From Halomonadaceae bacterium T82-2 (lineage in GTDB: Bacteria; Pseudomonadota; Gammaproteobacteria; Pseudomonadales; Halomonadaceae), in the NCBI GenBank assembly GCA_001577635.1, contig LSBP01000027.1, positions 1 through 47,004 on the forward strand: a stretch of DNA of 47,004 bases. Reading direction: 5' to 3'. This document shows, piece by piece, positions 1 to 47,004 of the stretch; position 1 is the first letter of the stretch; the number at the start of each line of letters is the position of its first letter. The translations under genes were made by a program, and so were the position numbers. The notes under the pieces are model-generated. The model was given only the letters and a program-made list of their open reading frames with translations. It ran no database searches and had not been told where the DNA came from.

Positions 1-80
1 GTGATGCTGGACGGTGCCGCCTGGATTTCAGCACGGACCTTCGGTGTCGTGGTGGCCTGCTTATGCAGCTTGATGTCCAT
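1..80 (-). CDS. IS481-like transposase, N-terminal fragment (runs off the window)
   Basis: The minus strand starts with ATG at 80 and reads MDIKLHKQATTTPKVRAEIQ, then leaves the window after 26 residues. I recall this opening as that of IS481-type DDE transposases, where a helix-turn-helix follows. The catalytic part lies outside, so intactness cannot be judged. The element's end may lie near 173, where the minus strand reads TGTAGGGGCCCGG; IS481 ends usually begin with TGT. The family call rests on 26 residues. Confidence 0.6.
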   Translation of the reverse strand, partial: MDIKLHKQATTTPKVRAEIQAAPSSI

Positions 81-204
81 GAACCTGCTCCCGAATGAAT
101 TGCTGTAGAAGCTCTCTGGCTGCCAGCAGAGAATAACTCCTATAACTCATTTGATCATCCGGGCCCCTACATTTATGCGCTCGTGATCAAAACCGGGCAG
201 CCAT

Positions 205-234
205 GTAAAACGCCCAGCGAGCTGGGCGTTTTAC
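205..234. terminator. Perfect 14-bp hairpin, probable bidirectional terminator
   Basis: Positions 205-218 are perfectly complementary to 221-234 (arm GTAAAACGCCCAGC, two-base loop). The outer ends of the arms give A and T runs on either strand, as in a bidirectional Rho-independent terminator. It lies in the 230 bp between the IS481-like start and the IS5 remnant. The rest of that stretch, especially 240-310, is AT-rich and holds no gene I can see. Confidence 0.6.
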
Positions 235-310
235 GGAAAAGGCGAGAAAATATTAGATTTTATATATACAGATCATTTCGGTAACAATGTTTCAGTTACC
301 CAACCTATTA

Positions 311-1030
311 AGAGCGCCTTTCAAAACCTGCCTTGAAGCTTGTTCAGATAGACCAAGGAACAGCCCAGCAGCGTAAAGGCATAATGGATATCGACTCGTC
401 GCTCATAGCGCGTGGTGAGTCGCCTCATCCGGCCCAGCCAGGCAAAGGTTCGTTCGACAACCCAGCGATGGCAGCCGAGTCGCTGACTATCCTCGACACC
501 TCGACGAGCAATACGGGGCTGAATGCCACGTCGCCGACAGGCTCGGCGGCAACGGCGATGATCGCACGCCTTGTCCGCATGGAGTTTGTCGGGACGACGG
601 CGAGGCCGTCCCGGTCGCCCCGACGAAATCGGTGGAACGCTATCGAACAGAGCCGTTAATGGCACACTATCGTTCATGTTGGCTCCCGAAAGCAGGACAG
701 CCAACGGGACTCCCTGACGATCGGTCAGGAGGTGCCGCTTGGTGCCCGGTCTTCCTCGGTCTGTCGGGTTGGGGCCGATCGATGAGCCCCCTTTTTTGCC
801 GGTAAGGAGGCACTGTCCATACAGGCTCGCTCCCAATCCAGTTGATCCGCATGCTGCAAGTGTTCCAGCAGCGTCTGATGCAAGCGTTCCCAGACGCCCG
901 CTTCCTGCCAGTCACGCAGGCGCCGCCAACAGGTCACGCCGGAACCGCATCCCATCTCTTGAGGCAACATCTCCCAAGGGATACCCGAGCGCAGGACGAA
1001 TAGGATGCCTGTCAGGGCTGCACGATTGGA
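311..1030 (-). mobile_element. IS5-family (IS427-type) element, one end missing
   Basis: About 720 bp carries an IS5-type transposase on the minus strand. The end after the transposase stop looks intact: from about 311 it reads GAGCGCCTTTCAAAACCTGC, a plausible terminal inverted repeat next to TTA. The other end is absent. Transposase homology stops near 1025-1035 and yjbH coding sequence starts at once, with no matching inverted repeat between them. The junction is placed only to within about 10 bp by reading both proteins. Confidence 0.75.
321..1030 (-). pseudogene. IS5-family transposase, frameshifted and 5'-truncated
   Basis: Two overlapping minus-strand frames make up the protein. The upstream frame carries RAALTGILFVLRSGIPWEML and a WRRLRDWQEAGVW segment. 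The downstream frame (321-836) carries GPNPTDRGRPGTKRHLLTD, HADKACDHRRCR and WVVERTFAWLGRMRRL, which are the DDE-type core. The switch falls near 720-830. IS427-group elements often join two frames by programmed -1 frameshifting, so the split alone need not be a mutation. The N-terminal 30-40 residues and start codon are missing at the yjbH junction, so this copy is probably dead. Confidence 0.8.
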
Positions 1031-2082
1031 AACTATCGGCGGACGTCGATACCTTCCGCTACCGCTGGCAGTCCCGCGGCCTGGGGCTGCGGGAGGATAT
1101 CCAGCCACGTCGTGCCTTTCTCGCCGCCAGCCGGTCGGCGGCCCACGATGCGATCTATCGCCACAGCCTTTACGCCACCGCCCTGACCCGGCCCGACGCC
1201 ACGCCGCCTCGCGGCGAAGTGCTCCACGAATCCTCGTTGCGCGACTTTTCCTGGGCCCTGTCGCCGGGGCTCAACCAGAACCTCGGTGGGCCGGACGGCT
1301 ATCTGTATCAGCTCTATGCGCGCCTGGATGCCGAATACCGCACCGACACCAACGGCTGGTTATCCGGCGAAATCGGCGTCAACCTGGCCGACAACCTCGA
1401 CAATTACACCTACATCGCCGACTCCGAGCTGCCCCGCGTGCGCACGCACATCGGTGACTACCTGGCCGGCAGCCGTGTCGGCATCCACACTCTCCAGTAC
1501 ACCCGCACCACGCATTTCGCCCGCAACTGGTACGCGATGGGCTATGGCGGCCTGCTGGAGATGATGTATGCCGGTGCCGGCGGCGAGGTGCTCTATCGCC
1601 CGTTCAACAGCCCGCTGGCCCTGGGCGCCGACCTCAACTGGGTCCGGCAGCGTGATTTCGACCAGCGCTTCGACCTGCGCGATTACAGCACCTGGACCGG
1701 CCACGCCACCGCCTACCTGCAGACCGGCGTCGGGGACGTGCTCGCCAAGCTCAGCGTGGGTCGCTATCTCGCCGGAGATCTCGGGACCACGCTCGACCTG
1801 TCGCGCCGGTTCGCCAACGGCGTGAACGTGGGCGCCTGGGTGACCCTGACCGATGCCGGCAACGCCTATGGCGAAGGAGATTTCGACAAGGGTGTCTACA
1901 TCAGCATCCCGCTCGATGCGTTCTTCGTCGAATCCAGCCGCGGTTACTCGACCATTGCCTGGCAGCCACTGACCCGGGACGGTGGCGCGCGTCTCGCCCG
2001 GCGCTACTCCCTCTACGGCCTGACGCAGGAGCGCGACATGGGCAGCTACTGGGAAGACGCCAGGACGATCATGGAGCCGTAG
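1030..2082 (+). pseudogene. yjbH: YjbH family outer-membrane protein, C-terminal remnant
   Basis: About 350 residues match the C-terminal beta-barrel part of YjbH, an exopolysaccharide-linked outer-membrane protein: SPGLNQNLGGPDGYLYQLYA, LPRVRTHIGDYLAG, YGGLLEMMYAGAGGEVLYRP, SVGRYLAGDLGTTLDLSRRF, then RGYSTIAWQPLTRDGG near the stop. Family members are about 700 residues, so roughly the first half is gone. The open frame continues upstream to 739, but that part is antisense to the transposase and is not YjbH. No promoter or signal peptide is left. Apart from the lost 5' half the frame is clean, which suggests a recent event. It would normally sit with yjbEFG-type polysaccharide genes, which are not here. 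Confidence 0.85.
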
Positions 2083-2093
2083 CGAGACCTCGC

Positions 2094-2139
2094 TCGTCCA
2101 TGGCCGCCGGTCAGCCGCGAGCCCGCACGTCATGGACGA
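2094..2139. terminator. Hairpin between convergent yjbH remnant and aldolase gene
   Basis: TCGTCCATG at 2094-2102 pairs perfectly with CATGGACGA at 2131-2139 across a 28-base GC-rich loop. It lies in the 72 bp between two converging stop codons. There is no clear T run, so termination is inferred from position only. Confidence 0.35.
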
Positions 2140-2154
2140 CCGGCAAGCGCCTCC

Positions 2155-2919
2155 TCAGCGGTAACGCCGGGCCAGTTCGCGCATCGCCCCGGCCAGCAGC
2201 AGGGCATCGACGCCCACGCCGATGAAGGTGCAGCCGGCGTCCCGCCAGGCCCGGGCCTGGGCGTCATCCAGCGTGATGATGCCGGCGGCCTTGCCGGCGT
2301 CGCGAATGCGCCGGATGGCGTCGTCGATGGCCCGCGTGACGGCCGGGTGGTCCGGCTGCCCCGGGTAGCCCATGGCGGCGGAGAGATCCGCCGGGCCGAT
2401 GAACAGGCCATCCACGCCCTCCACGGCGGCGATGGCCTCGATATTGTCCAGTGCCGCCGGGCTCTCGACCTGCAGGATCAGGCAGACCTCGTCATCGGCC
2501 CGGGAGATATAGTCCTCGATTTCCCCCCAGCGCGAGGCGCGTGCCAGCACACTGCCGACCCCGCGAATGCCGGCGGGCGGATAGCGTGTCGCGGCGACCA
2601 GCCGCGCGGCCTGGTCGGCGTCCTCGACCATGGGAATCAGGAAGTTCTGTACCCCGATGTCCAGATACTGCTTGAGCAACACCGGATCGCCCGTCGGCGG
2701 GCGCACGACCGGATGACTCGCGTGCGCGGCCATGACCTGCAGCTGTCCCAGCAGGCTCTGCAGATCGTTCGGCGCGTGCTCGCCATCCAGCAGCAACCAG
2801 TCGAAGCCGGCCGTTGCCGCCATGTCCGCCACATAGGGGCTCGCCAGCCCCAGCCAGATCCCGTGAAGAACATCGCCGGCACGAAGCCGGCGCTTGAAGT
2901 CATTCTCGGTCATTTGCAT
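2155..2919 (-). CDS. HpcH/HpaI-family class II aldolase
   Basis: 254 residues, full length for metal-dependent pyruvate aldolases that cleave 2-keto-4-hydroxy acids (HpaI, GarL, RhmA). Family motifs: [11 protein letters not shown] with catalytic His48, [19 protein letters not shown] with the pyruvate-binding Arg, [15 protein letters not shown] with a metal-ligand Glu, and [14 protein letters not shown] with a metal-ligand Asp. The start at 2919 is preceded by GGGGGAG; ATG at 2913 is an alternative. It is the last gene of the slc run, but 133 bp and a palindrome separate it from comC, so it may have its own promoter. The substrate is not shown by sequence. A sulfonated keto-sugar acid giving pyruvate and sulfolactaldehyde would fit the neighbours and is inference. 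Confidence 0.85.
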
Positions 2920-2948
2920 CGTTCGGATCTCCCCCTGCCGGACCCAAG

Positions 2949-2974
2949 AAGTGACCGCTTCAATACGGTCACTT
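2949..2974. promoter_or_regulatory. Palindrome upstream of the HpaI aldolase, operator candidate
   Basis: AAGTGACCG (2949-2957) and CGGTCACTT (2966-2974) are perfect 9-bp arms around eight bases, starting 30 bp upstream of the aldolase ATG. No T run follows, so an operator is more likely than a terminator. The regulator is unknown. It does not resemble the GntR-linked or LacI-linked sites elsewhere in this locus. Confidence 0.45.
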
Positions 2975-3052
2975 CATCAACCTGTCATGCAAGCATACAC
3001 AAGGCAGCCGGAATGGCGAGGCCTGGCCGGTGGCACTGCTCTGCCAGCCCAT

Positions 3053-4057
3053 TCAATCGGCCGACGCTCCGCAATAGGCCCTGAGCTCCTCGACCAGGGC
3101 CACGGGAAGCTCGATGCTCTCGGCATGGCGTTCACGCGTGGCATAGCGGCGGTCGCCGGGCAGGCGCACGCCCTCCTGCTCGAGCATCGCCGTCAGCAGG
3201 GTCTCGACATGCCCCGTGTAGCCCTCGCTGAAATGCGCCGGATCGAAGGCCAGGATCAGGTGGCCGACCCCGGGCGGCTCCCCTTCGGCTTCGAAGAAGG
3301 AGGACGCCTGGAAGCCGAAGTGGCTGCCGGTGAGCCCCGCGGTCAGTAGTTCCACCATCAAGGCCAGCGCTGCGCCCTTGGCATCCCCCGCGGGTACCAT
3401 GCTGCCGGCGATGGCGGCATCGGGGTCGGTGGTCGGCCGGCCCTCGGTATCGAGCGCCCAGCCCTCGGGAATCGGCTCTCCCGCCTTCTTCGCCAGCATC
3501 ACCTTGCCTCGGGCGACCTTCGACAGCGAGAGGTCGATCACCAGAGGATCGGCCGCAGCACGTGGCGAGGCGAAGGCGATCGGATTGGTCCCGTACAGCG
3601 GCCGCTTGCCGCCCCAGGGGGCCATCGCAGAGGGCGCATTGCTGAAGGCCAGCGCCACCAGCCCTTCCCGCGCCAGTTGCTCGACCGGCGCTCCGGCGAC
3701 ACCGAAATGGTGGGAGCGGGCGATCGCCACCGCGACCATGCCCAGCTCACGCGCGAGCGGGATCGCTCGTTCGACACCGCGGGCGATTGCCGGGAACGCC
3801 AGACCGTGCCGGGCATCGACCCGAATCACCGAGCCCTTGACGTCGACCCGGGCGCGGGCATCGACGACCACCTTGCCGCTGCGCGCCTGGGCCAGGTAGA
3901 ACGGCAGGCGCGACAGCCCATGAGACGGCAGGCCGTCGCGCTCGGCGTCCAGCAGGGCGCGCGCGCAGACACCGGCTTCCCACTCGGGAACACCGACGGC
4001 CAGCAGCGCATCGCGGGCCAGGGCCTGCGCCTCGTCCAGCGTCAGTTGCGTCTTCAT
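3053..4057 (-). CDS. comC: (R)-sulfolactate dehydrogenase, Ldh2/MdhG family
   Basis: 334 residues of the malate/L-sulfolactate dehydrogenase family, a fold distinct from classical LDH. Visible are the N-terminal ARALLDAERDGLPSHGLSRL helix, catalytic IARSHHFGVAG, and YGTNPIAFASP with the following LVIDLSLSKVARGKV for NAD(P)H binding. The start overlaps the slcC stop by four bases (ATGA), so the two are translationally coupled. In Chromohalobacter salexigens ComC and SlcC together convert (S)- to (R)-sulfolactate through sulfopyruvate; the same adjacent pair is here with suyAB nearby. Sequence alone would also allow malate or ureidoglycolate dehydrogenase; the context decides. Confidence 0.85.
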   Translation of the reverse strand: MKTQLTLDEAQALARDALLAVGVPEWEAGVCARALLDAERDGLPSHGLSRLPFYLAQARSGKVVVDARARVDVKGSVIRVDARHGLAFPAIARGVERAIPLARELGMVAVAIARSHHFGVAGAPVEQLAREGLVALAFSNAPSAMAPWGGKRPLYGTNPIAFASPRAAADPLVIDLSLSKVARGKVMLAKKAGEPIPEGWALDTEGRPTTDPDAAIAGSMVPAGDAKGAALALMVELLTAGLTGSHFGFQASSFFEAEGEPPGVGHLILAFDPAHFSEGYTGHVETLLTAMLEQEGVRLPGDRRYATRERHAESIELPVALVEELRAYCGASAD

Positions 4058-4983
4058 GCGGGGACTCCCAGCGCGCGGCGCACGTTGTCGATGGTGATCC
4101 AGCTGATGCGGGTGTTGGACTCGTGGGTGACCCCGGCGATATGCGGCGTGGCGATCAGCCCCTCGACCCCGGCCAGCACCGAGCCTTCGGCAAGCGGCTC
4201 GTTCTCGAAGACATCCAGCATCGCCCCGCCCAGATGGCCCTCTCCCAGGCTGGCGGCCAGGGCCGCTTCATCGACGATGCCGCCCCGGGCCGTGTTGATC
4301 AGCACGCTGCCGGCCTTCATCCTCGCCAGCGCCGCGGTATCGATCAGGTGGCGTGTGCCATCGGTCAGCGGCACATGCAGGCTCACGGCGTCCACGCTTT
4401 CCAGCAGCGTCTCGAGGTGCTCGACGCGCTCGACCGATGCCCAGGCAGCATCGCCCTCGGTCACGAAGGGATCGAAGGCCATCACCGTCATGCCCAGACA
4501 CTGCGCGCGCCGCGCCAGGTCCCGGGCGATGCCGCCGAAGCCCACCAGCCCCAGCACGGCGCCCTGGGTTTCATGCCCCATCAGCGCCTGGCGGGGCCAT
4601 TCGCCGCCGAGAACCCGCGCCGTGGACAGATAGGCGCCGCGACGCAGCATGAAGATGCCGGTCAGCACATACTCGGCGACCGACACGGTATTGCCACCGG
4701 TCGCCGGCAGTACCTCGACCCCCCGCTCGCGACAGGCGTCGAGATCGAAATTGTCGAGCCCGACGCCCAGCCGCCCCACGGCGCTCAGGTCGGGGAACCG
4801 ATCGAGCAGTTCACGATCGACACGAGTGCGATTGCGCACGATCAGCGCCTTCACACCCTGCCCCAGCCCCAGCAGACGCTCGCGTTCCTCCACCAGCGTC
4901 GGGTCGAAGGTGACCTCGCAATCCTTCGCCAGGGCCGCGACGGCCGCCTCGTCCATGAACTCACTGATCAACACATCCGTCAT
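4054..4983 (-). CDS. slcC: (S)-sulfolactate dehydrogenase, D-2-hydroxyacid dehydrogenase family
   Basis: 309 residues from ATG at 4983, which has GAGGA seven bases upstream; the frame stays open further upstream but only into intergenic and tctB sequence. Motifs: nucleotide-binding GLVGFGGIARDLARRA, substrate Arg in NTARGGIVDEAAL, Glu in DVFENEPL and catalytic His in TPHIAGVTHES. NAD+-dependent oxidation of (S)-sulfolactate to sulfopyruvate is inferred from its place between a tripartite transporter and comC, the arrangement known for SlcC. It follows tctB by 17 bp, so it belongs to the same transcript. Related enzymes act on phosphoglycerate or glyoxylate, and the fold alone would not separate them. 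Confidence 0.85.
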   Translation of the reverse strand: MTDVLISEFMDEAAVAALAKDCEVTFDPTLVEERERLLGLGQGVKALIVRNRTRVDRELLDRFPDLSAVGRLGVGLDNFDLDACRERGVEVLPATGGNTVSVAEYVLTGIFMLRRGAYLSTARVLGGEWPRQALMGHETQGAVLGLVGFGGIARDLARRAQCLGMTVMAFDPFVTEGDAAWASVERVEHLETLLESVDAVSLHVPLTDGTRHLIDTAALARMKAGSVLINTARGGIVDEAALAASLGEGHLGGAMLDVFENEPLAEGSVLAGVEGLIATPHIAGVTHESNTRISWITIDNVRRALGVPA

Positions 4984-5000
4984 GCCGTTTTCCTCGTTAA

Positions 5001-5483
5001 TCACAATTGACGCCACAGCAGGCCCACCGGCAGCGGCACGTTCAGCACCACGGCGAACAGGGTGTAGAAAGCGCCGATAATGGCCGCCAGGGCGATGGCG
5101 TAGCCCCCGACGCGTCGCGGCGTCCAGGCGTGGTAATGCGCCAGCACGGCCAGCGCCGCGGCGCTGATCAGGCTCGCCGCCAGAAAGCCCAGCCACTTGA
5201 GCGCGAAGCTCCAGACCAGCATCACCGCGATCAGCCCCAGGCGCCGGCCGACGCTGCCCGGCTCGGGCCGCGCACGCCGCGGATGGACCACGAAGCTCTT
5301 GATCAGCAACGCCGCGCTGAAGACCAGCAGCAGCGTGGCGATGGTGCGCGGGAAGACGCTGGCCATGATCGACATGTCCCGGCTGAAGACGATCGCCCCG
5401 GTAGCGATGACGATCATCACCACGGCCAGCACGCGATCCGACGGACGGGCGTCGAGCGTCGACGTTTCGTGGTCAGTGGCCAT
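5001..5483 (-). CDS. slcF: Tripartite tricarboxylate transporter, small membrane subunit (TctB type)
   Basis: 160 residues with four hydrophobic segments (about 17-35, 40-60, 80-120 split in two, 130-150), the TctB/DUF1468 pattern. It begins inside the tctA end with an 11-bp overlap and precedes slcC by 17 bp. TctB partners TctA in a sodium-coupled secondary transporter fed by a periplasmic binding protein. The likely substrate is sulfolactate, from its place before slcC-comC. The SlcF name follows the C. salexigens slcHFG genes; gene order here is binding protein, large subunit, small subunit. Confidence 0.8.
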   Translation of the reverse strand: MATDHETSTLDARPSDRVLAVVMIVIATGAIVFSRDMSIMASVFPRTIATLLLVFSAALLIKSFVVHPRRARPEPGSVGRRLGLIAVMLVWSFALKWLGFLAASLISAAALAVLAHYHAWTPRRVGGYAIALAAIIGAFYTLFAVVLNVPLPVGLLWRQL

Positions 5484-6984
5484 TGGCGGTCTCCTTGGGT
5501 GAACGGGTGCGCCAGGCGCGCCACAGCGGGAAGAGCACCGAGAGCAGCACCAGCGCGATGATCGCCAACGACAGCGGCCGACCGAAGAAGGCGCCCATCA
5601 CCGAGCCGGAGGCATTGCCCATCAGGTAGCCCTGGACGAAGCCCTGCTCGGCGATCGGTCCCAGGATCAGCCCCAGCACGATCGGCGACGGCTTCACGCC
5701 GTAGCGCGACAGCACCCAGCCGACCACGCCCAGCACCACCATCACCACCACGTCGAAGGGATTGTTGCGGATGGCGTAGGTGCCGATGATGGTCATGAAG
5801 GCGATGCTCGGCACCAGCAGTGCCTTGGGGATGCTGACGATCGACTTGAAGGCATAACGGCCGATCAGCAGCCCGATGGGCAGCATCAGCAACGTGGCGA
5901 TGAACAGCCCGCCGATGAAGGTGTAGGTGACGCCGACATTGGTGGTGAACATCTCCGGCCCGGTGCGGAATCCCTGGACCAGCAGCGCACCCAGGATCAC
6001 CGCGTCGGGCGGTGTGCCCGGAATGCCCAGCACGAAGGTAGGGATGAAACCGCCGCCGACGGTGGCATTGTTGGCGGTCTCGGTGGCGATCACGCCGTCC
6101 GGCTCGCCCTTGCCGAACTGGTCACTGCGCGGCGAGGTGCGCCGGGCCTCGGAATAGGACACCAGGCTGGCAATCGAGCCGCCGGCCCCCGGCAGGATCG
6201 CCACGGCGGTGCCGATGATCGCGCTGCGCAGGGCATTGAACTTGCCCCGCCACATCAGCGAGAGCCCCTCGCCGAAGCGGATGCCGCGCCCCTCCTCGGG
6301 CGGCTCCAGGTGAGCGCTGGGTGTGGCCACCAGGTCGATCAGTACCGGGATGCAGTACAGACCGATCAGCGCCGAGATGGTCTCCACCCCGCCGAGCAGG
6401 AACTGCGAGCCGAAGGCATAGCGGATATCGGCGCCGATCACCGAGACCCCCACCGTGGACAGCAGCAGCCCCAGCCCGGCGCCGATGAAACCCTTGAGGG
6501 TCGAGCCCTCGGAGAGCGCCGAGATCAGCGTCAGGCCGAAGATCGCCAGCCAGAAGTATTCCACCGGCCCGAACTTCAGGGCGATCTGGGCCAGCAGCGG
6601 CGCCAGGGTCAGCAGCGCCACCGCGCCCACCAGCCCGCCGATCATCGATGACAGGGTCGACAGCGTGACCGCCAGATCGCCGTCGCCGCGCTTGGCCATG
6701 GGGAAGCCGTCGAAAGTCGTGGCGATCGCCGATGGCGTCCCCGGCGTGTTGACCAGGATCGCCGCGTAGGAACCGCCGTAGATGGCCCCGGTGTAGATCG
6801 CTCCCAGCATGATCAGCGCCGCCTCGGGCGGCATGCCGAAAGTCACCGGCACCAGTACCGCCACCGCCATGGTCGCCGACAACCCGGGCAGGGCCCCGAT
6901 GAGGATGCCGGCGGCAACCCCCACGATGGCCAGCATCAGGTTGATCGGGGACAGGGCGGCGGCCATGAAACTCAGGGTATCCAT
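5473..6984 (-). CDS. slcG: Tripartite tricarboxylate transporter, large permease subunit (TctA type)
   Basis: 503 residues, normal for TctA, with about a dozen membrane segments. The family block GALPGLSATMAVAVLVPVTF followed by GAIYTGAIYGGSYAAILVNT and PGTPSAIATTFDGFPMAKRG is complete, and the second PGTPPDAVILGALLVQGF repeat is present near residue 320. A strong ribosome site (GGAGGTAG) precedes ATG 6984. It forms the transport channel for a ligand delivered by the binding protein encoded 58 bp upstream, here probably sulfolactate. A very GC-rich hairpin separates the two genes. Confidence 0.9.
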   Translation of the reverse strand: MDTLSFMAAALSPINLMLAIVGVAAGILIGALPGLSATMAVAVLVPVTFGMPPEAALIMLGAIYTGAIYGGSYAAILVNTPGTPSAIATTFDGFPMAKRGDGDLAVTLSTLSSMIGGLVGAVALLTLAPLLAQIALKFGPVEYFWLAIFGLTLISALSEGSTLKGFIGAGLGLLLSTVGVSVIGADIRYAFGSQFLLGGVETISALIGLYCIPVLIDLVATPSAHLEPPEEGRGIRFGEGLSLMWRGKFNALRSAIIGTAVAILPGAGGSIASLVSYSEARRTSPRSDQFGKGEPDGVIATETANNATVGGGFIPTFVLGIPGTPPDAVILGALLVQGFRTGPEMFTTNVGVTYTFIGGLFIATLLMLPIGLLIGRYAFKSIVSIPKALLVPSIAFMTIIGTYAIRNNPFDVVVMVVLGVVGWVLSRYGVKPSPIVLGLILGPIAEQGFVQGYLMGNASGSVMGAFFGRPLSLAIIALVLLSVLFPLWRAWRTRSPKETANGH

Positions 6985-7003
6985 GCACTACCTCCATACC
7001 GAA

Positions 7004-7026
7004 CGGGCCCCGCCAAGCGGGGCCCG
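7004..7026 (-). other. Intercistronic hairpin between binding protein and permease genes
   Basis: CGGGCCCCGC (7004-7013) and GCGGGGCCCG (7017-7026) are perfect 10-bp arms with a three-base loop, and no T run follows. Such a stem after a periplasmic binding protein gene commonly protects the upstream mRNA from 3' decay or causes partial termination, giving more binding protein than permease. The effect here is inferred. Confidence 0.6.
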
Positions 7027-7042
7027 AGGAAGGTCGATCAAC

Positions 7043-8026
7043 TCACTTGATGATGCCCATCTCGCGCGCGACCTTCTCGTACTCGGCGCGGCGCTTGGCC
7101 ATGAAGTCATCCATCTGGTCGTACGGCACGTCGATCAGCACGAAGCCCAGATCTTCCATCTTCTGGCGGAACTCGGGATTCTGGTTGATCTTGCCGAAGA
7201 TCTCGGAAAGCTTCTTCGTCACGTCCTCCGGCGTGCTCTTGGGCACCGCCATGCCGCGGTAGGCACCGCCGGTCATGTCATAACCGAGTTCCTTGAAGGT
7301 CGGCACGTCCGGGAACAACGGATGGCGCTCGTTGGCGGCCACCGCCAGCATGCGCACCTTGTCCTTGTGGTTGGCCGCGGTGGTGGTATAGCCCCACTCG
7401 GCCTGTACCTGGCCGCCGAGCAGCGCCGTGACCGCCGCCCCGGTGCCCTTGAAGGGGATGTAGGTGGTCTTGACGTCGGCCATGGACTCGAAGCGCCGAT
7501 TGGCGATGTCATTGGCCGACTGGGTCCCGCTACCCGAGACGGTGACGCTGCCCGGCGCCTTCTTGGCGGCGGCGATCAGGTCATCCAGGGTCTTGTAGGG
7601 GCTGTCCTTCTTGACGATCAGCGCGTCCGGCGAATAGTGGAAGTAGAAGAAGTTCTTCAGGTCCTCGGTCTTGAAGCCCGGGTCCTTGCCCATCGGCTTG
7701 AGGATGATGTGCGGCAGGTTGGTGCCCATGATGGTGTAGCCGTCGCCATCCATCTCGTTGAGCTGCGACCAGCCGACCGCGCCCCCGCCACCGGCCATGT
7801 ACTGGATGATCAGCTGCTGGCCGGTGATGTCCTGAAAGTACTTTTGTTGCAGGCGGGCGCTGATGTCCGACTCGCCGCCCGGGCCGAAGGGAATGATGTA
7901 CTGGATGTTGTGATCGGGGAAGGAGCCTGTATCGGCGGCCATGGCAGGGCCGGCGATGGCGGCGGCGCTGAGCAGCCCGCCCATGAGGGCGCCCAGTTTC
8001 CAGGTCGTGAAGCGTGTCTGGCGCAT
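7043..8026 (-). CDS. slcH: Tripartite transporter periplasmic binding protein (TctC/Bug family)
   Basis: 327 residues from ATG 8026, which is preceded by GGAGAC. A longer frame to 8113 exists, but only from 8026 is there a proper signal peptide: MRQTRFTTWKLG, a hydrophobic core, then cleavage after GPAMA. The mature protein shows the Bug pattern: IQYIIPFGPGGESDISARLQ, then QYMAGGGGAVGWSQLNEM near the ligand pocket, ending MDDFMAKRRAEYEKVAREM. It should bind sulfolactate (or a related carboxylate) in the periplasm and deliver it to SlcF/SlcG. It is the first gene of the slc operon, about 260 nt downstream of the predicted promoter at 8284-8324, with a CAA-rich leader. Confidence 0.85.
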   Translation of the reverse strand: MRQTRFTTWKLGALMGGLLSAAAIAGPAMAADTGSFPDHNIQYIIPFGPGGESDISARLQQKYFQDITGQQLIIQYMAGGGGAVGWSQLNEMDGDGYTIMGTNLPHIILKPMGKDPGFKTEDLKNFFYFHYSPDALIVKKDSPYKTLDDLIAAAKKAPGSVTVSGSGTQSANDIANRRFESMADVKTTYIPFKGTGAAVTALLGGQVQAEWGYTTTAANHKDKVRMLAVAANERHPLFPDVPTFKELGYDMTGGAYRGMAVPKSTPEDVTKKLSEIFGKINQNPEFRQKMEDLGFVLIDVPYDQMDDFMAKRRAEYEKVAREMGIIK

Positions 8027-8042
8027 GTTTCGTCTCCGATTC

Positions 8043-8062
8043 GGTTTGTTGCTGTTGTTGTG
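8043..8062 (-). promoter_or_regulatory. CAA-repeat leader upstream of slcH
   Basis: On the minus strand the leader reads CACAACAACAGCAACAAACC just ahead of the ribosome site. This fits the A-rich AAnAAnAA pattern bound by Hfq/Crc in Pseudomonas catabolite repression. The match is by eye. The remaining leader (8063-8283) carries no gene that I can support. Confidence 0.45.
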
Positions 8063-8283
8063 CTTCGGTATGGAGCGAGCCCGCGGGCCCGGCGACACAT
8101 CGCCCATCGCCATGTCGCGATGCGCGGTGTTGCTCTTGTCGTTCTTGGTTTACCGGCGGGCCGAACCCAGTATTGCGCATTCCGGCCTCACCGCGTTGTC
8201 TGTCGATCCTGTTCTTTGGTCTAGAGGATCTCGGCTTTTTTCGTCAGGCGATACCGCCCTGATGCATGACCGGCTTGCCTCGC

Positions 8284-8324
8284 CCTCAACTCATATATAT
8301 GACATAGTATATAAAACAGTCAAG
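8284..8324 (-). promoter_or_regulatory. Promoter/operator of the slc operon, overlapping the gntR ribosome site
   Basis: This 41-bp block is repeated at 18542-18582 upstream of suyA with three mismatches and the same orientation. Read on the minus strand it offers a -35 TTGACT (8323-8318) and, 18 bp on, a -10 TATATA (8299-8294). The interval contains an AT-rich near-dyad around ATGaCAT (TATATATG and CATAGTATA). On the plus strand it runs into the AAGGAG of gntR. The divergent GntR protein is the obvious candidate ligand, giving autoregulation as well. Confidence 0.75.
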
Positions 8325-8335
8325 GAGATGTCGGC

Positions 8336-9133
8336 ATGCCCTTTCCCCGGTATACTTCGGCCCACGACACATCCTCATCGCCAAGGACGACCCAGGCCCC
8401 CTCCAACATGAGTGCTCCGAAAAGCCCCACGTTTCAGCCCCTCTACCGGCAGATCAAGGACCTGCTGCTCGAGCGGATCACCGCCGGCGAATGGCCGCCG
8501 GGGACCTTCATCCCCAGCGAGGCCTCGCTGGCCGCCAGCTACAACGTCAGCGTCGGCACCCTGCGCAAGGCGCTCGACGAGCTGGTCACCGACAACGTCG
8601 TGATTCGTCGCCAGGGCAAGGGCACCGCCGTGGCCACCCACGATGCCGACCGGGCCCTGTTCCGCTTCTTCAACGTGGTACGTCGGGACGGTGAGCGCAG
8701 CCTGCCGGTCTCCCGGGTGCTGGGCCGCTCGCGCCGCCGGGCGACGGACGAGGAAGCCACGGCGCTGCAGCTCCCCGCGGACGCCGAGGTGATCCATATC
8801 CGGCGCATTCGCGAGCTGGAAGGCAAGCCGACCCTGCTCGAGACCATCGTGCTGGATGCCGGCACCTTCGCCACGCTCGAGCATCAGCCCGAGGTGCTGC
8901 CCAATACCCTCTATCAGCTCTATCAACAGCAGTTCGGCGCCACCGTCGCCCACGCCGACGAGCAGCTCGTGGCGGTGCGTGCCGACGATCAGGATGTGGC
9001 CCATCTAAGCGTGGAGCCCGGCGAGCCGTTGATCGAGATTCGCCGTGTCGCCCAGGACTATCAGGACCAGCCGCTGGAACTGCGCATCTCGCGGCTGGCG
9101 ACCAATGAGTACTGCTATGCCAGCCGGCTGTAA
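8336..9133 (+). CDS. GntR-family regulator with UTRA domain (HutC type)
   Basis: 265 residues from ATG 8336, chosen for the ideal AAGGAG eight bases upstream; ATG 8408 is a shorter alternative with no good ribosome site. The winged helix occupies about residues 35-95 (LYRQIKDLLLERITAGEWPP, SLAASYNVSVGTLRKALDEL, RQGKGTAV). A UTRA ligand domain follows (about 105-260), ending in PLELRISRLATN, typical of HutC/FarR members. It is divergent from slcHGF-slcC-comC. The sequence just ahead of its start recurs upstream of suyA, so it probably controls slc and suyAB in response to sulfolactate or a related metabolite. A repressor is usual for this family. The ligand is inferred. Confidence 0.9.
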   Translation: MPFPRYTSAHDTSSSPRTTQAPSNMSAPKSPTFQPLYRQIKDLLLERITAGEWPPGTFIPSEASLAASYNVSVGTLRKALDELVTDNVVIRRQGKGTAVATHDADRALFRFFNVVRRDGERSLPVSRVLGRSRRRATDEEATALQLPADAEVIHIRRIRELEGKPTLLETIVLDAGTFATLEHQPEVLPNTLYQLYQQQFGATVAHADEQLVAVRADDQDVAHLSVEPGEPLIEIRRVAQDYQDQPLELRISRLATNEYCYASRL

Positions 9134-9157
9134 CGCCCGGAATGAACGCGAACAATG

Positions 9158-9188
9158 ACACGGCCGCCGGGGATGCCGGCGGCCGTGT
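9158..9188. terminator. Hairpin between convergent gntR and hpsP
   Basis: ACACGGCCGCCGG (9158-9170) pairs perfectly with 9176-9188 over a five-base loop, in the 90 bp between two converging stop codons. No strong T run lies on either side. Its place and 13-bp stem suggest a shared terminator. Confidence 0.6.
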
Positions 9189-9223
9189 ATCGTTCATGGA
9201 AAGAAGATCGAACGGGATCGATG

Positions 9224-10213
9224 TCAGGGAGTGAGCACGATCTTAGCGGCGGCGGTACGCCCCGCGGCCAGATCGGCAAAGGCATCGGCACCGTCGGCGA
9301 GCTGACGGATCTCGACCCACTCGAGGCTGCCGAGGGCCTTGGACGCCAGCAGGTCGACCGTCGCCCGCAGGTCGTTCTGCGTGTAGGTGTAGGCGCCGAG
9401 GAAGGTGACTTCCTTGAGGGTGAGGCTGCGCACGTCCAGCGGCCCGTCGTTGTCCTGCAGGCCCAGGTGCATCACCGCCCCGCCAGGGCGCACCGCCTGG
9501 ATCGCCATCGAGCGCGTCGCCGAGGCTCCCACGCAGTCGAATACCGCCTCGATGCTGTCGGCGTCGACGGCGGTGTCGCGCGGATCGATCACCGTCAACC
9601 CCGCTTTCTCGGCGGTCTCGCGGCGCAGCGGATTGGTGTCCGCCAGGGTCAGTCGGCGTACGCCGCGCTGACGCAGCATCAGGCCGACCAGCAGCCCCAC
9701 CGCCCCGGCACCGATCACCAGCGCATTGGCCTCGGCCAGCGGCCGGGTGAGGCTGCGCTCCAGGCGGTTGATGGCGTGCAGCGCCGTCGCCGCCGGCTCG
9801 GTGAGCGCCGCGGCCACCGGCTCCAGGTCCTCGGGCAGCTCGATCAGGCAGTGATCCGGCACCACCACGCTCTCGGCGAAGGTGCCGGGCCGGTTCATCC
9901 CCAGCATGGTGCGGTTGCTGCACAGGTTCTGGCGGCCCTCGAGGCAGTAGTCGCAGTGGCCGCAGACCACCAGCGGGTTCATGGTCACCCGCTTGCCGGC
10001 CAGCGCCCCCTCGATGACCTCGCCGGCCGCTTCGTGACCGAGGATCATCGGCGGCACCCGACGCGGGTCGTGGCCGTGGTAGGCATGCAGGTCGGAGCCG
10101 CAGATCCCGGTCGCCAGGATGCGCACCCGCGACTCGCCGGCAGCCAGCGGCGGCACCTCGGTCTCGCGGATCTCGAGCCGATCGGGGCCCGTATAGAAAA
10201 GCGCTTGCATCAT
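9224..10213 (-). CDS. hpsP: Zinc-dependent alcohol dehydrogenase, predicted DHPS 2-dehydrogenase
   Basis: 329 residues of the medium-chain dehydrogenase family. Catalytic zinc ligands lie in GICGSDLHAYHG and GHEAAGEV, a structural zinc loop in CGHCDYCLEGRQNLC, and the Rossmann motif in VIGAGAVGLLVG. ATG 10213 follows GGAGGAACAC. It is third in an hpsN-hpsO-hpsP run, 19 bp after hpsO. In Cupriavidus pinatubonensis HpsP and HpsO oxidise and reduce opposite enantiomers of 2,3-dihydroxypropane-1-sulfonate at C2 and so act together as a racemase. The function is assigned from that gene order; the fold alone gives only a polyol or threonine-type dehydrogenase. Confidence 0.8.
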   Translation of the reverse strand: MMQALFYTGPDRLEIRETEVPPLAAGESRVRILATGICGSDLHAYHGHDPRRVPPMILGHEAAGEVIEGALAGKRVTMNPLVVCGHCDYCLEGRQNLCSNRTMLGMNRPGTFAESVVVPDHCLIELPEDLEPVAAALTEPAATALHAINRLERSLTRPLAEANALVIGAGAVGLLVGLMLRQRGVRRLTLADTNPLRRETAEKAGLTVIDPRDTAVDADSIEAVFDCVGASATRSMAIQAVRPGGAVMHLGLQDNDGPLDVRSLTLKEVTFLGAYTYTQNDLRATVDLLASKALGSLEWVEIRQLADGADAFADLAAGRTAAAKIVLTP

Positions 10214-10232
10214 GTGTTCCTCCAGTGAGTCG

Positions 10233-10994
10233 CTAGCGCGCGGTAAAGCCGCCGTCGACGAACAGCGTCTGCCCGGTGACGTAGGCCGAGGCCGGCGAGG
10301 CGAAGAAGACCGTGGGCCCGGCGATATCCTCCAGGGTACCGTTGCGGCCGATCGCGGTGCGCGCCGCCAGCTCGCGGGTGCGTTCCGGGTCGTCGAACAG
10401 CGAGGCGGTCAGCTCGGTGGGAAAGAAGCCGGGAGCGATGGCGTTGGCGTTGATGCCGTCCCGCGACCAGGCCTCGGCCATCGCCCGGGTCAGCTGGACG
10501 ATGCCGCCCTTGCCGGCGCCGTAGGGCGCACTGTCCGGGAAGGCGCGCTGTGACTGCAGCGACGCCAGGTTGATGATGCGCCCGTAGCCACGCTCGCGCA
10601 TGCCGGGCACCAGGGCCCGGGCGAGAAAGAACGGCGTGCCCAGATGCAGCTGCAGGGTCAGGTTCCAGCTGGCCAGGTCCACCTCGTCGATGGGCTGGCG
10701 CAGGTTGACCCCCGCCGCGTTGACCAGCACCGTGACCGGGCCGAAGGGCTCGGCGGCGCGCTGTGCCACGCTCTCGAGTGCGGCCGCATCGGCGAGATCG
10801 GCGACCAGGGCGGCCGCACGACCGCCCTCCTGCTCGATGGCCGCCACCGTGTCGTCGAGCGCGGCTCGCCGCCGCGCCGCGACCACCACCGCGGCCCCGG
10901 CGGCGGCCAGCGCCTGGGCCATGCCCCGGCCCAGTCCGCTGCTGCCGCCGGTGACCAGCGCCACCTGCCCCGTGAGATCGAAGGCCGGGCGCAT
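10233..10994 (-). CDS. hpsO: Short-chain dehydrogenase, predicted DHPS 2-dehydrogenase
   Basis: 253 residues, a classical SDR. It has cofactor motif TGGSSGLG near residue 16, NAAGVN near 91, the catalytic Ser in NLASLQSQ, and YGAGKGG with the catalytic Tyr and Lys; PGFFPTELT and TGQTLFVDGGF close the fold. It begins one base after the hpsN stop. Partner of HpsP in interconverting the DHPS enantiomers through the 2-keto form, so that all substrate becomes available to HpsN. The residue after the first glycine pair does not reveal NAD or NADP preference with certainty. Confidence 0.8.
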   Translation of the reverse strand: MRPAFDLTGQVALVTGGSSGLGRGMAQALAAAGAAVVVAARRRAALDDTVAAIEQEGGRAAALVADLADAAALESVAQRAAEPFGPVTVLVNAAGVNLRQPIDEVDLASWNLTLQLHLGTPFFLARALVPGMRERGYGRIINLASLQSQRAFPDSAPYGAGKGGIVQLTRAMAEAWSRDGINANAIAPGFFPTELTASLFDDPERTRELAARTAIGRNGTLEDIAGPTVFFASPASAYVTGQTLFVDGGFTAR

Positions 10995-10995
10995 G

Positions 10996-12417
<1,422 letters not shown>

Positions 12418-12464
12418 TTTTGACGATGACCGATCTCTTGCGTGACCGGTCGCTCGCCTCCTCA

Positions 12465-13772
12465 TCACAGCGCCCACGTCGACAGCCAGGGCACGAAGGC
12501 CACCAGCAGCACCACGATCAGCATGCCGATGACGAACGGCACCGCGTGTCGCGCCACCGCCAGCACCGAACAGCGCGTCAGTCCGGACACCACGAACAGG
12601 TTGAGCCCCAGCGGCGGCGTGATGAAGCCCAGCCCCAGCGTCGTCACCATCAGGATGGCGAAGTGGAACTCGTTCATGCCCGCCTGCTGCGCCAGCGGCA
12701 GCAGCAACGGCGAGAGGATGACGATGTTGGGCGTGGTCTCCATGACGCAACCGGCCAGCACCAGGATGCCGATCATCATCAGGATGATCAGGGTCGGCGA
12801 GTCGGTCATCGCGCTCACCCCGCCGACCAGGGTCTGCGGAATGTTGAGACTCGACAGCGTCTGCGCCAGGGGCAGCGAGACGGCGATGATCGGCACGATC
12901 ACCCCGCAGACCCGCGCCGAGGACTCGAGCATCCGCGGGATGTCGCCCAGCACCAGGCGCTTCTGCAGCAGGCCGATGATCACCACCACCACCACGGCCA
13001 CTGCCGCCGCCTCGGTGGGCGTGAAGATGCCCGAGTAGATGCCGCCGAGGATCACCACCGGCACGAACAGCGCCCAGCGGGCGTCCCAGACCGTGCTCAG
13101 CCAGCGCCGCCAGGAAAACGGCGACTTCTCGGCCTCGTAGCCATAGCGGCGGTTGATCAGCATGTTGGTGAGCATCACCGACATCATCACCAGCACCCCG
13201 GGGATCGCCGCCGCCAGGAACAGCGTGGAGGCGGACATGCCCAGCACCAGCCCCATCACGATGTAGGCGATGGAGGGCGGGATCAGGATGCCGGTACAGG
13301 CCCCCGACGCTACCAGCGCACAGGCTGCGGGCAGCGGATAGCCGCGATCGACCAGGCGATGGATGGTCATCCGCCCCACCGCCGCCGCCCCCGCGGCATC
13401 CGAGCCCGAGATGCAGGCGAAGAAGCCGCAGCCGAGGGTGGTCGAGTTGCCCAGCCCGGTCCGCAACCCGCCGACCGTGGCCTCGGCCACATCGAGCAGC
13501 TTGTCGGACAGCCCCGATCGCACCAGGGCATCACCGGTCAGGATGAACAGCGGGACCGCGATCAGCGCGAAGGCATTGATGCCGTCGAAGAGCGCCTCGC
13601 CGAACACCGACAGCGGCAGCGTATCGGTCAGCGTCAGCATGCCCAGGGCGCCCAGGCCGATCGAGACCCACACCGGCACCCCGAGCGCGATCATCGCCAC
13701 CAGCAATCCAAGCGGCAGATAGAAGGTCCAGTCCAGCGACGACACGGCCTGCTGTGCAGCGAGAAATTCCAT
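12465..13772 (-). CDS. hpsM: TRAP transporter large permease (DctM type)
   Basis: 435 residues with about twelve membrane segments, the normal DctM length. Family landmarks include FDGINAFALIAVPLFILTGD, STTLGCGFFACISGSDAAGA, the IPPSIAYIVMGLVLG segment, and FHFAILMVTTLGLGFITPPL with GLNLFVVSGL at the end. It is 11 bp downstream of the small subunit gene. It forms the sodium-coupled channel of a TRAP importer with the two genes upstream. Since hpsN lies directly downstream, DHPS is the expected substrate (HpsKLM system). Confidence 0.88.
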   Translation of the reverse strand: MEFLAAQQAVSSLDWTFYLPLGLLVAMIALGVPVWVSIGLGALGMLTLTDTLPLSVFGEALFDGINAFALIAVPLFILTGDALVRSGLSDKLLDVAEATVGGLRTGLGNSTTLGCGFFACISGSDAAGAAAVGRMTIHRLVDRGYPLPAACALVASGACTGILIPPSIAYIVMGLVLGMSASTLFLAAAIPGVLVMMSVMLTNMLINRRYGYEAEKSPFSWRRWLSTVWDARWALFVPVVILGGIYSGIFTPTEAAAVAVVVVVIIGLLQKRLVLGDIPRMLESSARVCGVIVPIIAVSLPLAQTLSSLNIPQTLVGGVSAMTDSPTLIILMMIGILVLAGCVMETTPNIVILSPLLLPLAQQAGMNEFHFAILMVTTLGLGFITPPLGLNLFVVSGLTRCSVLAVARHAVPFVIGMLIVVLLVAFVPWLSTWAL

Positions 13773-13783
13773 GCGTCACCTCC

Positions 13784-14350
13784 TCAATCGAAAAGCTTGT
13801 TGCCGTCGAACGGTGGCTGGCCCCGGCGCATGCGCTGGATGTCCATCACCATCGACTGGACAACCCGCCCCGCCACGACCAGAAAGCCCAGCGGGATCGC
13901 GGCCAGGAAGATCGCCTGCGAGACCCGCAGCCCCGGCGTCACCGAGCCGAACTGCAGCGAGGTCAACACCGGCGACAGCGAGAGCCACAGCGCCCACACG
14001 GCCAGCACCAGCGTGGCGATGTCCGACAGCCACCAGGCCAGCCGGCGGACCCGAGGTCCGCCGAGGTTGACCAGCACGTCGATGCGAATGTGCGCACGGT
14101 CCCTGACCGCGGCGGCCGCAGCGATCCATGCCAGGTAGATGAAGGCATAGCGCGACAGCTCCTCGCCCCAAACGGACGAATAGTCGAGCAGGAAGCGACG
14201 CAGCACCTCAACCGACACGGTGGTGATGATCAGGGCGTAGAACGTCAGCAGGATCCAGCGCTCGACCCGACGATCGAGGATCGCGAACCGGTCGCCCCAT
14301 GAGCGGCGTTGCGGCTTTTTCTCAGACATTGCTGTCGACGTGATAGCCAT
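13784..14350 (-). CDS. hpsL: TRAP transporter small permease (DctQ type)
   Basis: 188 residues with four membrane segments and the DctQ signature GEELSRYAFIYLAWIAAAAA followed by VRDRAHIRIDVLV. ATG 14350 follows GGGGGTG and overlaps the end of the binding protein gene by 29 bp; ATG 14329 would overlap by 8 bp and is also possible. Partner of HpsM and the binding protein in DHPS import. Confidence 0.85.
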   Translation of the reverse strand: MAITSTAMSEKKPQRRSWGDRFAILDRRVERWILLTFYALIITTVSVEVLRRFLLDYSSVWGEELSRYAFIYLAWIAAAAAVRDRAHIRIDVLVNLGGPRVRRLAWWLSDIATLVLAVWALWLSLSPVLTSLQFGSVTPGLRVSQAIFLAAIPLGFLVVAGRVVQSMVMDIQRMRRGQPPFDGNKLFD

Positions 14351-15506
14351 TTGACACCCCCGTCGCCTCCAGCAACGCGTTGAAGTTGTCCATCGATCCG
14401 GCCAGCTGGACCTTGAGGTCGTTCCAGGTCTCCAGCTGATGACCGCACTTGGCCTTCCACTGGGCGATTTCGTCCTCGGTCGGCGAATAGATGTCGATGC
14501 CGGCGTGGCGCATCTCGTAGTAGGCGTAGGCCCGCGCCGCCGGCACCTTGGCCAGGTTCTCGCGGAAGGTCACGTCGGAGGCGCGCATGATGGCGTCCTG
14601 AACGTCCTTGGGCCGAGCGTCGAACCACTGCTTGTTGCAGGTGTAGACCTGAGCATCGGGTACCGACTGGATGGTCGAGATCGACGCCAGCACATCGGTG
14701 AAGCCATAGACGAACAGCGCCTGAACGCTGGGATCCAGCGCATCCGCCACGCCCTGCTTCATCGCCGAGGAGGTCTCGCCCCAGGCCACGGGCGTCGGGT
14801 TGGCGCCGGCCAGCTTGTAGACCTTCTGCAGGATCTGCGAGGACGGCACGCGAAACTTGATGCCACGAATGTCGTCGGGAGTGCGCACCGGATGGTCGAG
14901 CAGCCCCTTGCGCACGGCCACCGTCCGCGGGTCGATGCAGACGTAGGACAGCACCTTGAAGCCGCGATCCTCGACCTTGCCGTGCACCACGTCCTTCCAG
15001 GTGTCGGAGGTGACCAGGTTGATCAGGTGCTGGTTCTCCCCGCACCAGTAGGGAATGTTGATCAGATCAACCTCCGGCGCGAATGCCGACAGGTTCGACA
15101 TCGAGTGCTGGGCCATGGCGATGGTGCCGTTCTGCACCTTGGTGATCAGGGCACCGCCGGCACCCAGCTGGCCGCCCGGCTGCAGGCGCACGTAGAGCTT
15201 GCCGCGGCTGAAGTTCTGCAGGTTCTCCTTGAAGTTGAGCTGCATGATCGGATAGGCGCGCGAGGCCCCGAGCCGATAGCCGGTGGCCATGACCAGCACC
15301 GTGTCCGCGGCCTTTTCACGCTCGGCTTCCTCCTGGGAGATGGCGGCCATGGCCGATTCCGAGAACAGGCTGCCGCCGAGCGCACCGATCAGGGCGGTCG
15401 TGAAACCATAGCGCCCCACCATGTTCAGGAAGTGACGACGCTCGGGACGCTGTGGCTCGGCGTTGTCGCCGGACGTGCGTGTGAAGAGTCTGGATTGGCG
15501 TAGCAT
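14322..15506 (-). CDS. hpsK: TRAP transporter solute-binding protein (DctP type) with Tat-like signal
   Basis: 394 residues. The N-terminus has a long basic stretch, then RRHFLNMVGRYGFTTALIGA, a twin-arginine-like signal rather than a plain Sec signal, and AMA before the mature protein. DctP features: YPIMQLNFKENLQNFSRGKL, PGGQLGAGGALITKVQNGTI, and the binding-site Arg region IRGIKFRVPSSQILQKVY. ATG 15506 follows CAGGAG. It should capture 2,3-dihydroxypropane-1-sulfonate in the periplasm for HpsL/HpsM; the ligand is inferred from the downstream hps genes. Export in folded form would be unusual but is known for some TRAP binding proteins. Confidence 0.85.
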   Translation of the reverse strand: MLRQSRLFTRTSGDNAEPQRPERRHFLNMVGRYGFTTALIGALGGSLFSESAMAAISQEEAEREKAADTVLVMATGYRLGASRAYPIMQLNFKENLQNFSRGKLYVRLQPGGQLGAGGALITKVQNGTIAMAQHSMSNLSAFAPEVDLINIPYWCGENQHLINLVTSDTWKDVVHGKVEDRGFKVLSYVCIDPRTVAVRKGLLDHPVRTPDDIRGIKFRVPSSQILQKVYKLAGANPTPVAWGETSSAMKQGVADALDPSVQALFVYGFTDVLASISTIQSVPDAQVYTCNKQWFDARPKDVQDAIMRASDVTFRENLAKVPAARAYAYYEMRHAGIDIYSPTEDEIAQWKAKCGHQLETWNDLKVQLAGSMDNFNALLEATGVSNGYHVDSNV

Positions 15507-15514
15507 GCTGAAGC

Positions 15515-15528
15515 TCCTGTGTTGTTAT
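15515..15528 (-). promoter_or_regulatory. CAA-type leader of hpsK
   Basis: The minus strand reads ATAACAACACAGGAG just upstream of ATG 15506, an A-rich Hfq/Crc-like motif overlapping the ribosome site. Identified by eye. Confidence 0.4.
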
Positions 15529-15570
15529 CGTGGTGCTGCATGGTGGATTTTCGGCCACCCACCTGGCCCG

Positions 15571-15777
15571 CTACTCGAGTCGGATGCAGGCCGTGATGAA
15601 GCAGGCGACGGCCGCTACGAGCAGCAGCGCCTCTTCCGCCGGTGACAGCGTGAAAAGCGTGATTCCGGCGCTTTCCAGGGCCACTCGGGCGAGAAAGACC
15701 GCCATCAGCAGGCCCGCGACGATCAGCAGGATATGACCGTGGCGCCGATGGGGCGTGGGGTTCGTCGTCTGCATCAT
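15571..15777 (-). CDS. Small two-helix membrane protein, first gene of the TRAP operon
   Basis: 68 residues: a short polar N-terminus, a hydrophobic helix at about 15-35 (HILLIVAGLLMAVFLARVAL), a short loop with TLSPAEE, and a second helix at about 48-64. ATG 15777 has AGGAGAGG upstream, so translation looks real. It precedes hpsK by 64 bp and follows the divergent LacI promoter, placing it first in the transporter transcript. I do not recognise a named family. An accessory TRAP subunit or a small sulfonate-cluster membrane protein (as reported for some taurine and DHPS clusters) are possibilities, not conclusions. Confidence 0.7.
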   Translation of the reverse strand: MMQTTNPTPHRRHGHILLIVAGLLMAVFLARVALESAGITLFTLSPAEEALLLVAAVACFITACIRLE

Positions 15778-15785
15778 GCCTCTCC

Positions 15786-15798
15786 TGTTGTTGTTGTG
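15786..15798 (-). promoter_or_regulatory. CAA-repeat leader of the 68-residue membrane protein
   Basis: The minus strand reads CACAACAACAACAGGAGAGG directly upstream of ATG 15777, with three CAA repeats touching the ribosome site. It is one of the clearest Hfq/Crc-like motifs in the window. Confidence 0.5.
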
Positions 15799-15803
15799 TG
15801 GCC

Positions 15804-15834
15804 GCTTACAAGTCCTTATTGTAAGCGCTTACAA
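15804..15834. promoter_or_regulatory. LacI-type operator between the regulator and the TRAP operon
   Basis: TTGTAAGCGCTTACAA at 15819-15834 is identical to the site at 12402-12417. An adjacent half site, GCTTACAA, lies at 15804-15811. Both sit in the 176 bp between the TRAP operon start (15777) and the lacI-type gene start (15954), so one protein could control both directions. The half site may support cooperative binding. Confidence 0.85.
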
Positions 15835-15953
15835 TCAAGCTACTCTCAAAGCTAGTCAAGGGGCCATGCGCTGTCCAGTTAGACGTTCGTCAACATGACT
15901 GGGGCCTGCCGGACGCGGATGGTACGCTCAAGCAAACGCTCAAGAGGCTCATC

Positions 15954-16991
15954 ATGAACAGGGATGCCAAACGCACGTTGCTCCAGGACGTCGCCCGGGA
16001 AGCCGGCGTCTCCACGGCGTCGGTGTCGCGGGTACTCAACCGGGCACCGCATGTCAGCGAGCGGCTGCGCAGCCGTGTCGAGGCGGCGATAAACAGCCTC
16101 GGCTACGTGCCCGACGGCACGGCCAGGGCTCTGGCCTCGCGGCGCATCGGCGCCATCGGCGCGCTGGTGCCGACACTCGACAATCCCGTGTTCAGCGCGA
16201 TGATCGACAGCCTCGAGCAACGCCTCAAGCAGTACGACTGCCGGCTGCTGATCGCCACCTATCGCTACCGTCTCGACGAGGAAGTCGAGTCGCTGCGCAC
16301 CCTGATCCAGCAGGGCATCGACGGGGCGGTGCTGATCGGCCACGATCACCTCCCCGCCACGCTGGAGCTGTTCCGGCGTCACGAGGTGCCCTACCTGACC
16401 TGCTGGCACAGCGAGGAGGACCCGGACTGGCCGAGCATCGGTTTCGACAACGCCGCCCCGGCTCGTCACCTGGCCGAACACCTGATCCAGCTGGGGCACC
16501 GCCGGTTCGGCGTCATCTCGGCGCCCGCCGACGGCAACGACCGCGCCCGCGCTCGCCTGACGGGCTTTCGTCAGGCGCTCGAGGCCGCCGGACTCGACCT
16601 GCCCGACGACCATGTCGTCACCGTCGAGTACGGCATCGAGGAAGGGGCGGCGGCGTTCGCCGACCTGATGCGGCTCACGCCCCGCCCCACGGCGATCCTC
16701 TGCGGCAATGACGTGCTGGCGTTCGGGGCCATGTTCGCCGCGGCGCAGGCGGGCATCGCGATTCCCGACGACCTGTCGATCACCGGGTTCGACGACCTGC
16801 CGCAATCGCGCTTCATGCACCCGGCGCTGACCACCGTCGCCGCCCCCTCCGCCGAGGTGGGCCGACTGGTGGCCGACACCCTGGTCGCCCGCATCCGCGG
16901 TGACCAGACACCCCATCGTCAGGTGCTCGAGGCGCAGGTGGTGCTGCGGGGCACCACGGCCCCGCCGCTGCACGAGACGCAGCCGGCATGA
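15954..16991 (+). CDS. LacI-family transcriptional regulator of the hps genes
   Basis: 345 residues. The N-terminal helix-turn-helix and hinge are complete (LLQDVAREAGVSTASVSRVL near residues 9-28, then a Leu-containing hinge ARALASRRIGAIGALVP). The rest is a periplasmic-binding-protein-like effector domain ending in ITGFDDLPQSRFMHPALTTV. ATG 15954 follows AGAGG. It is divergent from the TRAP genes and flanked by a perfect LacI-type palindrome found again before hpsN. The expected role is repression of the hps transporter and dehydrogenase units, relieved by DHPS or a metabolite. The effector is inferred. I give no symbol because I am not sure which regulator family hpsR denotes elsewhere. 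Confidence 0.88.
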   Translation: MNRDAKRTLLQDVAREAGVSTASVSRVLNRAPHVSERLRSRVEAAINSLGYVPDGTARALASRRIGAIGALVPTLDNPVFSAMIDSLEQRLKQYDCRLLIATYRYRLDEEVESLRTLIQQGIDGAVLIGHDHLPATLELFRRHEVPYLTCWHSEEDPDWPSIGFDNAAPARHLAEHLIQLGHRRFGVISAPADGNDRARARLTGFRQALEAAGLDLPDDHVVTVEYGIEEGAAAFADLMRLTPRPTAILCGNDVLAFGAMFAAAQAGIAIPDDLSITGFDDLPQSRFMHPALTTVAAPSAEVGRLVADTLVARIRGDQTPHRQVLEAQVVLRGTTAPPLHETQPA

Positions 16992-17043
16992 GGCAGCTCG
17001 TCGCTGCCCCATCCGCCGTCCGTGCACCTCGCAGCCCATCGCC

Positions 17044-18213
17044 TTACGCACTCTCGTACAGACGCGTGAACACGAACTCCCGGTGTCCCAGTGCCTCGGC
17101 GCTGGTATTCCGGCCGTTGGCCGTGCGCAGCAGCATTTCCAGCAGCTGATCTCCCGCCTCCGGCATGTTGATTTCGCGGCGCAGCAGACCCGAGACATCG
17201 ACGTCGATGTGCTCGCCCATGGTGCGCACCGTGCGCGGGTTGGCGCAGATCTTGATCACCGGCAGGATCGGGTTGCCGATCACGTTGCCCTGCCCGGTCG
17301 GGAAGAAGTGCGCCACGTAGCCGGAAGCCGCGCACAGCGTCACCATCTCGGCGGCCGCCGACGAGGAATCCATGAACCACAGCCCCGGACCGGTGGGTGT
17401 CTCGGCCTTGTCGAGAACGCCGTCGACCCGGCATTCCTTGCCGATCTTCTGAATGTTGCCCAGCGCCTTTTCCTCGATGGTGGTCAGCCCGCCCTCGATG
17501 TTGCCCTTGGTGGGCTGCGACTCGGACAGGTCGCTGGTCTTGTGACGGTCGATCATCGCACTGTAGCGGTCGAACATCGCCTGGAACTCCTCGCGCACCT
17601 TATCGTTGGCGCAGCGCGCAGCCACCAGATGCTCGCCGCCGGTGAGCTCGGAGGTCTCGCCGAACACCAGGGTGCAGCCCTCGGCGTAGAGCTTGTCGAA
17701 GGCATCGCCGACGGTGGGGTTGGCGCCGCACCCGGAGGTGGTGTCGGATTCACCGCACTTGGTGGAGACCCACAGCTCGCCGATGTCGCACGGCTCGCGC
17801 TGCAGCTCGGTGGCGTACTGCACGAACTCGCGGGCCTTGCGCGAGGCCGCGGCGATGGTGTTGTGGTCGCCGTTCTGCTCGATCCAGAAGCCTTCCACCG
17901 GCTTGCCGGTGGCCCGGATGCCGTCGACCACCTTGCCGGTCCAGCCGGGCTCGATGCCGATCACGATCACCGCGGCGACGTTGGGGTTGGAGCCGGTGCC
18001 GATCAGGGTACGGAAGTGCAGGTCCAGGTCGGCGCCGAACTGCAGGCGACCGTAGGGGTGCGGCAGCGCCAGCGTGCCCTTGATGTTGTTGGCCACCGCT
18101 TCCGCCGCGGCATTGGAGATGTCGTCCACCGGCAGCACGATCACGTGGTTGCGGATGCCGACCCGGCCGTTGTCCCGACGATAGCCCAGGAAGGTACGTC
18201 CCTTGAGTTCCAT
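17044..18213 (-). CDS. suyB: (2R)-sulfolactate sulfo-lyase, beta subunit
   Basis: 389 residues from ATG 18213, with AGGTGG just upstream; GTG 18222 is an unlikely alternative. It is a UxaA/altronate-dehydratase-type C-domain protein: [19 protein letters not shown] at the start, [38 protein letters not shown] with conserved Cys, and [20 protein letters not shown]. SuyA and SuyB cleave (R)-sulfolactate to pyruvate and sulfite. The start is two bases after the suyA stop, as expected for a two-subunit enzyme. It closely resembles in my memory the C. salexigens enzyme, and the surrounding slc and hps genes support it over altronate or galactarate dehydratase. Confidence 0.93.
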
Positions 18214-18215
18214 GC

Positions 18216-18500
18216 TTACCACCTCTTGGTCTTGACGTTGTGAACGTGAACGTGCTCGCCCTGGCGAATCGGCTTCACGACCCGCCCGATGTCGACGCTG
18301 TACTTGATCACCGTCTCGCCCTCGGCGAGATCGCGGATCGCCAGCTTGTGGCCGATCGGGATCGCGTCCTTGACCTCGAACTGCAGGGTCTTGTCCTGAT
18401 CCATGACCCAGCCGGTCAGCGTCTGACCCGCCTGGACCCCTTCCACCACCACCACGCCGACCGCGTCGTCGGCATCGTGGACCACGAAATCGATGCTCAT
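18216..18500 (-). CDS. suyA: (2R)-sulfolactate sulfo-lyase, alpha subunit
   Basis: 94 residues, a SAF/UxaA N-domain small subunit. Residues [19 protein letters not shown] at the start, [20 protein letters not shown] in the middle and [19 protein letters not shown] at the end are the family hallmarks. ATG 18500 follows AAGGAGAGGAG. It pairs with SuyB to release sulfite from (R)-sulfolactate, the desulfonation step of this locus. The promoter 42 bp upstream is nearly identical to that of the slc operon, and a CAA-repeat motif abuts the ribosome site. Confidence 0.93.
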
Positions 18501-18510
18501 GCTCCTCTCC

Positions 18511-18519
18511 TTGTTGTTG
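18511..18519 (-). promoter_or_regulatory. CAA-repeat leader of suyA
   Basis: The minus strand reads GCAACAACAAGGAGAGGAGC before the ATG. From memory it resembles the AACAACAAGAGG Hfq/Crc site of Pseudomonas amiE. Translational catabolite repression of the desulfonation enzyme is inferred. Confidence 0.5.
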
Positions 18520-18541
18520 CCCGAGCGACGCCTTGGTGTCG

Positions 18542-18582
18542 CCTCAACTCATGTATATGACATAGTATATAGGACAGTCAAG
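18542..18582 (-). promoter_or_regulatory. Promoter/operator of suyAB
   Basis: Matches 8284-8324 at 38 of 41 positions (differences at 18553, 18572 and 18573). On the minus strand: -35 TTGACT (18581-18576), 18-bp spacer, -10 TATACA (18557-18552), start predicted about 45 nt before suyA. The spacer holds the same near-dyad around ATGaCAT. A second small dyad, CAATCT and AGATTG (18583-18599), lies just upstream. Confidence 0.8.
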
Positions 18583-18727
18583 CAATCTCGACAAGATTGT
18601 CAATGCGGCCGACGGACGGATGCACTCCTGCCACGGCCCTGACGGGCACCGCAGTGCGGAACACGAAACAACGGGAAGGAATGAATCGAGAGTGCCCGAG
18701 CGCCGGAACGGACGCCGGCGCCGGGGA

Positions 18728-19618
18728 TCAGCGGGATTCGAGCAGGAAGACCTTGAAGGCCTGCCAGAGGGGGCTGCGATAGCGTTCGGGGTGCCAGACC
18801 AGCGAGAAGGCCCGGGTCAGCTGCAGGGGCGACGGCAGGGCCACCAGTTCGCCGCGCTCGAGCTCGCCGGCCACGCTCAGCCGGGACAGGCAACCCAGGC
18901 CGAAGCCGGCACGCACGGCCTGCTTGATCGCCTCGTGCTGATCGAGCTCCATGCGCACGCGGATGCGCTCGACATGGGAATGAATTGCCGCCTCGAAGAT
19001 CGAACGCGTCCCCGAGCCTGGCTCGCGCAGGATCCACTGCGCCGACTGCAGTGCCTCGGCATCCAGCGCCTCGCGTTGCGCGAATGGGTGCTGCGGGCCG
19101 GCGACCACCACCATCTCGTCCTGGCGCCATACCTCGCTGATCAGCCGTGACTCGGTGCACTGCCCCTCGATCAGCCCCAGATCCGCGTCGAAACGCAGAA
19201 TGTCGCGCATCACGTCTTCGGTGTTGCGCAGGCGCAGCTGCAGATCCACCCCGGGATGCTGCTCGATGAAGCGCCCGGCCAGGGTCGGCAACAGGTAGGT
19301 GCCGATCGTCGCGCTGGCGGCCACATGCAGCGTTCCCCGCAGCTCCCCTTCCGGCTCGCGCGCGGCGACGACCAGGTCATCGACCCCGTTGAGCACCTTC
19401 TCGGCGTGAGGAAGCAGGCGAAGCGCCGCGTCGTTGAGCTCGAGCCGTCGTCCCAGCCGCTCGAAGAGCACCACGCCGAGCTGGCGCTCCAGATCCGCCA
19501 ACGCCTGACTGGTGGCCGATGGCGACAGGCTGAGATGGCGTGCCGCGGCACTGACGGTACCGAAGCGCACCACGGCGACGAAGACCTGCAATTGACGAAA
19601 GGTGATGGGGGGCAGCAT
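18728..19618 (-). CDS. LysR-family regulator, YeiE/CbbR-like
   Basis: 296 residues with an N-terminal LysR helix-turn-helix (TFRQLQVFVAVVRFGTVSAA, then SLSPSATSQALADLERQLGV) and an effector domain of two lobes (GTLHVAASATIGTYLLPTLA, EPGSGTRSIFEAAI). ATG 19618 faces the YeiH-type gene 112 bp away, an arrangement seen for yeiE-yeiH in enterics, where YeiE is reported to respond to sulfite. It probably activates the exporter when sulfite or sulfate builds up from SuyAB; the effector is inferred. Confidence 0.85.
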   Translation of the reverse strand: MLPPITFRQLQVFVAVVRFGTVSAAARHLSLSPSATSQALADLERQLGVVLFERLGRRLELNDAALRLLPHAEKVLNGVDDLVVAAREPEGELRGTLHVAASATIGTYLLPTLAGRFIEQHPGVDLQLRLRNTEDVMRDILRFDADLGLIEGQCTESRLISEVWRQDEMVVVAGPQHPFAQREALDAEALQSAQWILREPGSGTRSIFEAAIHSHVERIRVRMELDQHEAIKQAVRAGFGLGCLSRLSVAGELERGELVALPSPLQLTRAFSLVWHPERYRSPLWQAFKVFLLESR

Positions 19619-19642
19619 ACGGTTCTACTTAACAGTCATTTC

Positions 19643-19658
19643 GTTATTATCCAATAAC
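19643..19658. promoter_or_regulatory. Dyad in the LysR/YeiH divergent promoter
   Basis: GTTATT (19643-19648) and AATAAC (19653-19658) are perfect 6-bp arms around ATCC, and contain the T-N11-A signature of LysR sites. It lies 25 bp upstream of the LysR gene in an AT-rich stretch and suits a site controlling both directions. Confidence 0.6.
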
Positions 19659-19730
19659 ACATATCGCTATTCCCGTTTAGCCTATCGAGCAATATAACGA
19701 CGACATCGTCAGATACGGGAGAGCGCAATC

Positions 19731-20729
19731 ATGTGGCAAGGACTGATACTCTGCGCCGGCCTGACCCTCGGCGGGTTCCTGCTGGCCCATGCACCCGGCA
19801 TCGCCGACAGCGGGATCAGCCCGCTGGTCTTCTCGCTGCTGCTCGGCCTGGTGATCGGCAACCTGCCCTTCATCGGCCGCCTGCCTCAGGCACGGCCGGG
19901 ACTGCAGTTCGCCACCCGCTGGCTGCTGCGCAGCGGCATCGTGCTGTTCGGCCTGTCACTGACCCTCCAGCAGGTGCTGGGCCTCGGTCCCAAGGTGATC
20001 CTGCTCGACACCCTGGTCATCACCACCGTGCTGGTGGTCGGCTACTGGGCGGGCACGCGCCTGCTGGGACTCGATCGCGAGACGGCGCTGCTGACCAGTG
20101 CCGGCAGCGCGATCTGCGGCGCCGCCGCCGTACTGGCAACCGAAACCACGATCCGCTCGAAGCCGGCGGCCACCTCGATGGCGGTGGCCACCGTGGTGCT
20201 GTTCGGCTCGCTGGCGATGCTGGTCTATCCGCTGCTCTATCCGCTCACCGGCATGGATGAAGGACTGTTCGGCATCTACATCGGCGCCACCGTGCATGAA
20301 GTGGCCCAGGTGGTCGCCGCCGGTGATGCGGTCGGCCCGCAGGCACTGGCCAATGCGGTGATCGTCAAGCTGGTCCGGGTCATGCTGCTGGTGCCCTTCC
20401 TGCTGGTGGTCGGCCAATGGTGGATCCGCAGCCGGGCAGCCGATGACACGACGGAGGTGGCCCGCGGCGGGCTGGTGATCCCGTGGTTCGCCTTCGGCTT
20501 CCTGGCGGTGGTGATCTTCAACAGCTTCATCGTCCTGCCCGCGCCGCTTCACGAAGGTCTGGTGGTGATCGGCCAGATCGCCCTGGCCATGGCGATGGCG
20601 GCCCTGGGCTTCGAGACACGCCTGGAAAAGCTCAAGGCGCTGGGCATCAAGCCGTTCCTGCTGGCGCTGGGACTGTTTGCCATGCTGATCGGCGGCGGCA
20701 TGCTGGTCACCCCGCTGCTGATGAGCTGA
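19731..20729 (+). CDS. yeiH: YeiH-family putative sulfate/sulfite exporter
   Basis: 332 residues, almost entirely hydrophobic, with about ten membrane helices: the UPF0324/YeiH family. Landmarks are GISPLVFSLLLGLVIGNLPF, RSGIVLFGLSLTLQQVLGLG, SAGSAICGAAAVLATETTIR and IYIGATVHEVAQVVAAGDAV. GGGAGAG precedes the ATG. Family members occur next to sulfonate-degrading genes and are proposed to export sulfite or sulfate. Here it lies 1.2 kb from suyAB, which makes sulfite. Divergent from its LysR gene and closed by a strong terminator. Transport direction and ligand are inferred. Confidence 0.85.
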   Translation: MWQGLILCAGLTLGGFLLAHAPGIADSGISPLVFSLLLGLVIGNLPFIGRLPQARPGLQFATRWLLRSGIVLFGLSLTLQQVLGLGPKVILLDTLVITTVLVVGYWAGTRLLGLDRETALLTSAGSAICGAAAVLATETTIRSKPAATSMAVATVVLFGSLAMLVYPLLYPLTGMDEGLFGIYIGATVHEVAQVVAAGDAVGPQALANAVIVKLVRVMLLVPFLLVVGQWWIRSRAADDTTEVARGGLVIPWFAFGFLAVVIFNSFIVLPAPLHEGLVVIGQIALAMAMAALGFETRLEKLKALGIKPFLLALGLFAMLIGGGMLVTPLLMS

Positions 20730-20753
20730 TCCCGCGCTCTCAGCCGATACCAG

Positions 20754-20787
20754 GCGCCCCCGGCTCAATGAGTCGGGGGCGCTTTTT
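20754..20787 (+). terminator. Rho-independent terminator of yeiH
   Basis: GCGCCCCCG (20754-20762) pairs with CGGGGGCGC (20774-20782); the loop can extend by CTC/GAG. TTTTT follows at 20783-20787. It ends the yeiH transcript 25 bp after its stop. Confidence 0.9.
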
Positions 20788-20807
20788 CGTGAGGATGATG
20801 GCGTGAA

Positions 20808-22148
20808 TCAGTCGCCGGCCAGCGAGGCGCCGCGCCCCACGGCATAGTAAAGCAGCCCGGCCTGGCGAGCTGCCTGCGGATCGTAGAGATTGCGCCCATC
20901 GATCACCACGGGCGTCGTCAGGGTCCGACGCAGCCAGACGAAATCGACACTGCGGAAGGCCTTCCACTCGGTGCAGATCACCAGGGCATCGGCGCCGGCC
21001 ACGGCAGCCTCGCGACCCTCGACCAACACCAGGTCGTCGCGCTCGCCGTACAGCCGACGGCACTCGTCCATCGCCTCGGGATCGTAGGCCTGAACCCGGG
21101 CGCCGGCGGCCCAGAGCGCCTCCATCAGCACCCGGCTCGGTGCCTCACGCATGTCGTCGGTGTTGGGCTTGAAGGCCAGCCCCCACAGCGCCACCGTCTT
21201 GCCGCTCAGGTCGCCGTCGAAGGCCTGGGCCAGCTTGGCGAACAGCGTCGCCTTCTGGCGGTGATTGACCGCCTCCACCGCCTCGAGCAGTTCGGCCCGG
21301 TACGCCACCTCGCCCGCCGTGCGCGCCAGCGCCTGAACGTCCTTGGGGAAGCAGGAACCGCCGTAGCCGCACCCCGGGTAGATGAAGTGATAACCGATGC
21401 GCGGATCCGAGCCGATGCCCCGACGCACCTCCTCCACGTCCGCCCCCAGCCGCTCGGCGAGGTTGGCGATCTCGTTCATGAAGCTGATCTTGGTGGCGAG
21501 CATGGCGTTGGCCGCATACTTGGTCAGCTCGGCGCTCCTCACGTCCATGAACATCAGCTTTTCATGGTGGCGATTGTAGGGGGCATAGCACTCGCGCATC
21601 AGCGCCTCGACGCGCGGCGAGTCGGTACCCACGATGATCCGCGCCCCGTGGGTGAAGTCCTCGATCGCCGCGCCTTCCTTGAGGAATTCGGGATTGGAAC
21701 AGACGTCGAACTCGAGCTCGCTGCCGCGTGCCGCCAGCGCCCCGCTCACCGCCTCGCGCACCCGATCGGCGGTGCCCACCGGCACGGTGGACTTGTCGAC
21801 GATGACCCGATAGCCGTCCATGTGCTCGCCGATGGTGCGCGCCACCGCCAGCACATACTGCAGGTCGGCACTGCCGTCCTCGTCGGGCGGCGTACCCACG
21901 GCGATGAACTGCAGGGTGCCGAAGGCCACGGCGGCCGCCGGATCAGTCGTGAATCGCAGGCGCCCCTCGGCGACATTATGGCTGACCAGGGCCTCGAGCC
22001 CCGGTTCGTAGATGGGGATCTCGCCGGCCTCGAGGCGGGCAATCTTGGCCGCATCGACGTCCATGCACAGGACCTCGTGGCCGACGTCCGACAGACAGGC
22101 ACCGGTAACCAGGCCCACGTAGCCCGTGCCGAAGATGGTGATCTGCAT
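20808..22148 (-). CDS. ugd: UDP-glucose 6-dehydrogenase
   Basis: 446 residues from ATG 22148, with AAGGAAC upstream. Motifs: N-terminal Rossmann [20 protein letters not shown], the [16 protein letters not shown] loop, catalytic Cys in [18 protein letters not shown], and the C-terminal [19 protein letters not shown] block. It oxidises UDP-glucose to UDP-glucuronate with two NAD+. It is 22 bp downstream of a UDP-glucuronate-epimerase-like gene, so the pair would supply UDP-glucuronate and UDP-galacturonate for extracellular polysaccharide or lipopolysaccharide. Confidence 0.95.
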
Positions 22149-22170
22149 GAGGCGTTCCTTGAGTCGACAA

Positions 22171-23178
22171 TCAACACTGATAAAAGTCGCGATACCAGTC
22201 GACGAAGCGGGACACCCCCTCGTCGACACTGACCTGCGGCCGGTAGCCGGTCACCTCGAAAAGCGCCTCGGTATCGGCCCAGGTCTGCACCACGTCGCCG
22301 GCCTGCATGGGCTGGAAGTCGCACAGCGCGGTCTTGCCGGTGGCACGCTCGATGGCACGAATGAAGTCCATCAACGCCACCGGGCTGCCGTGGCCGATGT
22401 TGTAGAGCGTGAACGGCGCCTTGGCGGTATCCGGCGTGGTGGCTTCCTGCGGCCATTCGGCATGCCCGCCGGGCACCACATCGAGGATGCGCACCACCCC
22501 CTCGACGATATCGTCGATGTAGGTGAAATCCCGTGACAGTTCGCCATGGTTGTAGACCGGCAACGGCCGCCCTTCGAGTATCGCCCGGGTGAACTTGAAC
22601 AGCGCCATGTCGGGGCGCCCCCAGGGGCCGTAGACGGTGAAGAAGCGCAGCCCGGTCATGGGGATGCCGTACAGATGGGCATAGGTATGCCCCATCAGCT
22701 CGTTCGACTTCTTGGTCGCGGCATACAGGCTGATGGGATGATCGACCGGGTCCCGGGTGTCGAACGGCACCTTGGGATTCATGCCGTAGACCGAGCTCGA
22801 CGAGGCATAGACCAGGTGGCCGACCTGCTGATGGCGGCACCCCTCGAGCACGTTGAGGTGCCCCACCAGGTTGGACTGGACGTAGGCGTGCGGATTGTCG
22901 AGGGAGTAGCGCACCCCGGCCTGGGCGGCCAGGTGCACGACGCGATCGAAGCGCTCGCCGGCGAACAGCCGCTGCATGGCCTCGCCGTCGGCCAGGTCGA
23001 TGCACTCGAAACGCACGTTGTCGAAGGCCTTCAGATCCGCGAGACGCGCCTGCTTGAGCGCGACGTCGTAATAGTCGTTGAGGTTGTCGATGCCGACGAT
23101 GGCGTGTCCTTCACGAGCCAGCCGTCTGGCAACCGCATGACCGATGAAGCCGGCCATGCCGGTGATCAGAATGTTCAT
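22171..23178 (-). CDS. NAD-dependent epimerase, UDP-glucuronate 4-epimerase type (CapI-like)
   Basis: 335 residues from ATG 23178; the frame opens earlier at 23208, but the Rossmann start [20 protein letters not shown] fits ATG 23178. An extended SDR with TGMAGFIG, the catalytic [11 protein letters not shown] Tyr and Lys, [14 protein letters not shown] and [15 protein letters not shown], typical of the CapI/UDP-glucuronate epimerase group. Product: UDP-galacturonate from UDP-glucuronate made by the adjacent ugd. Other UDP-sugar epimerases share this fold; the ugd pairing favours the assignment. Confidence 0.88.
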
Positions 23179-23263
23179 GAGCGCAATGCACCAGGCAACG
23201 CGGGACACACGACATCGCGTGCCCCGCAGGGCGGAAACGGGTGAATGAGGGCCATGCCGGGCA

Positions 23264-23773
23264 TCAGGTCGCCCGCCGTGCCGAGAACCGCCCCAGCAAT
23301 CCCAGCACGATCAGCAGCAGCGCACCCAGCGAGATCGCCGCGAGCGCATTGTCCAGCGAGACCAGCCGCGGGTCGTTCAGCGCGCCCTGCGCCTGACGCA
23401 GGCCATAGAGAGACAGCTGACCGGCCCCGGCGATCAGTCCCAGCAGCAGCCCCAGCGGCAGGCAGGCCGCCATACCACGCGGAAAGGGAACACGCAGGCT
23501 CGGCATGGCGGGAAGCCGCCAGCCACGCCGGGAGCGGGAAGCGGAAGCGGCCTTGCCGGCGGAACGACCGGCGGAGCGCTTGCCACTGTCGGTGGAGGAT
23601 CGCCGGCGGCGGGCACCGGAGGCCTTGGACGACGTGCCGGACCGGCGCCGCTTGCGGGATCCGGTGGCGGGGGCACTGCGCGCCGCGATACGGCGTCTCG
23701 TGAAGCGCACCAGGGAAACGGCCAGGATACCGCTCAGTGCCAGCAACGAAATGAAGAAGATCAACGCGGGCAT
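23264..23773 (-). CDS. Membrane protein with Arg/Ser-rich basic linker, unknown function
   Basis: 169 residues with an unusual plan: one N-terminal helix (about 2-22, LIFFISLLALSGILAVSLVR), then about 70 residues very rich in Arg, Ser, Ala and Lys (for example SRKRRRSGTSSKASGARRRR), then two C-terminal helices (about 105-120 and 145-163). The basic stretch would be cytoplasmic by the positive-inside rule. It lies 86 bp upstream of the epimerase and may share its transcript. I do not recognise the family. Confidence 0.6.
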   Translation of the reverse strand: MPALIFFISLLALSGILAVSLVRFTRRRIAARSAPATGSRKRRRSGTSSKASGARRRRSSTDSGKRSAGRSAGKAASASRSRRGWRLPAMPSLRVPFPRGMAACLPLGLLLGLIAGAGQLSLYGLRQAQGALNDPRLVSLDNALAAISLGALLLIVLGLLGRFSARRAT

Positions 23774-23876
23774 GCTCGGCTCTCGTCCACGGCAAAGCCA
23801 TACAGGGTAGCGCGATCCCTTGCTGACGTCAGGCGGGTCCGTCCGCTGGCCCGCCGCTTTCTCGGACGTACCTCGA

Positions 23877-24110
23877 TTAATACAGGCCGGCGTTCTTCAG
23901 TTCGGAAGCGAACTGATGGGCGACCCGGTTCATCTGCGTGGGGTCGACGCCCGGCAGCATCTTTCGGAGTTCGGCAAACAGGCTTTCCGCATCGCTGTGA
24001 CGCCCCGAATAGATCAGCAGGAACAGGTACTGTTCGATCTGCTTGTCCGTATAGATGCTGCCGGACTGATGCTGACGTGCCTTCCAGGTATTAACGCGCT
24101 TGTTCGACAT
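23877..24110 (-). CDS. Small protein of unknown function
   Basis: 77 residues from ATG 24110. Sequence is mostly helical and polar: DKQIEQYLFLLIYSGRHSDA, then ESLFAELRKMLPGVDPTQMN and RVAHQFASELKNAGLY. No signal or membrane segment. The frame is also open to a GTG at 24158. A separate minus-strand reading frame from ATG 24171 (MNKTSESSSRYRAIHEIVAG) overlaps this start and stops at 24091; the pair might be one gene broken by a frameshift. It lies downstream of the MotB-like gene. Function unknown. Confidence 0.55.
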   Translation of the reverse strand: MSNKRVNTWKARQHQSGSIYTDKQIEQYLFLLIYSGRHSDAESLFAELRKMLPGVDPTQMNRVAHQFASELKNAGLY

Positions 24111-24181
24111 GACCTGCCACAATCTCGTGGATTGCCCGATAACGGGACGATGATTCACTGGTTTTATTCATGATACCGCAT

Positions 24182-25123
24182 TCAATGCGCTTCCGGGGCA
24201 TGAATGATGACCTCGACCCGGCGATTGGCCGCTCGTCCTGCGGCGCTGCGGTTGCTCTGCAGCGGCCGGGTGTCCGCATAGCCGACGGCACGCAGGCGCT
24301 CGGGGTCGATACCGGCCTGAACCAGATAGCGCAGAATGGCAGTGGCCCGCGCGCTCGACAGCTCCCAGTTCGAGGGGAACCGCGGCGTGTCGATGGGCAC
24401 GCTGTCGGTATGGCCCTCGACCGAAATCTCGCCGTCGTAGCGCTGGAGAATCGCCACCAGCTGATTGATCATCTCGCGCCCGCCCCCGGTGAGCGCGGCA
24501 TCGCCGGAACCGAACAGCAGGTGATCCTGGATGCGCAGGTTGATGCCGCCCTTGACCCGCGACACCTCGACACCATTGATGACGGGCAGCGGGCGCGATG
24601 CCGCCTCGGCGACACGCAGCGCGGCGTCTCTGGCCGCCGGATCGAGCCGGACAGGCGATGCAGCCGACAGCCGTTCGGCGGCGGTGATGGCGGCATGTGA
24701 CAGCCTGGGAGGTGGCGTGCCGACCGGCGACAGCATGGGGCCGGCAACCAGCCGGGCGCTGGCCAGTGCCGTCGGCGTCAAGCGTGGCGGCGCCAGCAGC
24801 GCCGATACGCGGATCCCGGTCACCCGGTTCGTCTCGAGCGGAAAGCGTGGCGAGGCAGCCGCCGGCGCAGCCTGAACGGCAACAGCCACCCGGGCCGCCG
24901 TTTCGCTCACCGGCACAGCCGGCGCTCCATCGGCCACCCCACCGCCGGCCACCGCGGCCAGTACACCGAACTTGCCACTGAGCGTCAGCAGCAGCACGAA
25001 CAGCGTGACCAGCAGGGTCATGATGTCGATGTAGCTGATCATCCACCCCTCGCCGTCGCGCCCCTCGTGACGCACCGACAGCAGGCGCTCCCGGCGACTG
25101 CGGTGCCTCGGCACGTCAAGCAT
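24182..25123 (-). CDS. motB: MotB/PomB-like stator protein with OmpA peptidoglycan-binding domain
   Basis: 313 residues from ATG 25123. The N-terminal helix GWMISYIDIMTLLVTLFVLL carries the ion-binding Asp (residue 33), and an OmpA-like domain fills about 180-305 (ISVEGHTDSVPIDTPRFPSN, LSSARATAILRYLV, NRRVEVIIHA). Between them is a linker of about 120 residues rich in Ala, Pro, Val and Arg, longer than in enteric MotB. Its start overlaps the MotA stop by 8 bp. Anchored to peptidoglycan, it would form the ion channel with MotA. No flagellar genes are in the window. An alternative is a non-flagellar MotAB-like motor. Confidence 0.85.
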   Translation of the reverse strand: MLDVPRHRSRRERLLSVRHEGRDGEGWMISYIDIMTLLVTLFVLLLTLSGKFGVLAAVAGGGVADGAPAVPVSETAARVAVAVQAAPAAASPRFPLETNRVTGIRVSALLAPPRLTPTALASARLVAGPMLSPVGTPPPRLSHAAITAAERLSAASPVRLDPAARDAALRVAEAASRPLPVINGVEVSRVKGGINLRIQDHLLFGSGDAALTGGGREMINQLVAILQRYDGEISVEGHTDSVPIDTPRFPSNWELSSARATAILRYLVQAGIDPERLRAVGYADTRPLQSNRSAAGRAANRRVEVIIHAPEAH

Positions 25124-25934
25124 TGACGGCAGCGCCCCGTTTCTCGCGAGCGGACCTCGGCAGGGTCTCGCGAATCTCGTCCGGCGGAGTGGCCACGAAC
25201 GACTTGAGGGTTTCCTCGATGAAGGACGGTACACGCCGCCGGGCGATCAGCGACACGCCTTCCATGACCATGTTCATGGCGATCAGCCGCTGCTCGGTAC
25301 GACGCTCCAGCTTGACCGCGATCGGCTTGCACACCAGGTTGGCCAGCAGAATGCCGTAGAGGGTGGAGAGCAGCGCCACGGCCATGCGCGAACCGATCGT
25401 GGCAATATCGCCGACCTGCATTACATCAAGCATGTCGACCAGCCCCACCAGTGTGCCGATCATGCCGAAGGCCGGCGCATAGGCCGCCATGGTGCGGAAT
25501 ATCTGGGCCTCGGCCAGTTCTCGCGCCTTGAGACGCGCGATCCGCCAGTGCAGCAGGTCGATGATTTCCTCCTCGCGGGTATTGTCGATGACCAGCTGCA
25601 CGCCGGTACGCAGAAACGGGTTACGGGTTTCCTCCAGCGCACGCTCAACGGCGCGGATATCGCCCTTGAACCACAAGCGCGCCATGGCAACCAGTTCCTG
25701 AATGTCCTGCTCGGCGTAATCGTCCTCGCGCCGAAAGACCACCAGCACCAGCCGCACGACACGCACGACCTCTCGCAGGGGGTAACTGATGAAGGTTGCC
25801 GCCAGGGTGCCGGCCAGCACGATGATCAGGCCCGGCAGATTGACAAAGCTCATGGCCGAATCAGCACTCAGCAGAACCACGCAGGCCAGAAGCAGCAAAC
25901 TGGCGATGATGCCGATGAAGGTGGAGGCGTTCAT
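25116..25934 (-). CDS. motA: MotA/PomA-like stator protein
   Basis: 272 residues with four membrane helices (about 4-22, 30-50, 155-178, 186-206) and a large cytoplasmic loop between helices 2 and 3. Landmarks: PGLIIVLAGTLAATFISYPL, AMAAYAPAFGMIGTLVGLVD-type third helix, and ALLSTLYGILLANLVCKPIA. Glycine and hydrophobic spacing resemble sodium-type PomA. Overlapping start with motB gives coupled translation. Supplies torque by ion flow in flagellar motors; the lone operon, distant from flagellar genes here, leaves its partner open. Confidence 0.85.
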   Translation of the reverse strand: MNASTFIGIIASLLLLACVVLLSADSAMSFVNLPGLIIVLAGTLAATFISYPLREVVRVVRLVLVVFRREDDYAEQDIQELVAMARLWFKGDIRAVERALEETRNPFLRTGVQLVIDNTREEEIIDLLHWRIARLKARELAEAQIFRTMAAYAPAFGMIGTLVGLVDMLDVMQVGDIATIGSRMAVALLSTLYGILLANLVCKPIAVKLERRTEQRLIAMNMVMEGVSLIARRRVPSFIEETLKSFVATPPDEIRETLPRSAREKRGAAVNA

Positions 25935-26097
25935 GAAGGGTCGACTGTCGATGGATTCGGTGAAGGTGCCATCCTAACGCCGCCGTCGAACGACAAAGCC
26001 ATGAAAAGCGTCACACGGGCACCACTCTTCAAGGCTTGCAGCGCATGCTCCGGGGCAGGAAGCAGGAACAGTGCACGCTTTTCCGAAGCGCCGGGAA

Positions 26098-26343
26098 TCA
26101 GCCGGCATCGCTCTCCAGCATGAGCGACAGCAGGTTTCGCACACTTTCCTCGGACTGATGAAAGTCGGCCATCAGGGTACGCAGACGCTGCTCGAAATCC
26201 TGCGGCACATATTCTTCCTGCCGAGACTCGGGCGTTTCCAGGTCACGCAATGCCCTGGCAAAGGCGTCATCGAGCTCACTGAACTTGCGCAACTTCTCGC
26301 GTTCGCTGAGTTGCGCGGGTTTTCTCGAACCGTAGTTTTTCAT
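26098..26343 (-). CDS. MvaT-like oligomerisation domain protein lacking a DNA-binding half
   Basis: 81 residues. The C-terminal part aligns with the coiled-coil half of the neighbouring MvaT: DFEQRLRTLMADFHQSEESV here against QFKERLEALMTEFDKSPRDV there, followed by a shared hydrophobic ending (LLSLM, IDMLD). The AT-DNA-binding half, with the KNPHTGEVVETRGGN segment, is absent and the frame ends cleanly. Only weak ribosome-site support. It could form mixed oligomers with MvaT and modulate silencing, as truncated H-NS proteins do; this is inference from a by-eye alignment. It lies 257 bp downstream of mvaT on the same strand. Confidence 0.6.
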   Translation of the reverse strand: MKNYGSRKPAQLSEREKLRKFSELDDAFARALRDLETPESRQEEYVPQDFEQRLRTLMADFHQSEESVRNLLSLMLESDAG

Positions 26344-26502
26344 AGATTGACTGCAGCAAGGCCATCAGGACAGGCCGGTCTTCGAAACTCCTTGCGCAAC
26401 AGGCCGTCAGGGAAAATAGACATACTGAACACTGTGGCATGGTGCATGGCATTCATGCCTTGCAAAGAGAGAAAAGCATGGTAGCCGAAGCCAGGCAAAA
26501 TG

Positions 26503-26521
26503 AAAACACGGCATTGCCGTG
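26503..26521 (-). terminator. Terminator downstream of mvaT
   Basis: On the minus strand CACGGC, three bases, GCCGTG (26521-26507) is followed by TTTTCATTTT. It lies 80 bp past the mvaT stop and separates mvaT from the short MvaT-like gene. The rest of 26344-26600 shows nothing I can assign. Confidence 0.65.
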
Positions 26522-26600
26522 CCGTTAGGGGGCATCCTCGGGCCACTGTCGCTTCGTCTCTCGCCGGAAGCGGAGGACCAGCGACCCGAGGTCGGCAGAA

Positions 26601-26978
26601 TCAGTCTTCGGTACGCACCAGCCAGGATTCCACGGTCTTGGTGCCATGCTCATCCTTCCACGCTTTCAGCGTCTTCTGATTGCCGCCACGCGTCTCGACG
26701 ACTTCCCCGGTATGCGGGTTCTTGTAGATCTTCAACTTGCGCTTGCGGCGACCACCGGTGCTCTTGGGCTGAGCCACCGAGGTATTCGCCTGCGGCTTGG
26801 GATCAAGCATGTCGATCACGTCACGGGGTGACTTGTCGAACTCCGTCATCAGGGCTTCGAGGCGCTCCTTGAACTGCAGTTCGCTCTTGAGGCGATCATC
26901 GCCCTCCAGCTGCTTCAACTCCTCGGAGATCTGCTTGAGCAGCTGTTCCTTTTTCATGTATTCGCTTAACAGGGACAT
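26601..26978 (-). CDS. mvaT: MvaT-type H-NS-like nucleoid protein
   Basis: 125 residues from ATG 26978, preceded by AGGTG; a longer frame to 27017 exists but lacks family similarity. N-terminal coiled coil (MSLLSEYMKKEQLLKQISEE to about residue 60), a variable linker rich in Lys and Arg, then the C-terminal AT-DNA-binding domain LKIYKNPHTGEVVETRGGN and KTLKAWKDEHGTKTVESW. This is the pseudomonad/halomonad counterpart of H-NS; it binds AT-rich DNA and silences horizontally acquired genes. The 27018-27230 interval upstream is AT-rich and probably holds its promoter. A truncated relative lies downstream. Confidence 0.95.
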   Translation of the reverse strand: MSLLSEYMKKEQLLKQISEELKQLEGDDRLKSELQFKERLEALMTEFDKSPRDVIDMLDPKPQANTSVAQPKSTGGRRKRKLKIYKNPHTGEVVETRGGNQKTLKAWKDEHGTKTVESWLVRTED

Positions 26979-27229
26979 TATCTTGCACCTCGGGATTTCG
27001 GGATAGGAAATGCGCACGCATTATCCGTGTTTTTATTCATGATGCCAAGTCCATATCGGTACTGGTCCGACAACCAACAACGAGAGCTAATAAAAATTAA
27101 GAAACACTTAACCCATTAAGCGCCAAAATCGCTCCTGGGAATTGGAGGAAGACAATCGCCACACATTTCAATTCGCCACTTGAACTGGCTTTCACCGACT
27201 TGGACAAACCGCTCCCTCCCACCTTACCA

Positions 27230-27262
27230 TTGTCAACATAAACTCAATGAACAGGTTGACAG
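27230..27262 (+). promoter_or_regulatory. BirA-type biotin operator immediately before bioA
   Basis: TTGTCAACA, 15 bases, GGTTGACAG: 9-bp arms with eight of nine positions complementary and the 15-bp spacing of the E. coli bio operator. It ends one base before the bioA ATG. Biotinylated BirA should bind it and repress bioA. Its position over the leader leaves no room for a normal ribosome site. Confidence 0.8.
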
Positions 27263-27263
27263 C

Positions 27264-28568
27264 ATGCATTCCCCTACGCCTTCCTACACGCTCTGGCACC
27301 CGTACGCCCAGATGAAGACCCAATCCCCGGCTCCACAGGTGGTCGGCGGCGACGGGGCACGCTTCCACCTGGCCGGCGGCGAGTCGCTCATCGACGCCAC
27401 CTGTTCCTGGTGGTGCATGATTCATGGCTACGGCCACCCGCGCCTGACCCGCGCGCTCAAGGAACAAGCCGACCAACTCTGCCATGTGATGCTCGGCGGC
27501 CTGACTCACGAGCCGGCACAGGCGCTGGCGGACGCCCTGGTGCGCGTCACGCCGCCCGGGCTCGACCACGTCTTCTTTTCCGATAGCGGTTCGGTGGGCA
27601 TGGAAGTCGCCATGAAGATGGCCGTGCAATATCAGGTTCAGCGCGGCCGCCCCGGCAAGCACCGCATGCTGTCGCTGATGCGCGCCTATCACGGCGACAC
27701 CAGCGGCTGCATGGCCGTCTGCGATCCCGAGGAAGGCATGCACTCACTGTTTGCCGGCTTTCTGCCCACCCACCACTTCGCGCCAGCCCCGACCGCTCCG
27801 TTCGACGCCCCCCCCGAGGCCGTCGCCGGGGATGTCGCGGCACTGCGTGACGTGCTCGAGCAACACCATGAGGAGATTGCCGCCCTGCTGATGGAGCCGC
27901 TGCTGCAGGCGGCGGGCGGCTTGAACATGACCTCCCCCGAATACGTCAGGGCGGCACGCGCGCTGTGTGATGAATTCGGCGTGCTGCTGATCTTCGACGA
28001 AGTCGCCACCGGCTTCGGGCGCACCGGCAAGCTGTTCGCCGCCGAGCACGCTGGCGTGACACCCGACATCATGGTGCTCTCCAAGGGGCTGACCGGCGGC
28101 TATCTGGGCCACGCCGCCACCCTGGCCACCGGAGATGTCTTCAACGCCTTCCTTGACGACGCCCCCAACCACGCCTTCATGCACGGACCGACCTTCATGG
28201 GCAATCCGCTGGCCTGTCGTGTCGCGCTGGAGAGTCTCGCCGTATTCGAGGAAGAGGACTACCTGGGCAAGATTGCCGCGCTCAACATCTTGTTGCGCGA
28301 CGAGCTGCTTGCCGACGACGCCCTGCGCCATGACCCTCGCGTGGCCGATGTGCGTGTACTCGGCGCCACGGCCGTCATCGAGGTCAGCGACCCCGCCGAT
28401 CTCGACGGCGTTCAGGCCTTCGCCCGGGAGCGCGGCATCTGGCTGCGCCCCTTCGGTCGCTGGCTCTACACCATGCCCGCCTACATCACCCGTGCGGACG
28501 AGATGCGCGCCATCACGGCAACGATGAAAGCCTGGTTTCTGGAGAGGCGAGACAGCGGTACGCCATGA
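27264..28568 (+). CDS. bioA: Adenosylmethionine-8-amino-7-oxononanoate aminotransferase
   Basis: 434 residues. ATG 27264 is chosen because the BioA signature LWHPYAQMKTQ then starts at the usual distance; upstream frame to 27180 has no similarity. Motifs: SWWCMIHGYGHPRLT, the VFFSDSGSVGMEVAMKMAVQ cofactor site, LLIFDEVATGFGRTG and the PLP lysine in VLSKGLTGGYLG. It converts 8-amino-7-oxononanoate to 7,8-diaminononanoate in biotin synthesis with S-adenosylmethionine as amino donor. A BirA-type operator abuts the start codon and no Shine-Dalgarno is visible, so initiation may be leaderless or weak. Other bio genes are not in the window. Confidence 0.93.
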   Translation: MHSPTPSYTLWHPYAQMKTQSPAPQVVGGDGARFHLAGGESLIDATCSWWCMIHGYGHPRLTRALKEQADQLCHVMLGGLTHEPAQALADALVRVTPPGLDHVFFSDSGSVGMEVAMKMAVQYQVQRGRPGKHRMLSLMRAYHGDTSGCMAVCDPEEGMHSLFAGFLPTHHFAPAPTAPFDAPPEAVAGDVAALRDVLEQHHEEIAALLMEPLLQAAGGLNMTSPEYVRAARALCDEFGVLLIFDEVATGFGRTGKLFAAEHAGVTPDIMVLSKGLTGGYLGHAATLATGDVFNAFLDDAPNHAFMHGPTFMGNPLACRVALESLAVFEEEDYLGKIAALNILLRDELLADDALRHDPRVADVRVLGATAVIEVSDPADLDGVQAFARERGIWLRPFGRWLYTMPAYITRADEMRAITATMKAWFLERRDSGTP

Positions 28569-28781
28569 CGCTCGGCGGCTGTCATCGTTTTGCCCGAGCG
28601 TCGTCACGTGACTGACATTGCCGCTTGCAACAATCGAAGGCGAGGTGGCCAGGGCCATCTCGCGACGGCAAGGGACACTGCCCGACGCCAACCAGGGACG
28701 CCGAGGCGCAGGACGCGCCTGAAGGAGCGGCCAGAAGGGCCGTGCGGCAGGGAAAGGCCGCGCAGGGAGGCTTGTTTTCGC

Positions 28782-28807
28782 GCCACGGTGACTACCGTGG
28801 CCTTTTT
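28782..28807 (+). terminator. Rho-independent terminator between bioA and dadA
   Basis: GCCACGGT (28782-28789) and ACCGTGGC (28794-28801) with a four-base loop, then CTTTTT on the plus strand. It closes the bioA transcript; for the convergent dadA there is no T run on the other side. The 28569-28780 interval is otherwise GC-rich without a supported gene. Confidence 0.85.
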
Positions 28808-28815
28808 CTGTCGCG

Positions 28816-30105
28816 TCAGCGCGCGAAACGCCCCGGCGCGAAAGCATCGAGCGCGATAGCAGGGCTGTCGCCATCGATCAACTGCGCGATCAGCGCGGCA
28901 CTCCCCGCCGACAGGGTCCAGCCGAAGGTGCCGTGGCCGGTGTTGAAATAGAGGTTGTCACGCCGAAGCTGGCCAATGATGGGTGGCCCGTCCGGGGTCA
29001 TGGGCCGAAACCCGGTCCAGGATTCGGCCTGCATCAGGTCCGCAGCGCCGGGAAAGCGCGACTCGACGGCTCGCCGCAGCGTGGCCAGACGCGCCGCGGG
29101 AATGCGCCGATCGAACTCGGCCAGCTCGACAAAGCCGGTGACGCGCAGCCGCTCGCCGAGTCGCGTGGCCACGACCTTGTAACAATCATCGATGACGGTG
29201 GAACGCGGAGCACGCTGGGGGTCGGCCACGTCGGCGGTCAGGGAGTAACCCTTGACCGGATAGATCGGCATCTCGATACCCAGCGTCGCGGCCAGCGGGC
29301 GGGACAGACAGCCGGCACACAGCACCACCGCATCGGCCGCGAGGTTTTCCGTCGTCCCGTCCGAGCCCGCACTCTCGCCGGCCGGCGCCAGCACCAGTGA
29401 ACGAATCACGCCCTCGCGGCGCACCATATCCGTCACTTCGCTGCCGAAACGGAAGGTCACGCCCGCGTCGCGACAGCGCACGGCCAGTGCCCGCGTGAAA
29501 CGATGGCAATCGCCGGTGCCATCATCGGGCAGCCGCAACGCCCCGACCAGAGGCGCCTCGCCGCACAGCCCCGGCTCGTACTCGCGCAGCTGCGACGGCG
29601 TCAGCCACTGGTGGTCAATATCCAGCTCGCTGAGCAGACCGGCCGTGCCCTTGAGGCTGGCAGCCGCCGTCGTGTCGCTGGCCAGATCAATCAGGCCGCC
29701 ATGACCACCGTCGAAGGCCAGATCGTGGCGCGCCTCGAGCGCCTGAAAGCATTGTCGGCTGTAGGCACCGAGGCGCAACATGGCTCGCTTGTTGCGCTCG
29801 TACAGGTCGGCCGCGTTGGCGAAGCGCCAGGTCGCATACAGGAAATGCAGGGTACGCAGTGACGGCGGCAGATGCAGCTTGAACGGCCCGTCGGCCTGGA
29901 GCAGCCAGGGCAGCGCCTTGCGAATCATCGTCGGCGAAGCCCAGGGCGAGACATAGCCGTAGGAGCGCTGCCCGGCGTTGGCGCGGCTGGTCTCCAGCCC
30001 CACATCAGCGCCACGTTCGACGACGGTGACGCGATACCCGCGCTCGACGAGGGCATGAGCGGTGGTCACGCCGACAACGCCCCCGCCAATCACCGCCACA
30101 TGCAT
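28816..30105 (-). CDS. dadA: D-amino acid dehydrogenase, small-subunit (DadA) type
   Basis: 429 residues. FAD-binding start VAVIGGGVVGVTTAHALVER, the GYSLTADVADPQ segment and C-terminal LYFNTGHGTFGWTLSAGSAA are DadA hallmarks. Membrane-associated flavoprotein that oxidises D-amino acids (chiefly D-alanine) to keto acids and ammonia, passing electrons to quinones. The usual dadX racemase is not adjacent. The next gene upstream on the same strand is a small lipoprotein 87 bp away. The frame fits the usual 430-residue length. Related FAD oxidases act on other amines, so substrate range is inferred from family. Confidence 0.88.
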   Translation of the reverse strand: MHVAVIGGGVVGVTTAHALVERGYRVTVVERGADVGLETSRANAGQRSYGYVSPWASPTMIRKALPWLLQADGPFKLHLPPSLRTLHFLYATWRFANAADLYERNKRAMLRLGAYSRQCFQALEARHDLAFDGGHGGLIDLASDTTAAASLKGTAGLLSELDIDHQWLTPSQLREYEPGLCGEAPLVGALRLPDDGTGDCHRFTRALAVRCRDAGVTFRFGSEVTDMVRREGVIRSLVLAPAGESAGSDGTTENLAADAVVLCAGCLSRPLAATLGIEMPIYPVKGYSLTADVADPQRAPRSTVIDDCYKVVATRLGERLRVTGFVELAEFDRRIPAARLATLRRAVESRFPGAADLMQAESWTGFRPMTPDGPPIIGQLRRDNLYFNTGHGTFGWTLSAGSAALIAQLIDGDSPAIALDAFAPGRFAR

Positions 30106-30192
30106 GACGCCTCCCGTCTATCGCCACGTATTGCTTGAAGCCTCGGCGCTCGCGGGTCGAGAACGGCCGCCTTCACCCGGCGCGAAATCGTC

Positions 30193-30366
30193 TCAGCAGT
30201 TGCCCTTCTTGGCCTGACCGGGCGGGCAGAAATCGCCGCCGCGATCATGGCCATGATGCCCGTCGCCAATCTCGACCACCGGCTCCGGGTTGATACGAGC
30301 CGGTGTGTAGCTGCATCCCGCCAGTACAAGCCCCACCAGCAAGAGTGCCAAGGAACGAATCATCAT
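30193..30366 (-). CDS. Small lipoprotein with CPPGQAKKGNC tail
   Basis: 57 residues from ATG 30366 (a second ATG follows directly), with GGAAGGAG upstream. Signal peptide MMIRSLALLLVGLVLAGCSY ends in lipobox LAGC, giving an acylated Cys18. The mature part has a His/Asp-rich stretch (GDGHHGHDRGGD) and ends FCPPGQAKKGNC. The CPPGQAKK motif occurs in small periplasmic proteins of related genera. The His run suggests metal binding, but this is a guess; function unknown. Too short for a firm domain call. Confidence 0.75.
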   Translation of the reverse strand: MMIRSLALLLVGLVLAGCSYTPARINPEPVVEIGDGHHGHDRGGDFCPPGQAKKGNC

Positions 30367-30492
30367 GGGTGTCTCCTTCCTTTTTCGGGTTCGTTTCATG
30401 CCTGAAGCTTAGCGAAAATCGTTCCTCACCATAAGTCGCGTGATAGCGACAGCGCAAAGGACACAGGAAGGGGTTGACAAGGACACCCCTTG

Positions 30493-30530
30493 TGGACAAT
30501 TTTGGTATACAACAATAGTACACAAAACAT
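30493..30530 (+). promoter_or_regulatory. Promoter and palindromic operator candidate upstream of the 8-oxoguanine deaminase
   Basis: An AT-rich patch contains TTTTGGTATAC (30500-30510) and, after seven bases, GTACACAAAA (30518-30527), an imperfect dyad with a GTATAC core as in many GntR-family sites. TGGACA (30493-30498) and TAGTAC (30516-30521), 17 bp apart, could be -35 and -10. A TTGACA at 30474 has no -10 at proper distance. The rest of 30367-30623 holds nothing further that I can assign. Confidence 0.45.
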
Positions 30531-30623
30531 CTCCAGCATCGGACAGGCACCTGAACCACCCTCGCGTGGGTAACCCTTGATCGCGAACAAGGGGGTGTTG
30601 CATCCATCGCGGAGGAGACCGAC

Positions 30624-31979
30624 ATGACCGAGACACAGCGCACTCTCTGGATTCGCCATCCACTGGCCTGCAGCGACGCCGCCGCGGCCGGTGGCGTGGT
30701 CGTCCAAGGCCGGCGAATCATCGAAGCCGTGCCTGCCGGGGGGCGGCCCGCCGGCCACGTCGACGAGGTTTTCGACGCCTCGGCCCATGTGCTGCTACCC
30801 GGACTGGTCAATACCCATCATCACTTCTACCAGACCCTGACCCGCGCCTATTCGCCGGCGCTCAACAAGCCGCTCTTTCCCTGGCTGACCACCCTGTACG
30901 ACGTCTGGGCGAATCTCGGCGAGACGCAACTGGCACTAGCCAGCGAGCTGGCGATGGTCGAGCTGCTGATGTCCGGCTGCACCACGGTGGCCGACCATCA
31001 CTATGTGTTTTCGGGTGCGCTGACCCACGCCATCGACATCCAGGTCGAGACCGCCCGCCGGCTCGGGGTGCGCGCCACGCTCACCCGGGGCTCCATGAGC
31101 CTCGGCCGGGATGATGGCGGCCTGCCGCCGCAATCGGTGGTCCAGAACGAACGCACCATCCTCGACGACAGCCAGCGCCTCATCGACTGCTACCACGAGC
31201 CCGGAGAAGGCGCGATGATCCGCCTCGCCCTGGCGCCCTGCTCGCCCTTTTCGGTGAGCCGTGAGCTGATGGAAGCCACTGCCCGTCTGGCCGAGACCAA
31301 CGACGTGCGACTGCACACCCATCTTGCCGAGACCCAGGACGAAACCGACTTCTGCCAGCGCCAGTTAGGCATGCGCCCGCTCGACTATCTGGAGGCCTGC
31401 GGCTGGCTGAGCGAGCGCACCTGGCTCGCCCACGGTATCCACTTCGATGACGACGAGATCGCACGACTGGGCCGCGCCGGCACCGGCATCGCCCACTGCC
31501 CCTCCTCGAACATGGTGCTTGGCTCCGGGCTGTGCCGCACGCTGGAGCTGGAGGCAGCCGGCGCCCCGGTGGGCCTGGCCGTGGACGGCTCCGCCTCCAA
31601 CGATCACTCCAATCTTGCCGAGGAGATGCGCCAGGCCCTGCTGCTGGGCCGCCTGCGCTATTCCCCCGAAGCCCTATCGCACCAAACCGTGATCGACTGG
31701 GCCACTCGCGGCTCGGCCCGCTGCCTGGGACGCGATGACATCGGCAGGCTGGCTACGGGTCAGCAGGCCGACCTGGCCCTGTTCCGGCTCGACGAAGCAC
31801 GCTTCTCGGGCGCCGAGAACCCGTTGGCAGCACTGCTGCTGTGCGGCGCGCACCGGGCCGATCGCGTGATGGTTGCCGGCCACTGGCGAGTCACCGACGG
31901 CATGCCCCGCGACGTCGATCTGGAGGCGCTCATGGCCCGGCACGACGCTGCCGCCCGGCGCCTGCGACACGCCCTGTAA
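30624..31979 (+). CDS. 8-oxoguanine deaminase, amidohydrolase family
   Basis: 451 residues, normal for the atrazine chlorohydrolase/8-oxoguanine deaminase group. Metal and catalytic residues appear in LPGLVNTHHHFYQTLTRAY (His-X-His), LHTHLAETQDE, LAHGIHFDDDEI and VDGSASNDHSNLAEEM (metal Asp). GGAGGAG precedes the ATG. It hydrolyses 8-oxoguanine to urate and ammonia in this subgroup, and an NCS2 purine permease follows by 67 bp, supporting a purine role. Guanine deaminases and chlorohydrolases are related; the NTHHHFYQTLTRAY form is the one I associate with 8-oxoguanine deaminase. Confidence 0.85.
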   Translation: MTETQRTLWIRHPLACSDAAAAGGVVVQGRRIIEAVPAGGRPAGHVDEVFDASAHVLLPGLVNTHHHFYQTLTRAYSPALNKPLFPWLTTLYDVWANLGETQLALASELAMVELLMSGCTTVADHHYVFSGALTHAIDIQVETARRLGVRATLTRGSMSLGRDDGGLPPQSVVQNERTILDDSQRLIDCYHEPGEGAMIRLALAPCSPFSVSRELMEATARLAETNDVRLHTHLAETQDETDFCQRQLGMRPLDYLEACGWLSERTWLAHGIHFDDDEIARLGRAGTGIAHCPSSNMVLGSGLCRTLELEAAGAPVGLAVDGSASNDHSNLAEEMRQALLLGRLRYSPEALSHQTVIDWATRGSARCLGRDDIGRLATGQQADLALFRLDEARFSGAENPLAALLLCGAHRADRVMVAGHWRVTDGMPRDVDLEALMARHDAAARRLRHAL

Positions 31980-32014
31980 CCTCGATGCCGCGGTGTGGCA
32001 TCGCTCATCCCCCT

Positions 32015-32027
32015 CAACAACAACAAG
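32015..32027 (+). promoter_or_regulatory. CAA-repeat leader of the NCS2 permease
   Basis: CAACAACAACAAG lies 19 bp before the ATG and upstream of AAGGAGAG. It is the same pattern as in the sulfonate first cistrons but with four CAA repeats. Candidate Hfq/Crc target; by-eye identification. Confidence 0.5.
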
Positions 32028-32046
32028 CAAGGCAAGGAGAGACACA

Positions 32047-33396
32047 ATGACCACCGCTTCCGAGCAGCCCATGCAGGAGGCTCCGCCGACAGTGCGCAGC
32101 ACCCATGACGTCAATGCCATGCCGCCGCTGGGGCGCGCCATACCGCTGGGTATTCAGCACGTGCTGGCGATGTTCGTCAGCAACGTCACCGTGCCGATCA
32201 TCATTGCCGGTGCCGCCGACCTGTCCGAGGCCCAGACCACGCTGATGATCCAGGCGGCAATGTTCGTCGCCGGGGTCGCCACCCTCGTCCAGTCACTGGG
32301 GCTCGGCCCCATCGGGGCCCGGCTGCCGATCGTCATGGGCACCAGCTTCGGCTTCGTGCCGGTGCTCATCCCCATCGCCGTGGGCATGGGCGTACCCACG
32401 GCGCTTGGCGCCGCGCTCTGCGGCGGGGTCGCCATGGCGCTGGTAGGGCTGTTCCTGCCCTACGTACGCTTTCTGTTCCCGCCGGTCGTTACCGGGACCT
32501 TCGTGATCATGATCGGCACGCTGCTGATGCCGGTGGGTTTCGCCTACATCGGCGGCGGCTTCGGTGCCGAGGATTTCGGTGCACTGCATCACTGGCTGCT
32601 CGCCGCCCTGGTGCTGATCGTGACCATCGGCTTTCACCAGTTCGGTCGCGGCATCTGGTCGGAAATGTCGCCACTGCTCGGGCTGGTCACCGGTTTCGTG
32701 GCAGCGCTGGCATTCGGCTACGTGGACTTCTCCGGCCTGCAGTCCGCCGCCTGGTTCTCGCTGCCGGTGCCCTTCGCCATCGGCGTGGAGTTCCACCTGT
32801 CCGCCATCCTGCCGGTAGTACTGCTGGCAGTGGTCACCTGCGCCGAATCGATCGGTGACATCGTCGGCACCACGGTGGGTGGCGCCAACCGCGAGCCCAC
32901 CCATAAGGAACTCTCCGGCGGCGTGATGGCCGACGGCCTGTCGAGCGTCTTCGCGGCGATCTTCAACGCCTACCCGCAGATCAGCTTCAGCCAGAACGTG
33001 GGCATCGTCGCCCTGACCGGTGTGATCAGCCGCTTCGTGGTGGCCATCGGCGGCGCCTTCCTGGTCATCGCCGGGCTGCTGCCCAAGCTGGGCGCGATCA
33101 TCTCGGGCATCCCCAACTCGGTGCTCGGCGGCGCCGTGGTGATCATGTTCGGCATGATCGCCAGTGCCGGCATCAAGATGCTCAGCGGCATCGAGTTCAA
33201 CAGGCGCAACATGCTGATCATGGCCATGGCGCTGGCTACCGCGCTGGGCCTGCCCGCCCAGGAAGGCCTGTATTCGGGTCTGTCGGACAACCTGGCGGCG
33301 ATCATCGACTCCGGGCTGATCCCCGGCGCCCTGGTCGCCATCGTGCTCAACCTGATCCTGCCTCACGGCGAGCGGCCGATGCGCCAGAACGTCTGA
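32047..33396 (+). CDS. NCS2-family nucleobase (xanthine/uracil) permease
   Basis: 449 residues from ATG 32047 (AAGGAGAG upstream). Twelve to fourteen helices. NCS2 signature FSQNVGIVALTGVISRFV, and N-terminal IPLGIQHVLAMFVSNVTVPI, with GTSFGFVPVLIPIAVGMGVP and SIGDIVGTTVGGANREPTHK in the substrate region. Proton-driven import of a purine base or urate is expected; it directly follows the 8-oxoguanine deaminase gene (67-bp gap), so a purine substrate fits. Which base is transported cannot be told from sequence. Confidence 0.9.
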   Translation: MTTASEQPMQEAPPTVRSTHDVNAMPPLGRAIPLGIQHVLAMFVSNVTVPIIIAGAADLSEAQTTLMIQAAMFVAGVATLVQSLGLGPIGARLPIVMGTSFGFVPVLIPIAVGMGVPTALGAALCGGVAMALVGLFLPYVRFLFPPVVTGTFVIMIGTLLMPVGFAYIGGGFGAEDFGALHHWLLAALVLIVTIGFHQFGRGIWSEMSPLLGLVTGFVAALAFGYVDFSGLQSAAWFSLPVPFAIGVEFHLSAILPVVLLAVVTCAESIGDIVGTTVGGANREPTHKELSGGVMADGLSSVFAAIFNAYPQISFSQNVGIVALTGVISRFVVAIGGAFLVIAGLLPKLGAIISGIPNSVLGGAVVIMFGMIASAGIKMLSGIEFNRRNMLIMAMALATALGLPAQEGLYSGLSDNLAAIIDSGLIPGALVAIVLNLILPHGERPMRQNV

Positions 33397-33432
33397 CGCC
33401 CCCTCCCCTCTACCTCCCCCTGCACCCCGGCA

Positions 33433-33457
33433 CCCCGGCACGCGCGTGCCGGGGTTT
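33433..33457 (+). terminator. Rho-independent terminator of the NCS2 gene
   Basis: CCCCGGCAC (33433-33441) pairs with GTGCCGGGG (33446-33454) across GCGC; TTTCTGTGTG follows. It ends the purine-salvage transcript and insulates the liu operon. Confidence 0.85.
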
Positions 33458-33492
33458 CTGTGTGTAACGACCGTCTGCGACCAAAGCTCTAC

Positions 33493-33508
33493 TTTACGTT
33501 AACGTAAA
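33493..33508. promoter_or_regulatory. LiuR-like operator upstream of liuA
   Basis: TTTACGTTAACGTAAA is a perfect 16-bp palindrome, 91 bp before the liuA start. It agrees with the MerR-family LiuR site described in gammaproteobacteria (from memory, TTGACGTTAACGTCAA-like). The liuR gene, often first in the operon, is not here. Confidence 0.8.
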
Positions 33509-33599
33509 CCCTTTCTATGCTGCCTTGCATGACGGACAGCCCGTGGCCAACCCGCGCCACACCGACCCGCGAAGCCACCCGGTTCAGGAGACACACGCC

Positions 33600-34769
33600 A
33601 TGCACGCCCCCTACACCCCACTCGATTTCGGCCTCCCCGATGAACTGAACATGCTGCGCGATCATGTCAACGCCTTCGCCCGTGACGAGATCGCCCCGCG
33701 GGCCGCGCAGATCGACCACGACAACGTCTTCCCCAACGATCTGTGGCAGAAATTCGGCGACATGGGCCTGCTCGGCATCACCGTGCCGGAAGAGGACGGC
33801 GGCAGCGGCATGGGCTATCTCGCCCACTGCATCGCCATGGAAGAGATCTCGCGGGCCAGCGCCTCGGTGGGCCTGTCCTATGGCGCGCACTCCAACCTGT
33901 GCGTCAACCAGATCAAGCTCAACGGCAATGCCGACCAGAAAGCCAAGTATCTGCCCAGGCTGATCAGCGGCGAGCACGTCGGCGCGCTGGCGATGTCCGA
34001 GCCCGGCGCCGGCTCCGACGTGGTGTCGATGAAGCTGCGCGCCGAGAAGCGCGGCGACACCTACGTGCTCAACGGCAACAAGATGTGGATCACCAACGGC
34101 CCCGACGCCGACGTGCTGGTGGTCTATGCCAAGACCGACCCCGAGGCCGGCTCCAAAGGCATCACGGCGTTCATCATCGAGAAGGAGTTTGCCGGTTTCT
34201 CCACGGCCCAGAAGCTCGACAAGCTAGGCATGCGCGGCTCCAACACCTGCGAGCTGGTGTTCGAGGACTGCGAGGTCCCGGCGGAGAACGTGCTCGGCGA
34301 GGAAAACCGCGGCGCCAGGGTGCTGATGAGCGGCCTGGATTTTGAACGCACCGTGCTCGCCGCCGGCCCCATCGGCATCATGCAGGCGGCCATGGACGTG
34401 GTAGTGCCCTACCTTCACGAACGCAAGCAGTTCGGCCAGTCGATCGGCGAGTTCCAGCTGGTCCAGGGCAAGGTCGCCGACATGCTCACTACCCTGAATG
34501 CCTGCCGCGCCTACATCTACGCCGTGGCCGGCGCCTGCGACCGCGGCCGCAGCTCGCGCAAGGACGCCGCCGGGGTGATCCTCTACTGCGCCGAGAAGGC
34601 CACCCAGGTCGCGCTTGACGCCATCCAGCTGCTCGGCGGCAACGGCTATATCAACGAATACCCCACCGGGCGCCTGCTGCGTGACGCCAAGCTCTACGAA
34701 ATCGGCGCCGGCACCAGCGAGATTCGGCGGATGCTGATCGGTCGCGAGCTCTTCAACGAATCGGCTTAA
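33600..34769 (+). CDS. liuA: Isovaleryl-CoA dehydrogenase
   Basis: 389 residues from ATG 33600, with CAGGAGA upstream; the frame opens at 33525 but family similarity starts at [20 protein letters not shown]. Acyl-CoA dehydrogenase motifs: [37 protein letters not shown] and [20 protein letters not shown]. The catalytic Glu is placed as in isovaleryl-CoA dehydrogenases, in [16 protein letters not shown]. It oxidises isovaleryl-CoA to 3-methylcrotonyl-CoA, passing electrons to ETF, in leucine breakdown. First gene of liuABCDE behind a LiuR-like palindrome. Confidence 0.93.
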
Positions 34770-34773
34770 AAAT

Positions 34774-34885
34774 GGCTGCGCTCGCTCATACGGCGTTAAA
34801 AATTGACTCAAGGTACTCATTTACAGCAGTAAACTCCGCCCTTTCGTCAATTTTTGCCTTGTCTGAGCTTCGCTCGCACATTTTA
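34774..34885. repeat. Structured intergenic element between liuA and liuB
   Basis: The 141 bp between liuA and liuB contains nested inverted repeats. AAAAATTGAC (34798-34807) pairs with GTCAATTTTT (34846-34855); inside, TTTAC (34820-34824) pairs with GTAAA (34829-34833). Outside, GGCTGCGCTCGCTCA and TGAGCTTCGCTCGCACATTT are partly complementary. The loop motif CTCATTTACagcaGTAAACTCCGCC resembles an intergenic repeat I recall from Marinobacter, Pseudomonas and Halomonas. It is not coding and it sits inside the operon transcript. Confidence 0.65.
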
Positions 34886-34910
34886 ACTTCAGAGCTAAGG
34901 AAGCCGACAA

Positions 34911-36518
34911 ATGGCTATTCTTCAGACCCAAATTAATCCGCGCACCGAGGCCTTCCAGGCCAACGACGCGGCGATGCGCGCCGAGGTCGGCAAGCTGCAC
35001 GAGCTGACCGCGTCGATCGCCCGGGGCGGCGGCGACAAGGCCCGCGAACGTCATGAGTCGCGCGGCAAGCTGTTCGTGCGCGATCGCATCGACCACCTGC
35101 TCGACGAAGGCGCGCCGTTTCTCGAGATCGGCGCCCTGGCCGCCCACGAGGTCTACGGCACCGAGGTGCCGGCGGCGGGGGTCGTCGCCGGCATCGGTCG
35201 CGTAAGCGGCGTCGAGTGCGTGATCGTCGCCAACGATGCCACGGTCAAGGGCGGCACCTATTTCCCGCTGACCGTGAAGAAGCACCTGCGCGCCCAGGAG
35301 ATCGCCCGCAAGCACCGCCTGCCGTGCATCTACCTGGTCGATTCCGGCGGCGCCCACCTGCCCCACCAGGACGAGGTGTTCCCCGACCGCGATCACTTCG
35401 GGCGCATCTTCTACAACCAGGCCACGCTCTCCGCCGAGGGCATCCCGCAGATCGCCGTGGTGATGGGTTCGTGCACCGCCGGCGGCGCCTACGTGCCGGC
35501 GATGGCCGACGAATCGATCATCGTGCGCAACCAGGGGACGATCTTCCTCGGCGGCCCGCCGCTGGTGAAGGCCGCCACCGGCGAGACGATCAGCGCCGAG
35601 GACCTGGGTGGCGCCGATGTCCACGCCAGGGTCAGCGGCGTGGCCGACCACTATGCCGACAATGACGCCCACGCCCTGCAGCTTGCCCGCCGTGCCGTGT
35701 CGCGGCTGAACTGGCAGAAGCGCGGCGAACTGGCGATGCGCGAATCGCGCCCGCCGCGGCTCGACCCCGACGAGCTCTACGGCATCGTCGGCACCGACCT
35801 CAAGAAACCCTACGACGTGCGCGAAGTGATCGCGCGGCTGGTCGACGACTCCGACTTCGACGAGTTCAAGCGCTACTACGGCGACACCCTGGTCACCGGC
35901 TTCGCCCACTGGTGCGGCCACCCGGTGGGCATCGTCGCCAACAACGGCGTGCTGTTCTCGGAGTCCGCCGTGAAGGGCGCGCACTTCATCGAGCTCTGCG
36001 CCCAGCGCGGCATTCCGCTGATCTTCCTGCAGAACATCACCGGCTTCATGGTCGGCTCCAAGTACGAGCAGGAAGGCATCGCCAAGCACGGCGCCAAGCT
36101 GGTCACCGCGGTGGCCTGCGCGAAAGTCCCCAAGTTCACGGTGCTGATCGGCGGCAGCTTCGGCGCCGGCAACTACGGCATGTGCGGGCGCGCCTACGAC
36201 CCCAACCTGCTGTTCATGTGGCCCAATGCGCGCATCTCGGTGATGGGCGGCGAACAGGCCGCCAACGTGCTGGCCCAGGTCAAGCGCGACCAGTTCGAAC
36301 GCAGCGGCGAAACCTGGAGCGAGGACGACGAGAGCGCCTTCAAGACGCCGATCCGCGACCAGTACGAGCGCCAGGGGCACCCGTTTTATGCCAGCGCGCG
36401 GCTGTGGGACGACGGCGTGATCGACCCGCTGCAGACCCGCGACGTGATCGGGCTGGCGCTGGCCGCGGCGATGAATGCCGAGGTAGAGGACACGACGTTC
36501 GGCGTGTTCCGAATGTGA
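34911..36518 (+). CDS. liuB: 3-methylcrotonyl-CoA carboxylase, carboxyltransferase (beta) subunit
   Basis: 535 residues, the usual MCC-beta length. Carboxyltransferase landmarks: [60 protein letters not shown], the [16 protein letters not shown] oxyanion region, and [20 protein letters not shown] near the end. AAGGAAG is upstream of the ATG. With the biotin subunit LiuD it carboxylates 3-methylcrotonyl-CoA to 3-methylglutaconyl-CoA. A 141-bp structured element separates it from liuA and a 155-bp one from liuC. Propionyl-CoA and geranyl-CoA carboxylases are relatives; operon context gives MCC. Confidence 0.93.
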
Positions 36519-36547
36519 TGAACCCACCGCCAGGCGGTCCGAGGCCA

Positions 36548-36637
36548 GGGGACAGGGCAAAGCAAGGGTCATTTGCCATGGATGGCAAATGTAGCGCCCA
36601 GGGAGGGGTTCACAGCGCCCTTGCGACGCCCTGCCCC
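36548..36637. repeat. 90-bp stem-loop element between liuB and liuC
   Basis: A perfect 22-bp palindrome (36570-36591; CATTTGCCAT, GG, ATGGCAAATG) lies in a longer interrupted stem. GGGG (36548-36551), CAGGGC (36553-36558) and GCAAGGG (36562-36568) pair with CCCTTGC (36618-36624), GCCCTG (36628-36633) and CCCC (36634-36637). The whole fills the liuB-liuC gap. The GCCATGGATGGC core followed by GCGCCCAGGGAGGGGTTCAC resembles a dispersed intergenic repeat I recall from Halomonas and Pseudomonas relatives. Confidence 0.7.
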
Positions 36638-36673
36638 CGGCCGGGCAAGGCGGCAGTGAAACGCTGACAGGGA

Positions 36674-37519
36674 ATGGACGACAATATGACCCAAGAGACG
36701 CAATATTCCCGGCTGAACATCGACGAACGCGGCGTCGCCCGGCTGACGCTCGCCAAGCCCGACGTCCACAACGCCTTCGACGATGCGCTGATCGGCGAAC
36801 TCAACCGTCATCTCGACCGCCTGCACGACTCGGCCGAGCGCGGCGAGGTACGCGTGGTGGTGCTCGGTTCCGAGGGCAAGCACTTCTCCGCCGGCGCCGA
36901 TCTCAACTGGATGAAGCGCATGGTCGACTACAGCGTCGACGACAATCTGGCCGACTCCCGCGAGCTGGCGCGCCTGATGCAACGCATCGACAGCCTGCCC
37001 TGCCCCACGCTGTGCGGCATTCAGGGCGCGGCCTACGGCGGCGCGGTGGGGCTCGCGGCTTGCTGCGATCTCGTCGTCGCCTCCGAGGCGGCACGCTTCT
37101 GTCTTTCCGAGGTCAGGATCGGCCTCTCGCCGGCGGTGATCAGCCCCTACGTGCAACGCGCCATCGGCAGCCGCCAGATGCGCCGCTTCGCGCTGACCGC
37201 CGAGGTCATGGACGTCACCACCGCACAGACGCTGGGCCTGGTCCACGAGGTCGCCGGCAGCCACGAACTCGACGCGCGCGTCGAGCACTACGTCGCCCGG
37301 CTCCTCGAGGCCTCGCCCCGGGCGCAACGCGTCACCAAGGCCTTGCTCGCCGACGTGGCCCACGAATCCGACCGCGACGTCATCCGCGAGACCACCTGCC
37401 GGGTGATCAGCGAGCTGCGCGTCAGCGACGAAGGGCAGGAAGGCCTGGCCGCCTTCTTCGACAAACGCACTCCCGCCTGGCAACCGGCCGGCGACGACGA
37501 CAAGGAATCCCGCTCATGA
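36674..37519 (+). CDS. liuC: Methylglutaconyl-CoA hydratase, crotonase family
   Basis: 281 residues from ATG 36674; ATG 36686 (MTQETQ) is an alternative and neither has an ideal ribosome site. Crotonase features: SEGKHFSAGADLNWMKRMVD for the first oxyanion loop, IQGAAYGGAVGLAACCDLVV for the second, and catalytic Glu in FCLSEVRIGLSPAVISPYV. It hydrates 3-methylglutaconyl-CoA to HMG-CoA in leucine degradation. The last codons overlap the liuD start by four bases (ATGA). Confidence 0.9.
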   Translation: MDDNMTQETQYSRLNIDERGVARLTLAKPDVHNAFDDALIGELNRHLDRLHDSAERGEVRVVVLGSEGKHFSAGADLNWMKRMVDYSVDDNLADSRELARLMQRIDSLPCPTLCGIQGAAYGGAVGLAACCDLVVASEAARFCLSEVRIGLSPAVISPYVQRAIGSRQMRRFALTAEVMDVTTAQTLGLVHEVAGSHELDARVEHYVARLLEASPRAQRVTKALLADVAHESDRDVIRETTCRVISELRVSDEGQEGLAAFFDKRTPAWQPAGDDDKESRS

Positions 37520-39573
37520 GTCTCGCCAATGCGCCCCGCCCGCTGGGCTCGGTATTGATCGCCAACCGCGGGGAGATCGCCTGCCGGGTGATCCGCACCG
37601 CCCGTCGCCTGGGGCTGAGAAGCATCGCCGTCTATTCCGATGCCGACGCCAGCGCCCGTCACGTCCGCGAGGCCGACGAGGCCGTGCGGCTGGGCCCCGC
37701 CCCGGCCCGCGAGAGCTATCTCGACATCGACGCCGTGATCGACGCCGCCCGGCGCACCGGCGCCGACGCCATCCACCCGGGCTATGGCTTTCTCTCCGAG
37801 AACGCCGAATTCGTCGCCGCCTGCGAGCGCGCCGACATCGCCTTCGTCGGCCCGCCGGCCTCGGCGATCGCCGCCATGGGCGACAAGTCCGCCGCCAAGG
37901 CGCGCATGGAGACCGCCGGCGTACCGCTGGTCCCCGGCTACCACGGCGACGACCAGCACGACGATCACCTCAAGGCCGAGGCCGAGCGCATCGGCTACCC
38001 GGTGCTGCTCAAGGCCAGTGCCGGCGGCGGCGGCAAGGGCATGCGCGTGGTCGAGTCAGGCGAGGCCTTCCAGTCCGCGCTCGATGGCTGCCGCCGCGAG
38101 TCTCGCGCCGCCTTTGGCGACGACCGCATGCTGATCGAGAAGTACCTGACCCAGCCGCGCCACGTCGAGGTCCAGGTGTTCTGCGACAGCCAGGGCGACG
38201 GCGTCTACCTGTTCGAGCGTGACTGCTCCGTGCAGCGCCGCCACCAGAAGGTGCTGGAAGAAGCCCCCGCCCCGGGCATGACCGAGGCGCTGCGCCGCGA
38301 GATGGGCGAGGCCGCCGTGCGCGCCGCCCGCGAGATCGGCTATGTCGGCGCCGGCACCGTCGAGTTCCTGCTGGATGCGGACGGACGTTTCTACTTCATG
38401 GAGATGAACACCCGCCTGCAGGTCGAGCACCCGGTCACCGAGATGATCACCGGCGAGGACCTGGTCGAATGGCAGCTCGCCGTGGCCGCCGGCCTGCCGC
38501 TGCCCAGGGCCCAGAATGAACTGGCCATCACCGGTCATGCCTTCGAGGCGCGTCTCTACGCCGAGGACCCGGCGCAGGATTTCCTGCCGGCGACGGGCAC
38601 CCTCGAGCGTTTCGGCCTGGACCTGACCGGCGCCGCGCTGGATGCCGAGCGGGTACGGCTCGACAGCGGCGTCGCAACCGGCGACGCGGTCTCGATGCAC
38701 TACGACCCGATGCTCGCCAAGCTGATCGTCCACGGCGACGACCGCGACCAGGCGCTGGCTACCCTCAACCGCGCCCTGGCCGCGCTCGACGTGGTCGGCG
38801 TGACCACCAACCGCGCCTTCCTCCAGCGCCTGGCCGGCCACCCCGCCTTCCTTCGTGCCGAGCTCGACACCCGCTTCATCGAGCATCACCACGACGAGCT
38901 CTTCGCGGATCGCGCGCCCGATGCCGCCACCTACGCGCAGGTCGCGTTGCAGGCGCTCGATCACCTGCAGGGCGAGGCCAACGACACCCCCTGGGCGCGT
39001 CGCGACGGCTGGCGGCTCAACGCCCCCCGGCAGGTGCGCATCGCCCTGACCGACCCGGCCCACGCCGCGGATGCCAGCGACAGCGACGCCGTCGTCACCG
39101 TGCGCGCCGAGCGGCCGAGCGCCAACGGCGACTGGCACTTGAGCGTCAACGGCGAGACTTTCCAAGGCAACCTGAAGCGACTCGACGGCGACGCCGTGGC
39201 GATCACCCTCGACGGCCACCGCCGCCGCTACCTGGCGCGTCACGAACGCGCCACCGACGGCGACCGGCTGATCCTCGGCGATGCCCACGGCGAAGTGCGC
39301 CTCGCCTGGCGGCGCCTCGACGCCGTCGACCACGGCCACCACGAGGTGGATGCCACCCTCACCGCGCCCATGCACGGCACCGTGGTGGCGCTGCTCGTCG
39401 AGCCGGGCCAGCGCGTCGAAAAGGGCACGCCGCTGATGGTGATGGAAGCGATGAAGATGGAGCACACCCTGAGCGCCCCCGCCGATGGCCACGTGGAAAG
39501 CTTTCACTTCCAGGGCGGCGATACCGTCGGCCAGGGCGATGTGCTGCTGGAATTTCAGTCAGGAGACAGCTGA
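37516..39573 (+). CDS. liuD: 3-methylcrotonyl-CoA carboxylase, biotin carboxylase/carrier (alpha) subunit
   Basis: 685 residues from ATG 37516, coupled to liuC by ATGA. Biotin carboxylase domain at about 10-455: [37 protein letters not shown]-grasp loop, EEAPAPGM, and [20 protein letters not shown]. The C-terminus carries a biotinyl domain with VMEAMKMEH, whose Lys647 is the expected biotin site. It loads carboxybiotin for LiuB. Slightly longer than the usual 650-670 residues. The stop codon overlaps the liuE start by one base (TGATG). It needs biotin, and bioA is encoded about 9 kb away, though that is only proximity. Confidence 0.95.
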
Positions 39574-40475
39574 TGGCACTTCCCACCCAGGTTCGCATCG
39601 TCGAGGTCGGCCCCCGCGACGGTCTGCAGAACGAGCCCGACGCGATCAGCACCGCCACCAAGCTGGAACTGATCGACCGCCTGGGCGCGGCGGGCCTGCG
39701 TCACATCGAGGCGGCGAGCTTCGTCTCGCCCAAGTGGGTACCGCAGATGGCGGATCACCGCGAAGTGATGACCGGCCTCAGCCGTCGGCCGGGAGTGACC
39801 TACTCCGCCCTCACCCCCAACCTCAAGGGACTGGAAGCCGCACTGGAATGCGGCGTCGAGGAAGTCGCGGTGTTCGGCGCCACCAGCGAGAGCTTTTCGC
39901 AGAAGAACATCAATTGCTCGATTGCCGAGTCTCTGGCGCGTTTCGAGCCGGTGCTGGAACGCGCCAAGGCCGCCAACGTGCGCGTGCGCGGCTATGTCTC
40001 CTGCGTGCTCGGCTGCCCCTACGAAGGTGACATCACTCCGGCCAAGGTCGCCGAGGTTTCGAAGGCGCTCTATGACATGGGGTGCTATGAAGTCTCGCTC
40101 GGCGACACCATCGGCACCGGCACCCCGCTCAAGGCCAAGCGCATGATCGAAGCCGTGAGCCGCGACATCCCCATGGCCAAGCTCGCCGCCCACTTCCACG
40201 ACACCTACGGCCAGGCACTCGCCAATCTCTACGCCGTGCTGGAAGAAGGCATAGCCGTGATTGACAGCTCGGTCGCCGGCCTCGGCGGCTGCCCCTACGC
40301 CCAGGGTGCCTCCGGTAACGTGGCGAGTGAAGACGTGGTGTATCTGCTGGATGGGCTGGGTATCGAGACAGGGATCGACCTGAAAAAGCTGGCGGGAACC
40401 GGCACCTGGATCACCCAAGCGATTGGGCGACCCAACCGGTCGAAGGTGGGTGTGGCCCTCGCCACCAGGGGATGA
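39573..40475 (+). CDS. liuE: Hydroxymethylglutaryl-CoA lyase
   Basis: 300 residues. HMG-CoA lyase landmarks: [20 protein letters not shown] at the N-terminus with the metal Asp, [35 protein letters not shown], and [20 protein letters not shown], whose GGCPYA holds the catalytic Cys. It cleaves HMG-CoA to acetyl-CoA and acetoacetate, the last step of leucine degradation. It is the last gene of the liu operon; no acetoacetate-activating enzyme follows. TGATG overlaps liuD. Confidence 0.95.
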
Positions 40476-40506
40476 CCCCTTGTTACGGCTGCCGTCCCCG
40501 GCTCAG

Positions 40507-40568
40507 CCAGCGGACGGCGTCGGTGGGAGCTTGCCAGCGGACGGCGTCGGTGGGAGCTTGCCAGCGGA
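40507..40568. repeat. 27-bp tandem repeat downstream of liuE, REP-like
   Basis: The unit CCAGCGGACGGCGTCGGTGG plus GAGCTTG occurs at 40507-40533 and 40534-40560, then begins a third time at 40561-40568 (CCAGCGGA). It contains GTGGGAGCTTGC, the type of motif seen in Pseudomonas REP sequences. It lies in the 115 bp between the convergent liuE and LysR genes. A longer plus-strand reading frame across it repeats PADGVGGSL and is not a real gene. Confidence 0.7.
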
Positions 40569-40590
40569 AGGCAGGCTCAAAGGCTGCGGG

Positions 40591-41538
40591 TCAGCGGCTC
40601 TCTTCGGCGTCGGCCTGTGTGCCGGCCTCTTCCAGCAACCAGTCACGGAACTGCCGAGCGATGGGTCGCTCCAGACTCTCGCCCGCGCTCACCACATAGT
40701 AGGCCTGGTCGGTGTTCAGCGGACGATCGGCCAGCACGACCAGCTTTCCGGCGGACAGCTCCGCCTGATGGAGCTCCCGGCTGCCGAGCAGAGCGCCCTG
40801 GCCGGCGATGGCTGCCTCCAGCGCCAGCAGGCCGTTGCCGAATCGCAGTTCGCGTAGCGCGCCCGTGTCGAGTCCCTGCTGCAGGAACCACTCCTTCCAG
40901 CCATAGGGCTCCTTCAAGCGGCTCAGGGTGCTATCACACAATAACGGCATCCCCTTCAATGTTTCGATGCCCGCTCTGGAGGAAGCCAGTTCCGGCGCGC
41001 AGATGGGCACCAGGTCCAGGCTCAACAACCGCCGAGGCGCCAGATCGGGATAATTGCCATAGCCAAGACGCACGGAGACATCGATGCCGGCGCGCTTGAG
41101 ATCGGCTACACCCAAAACGCTCTCCCGATCGCGGTCCACCGTATGCAGGCTCGCCTGCAACCTCACTTCGGCGTCGGGGCAACGGGCATAGAATCGGTGC
41201 AGACGCGGCACAATCCACTTGGTGGCGAACAGCGGTTCGGCGCAAACGGTGACAATCAGACGCTCCTCGCCGTAGGAGCGGATCTTCTCGACCGCACGTC
41301 CCAGGGTCTGGAACCCTTCATGCAACTCCGGCAAGGCGCCACGCGCGGCCGGCGTCAGGCTGACCCGCCGATGGTGGCGAACAAAGAGATCAACACCGAG
41401 ATACTCCTCGAGCGCCTTGATCTGATGGCTGATCGCCGCCGGCGTGACATTGAGCTCCTTGGCCGCCGCGGCGAAGCTCCTGGTTCGCGCGGCGACCTCG
41501 AAGTAGGAGAGCGCAATCAGGGGAGGAAGTCGTGACAT
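40591..41538 (-). CDS. LysR-family regulator, GcvA-like
   Basis: 315 residues from ATG 41538; the longer frame to 41601 has no family similarity. The opening SRLPPLIALSYFEVAARTRS, FAAAAKELNVTPAAISHQIK and ALEEYLGVDLFVRHHRRVSL are typical of the GcvA/AmpR subgroup. Effector domain includes VTVCAEPLFATKWIVPRLHR. It converges on the liu operon and lies upstream of nothing on its own strand except the repeat; the acyl-CoA ligase gene is 128 bp upstream and same-strand. Targets are unknown; control of the neighbouring fatty-acid-type genes is a possibility. Confidence 0.85.
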   Translation of the reverse strand: MSRLPPLIALSYFEVAARTRSFAAAAKELNVTPAAISHQIKALEEYLGVDLFVRHHRRVSLTPAARGALPELHEGFQTLGRAVEKIRSYGEERLIVTVCAEPLFATKWIVPRLHRFYARCPDAEVRLQASLHTVDRDRESVLGVADLKRAGIDVSVRLGYGNYPDLAPRRLLSLDLVPICAPELASSRAGIETLKGMPLLCDSTLSRLKEPYGWKEWFLQQGLDTGALRELRFGNGLLALEAAIAGQGALLGSRELHQAELSAGKLVVLADRPLNTDQAYYVVSAGESLERPIARQFRDWLLEEAGTQADAEESR

Positions 41539-41666
41539 GACCAGTGCTCGCTTGAGTGACGGTGGCCACCGGCCCGATCGAGCGACCCGATGAAAGGCCA
41601 CTATAGACGTTGCCGGCTACACACCATACCGTCCACTGCAAGGCATTCACCTCCTGCCCCGGCTTT

Positions 41667-43307
41667 TCAGGCTGACAGGCTGGTCTCGAGTTGCCGACGC
41701 AACTGAAACTTCTGGATCTTCCCGGTCGAGGTGGTCGGGAGCCGGGTGAATATCACCTTCTTGGGAACCTTGAAACGGCTGATGTTCTCCCTGCAGAAGT
41801 GGATCAATGCCGCCTCGTTCAACTCGCTTCCGGGGCGCAGCTGGACGAAGGCCACCGGCACTTCCCCCCATTTGTCGTCCGTCATCGCCACCACGGCTGC
41901 CTGCTCGACATCATCATGCCGCTGGATGACCTCCTCGACCTCCAGGGAAGAGATATTCTCCCCGCCCGAGATGATCACATCCTTGAGGCGGTCGCGGATC
42001 TTGACGTAACCATCCGATTCCACCACGGCGAGGTCACCGGAGTGAAACCAGCCGCCGGCAAAGGCTTCCCGGGTCGCGGCCTCGTTGCGCAGGTACCCCT
42101 TCATGACGATGTTGCCACGGAACATGATCTCGCCCACCGTCTCGCCATCGGCGGGGACAGGTTCCAGCGTGACAGGGTCCAGCACCGCCATGCCTTCCTG
42201 CAGGGGGTAGGCCACTCCCTGACGTCCATTGAGCCGGACCCGCTCCTCCAGGGGGCGTCGGTCCCAGCCCTCCTGCTTGACACACACCGACGCCGGGCCG
42301 TAGGTCTCGGTCAATCCATAGACATGGGTGAGCTCGATGCCGAGGGTCTCCATCCGCTCCAGCACCGACGCCGGGGGCGCCGCTCCGGCAATCAGGCCGG
42401 ACACGGGGTGATCGATCGGCTGCTGCGCCGCCACGGCGGCATCGGCGATCATCGAGTGGACGACGGGCGCACCACAGTAGTGAGTGACCCCATGCCGCCG
42501 GATCAGGTCCAGGATCACCTCCGGGTCGACTCGGCGCAGGCAGACGCTGGTCCCGCCGAGTGCCGCCAGGGTCCACGGGAAACACCAGCCGTTACAGTGA
42601 AACATCGGCAGCGTCCAGAGATAGACCACGTCGGCGGGCATCGACCAGGACAGCACATTGCTGATCGCATTCAGGTAGGCGCCACGATGGTGGGTGACGA
42701 CCCCTTTCGGATTGCCGGTGGTGCCGGAGGTGTACCCCAGCGCAATCGCATCCCACTCGTCGACCGGCAGCTGCCAGTCTTCCCGTTCCGGCTGCTCGGC
42801 CAGCAGCGCCTCGTACTCCAGGTCGCCGAGGAAACGCTCCGTGCCCTGGCTCGGGTCGGAGACGTTGATCACCCGGGGCGCCGGTCCTGTCAGCCGGGCC
42901 AGGGCCTTGTCGACCACATCCGAGTACTCGGGATCGACCAGCAACAGTCGTGAGCGGCTGTGATCGAGGATGAAGGCCACTGCGTCCGCATCCAGGCGGA
43001 TGTTGATGGCGTTCAACACCGCCCCCGCCATCGGCACCCCGAAGTGTGCCTCGTACATGGCCGGGACATTCGGCAGCATGGCCGCGACCGTATCGCCTCG
43101 GCCAATGCCGACGTGTTTCAACAGGGAGGCCAGTCGGCAGCAGCGGCCATAAGTCTGCCGCCAGGTGTACCGCGTCTCGTTGTAGATCAGCGCCGTCCTG
43201 TCAGGGTAAACGGCGGCAGCCCGCTTGATGAAGCTCAAGGGAGACAGCGCCACATGATTCGCCGCCGTTTTGTCGAGAGCCTCATTGAAGTGGCAAATAT
43301 CGTTCAT
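41667..43307 (-). CDS. Acyl-CoA ligase (AMP-forming), short/medium-chain type
   Basis: 546 residues. AMP-binding loop YTSGTTGNPKGVVTHH, the A5-type VYGLTETYGPASVC, adenylate loop FHSGDLAVVESDGYVKIRDR, KDVIISGGENISSLEVEEVI and the catalytic Lys in TSTGKIQKFQLR are all intact. The N-terminal YPDRTALIYNETRYTWRQTY and PMAGAVLNAINIRLD resemble short- to medium-chain acyl-activating enzymes (AAE/LcfA-like, distantly DmdB). AGGGGT precedes ATG 43307. It follows the enoyl-CoA hydratase homologue by 109 bp on the same strand, so they probably work together on an unknown short-chain acid. The substrate cannot be read from sequence. Confidence 0.85.
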   Translation of the reverse strand: MNDICHFNEALDKTAANHVALSPLSFIKRAAAVYPDRTALIYNETRYTWRQTYGRCCRLASLLKHVGIGRGDTVAAMLPNVPAMYEAHFGVPMAGAVLNAINIRLDADAVAFILDHSRSRLLLVDPEYSDVVDKALARLTGPAPRVINVSDPSQGTERFLGDLEYEALLAEQPEREDWQLPVDEWDAIALGYTSGTTGNPKGVVTHHRGAYLNAISNVLSWSMPADVVYLWTLPMFHCNGWCFPWTLAALGGTSVCLRRVDPEVILDLIRRHGVTHYCGAPVVHSMIADAAVAAQQPIDHPVSGLIAGAAPPASVLERMETLGIELTHVYGLTETYGPASVCVKQEGWDRRPLEERVRLNGRQGVAYPLQEGMAVLDPVTLEPVPADGETVGEIMFRGNIVMKGYLRNEAATREAFAGGWFHSGDLAVVESDGYVKIRDRLKDVIISGGENISSLEVEEVIQRHDDVEQAAVVAMTDDKWGEVPVAFVQLRPGSELNEAALIHFCRENISRFKVPKKVIFTRLPTTSTGKIQKFQLRRQLETSLSA

Positions 43308-43416
43308 GGATCGACCCCTGTTATTCTAGGGAAGGGTTCATAATTCGGGCTTTTAACCGCTATAACGAGTCGACGAGCGCAGACAGTGTTCCGACATTGC
43401 CTGAATCAGCGCTTCC

Positions 43417-44217
43417 CTAGCTGCCTGGCTGTTCCCAGACGGGCTTGCGCTTGCCGAGGAAGGCATCGATCCCCTCGCCTGCGTCGGGGCTCATCATGTT
43501 TTCCGCCATCACATTGCCGGCGTAATCGTAGGCATCAGCCAGTGCCATCTGACGCTGGGAATGGAACATGGACTTACCGAAGCGAACCGCGGCCGGACTC
43601 TTGCCGAGAATCTGCTCCACCTTGTCAGCCACGGCGGCGTCCAGGTTGTCATCATCGGTCACCGCACTTAGCAGCCCCCACTCAAAGGCCGTGTCCGCAT
43701 CGATGAAATCGCCCGACACCAGCATGTCGAACGTCCGCTTGGGAGAGATGCTGCGTGACAGCGCGACGGCCGGAGTCGAGCAGAATAGCCCGACATTGAT
43801 GCCCGACACCGCGAAGCTGGCCGACCGGCCGGCGATGGCCAGGTCACAGCTGGCCACCAGCTGGCACCCCGCCGCCGTGGCCATGCCCTGGACCCTGGCG
43901 ATGACCGGGACCGGCAGGGCCACGATACTCTGCATCACCCGGCTACAGCTGCGAAACAATTCCTGATAGTAGGCCTTGTCAGGATTGGCACGCATTTCGC
44001 GCAGGTCGTGTCCGGCACAAAAGCCACGACCATTGCCGCCGATGACCACGCAGCGGACGGCAGGATCATCAGCGATCGTATCCAGTTCCCGCTGCAATGC
44101 GGTCAGCATCGCCTGGGAAAGAGTATTGAACTTGTCCGGGCGGTTCAGCGTGAGATAGACGGCCCCGTCGTTATCTTCCCTGAGAAGGATATCGTCCCTA
44201 GTGTGACTGAGAGTCAT
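43417..44217 (-). CDS. Enoyl-CoA hydratase/isomerase family protein, ECHDC3-like
   Basis: 266 residues. Crotonase fold with IGGNGRGFCAGHDLREM for the first oxyanion loop and QGMATAAGCQLVASCDLAIA for the second. The helix that normally holds the catalytic Glu reads FAVSGINVGLFCSTPAVALS: the Glu of FGxPE is not there, as in vertebrate ECHDC3. It may therefore lack ordinary hydratase activity. It lies between the OsmC and ligase genes on the same strand (26 bp and 109 bp). Confidence 0.8.
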   Translation of the reverse strand: MTLSHTRDDILLREDNDGAVYLTLNRPDKFNTLSQAMLTALQRELDTIADDPAVRCVVIGGNGRGFCAGHDLREMRANPDKAYYQELFRSCSRVMQSIVALPVPVIARVQGMATAAGCQLVASCDLAIAGRSASFAVSGINVGLFCSTPAVALSRSISPKRTFDMLVSGDFIDADTAFEWGLLSAVTDDDNLDAAVADKVEQILGKSPAAVRFGKSMFHSQRQMALADAYDYAGNVMAENMMSPDAGEGIDAFLGKRKPVWEQPGS

Positions 44218-44243
44218 ACATGCCTCGCGACAAAAGTCGAGTA

Positions 44244-44693
44244 TTAAAGGTGATTGATCGTCACTTCGGCAGTGATCGAATTGCGAATGAAACAGTTTCG
44301 GTGGGCTCCGGCATGCATCCGGGATATTGCCTTCTGGTCCGGCATGGCATCACCACTAAAAGTGATGCGCGGCGACAGCTCGATACGCGTCACCTCCCGC
44401 CCCTTTTTATCGTTGCTCTCCAGATAGCCGACCGGATCGTCCTCATAGGCTTCGACCTGATACCCCTGAAACTCGGCGATCGCCAGAAAGAACAGCATAT
44501 GACAGCTGGACACCGCGCTGATCAGCATTTGTTCCGGGTCGGCACAGTCTGGATCACCCTTGAATTCGGTCGATGCAGAAACATCGACCTGCTGACCACC
44601 GTTCAACGTAATTCGGTGGTTACGCGAATAGGTGCTTGCATCGCTTTCGTGCGGGGCACGCTGCCAACGGATGACGGACTGATGGACTGACAT
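44244..44693 (-). CDS. OsmC-family peroxidase-like protein
   Basis: 149 residues. The two OsmC/Ohr catalytic cysteines are present: AVSSCHMLFFLAIAEFQGYQ and MHAGAHRNCFIRNSIT. ATG 44693 follows GGAGG, a perfect ribosome site. Such proteins reduce organic hydroperoxides, drawing electrons from lipoyl or thiol partners. A lipoamide-dehydrogenase-like gene is divergently encoded 290 bp away, which may be the electron source. I cannot tell OsmC from Ohr; the spacing looks closer to YhfA/OsmC-like proteins. Confidence 0.85.
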   Translation of the reverse strand: MSVHQSVIRWQRAPHESDASTYSRNHRITLNGGQQVDVSASTEFKGDPDCADPEQMLISAVSSCHMLFFLAIAEFQGYQVEAYEDDPVGYLESNDKKGREVTRIELSPRITFSGDAMPDQKAISRMHAGAHRNCFIRNSITAEVTINHL

Positions 44694-44757
44694 AGAAACA
44701 CCTCCTGAGCATGCCCGCAGGCTATGCCCTCCGAAGGATAGCCGTAAAACGACGATT

Positions 44758-44776
44758 GCTAACCACTAGGGTTAGC
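44758..44776. promoter_or_regulatory. Palindrome in the OsmC/flavoprotein divergent promoter
   Basis: GCTAACC (44758-44764) and GGTTAGC (44770-44776) flank ACTAG: a perfect 7-bp dyad 65 bp upstream of the osmC-like start. A second small hairpin, ACCCTT-AGA-AAGGGT, is at 44896-44910 nearer the flavoprotein. The regulator is unknown. The rest of this 289-bp intergenic stretch is AT-richer than its surroundings. Confidence 0.5.
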
Positions 44777-44982
44777 CCACCTAACGCAAAACTTATCGAA
44801 CAGTCCGCGGCCGGCCAATCGGCGGCGTCATGGCAGTAGAGAGCGGGAGACCAGTGACTATAGCGAACATGGATGAATGACAAAAAGTAAGCCAAACCCT
44901 TAGAAAGGGTCACTTTACCCCCATGAATGGCCGCGGCTAGCCTGCATGCGTCATGAGATCACGCGGGACAGGGCGATTGAGC

Positions 44983-46404
44983 ATGAAGACCATGGATGTT
45001 GAATACGCGATCATCGGTGCCGGCACCGGCGGCCTGGGTGCCTATTCACGGATCAGCCGCCGGACCGACAGCCTGGTGATGATCCAGGACGGCCCCTACG
45101 GCACCACCTGTGCGCGGGTCGGCTGCATGCCCAGCAAACTGTTGATCACCGCCGCCGACCACGCCCATCACCTGCACACCAGCGAGTTCTTCGGGGTCCC
45201 AACCTCGGGCCGCGTGGAAGGACGCAAGGTACTGGAGCGGATGCGCCGAGAGCGAGACCACCGGTTCGTCGCCCGCAACCTCCGCTACATCGACAGGATT
45301 CCGGACCATCACAAGCTCGAGGGGCGCGCCCGGTTTATCGGGCCGGGGCGCCTGATGGTGGGCGAATCGGTCGAGGTCAGGGCGAAGAAGGTCATCCTCG
45401 CCTGCGGCTCACGCCCCGCGATCGGTGAGGTATTCAACCCGGTGATGTCCCGCGTTCTCACCAGCGACACGATATTCGAGCTGGAAGACCTTCCCCGTTC
45501 GATTGCCGTGATCGGCATGGGCGTCATCGCGCTGGAACTGGGTCAGGCCCTCCATCGGCTGGGTGTCGAAACGACCTTCTACGGCCGCTCCGGCAGGATC
45601 AACGCCCTCACCCATCCGACCATGCAGCGCGAGGCGCTCGATGTGCTCTCCGCCGAACTGGACATCCACCCATGTGGCCAGGTGCTGAGCACCCGGGAAG
45701 ACGCGGACGGGGCCTGGATCGAGTACGAGCAGTCGAATGGCCAGCGGATCACCGGAGTCTTCGACAGGATCCTGGTCGCCACGGGACGGGTGTCCAACCT
45801 GGACCGGCTGGGGCTGGAGCATGCAGGCGTGGAGGTCACCGATCGTGGCGAGGTGAATTTCGATCCGCACACGATGCGCTGCGGCAACCTGCCCCTCTTC
45901 ATTGCCGGCGATGCCACCGATCACCTGCCGGTATGGCACGAAGCCTACGACGAGGGGCGAATCGCAGCCGACAATGCGCTGAACTACCCGTCCCCCACCC
46001 CTGCAGAACGTCGACCGCCGTTGATGGTCTTCTTCACCGACCCCCAGATCGCCGTCATCGGCCAGAGCTACCAGCAGCTTCAGGACCGGGAGATCGTCAT
46101 CGGTGAGCTGCCGTTCACCAGCGCCCGCCATGTGGTCTGGAACAAGGTGCACGGGCGCATGCAGGTCTACCTAGACGCACGAACCGACGTCATCCTGGGC
46201 GCCGAGCTGCTGGGATACCAGGCCGAGCACCTGGCACACCTGCTCGCCCTGGCCATCACGCACGGCATGACGGCGGAACAGGTACTGGCGATGCCCATCT
46301 ATCACCCCAGTGCCGAAGAGTTGCTGCGAGATGTATTGATCGATGCCCGGAAAAAGCACAGGCGGCACGAAGCAGAGACAATGCGCCTGACTACACCGAC
46401 GTAG
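44983..46404 (+). CDS. Dihydrolipoamide dehydrogenase-like pyridine nucleotide-disulfide oxidoreductase
   Basis: 473 residues from ATG 44983 (MKTMDVEYAI); ATG 44953 and ATG 44992 are in frame too. FAD-binding AIIGAGTGGLGAYSR, redox-active disulfide CARVGC (about residues 43-48), NAD-binding AVIGMGVIALELGQAL, second FAD motif LPLFIAGDAT, and the C-terminal catalytic pair in YHPSAEE are all present. A soluble flavoprotein that reduces a lipoyl or disulfide partner. It is not in an odh, pdh or bkd cluster; the divergent OsmC-like gene may be its partner. Mercuric reductases are relatives but lack of an extra Cys pair at the C-terminus argues against that. Confidence 0.87.
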   Translation: MKTMDVEYAIIGAGTGGLGAYSRISRRTDSLVMIQDGPYGTTCARVGCMPSKLLITAADHAHHLHTSEFFGVPTSGRVEGRKVLERMRRERDHRFVARNLRYIDRIPDHHKLEGRARFIGPGRLMVGESVEVRAKKVILACGSRPAIGEVFNPVMSRVLTSDTIFELEDLPRSIAVIGMGVIALELGQALHRLGVETTFYGRSGRINALTHPTMQREALDVLSAELDIHPCGQVLSTREDADGAWIEYEQSNGQRITGVFDRILVATGRVSNLDRLGLEHAGVEVTDRGEVNFDPHTMRCGNLPLFIAGDATDHLPVWHEAYDEGRIAADNALNYPSPTPAERRPPLMVFFTDPQIAVIGQSYQQLQDREIVIGELPFTSARHVVWNKVHGRMQVYLDARTDVILGAELLGYQAEHLAHLLALAITHGMTAEQVLAMPIYHPSAEELLRDVLIDARKKHRRHEAETMRLTTPT

Positions 46405-46600
46405 CATGTCAGGCCCTCAGAAAAGTCACTCTGCGATCGCATACCCGCTCAATTCAGACAAAACCAGAACCCCGGGTTATGGGTACACGCTGTACGGAAA
46501 GCCCGTGAGCATCCAAGAGAGCTTCGGAATCCCATTGGGTCACCATAATGAGGCATTCGGGTTTATTTGACAGTGACTCTTAAAATCGCACTCACTGTTT

Positions 46601-46939
46601 ATGAGGTATGAATTGGACAGCATGAATGGTGGAACCGAGGATCCTGACTTCATCCTTCAACTTAGGGAATATGCATCTCGAGTTCGTCGTGACCGACGCC
46701 TCCAAGGCAGCAATGTTCGCACGATCACTCTTACAAGCCAGTCAGAAAGCAAGGATAGCGTCACCATTGATGCAGTGATCGAAAATGGCGTGATCCAAGA
46801 GGTCGGGTATCGGGTTCGTGCCTGTTCACTGGCACAAGCGACAACGGCACTTGTTGCTGAGCGGGCCACCGGTTTAAACATGAAGACACTGTCAGTCATC
46901 AAGCATGAAGTGGACCCCGAAATTCGGACCAGGCGCTAA
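46601..46939 (+). CDS. Short NifU/IscU-like iron-sulfur scaffold protein
   Basis: 112 residues from ATG 46601 (ATG 46622 also possible; no good ribosome site for either). The segment IDAVIENGVIQEVGYRVRAC followed by SLAQATTALVAERATG matches the second-cysteine helix of NifU-N/IscU/SufU (GCAISQAS-type). The usual first and third cysteines are not seen, and the protein is short of the 125-150 residue norm, so it may be a divergent or shortened relative. The next gene is a transposase 31 bp away. The 196 bp upstream (46405-46600) shows no other gene. Confidence 0.6.
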   Translation: MRYELDSMNGGTEDPDFILQLREYASRVRRDRRLQGSNVRTITLTSQSESKDSVTIDAVIENGVIQEVGYRVRACSLAQATTALVAERATGLNMKTLSVIKHEVDPEIRTRR

Positions 46940-46970
46940 GCTCTGATCATTCCGACAGGAGAACCTGATC

Positions 46971-47004
46971 ATGAGCAGGAAACGCAGGCAATACAGCGCC
47001 GACT
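46971..47004 (+). CDS. IS3-family OrfA, first codons (runs off the window)
   Basis: ATG 46971 follows CAGGAGA and reads MSRKRRQYSAD before the window ends. I recall MSRKRRQY-type openings in IS3-family OrfA proteins, which begin with a helix-turn-helix. Eleven residues support only a tentative call. If right, an insertion sequence borders the window on this side too. Confidence 0.5.
   Translation, partial: MSRKRRQYSAD

Follow-up and report, generated by a model that had tools for sequence, protein, structure and literature searches.

A 41-bp promoter block shared by slc and suyAB as the predicted operator of a GntR-type sulfolactate regulon in Halomonadaceae

Two nearly identical 41-bp blocks in front of the sulfolactate uptake and desulfonation genes of Halomonadaceae bacterium T82-2 are very probably the sites at which a HutC-type, SdhR-related repressor acts on both gene groups. 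The preliminary description of the window, i.e., the whole stretch of 47,004 nucleotides that was analysed, had assigned sulfolactate uptake, isomerisation, and desulfonation to a single GntR regulon. Comparison supports this proposal well, with protein binding as its predicted component, through the co-occurrence of gntR and suyB, sites that track their target genes through rearrangements, and joint changes of the operator word and the recognition helix of the regulator. Sulfolactate and dihydroxypropanesulfonate are important natural organosulfur compounds. Among the literature matches listed, the portions of text available did not describe an operator for their SuyAB-type breakdown.

The block pair and its surroundings

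The elements of the window considered here are the following:

8284..8324, minus strand: block copy 1, promoter facing left to tctC (slc operon)
18542..18582, minus strand: block copy 2, promoter facing left to suyA
8291..8302, strandless: predicted operator core of copy 1, TCATATATATGA, a perfect 12-bp palindrome
18549..18560, strandless: predicted operator core of copy 2, TCATGTATATGA, with a single mismatched pair
8318..8323, minus strand: putative -35 TTGACT of the slc promoter
8294..8299, minus strand: -10 candidate TATATA of the slc promoter, 18-bp spacer, within the palindrome
18576..18581, minus strand: putative -35 TTGACT of the suyA promoter
18552..18557, minus strand: -10 candidate TATACA of the suyA promoter, 18-bp spacer, within the palindrome
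8351..8356, plus strand: gntR -10 candidate TATACT, right of block copy 1
8408..9133, plus strand: gntR, GntR/UTRA (HutC-subfamily) regulator, probable start at codon 25 of the 8336 ORF
7043..8113, minus strand: tctC-like solute-binding protein, slc cluster gene 1 (slcHFG-type TTT transporter)
5473..6984, minus strand: tctA-like transporter subunit
5001..5483, minus strand: tctB-like transporter subunit
4054..5196, minus strand: slcC-like (putative name) 2-hydroxyacid dehydrogenase, putative (S)-sulfolactate dehydrogenase
3053..4057, minus strand: comC-like Ldh_2 dehydrogenase, putative (R)-sulfolactate dehydrogenase
18216..18500, minus strand: small subunit with SAF domain, presumably suyA-like
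17044..18222, minus strand: large subunit, galactarate/altronate dehydratase-like, presumably suyB-like
9224..15506, minus strand: hps-type cluster (ADH, SDR, histidinol-dehydrogenase-like HpsN, TRAP DctMQP), substrate by likeness dihydroxypropanesulfonate
15954..16991, plus strand: LacI-family regulator in divergent orientation to the hps cluster and perhaps that cluster's own regulator

The top NCBIfam model for the comC-like protein is sulfolac_dhydr, with 203 bits and thus below the cut-off of 500. In gene content the window resembles the sulfolactate cluster of Chromohalobacter salexigens with its SlcHFG transporter (Denger and Cook 2010, cited in PMC5812351 and PMC11131964), which likewise combines a TTT transporter, two opposed dehydrogenases, and SuyAB; the passages available from PMC5812351 and PMC11131964 describe no regulator or operator for that cluster.

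The two copies are identical at 38 of 41 positions, the differences falling at positions 12, 31, and 32, and the DNA beside either copy is unrelated to that beside the other, which confirms the near-identical pair that had been described. The GC content of the block is 29%, compared with 66% for the window. Apart from the blocks, 41-mer pairs with at most 3 differences occur in the window only near 40.5 kb, where four overlapping pairs have a spacing of 27 bp, and such pairs appeared in 0/10 first-order Markov simulations of the window. In the whole genome (3.42 Mb, 55 contigs), BLAST with copy 1 retrieved just the two blocks, and the same two were found with an 18-mer at up to 3 mismatches, a search that is weak alone, since 2 forward matches were likewise obtained with the reversed control. 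Three places in the genome carry the core TCATNTANATGA, namely the two blocks and one position on contig C2, where it falls within an open frame; the control yielded 0. The genome scan for further copies thus yielded two only, by BLAST and by the core search outside that frame.

Promoter direction, gntR start, and proposed mechanism

The hexamers that the preliminary description had taken as -35 (TTGACT) and AT-rich -10 are present in both blocks, but they are located on the minus strand, so that the block promoters would fire into slc/tct and suyAB and not into gntR. The combination TTGACT-18 bp-TATAYA was picked by eye in both blocks as the candidate for sigma-70 hexamers at 16-18 bp, whereas a generic consensus promoter scan returned for both a minus-strand TATACT pair instead (9/12 matches, with the -35 outside the shared block), and in view of this preference the -10 could lie approximately 12 bp further upstream. 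The GTCAA stretch of the site, which corresponds to the -35, is altered in 4 of 29 genomes.

The block had also been taken to end in the ribosome site of gntR, which was not borne out. At the right edge of copy 1, the AAGGAG extends beyond the shared block, which includes AAG alone; an in-frame ATG accompanies it in 7/29 genomes. Divergence in the codons after this ATG is equal across the three codon positions (0.52, 0.45, and 0.51), compared with 0.13, 0.10, and 0.43 for gntR from codon 25, as determined in six of the 8 genomes with this layout (left out were G153, which nearly duplicates the window, and G189, which lacks this ATG and contains a stop). Because the upstream extension displays no codon-position bias in these six genomes, a gntR start at 8336 behind AAGGAG is judged unlikely; the true start is probably codon 25 (8408).

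In the mechanism proposed here, the GntR/UTRA protein encoded at 8408-9133 would act at an operator contained in each 41-bp block, the block itself serving as a sigma-70 promoter. This promoter would run leftward from the -35 TTGACT over an 18-bp spacer to the -10 TATAYA, and the operator would consist of the near-palindrome TCATRTATATGA, enclosing this predicted -10, plus further conserved sequence toward the -35. Bound there, the dimer would obstruct RNA polymerase at either promoter and jointly repress slc, which covers uptake and the two dehydrogenases for sulfolactate, and suyAB, which encodes the sulfite-releasing lyase; release would come through a pathway compound, most likely sulfolactate. 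With suyAB split away from gntR, as in the window, each operon carries a site copy for itself, and comparison across many bacteria suggests that one repressor, encoded between both sites, works at both copies.

It is unlikely that GntR is instead an activator of slc and suyAB, or a repressor of these genes that also strongly controls its own. Such roles would fit the position of gntR next to copy 1, where its promoter would abut that of slc; however, the core covers the putative -10 instead of preceding the -35, some 55 nt separate it from the gntR -10 candidate to its right, and an exact core at gntR is absent in 8/8 Enterobacterales loci. A hexamer with at least 5/6 matches to TATAAT is found right of the block in 29/29 genomes (about 4.5/29 in shuffles). 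Since gntR possesses a separate -10-like hexamer (8351-8356), no simple autorepression is expected for the repressor favoured here; the preliminary description had predicted autoregulation.

Conservation of the site and gene layout

Among 275 family genomes, a gntR orthologue (at least 57% identity) is encoded in 29, all of which belong to the 31 genomes that carry suyB (at least 85% identity). According to the 41-bp matrix, gntR and suyA are divergent neighbours with one common site in 23/29 genomes, and all six genomes in which suyAB is split from gntR, including the window, have two sites. The sites are oriented toward the structural genes, and site number is associated with layout (Fisher 2e-6, kinship uncorrected). 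A site is located upstream of gntR in 28/28 relatives compared, that of G113 being weak, and the second copy is at suyA in 6/6 genomes with suyAB split off, again including the window. The divergent arrangement of gntR and suyAB with one shared site, as the commonest layout, is probably also the ancestral one.

The best-conserved part of the block is the near-palindrome over the putative -10, in which 10/12 columns reach at least about 1.67 bits, compared with 0.05-0.6 in the outer flanks. The 16-mer TCATRTATATGAYATA, picked like the operator words after inspection of the data, has 27 matches in the 275 genomes, all of them near gntR or suyAB (reversed control: 2), and is present in 21/29 gntR-positive and 0/246 other genomes. 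A dispersed repeat at unrelated loci, which the preliminary description had named as the contrary finding, was thereby ruled out, with two copies in the genome and none at unrelated loci by the 16-mer in the 275 genomes. The hps cluster (9224..15506) yielded no site copy in this genome. A related word upstream of dctP was encountered in 11/19 other Halomonas genomes examined (6 by the core with at most 1 mismatch, 9 by a flanking word chosen afterwards, 4 by both), which is a lead only.

The possibility that the block is merely a conserved strong sigma-70 promoter, with the regulator acting elsewhere or another protein, such as the LysR next to suyA, controlling both operons, is improbable. 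The block does hold a -35/-10 pair, and a LysR gene is located near suyA or gntR in 9/29 family loci, including the window. Conservation nevertheless peaks in the palindrome and its flank, beyond the two hexamers, the operator word varies together with the GntR recognition helix, and in the compared stretch of 20/29 family loci the site is present but no LysR relative was found.

In the five genomes of the window's layout, positions 31-32 read A-A or T-A in copy 1 and G-G or T-G in copy 2, and the copies therefore descend separately; concerted evolution of both copies was ruled out by these lineage-specific letters. A tandem duplication would be expected to leave traces of a second, now lost, gntR or suyA beside the copies; short-word BLAST of the flanks of the six split genomes gave no cross match. 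Despite the near identity of the copies amid unrelated flanks, a recent repeat (mobile or gene-converted) devoid of regulatory meaning is scarcely credible, considering the mere two copies in the genome, their presence at the same promoters across genera, and the separate descent of their copy-specific letters.

Relation to SdhR and operator-helix covariation

The favoured repressor combines an N-terminal GntR HTH (4e-20) with a C-terminal UTRA domain (1.9e-29), as do the HutC-subfamily members HutC, NagR/YvoA, DasR, and PhnF; dimeric DNA binding relieved by a small ligand is a further criterion for this subfamily. Its best solved relatives are DasR and YvoA, and none of the 21 NCBIfam families among the matches listed reached its cut-off. 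The core deviates from the HutC consensus GTMTAKAC, in which GT and AC are 4 nt apart; the paper stating this rule names exceptions in the section available, SdhR included. The latter is a HutC-subfamily GntR regulator with the operator TCTTATGTCTTATATAAGACATAAGA, according to the accessible part of PMC4494728, and this operator appears to be the nearest known one found. The core coincides in position with the dyad of the SdhR operator as published, with 8/26 mismatches for copy 1 (0/2000 shuffles as good) and 9/26 for copy 2 (matched by 7/2000 shuffles), and the likeness comprises the dyad position and an AT-rich centre. The tandem box reads GACATAAGA for SdhR, GACATAGTA in the window, and GACATATGA in many Halomonas. 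The systems differ in half-site (TCTT for SdhR, TCAT in the window) and helix (VSQGT and VSVGT, respectively), the SdhR operator as such is absent here, and the target genes are sulfolactate genes: gntR neighbours slc-, hps-, and suy-like genes instead of succinate dehydrogenase. Moreover, the SdhR 14-mer GTCTTATATAAGAC occurs in 0/275 family genomes. Two relatives, L198 and L199, which share 43-44% identity with the query regulator, carry the SdhR operator core and adjoin sdhC, sdhA, and a malate/lactate-dehydrogenase gene; judging from neighbours and operator, they would be SdhR itself. A quick tree, with a midpoint root only and long branches meeting, separated 66 rows including the window from 15 deeper rows including L198 and L199 (SH-aLRT 99).

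Outside the family, two exact cores lie between suyA and hpsN in 8/8 Enterobacterales loci. In three loci of Pseudomonas/Stutzerimonas, the full site directly precedes gntR in two, and is found 875 nt upstream of gntR, at a contig edge, in L129. Rhodobacteraceae orthologues have a different palindrome. Across 81 regulator sequences, recognition helices with SQ or AQ pair with TCTT (14/15), those with SV or SI with TCAT (36/38), and those with AV with CTAT (21/28, the remaining 7 being without any of the words); the 10/81 sequences outside this pairing have no operator word. On the tree, about 2 changes suffice to account for the operator words, so that the independent events are few.

With slightly less than even confidence, we suggest that an SdhR-type repressor lineage came to serve organosulfonate catabolism and was rewired through one or two residues of the recognition helix, with a change of Gln to Val/Ile accompanying TCTT to TCAT, and Ser to Ala plus Val accompanying AACTATATAGTT. 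Such recruitment, if true, would provide a readable operator code for the sulfolactate regulons of Halomonadaceae, Pseudomonas, Enterobacterales, and Rhodobacteraceae. A defined site would make the regulon countable in any genome and is a possible biosensor part, and it offers a case of an operator and its regulator changing together.

Paired putative promoter blocks in the window

The two putative 41-bp promoter/operator blocks, copy 1 (8284-8324) and copy 2 (18542-18582), are near-identical as had been claimed, with three differences between them and unrelated flanks, and a comparable pair was found in none of ten simulated windows. A BLAST scan of the genome for further copies returned these two only, both in the window, and the operator core occurs at three places in the 3.42 Mb genome, namely in the two blocks and inside an open frame. 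Elsewhere, four 41-mer pairs at 40504-40574, near-identical and overlapping with a spacing of 27 bp, look like a tandem repeat. The surrounding genes, whose names we take from domains, order and general knowledge, are as follows.

2155-8113, minus strand: HpaI-like aldolase, ComC-like and SlcC-like dehydrogenases, TctABC transporter
After 8113 and before the hps-type cluster, plus strand: gntR
9224-15506, minus strand: hps-type (dihydroxypropanesulfonate-type) cluster with TRAP transporter
15954-16991, plus strand: LacI-family regulator, transcribed divergently from the hps/TRAP genes
17044-18500, minus strand: suyB, suyA
18728-20729: LysR (minus strand) and divergent PF03601 (YeiH-like) membrane protein (plus strand), adjoining suyA

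The best match of the ComC-like protein is the NCBIfam sulfolactate dehydrogenase model, with a score below its cut-off, and SuyB shares 80% identity with a protein from a Cupriavidus pinatubonensis plasmid whose sole annotation is UxaA family hydrolase. The closest named genome is that of Modicisalibacter tunisiensis (GntR identity 98%). Among the stretches compared in 29 genomes, the HpaI-type aldolase gene (2155-2919), distal in the slc cluster, is present only in the window genome and G153. The LysR and PF03601 genes recur near gntR/suyAB in 9/29 family genomes, the window included, and in three Pseudomonas/Stutzerimonas loci; the PF03601 protein is possibly an exporter of released sulfite.

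The candidate shared -35 TTGACT and AT-rich -10 of the preliminary description are present, but on the minus strand and not towards gntR, so that both promoters point left, copy 1 towards tctC (ORF start 8113) and copy 2 towards suyA (start 18500). At an 18-bp spacer the candidate minus-strand -10 reads TATATA or TATACA and lies inside the palindrome. A consensus promoter scan favoured another pair in both copies, formed by TATACT and a -35 that falls beyond the shared block; we prefer the TTGACT/TATAYA-type pair, with its putative -10 inside the palindrome, because the -35 of the scan is not common to the copies and TATACT is gone from most Halomonas sites. The GTCAA stretch is altered in 4/29 genomes (G194, G197, G203 and G260).

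The gntR gene itself probably starts at ATG 8408, codon 25 of the open frame, which is invariant in 28 aligned proteins (G133, a match with an internal stop, was left out). Comparison of six genomes revealed equal divergence at codon positions 1, 2 and 3 upstream of this codon and a coding pattern downstream. AAGGAG at 8322-8327 is thus probably not the gntR ribosome site in which the block was said to end, the extension before codon 25 having no coding pattern, although no clear ribosome site was found before 8408 in the window. A -10-like hexamer scoring at least 5/6 occurs 19-29 nt right of the block in all 29 genomes, vs about 4.5/29 in shuffles, and is TATACT (8351-8356) in the window. 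Together with the non-coding divergence before codon 25, this suggests that gntR transcription probably begins just right of the block. This would place the core some 65 bp upstream from where gntR transcription starts. Autorepression by occlusion is therefore not predicted, and the simple autoregulation proposed earlier finds no support.

Predicted operator core and its covariation with the regulator

Across 35 sites, conservation peaks at TCATRTATATGA, with 1.67-1.72 bits in 10 of the 12 columns and 0.87 and 1.01 in the other two, and 0.05-0.6 bits in the 15 columns beyond either end; a second conserved stretch reaches as far as GTCAAG, which in minus-strand orientation is the candidate -35. 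The 12-base core is a perfect palindrome in copy 1, where its dyad falls between 8296 and 8297, and has one broken pair in copy 2. The 16-mer TCATRTATATGAYATA has 27 matches in 275 Halomonadaceae genomes, all by coordinates at most about 400 bp from gntR or suyB, and the reversed control pattern has 2. As the pattern was taken from these very sites, the weight of the test lies in its absence elsewhere: of the 29 gntR-positive genomes 21 have it, of the other 246 none, in counts that ignore kinship. The remaining 8 gntR-positive genomes carry variants of it.

Scanning of genome contigs confirmed 157 relatives, and all statements on these concern the best 80. In these 80 loci plus the window (81 sequences, one mismatch allowed near gntR), the operator word goes with two residues in the recognition-helix segment, the words having been picked after inspection.

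Recognition-helix segment and operator word in 81 sequences
VSQGT/VAQGT: TCTT, 14/15
VSVGT/VSIGT: TCAT, 36/38 (two fit TCAT and TCTT equally; seven through a site in another part of the locus)
VAVGT: CTAT, 21/28

Apart from the two fitting both words, no mismatched helix-word pairing was found among the 81, and in the 10 sequences left over the scanned stretch contains no such word. The words require about two changes on the tree, and thus represent few events.

Distribution of site, regulator and target genes

With a threshold of E 1e-40, 60/275 Halomonadaceae genomes have a GntR match; 29 of these matches are close (identity at least 57%) and the others lie at 37-43%. SuyB matches occur in 32 genomes. 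In 31 of them the identity is at least 85%; the match in G109, at 35%, was excluded from the suyB set. All 29 close-gntR genomes fall within these 31; in the other two (G014, G063), where suyB lies near a contig start, no close gntR was found.

Gene order was compared in the 29 genomes (28 and the window) over regions of at most about 32 kb surrounding gntR. In 23, gntR and suyA are divergent neighbours with one site in between by the 41-bp matrix, and tct, slcC and comC usually come after suyBA. In the other six (window, G153, G143, G189, G155, G113), suyAB lies apart from gntR and two sites are present, one between gntR and tctC (slcC in G113) and the other upstream of suyA. This is as predicted if a site must accompany every target operon; the association has a Fisher value of 2e-6, likewise with kinship ignored. 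The matrix detected no additional separate sites in the compared regions, overlapping secondary matches falling at the same spot in G113 and G203; in G113 the site on the gntR side is weak (34 bits vs 52-75 elsewhere, except 36 in G203). When the search was relaxed to the 12-bp core, a related word turned up before dctP in 6/29.

Among the relatives, Pseudomonas fluorescens and Stutzerimonas loci (L128, L156) have the site before gntR with one core mismatch, and Pseudomonas L129 has a full site 875 nt upstream, at a contig edge. In all eight Enterobacterales loci (L136, L139-L143, L153, L154) gntR is away from suyA, two exact cores lie in the intergenic region of suyA and divergent hpsN, one per side, and the best word near gntR has one mismatch in L141 and two or three in the others. 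Rhodobacteraceae orthologues mostly adjoin suyAB or comC, and a different palindrome, AACTATATAGTT, lies upstream of gntR in 21 of the 28 VAVGT-helix loci (L157-L184). Deeper relatives carry TCTTATATAAGA, the core of the published operator of SdhR, a HutC-subfamily regulator (PMC4494728); the two whose neighbours were compared (L198, L199) have sdhC, sdhA and a malate/lactate-dehydrogenase-family gene alongside.

Proposed regulation of sulfonate breakdown

The single GntR regulon proposed in the preliminary description is well supported by this comparison, in which the site accompanies the target operons and gntR co-occurs with suyB. A HutC-type repressor related to SdhR would cover the putative -10 of both promoters and keep slc and suyAB silent, and binding of a pathway compound, most simply sulfolactate, to its UTRA domain would end the repression. 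The predicted operator and regulon are well defined and, as far as could be seen, unreported: among the matches listed in a literature search on sulfolactate and dihydroxypropanesulfonate regulation, the operator is described nowhere. It may be predicted in the RegPrecise database, which holds the regulons of PMC4494728.

No GntR site was found in the hps cluster of the window genome, and a LacI gene lies divergent to it, which suggests that dihydroxypropanesulfonate breakdown is probably under separate control here. With the core before hpsN in 8/8 loci, Enterobacterales appear to put the hps genes under the same site, as some Halomonas possibly do.
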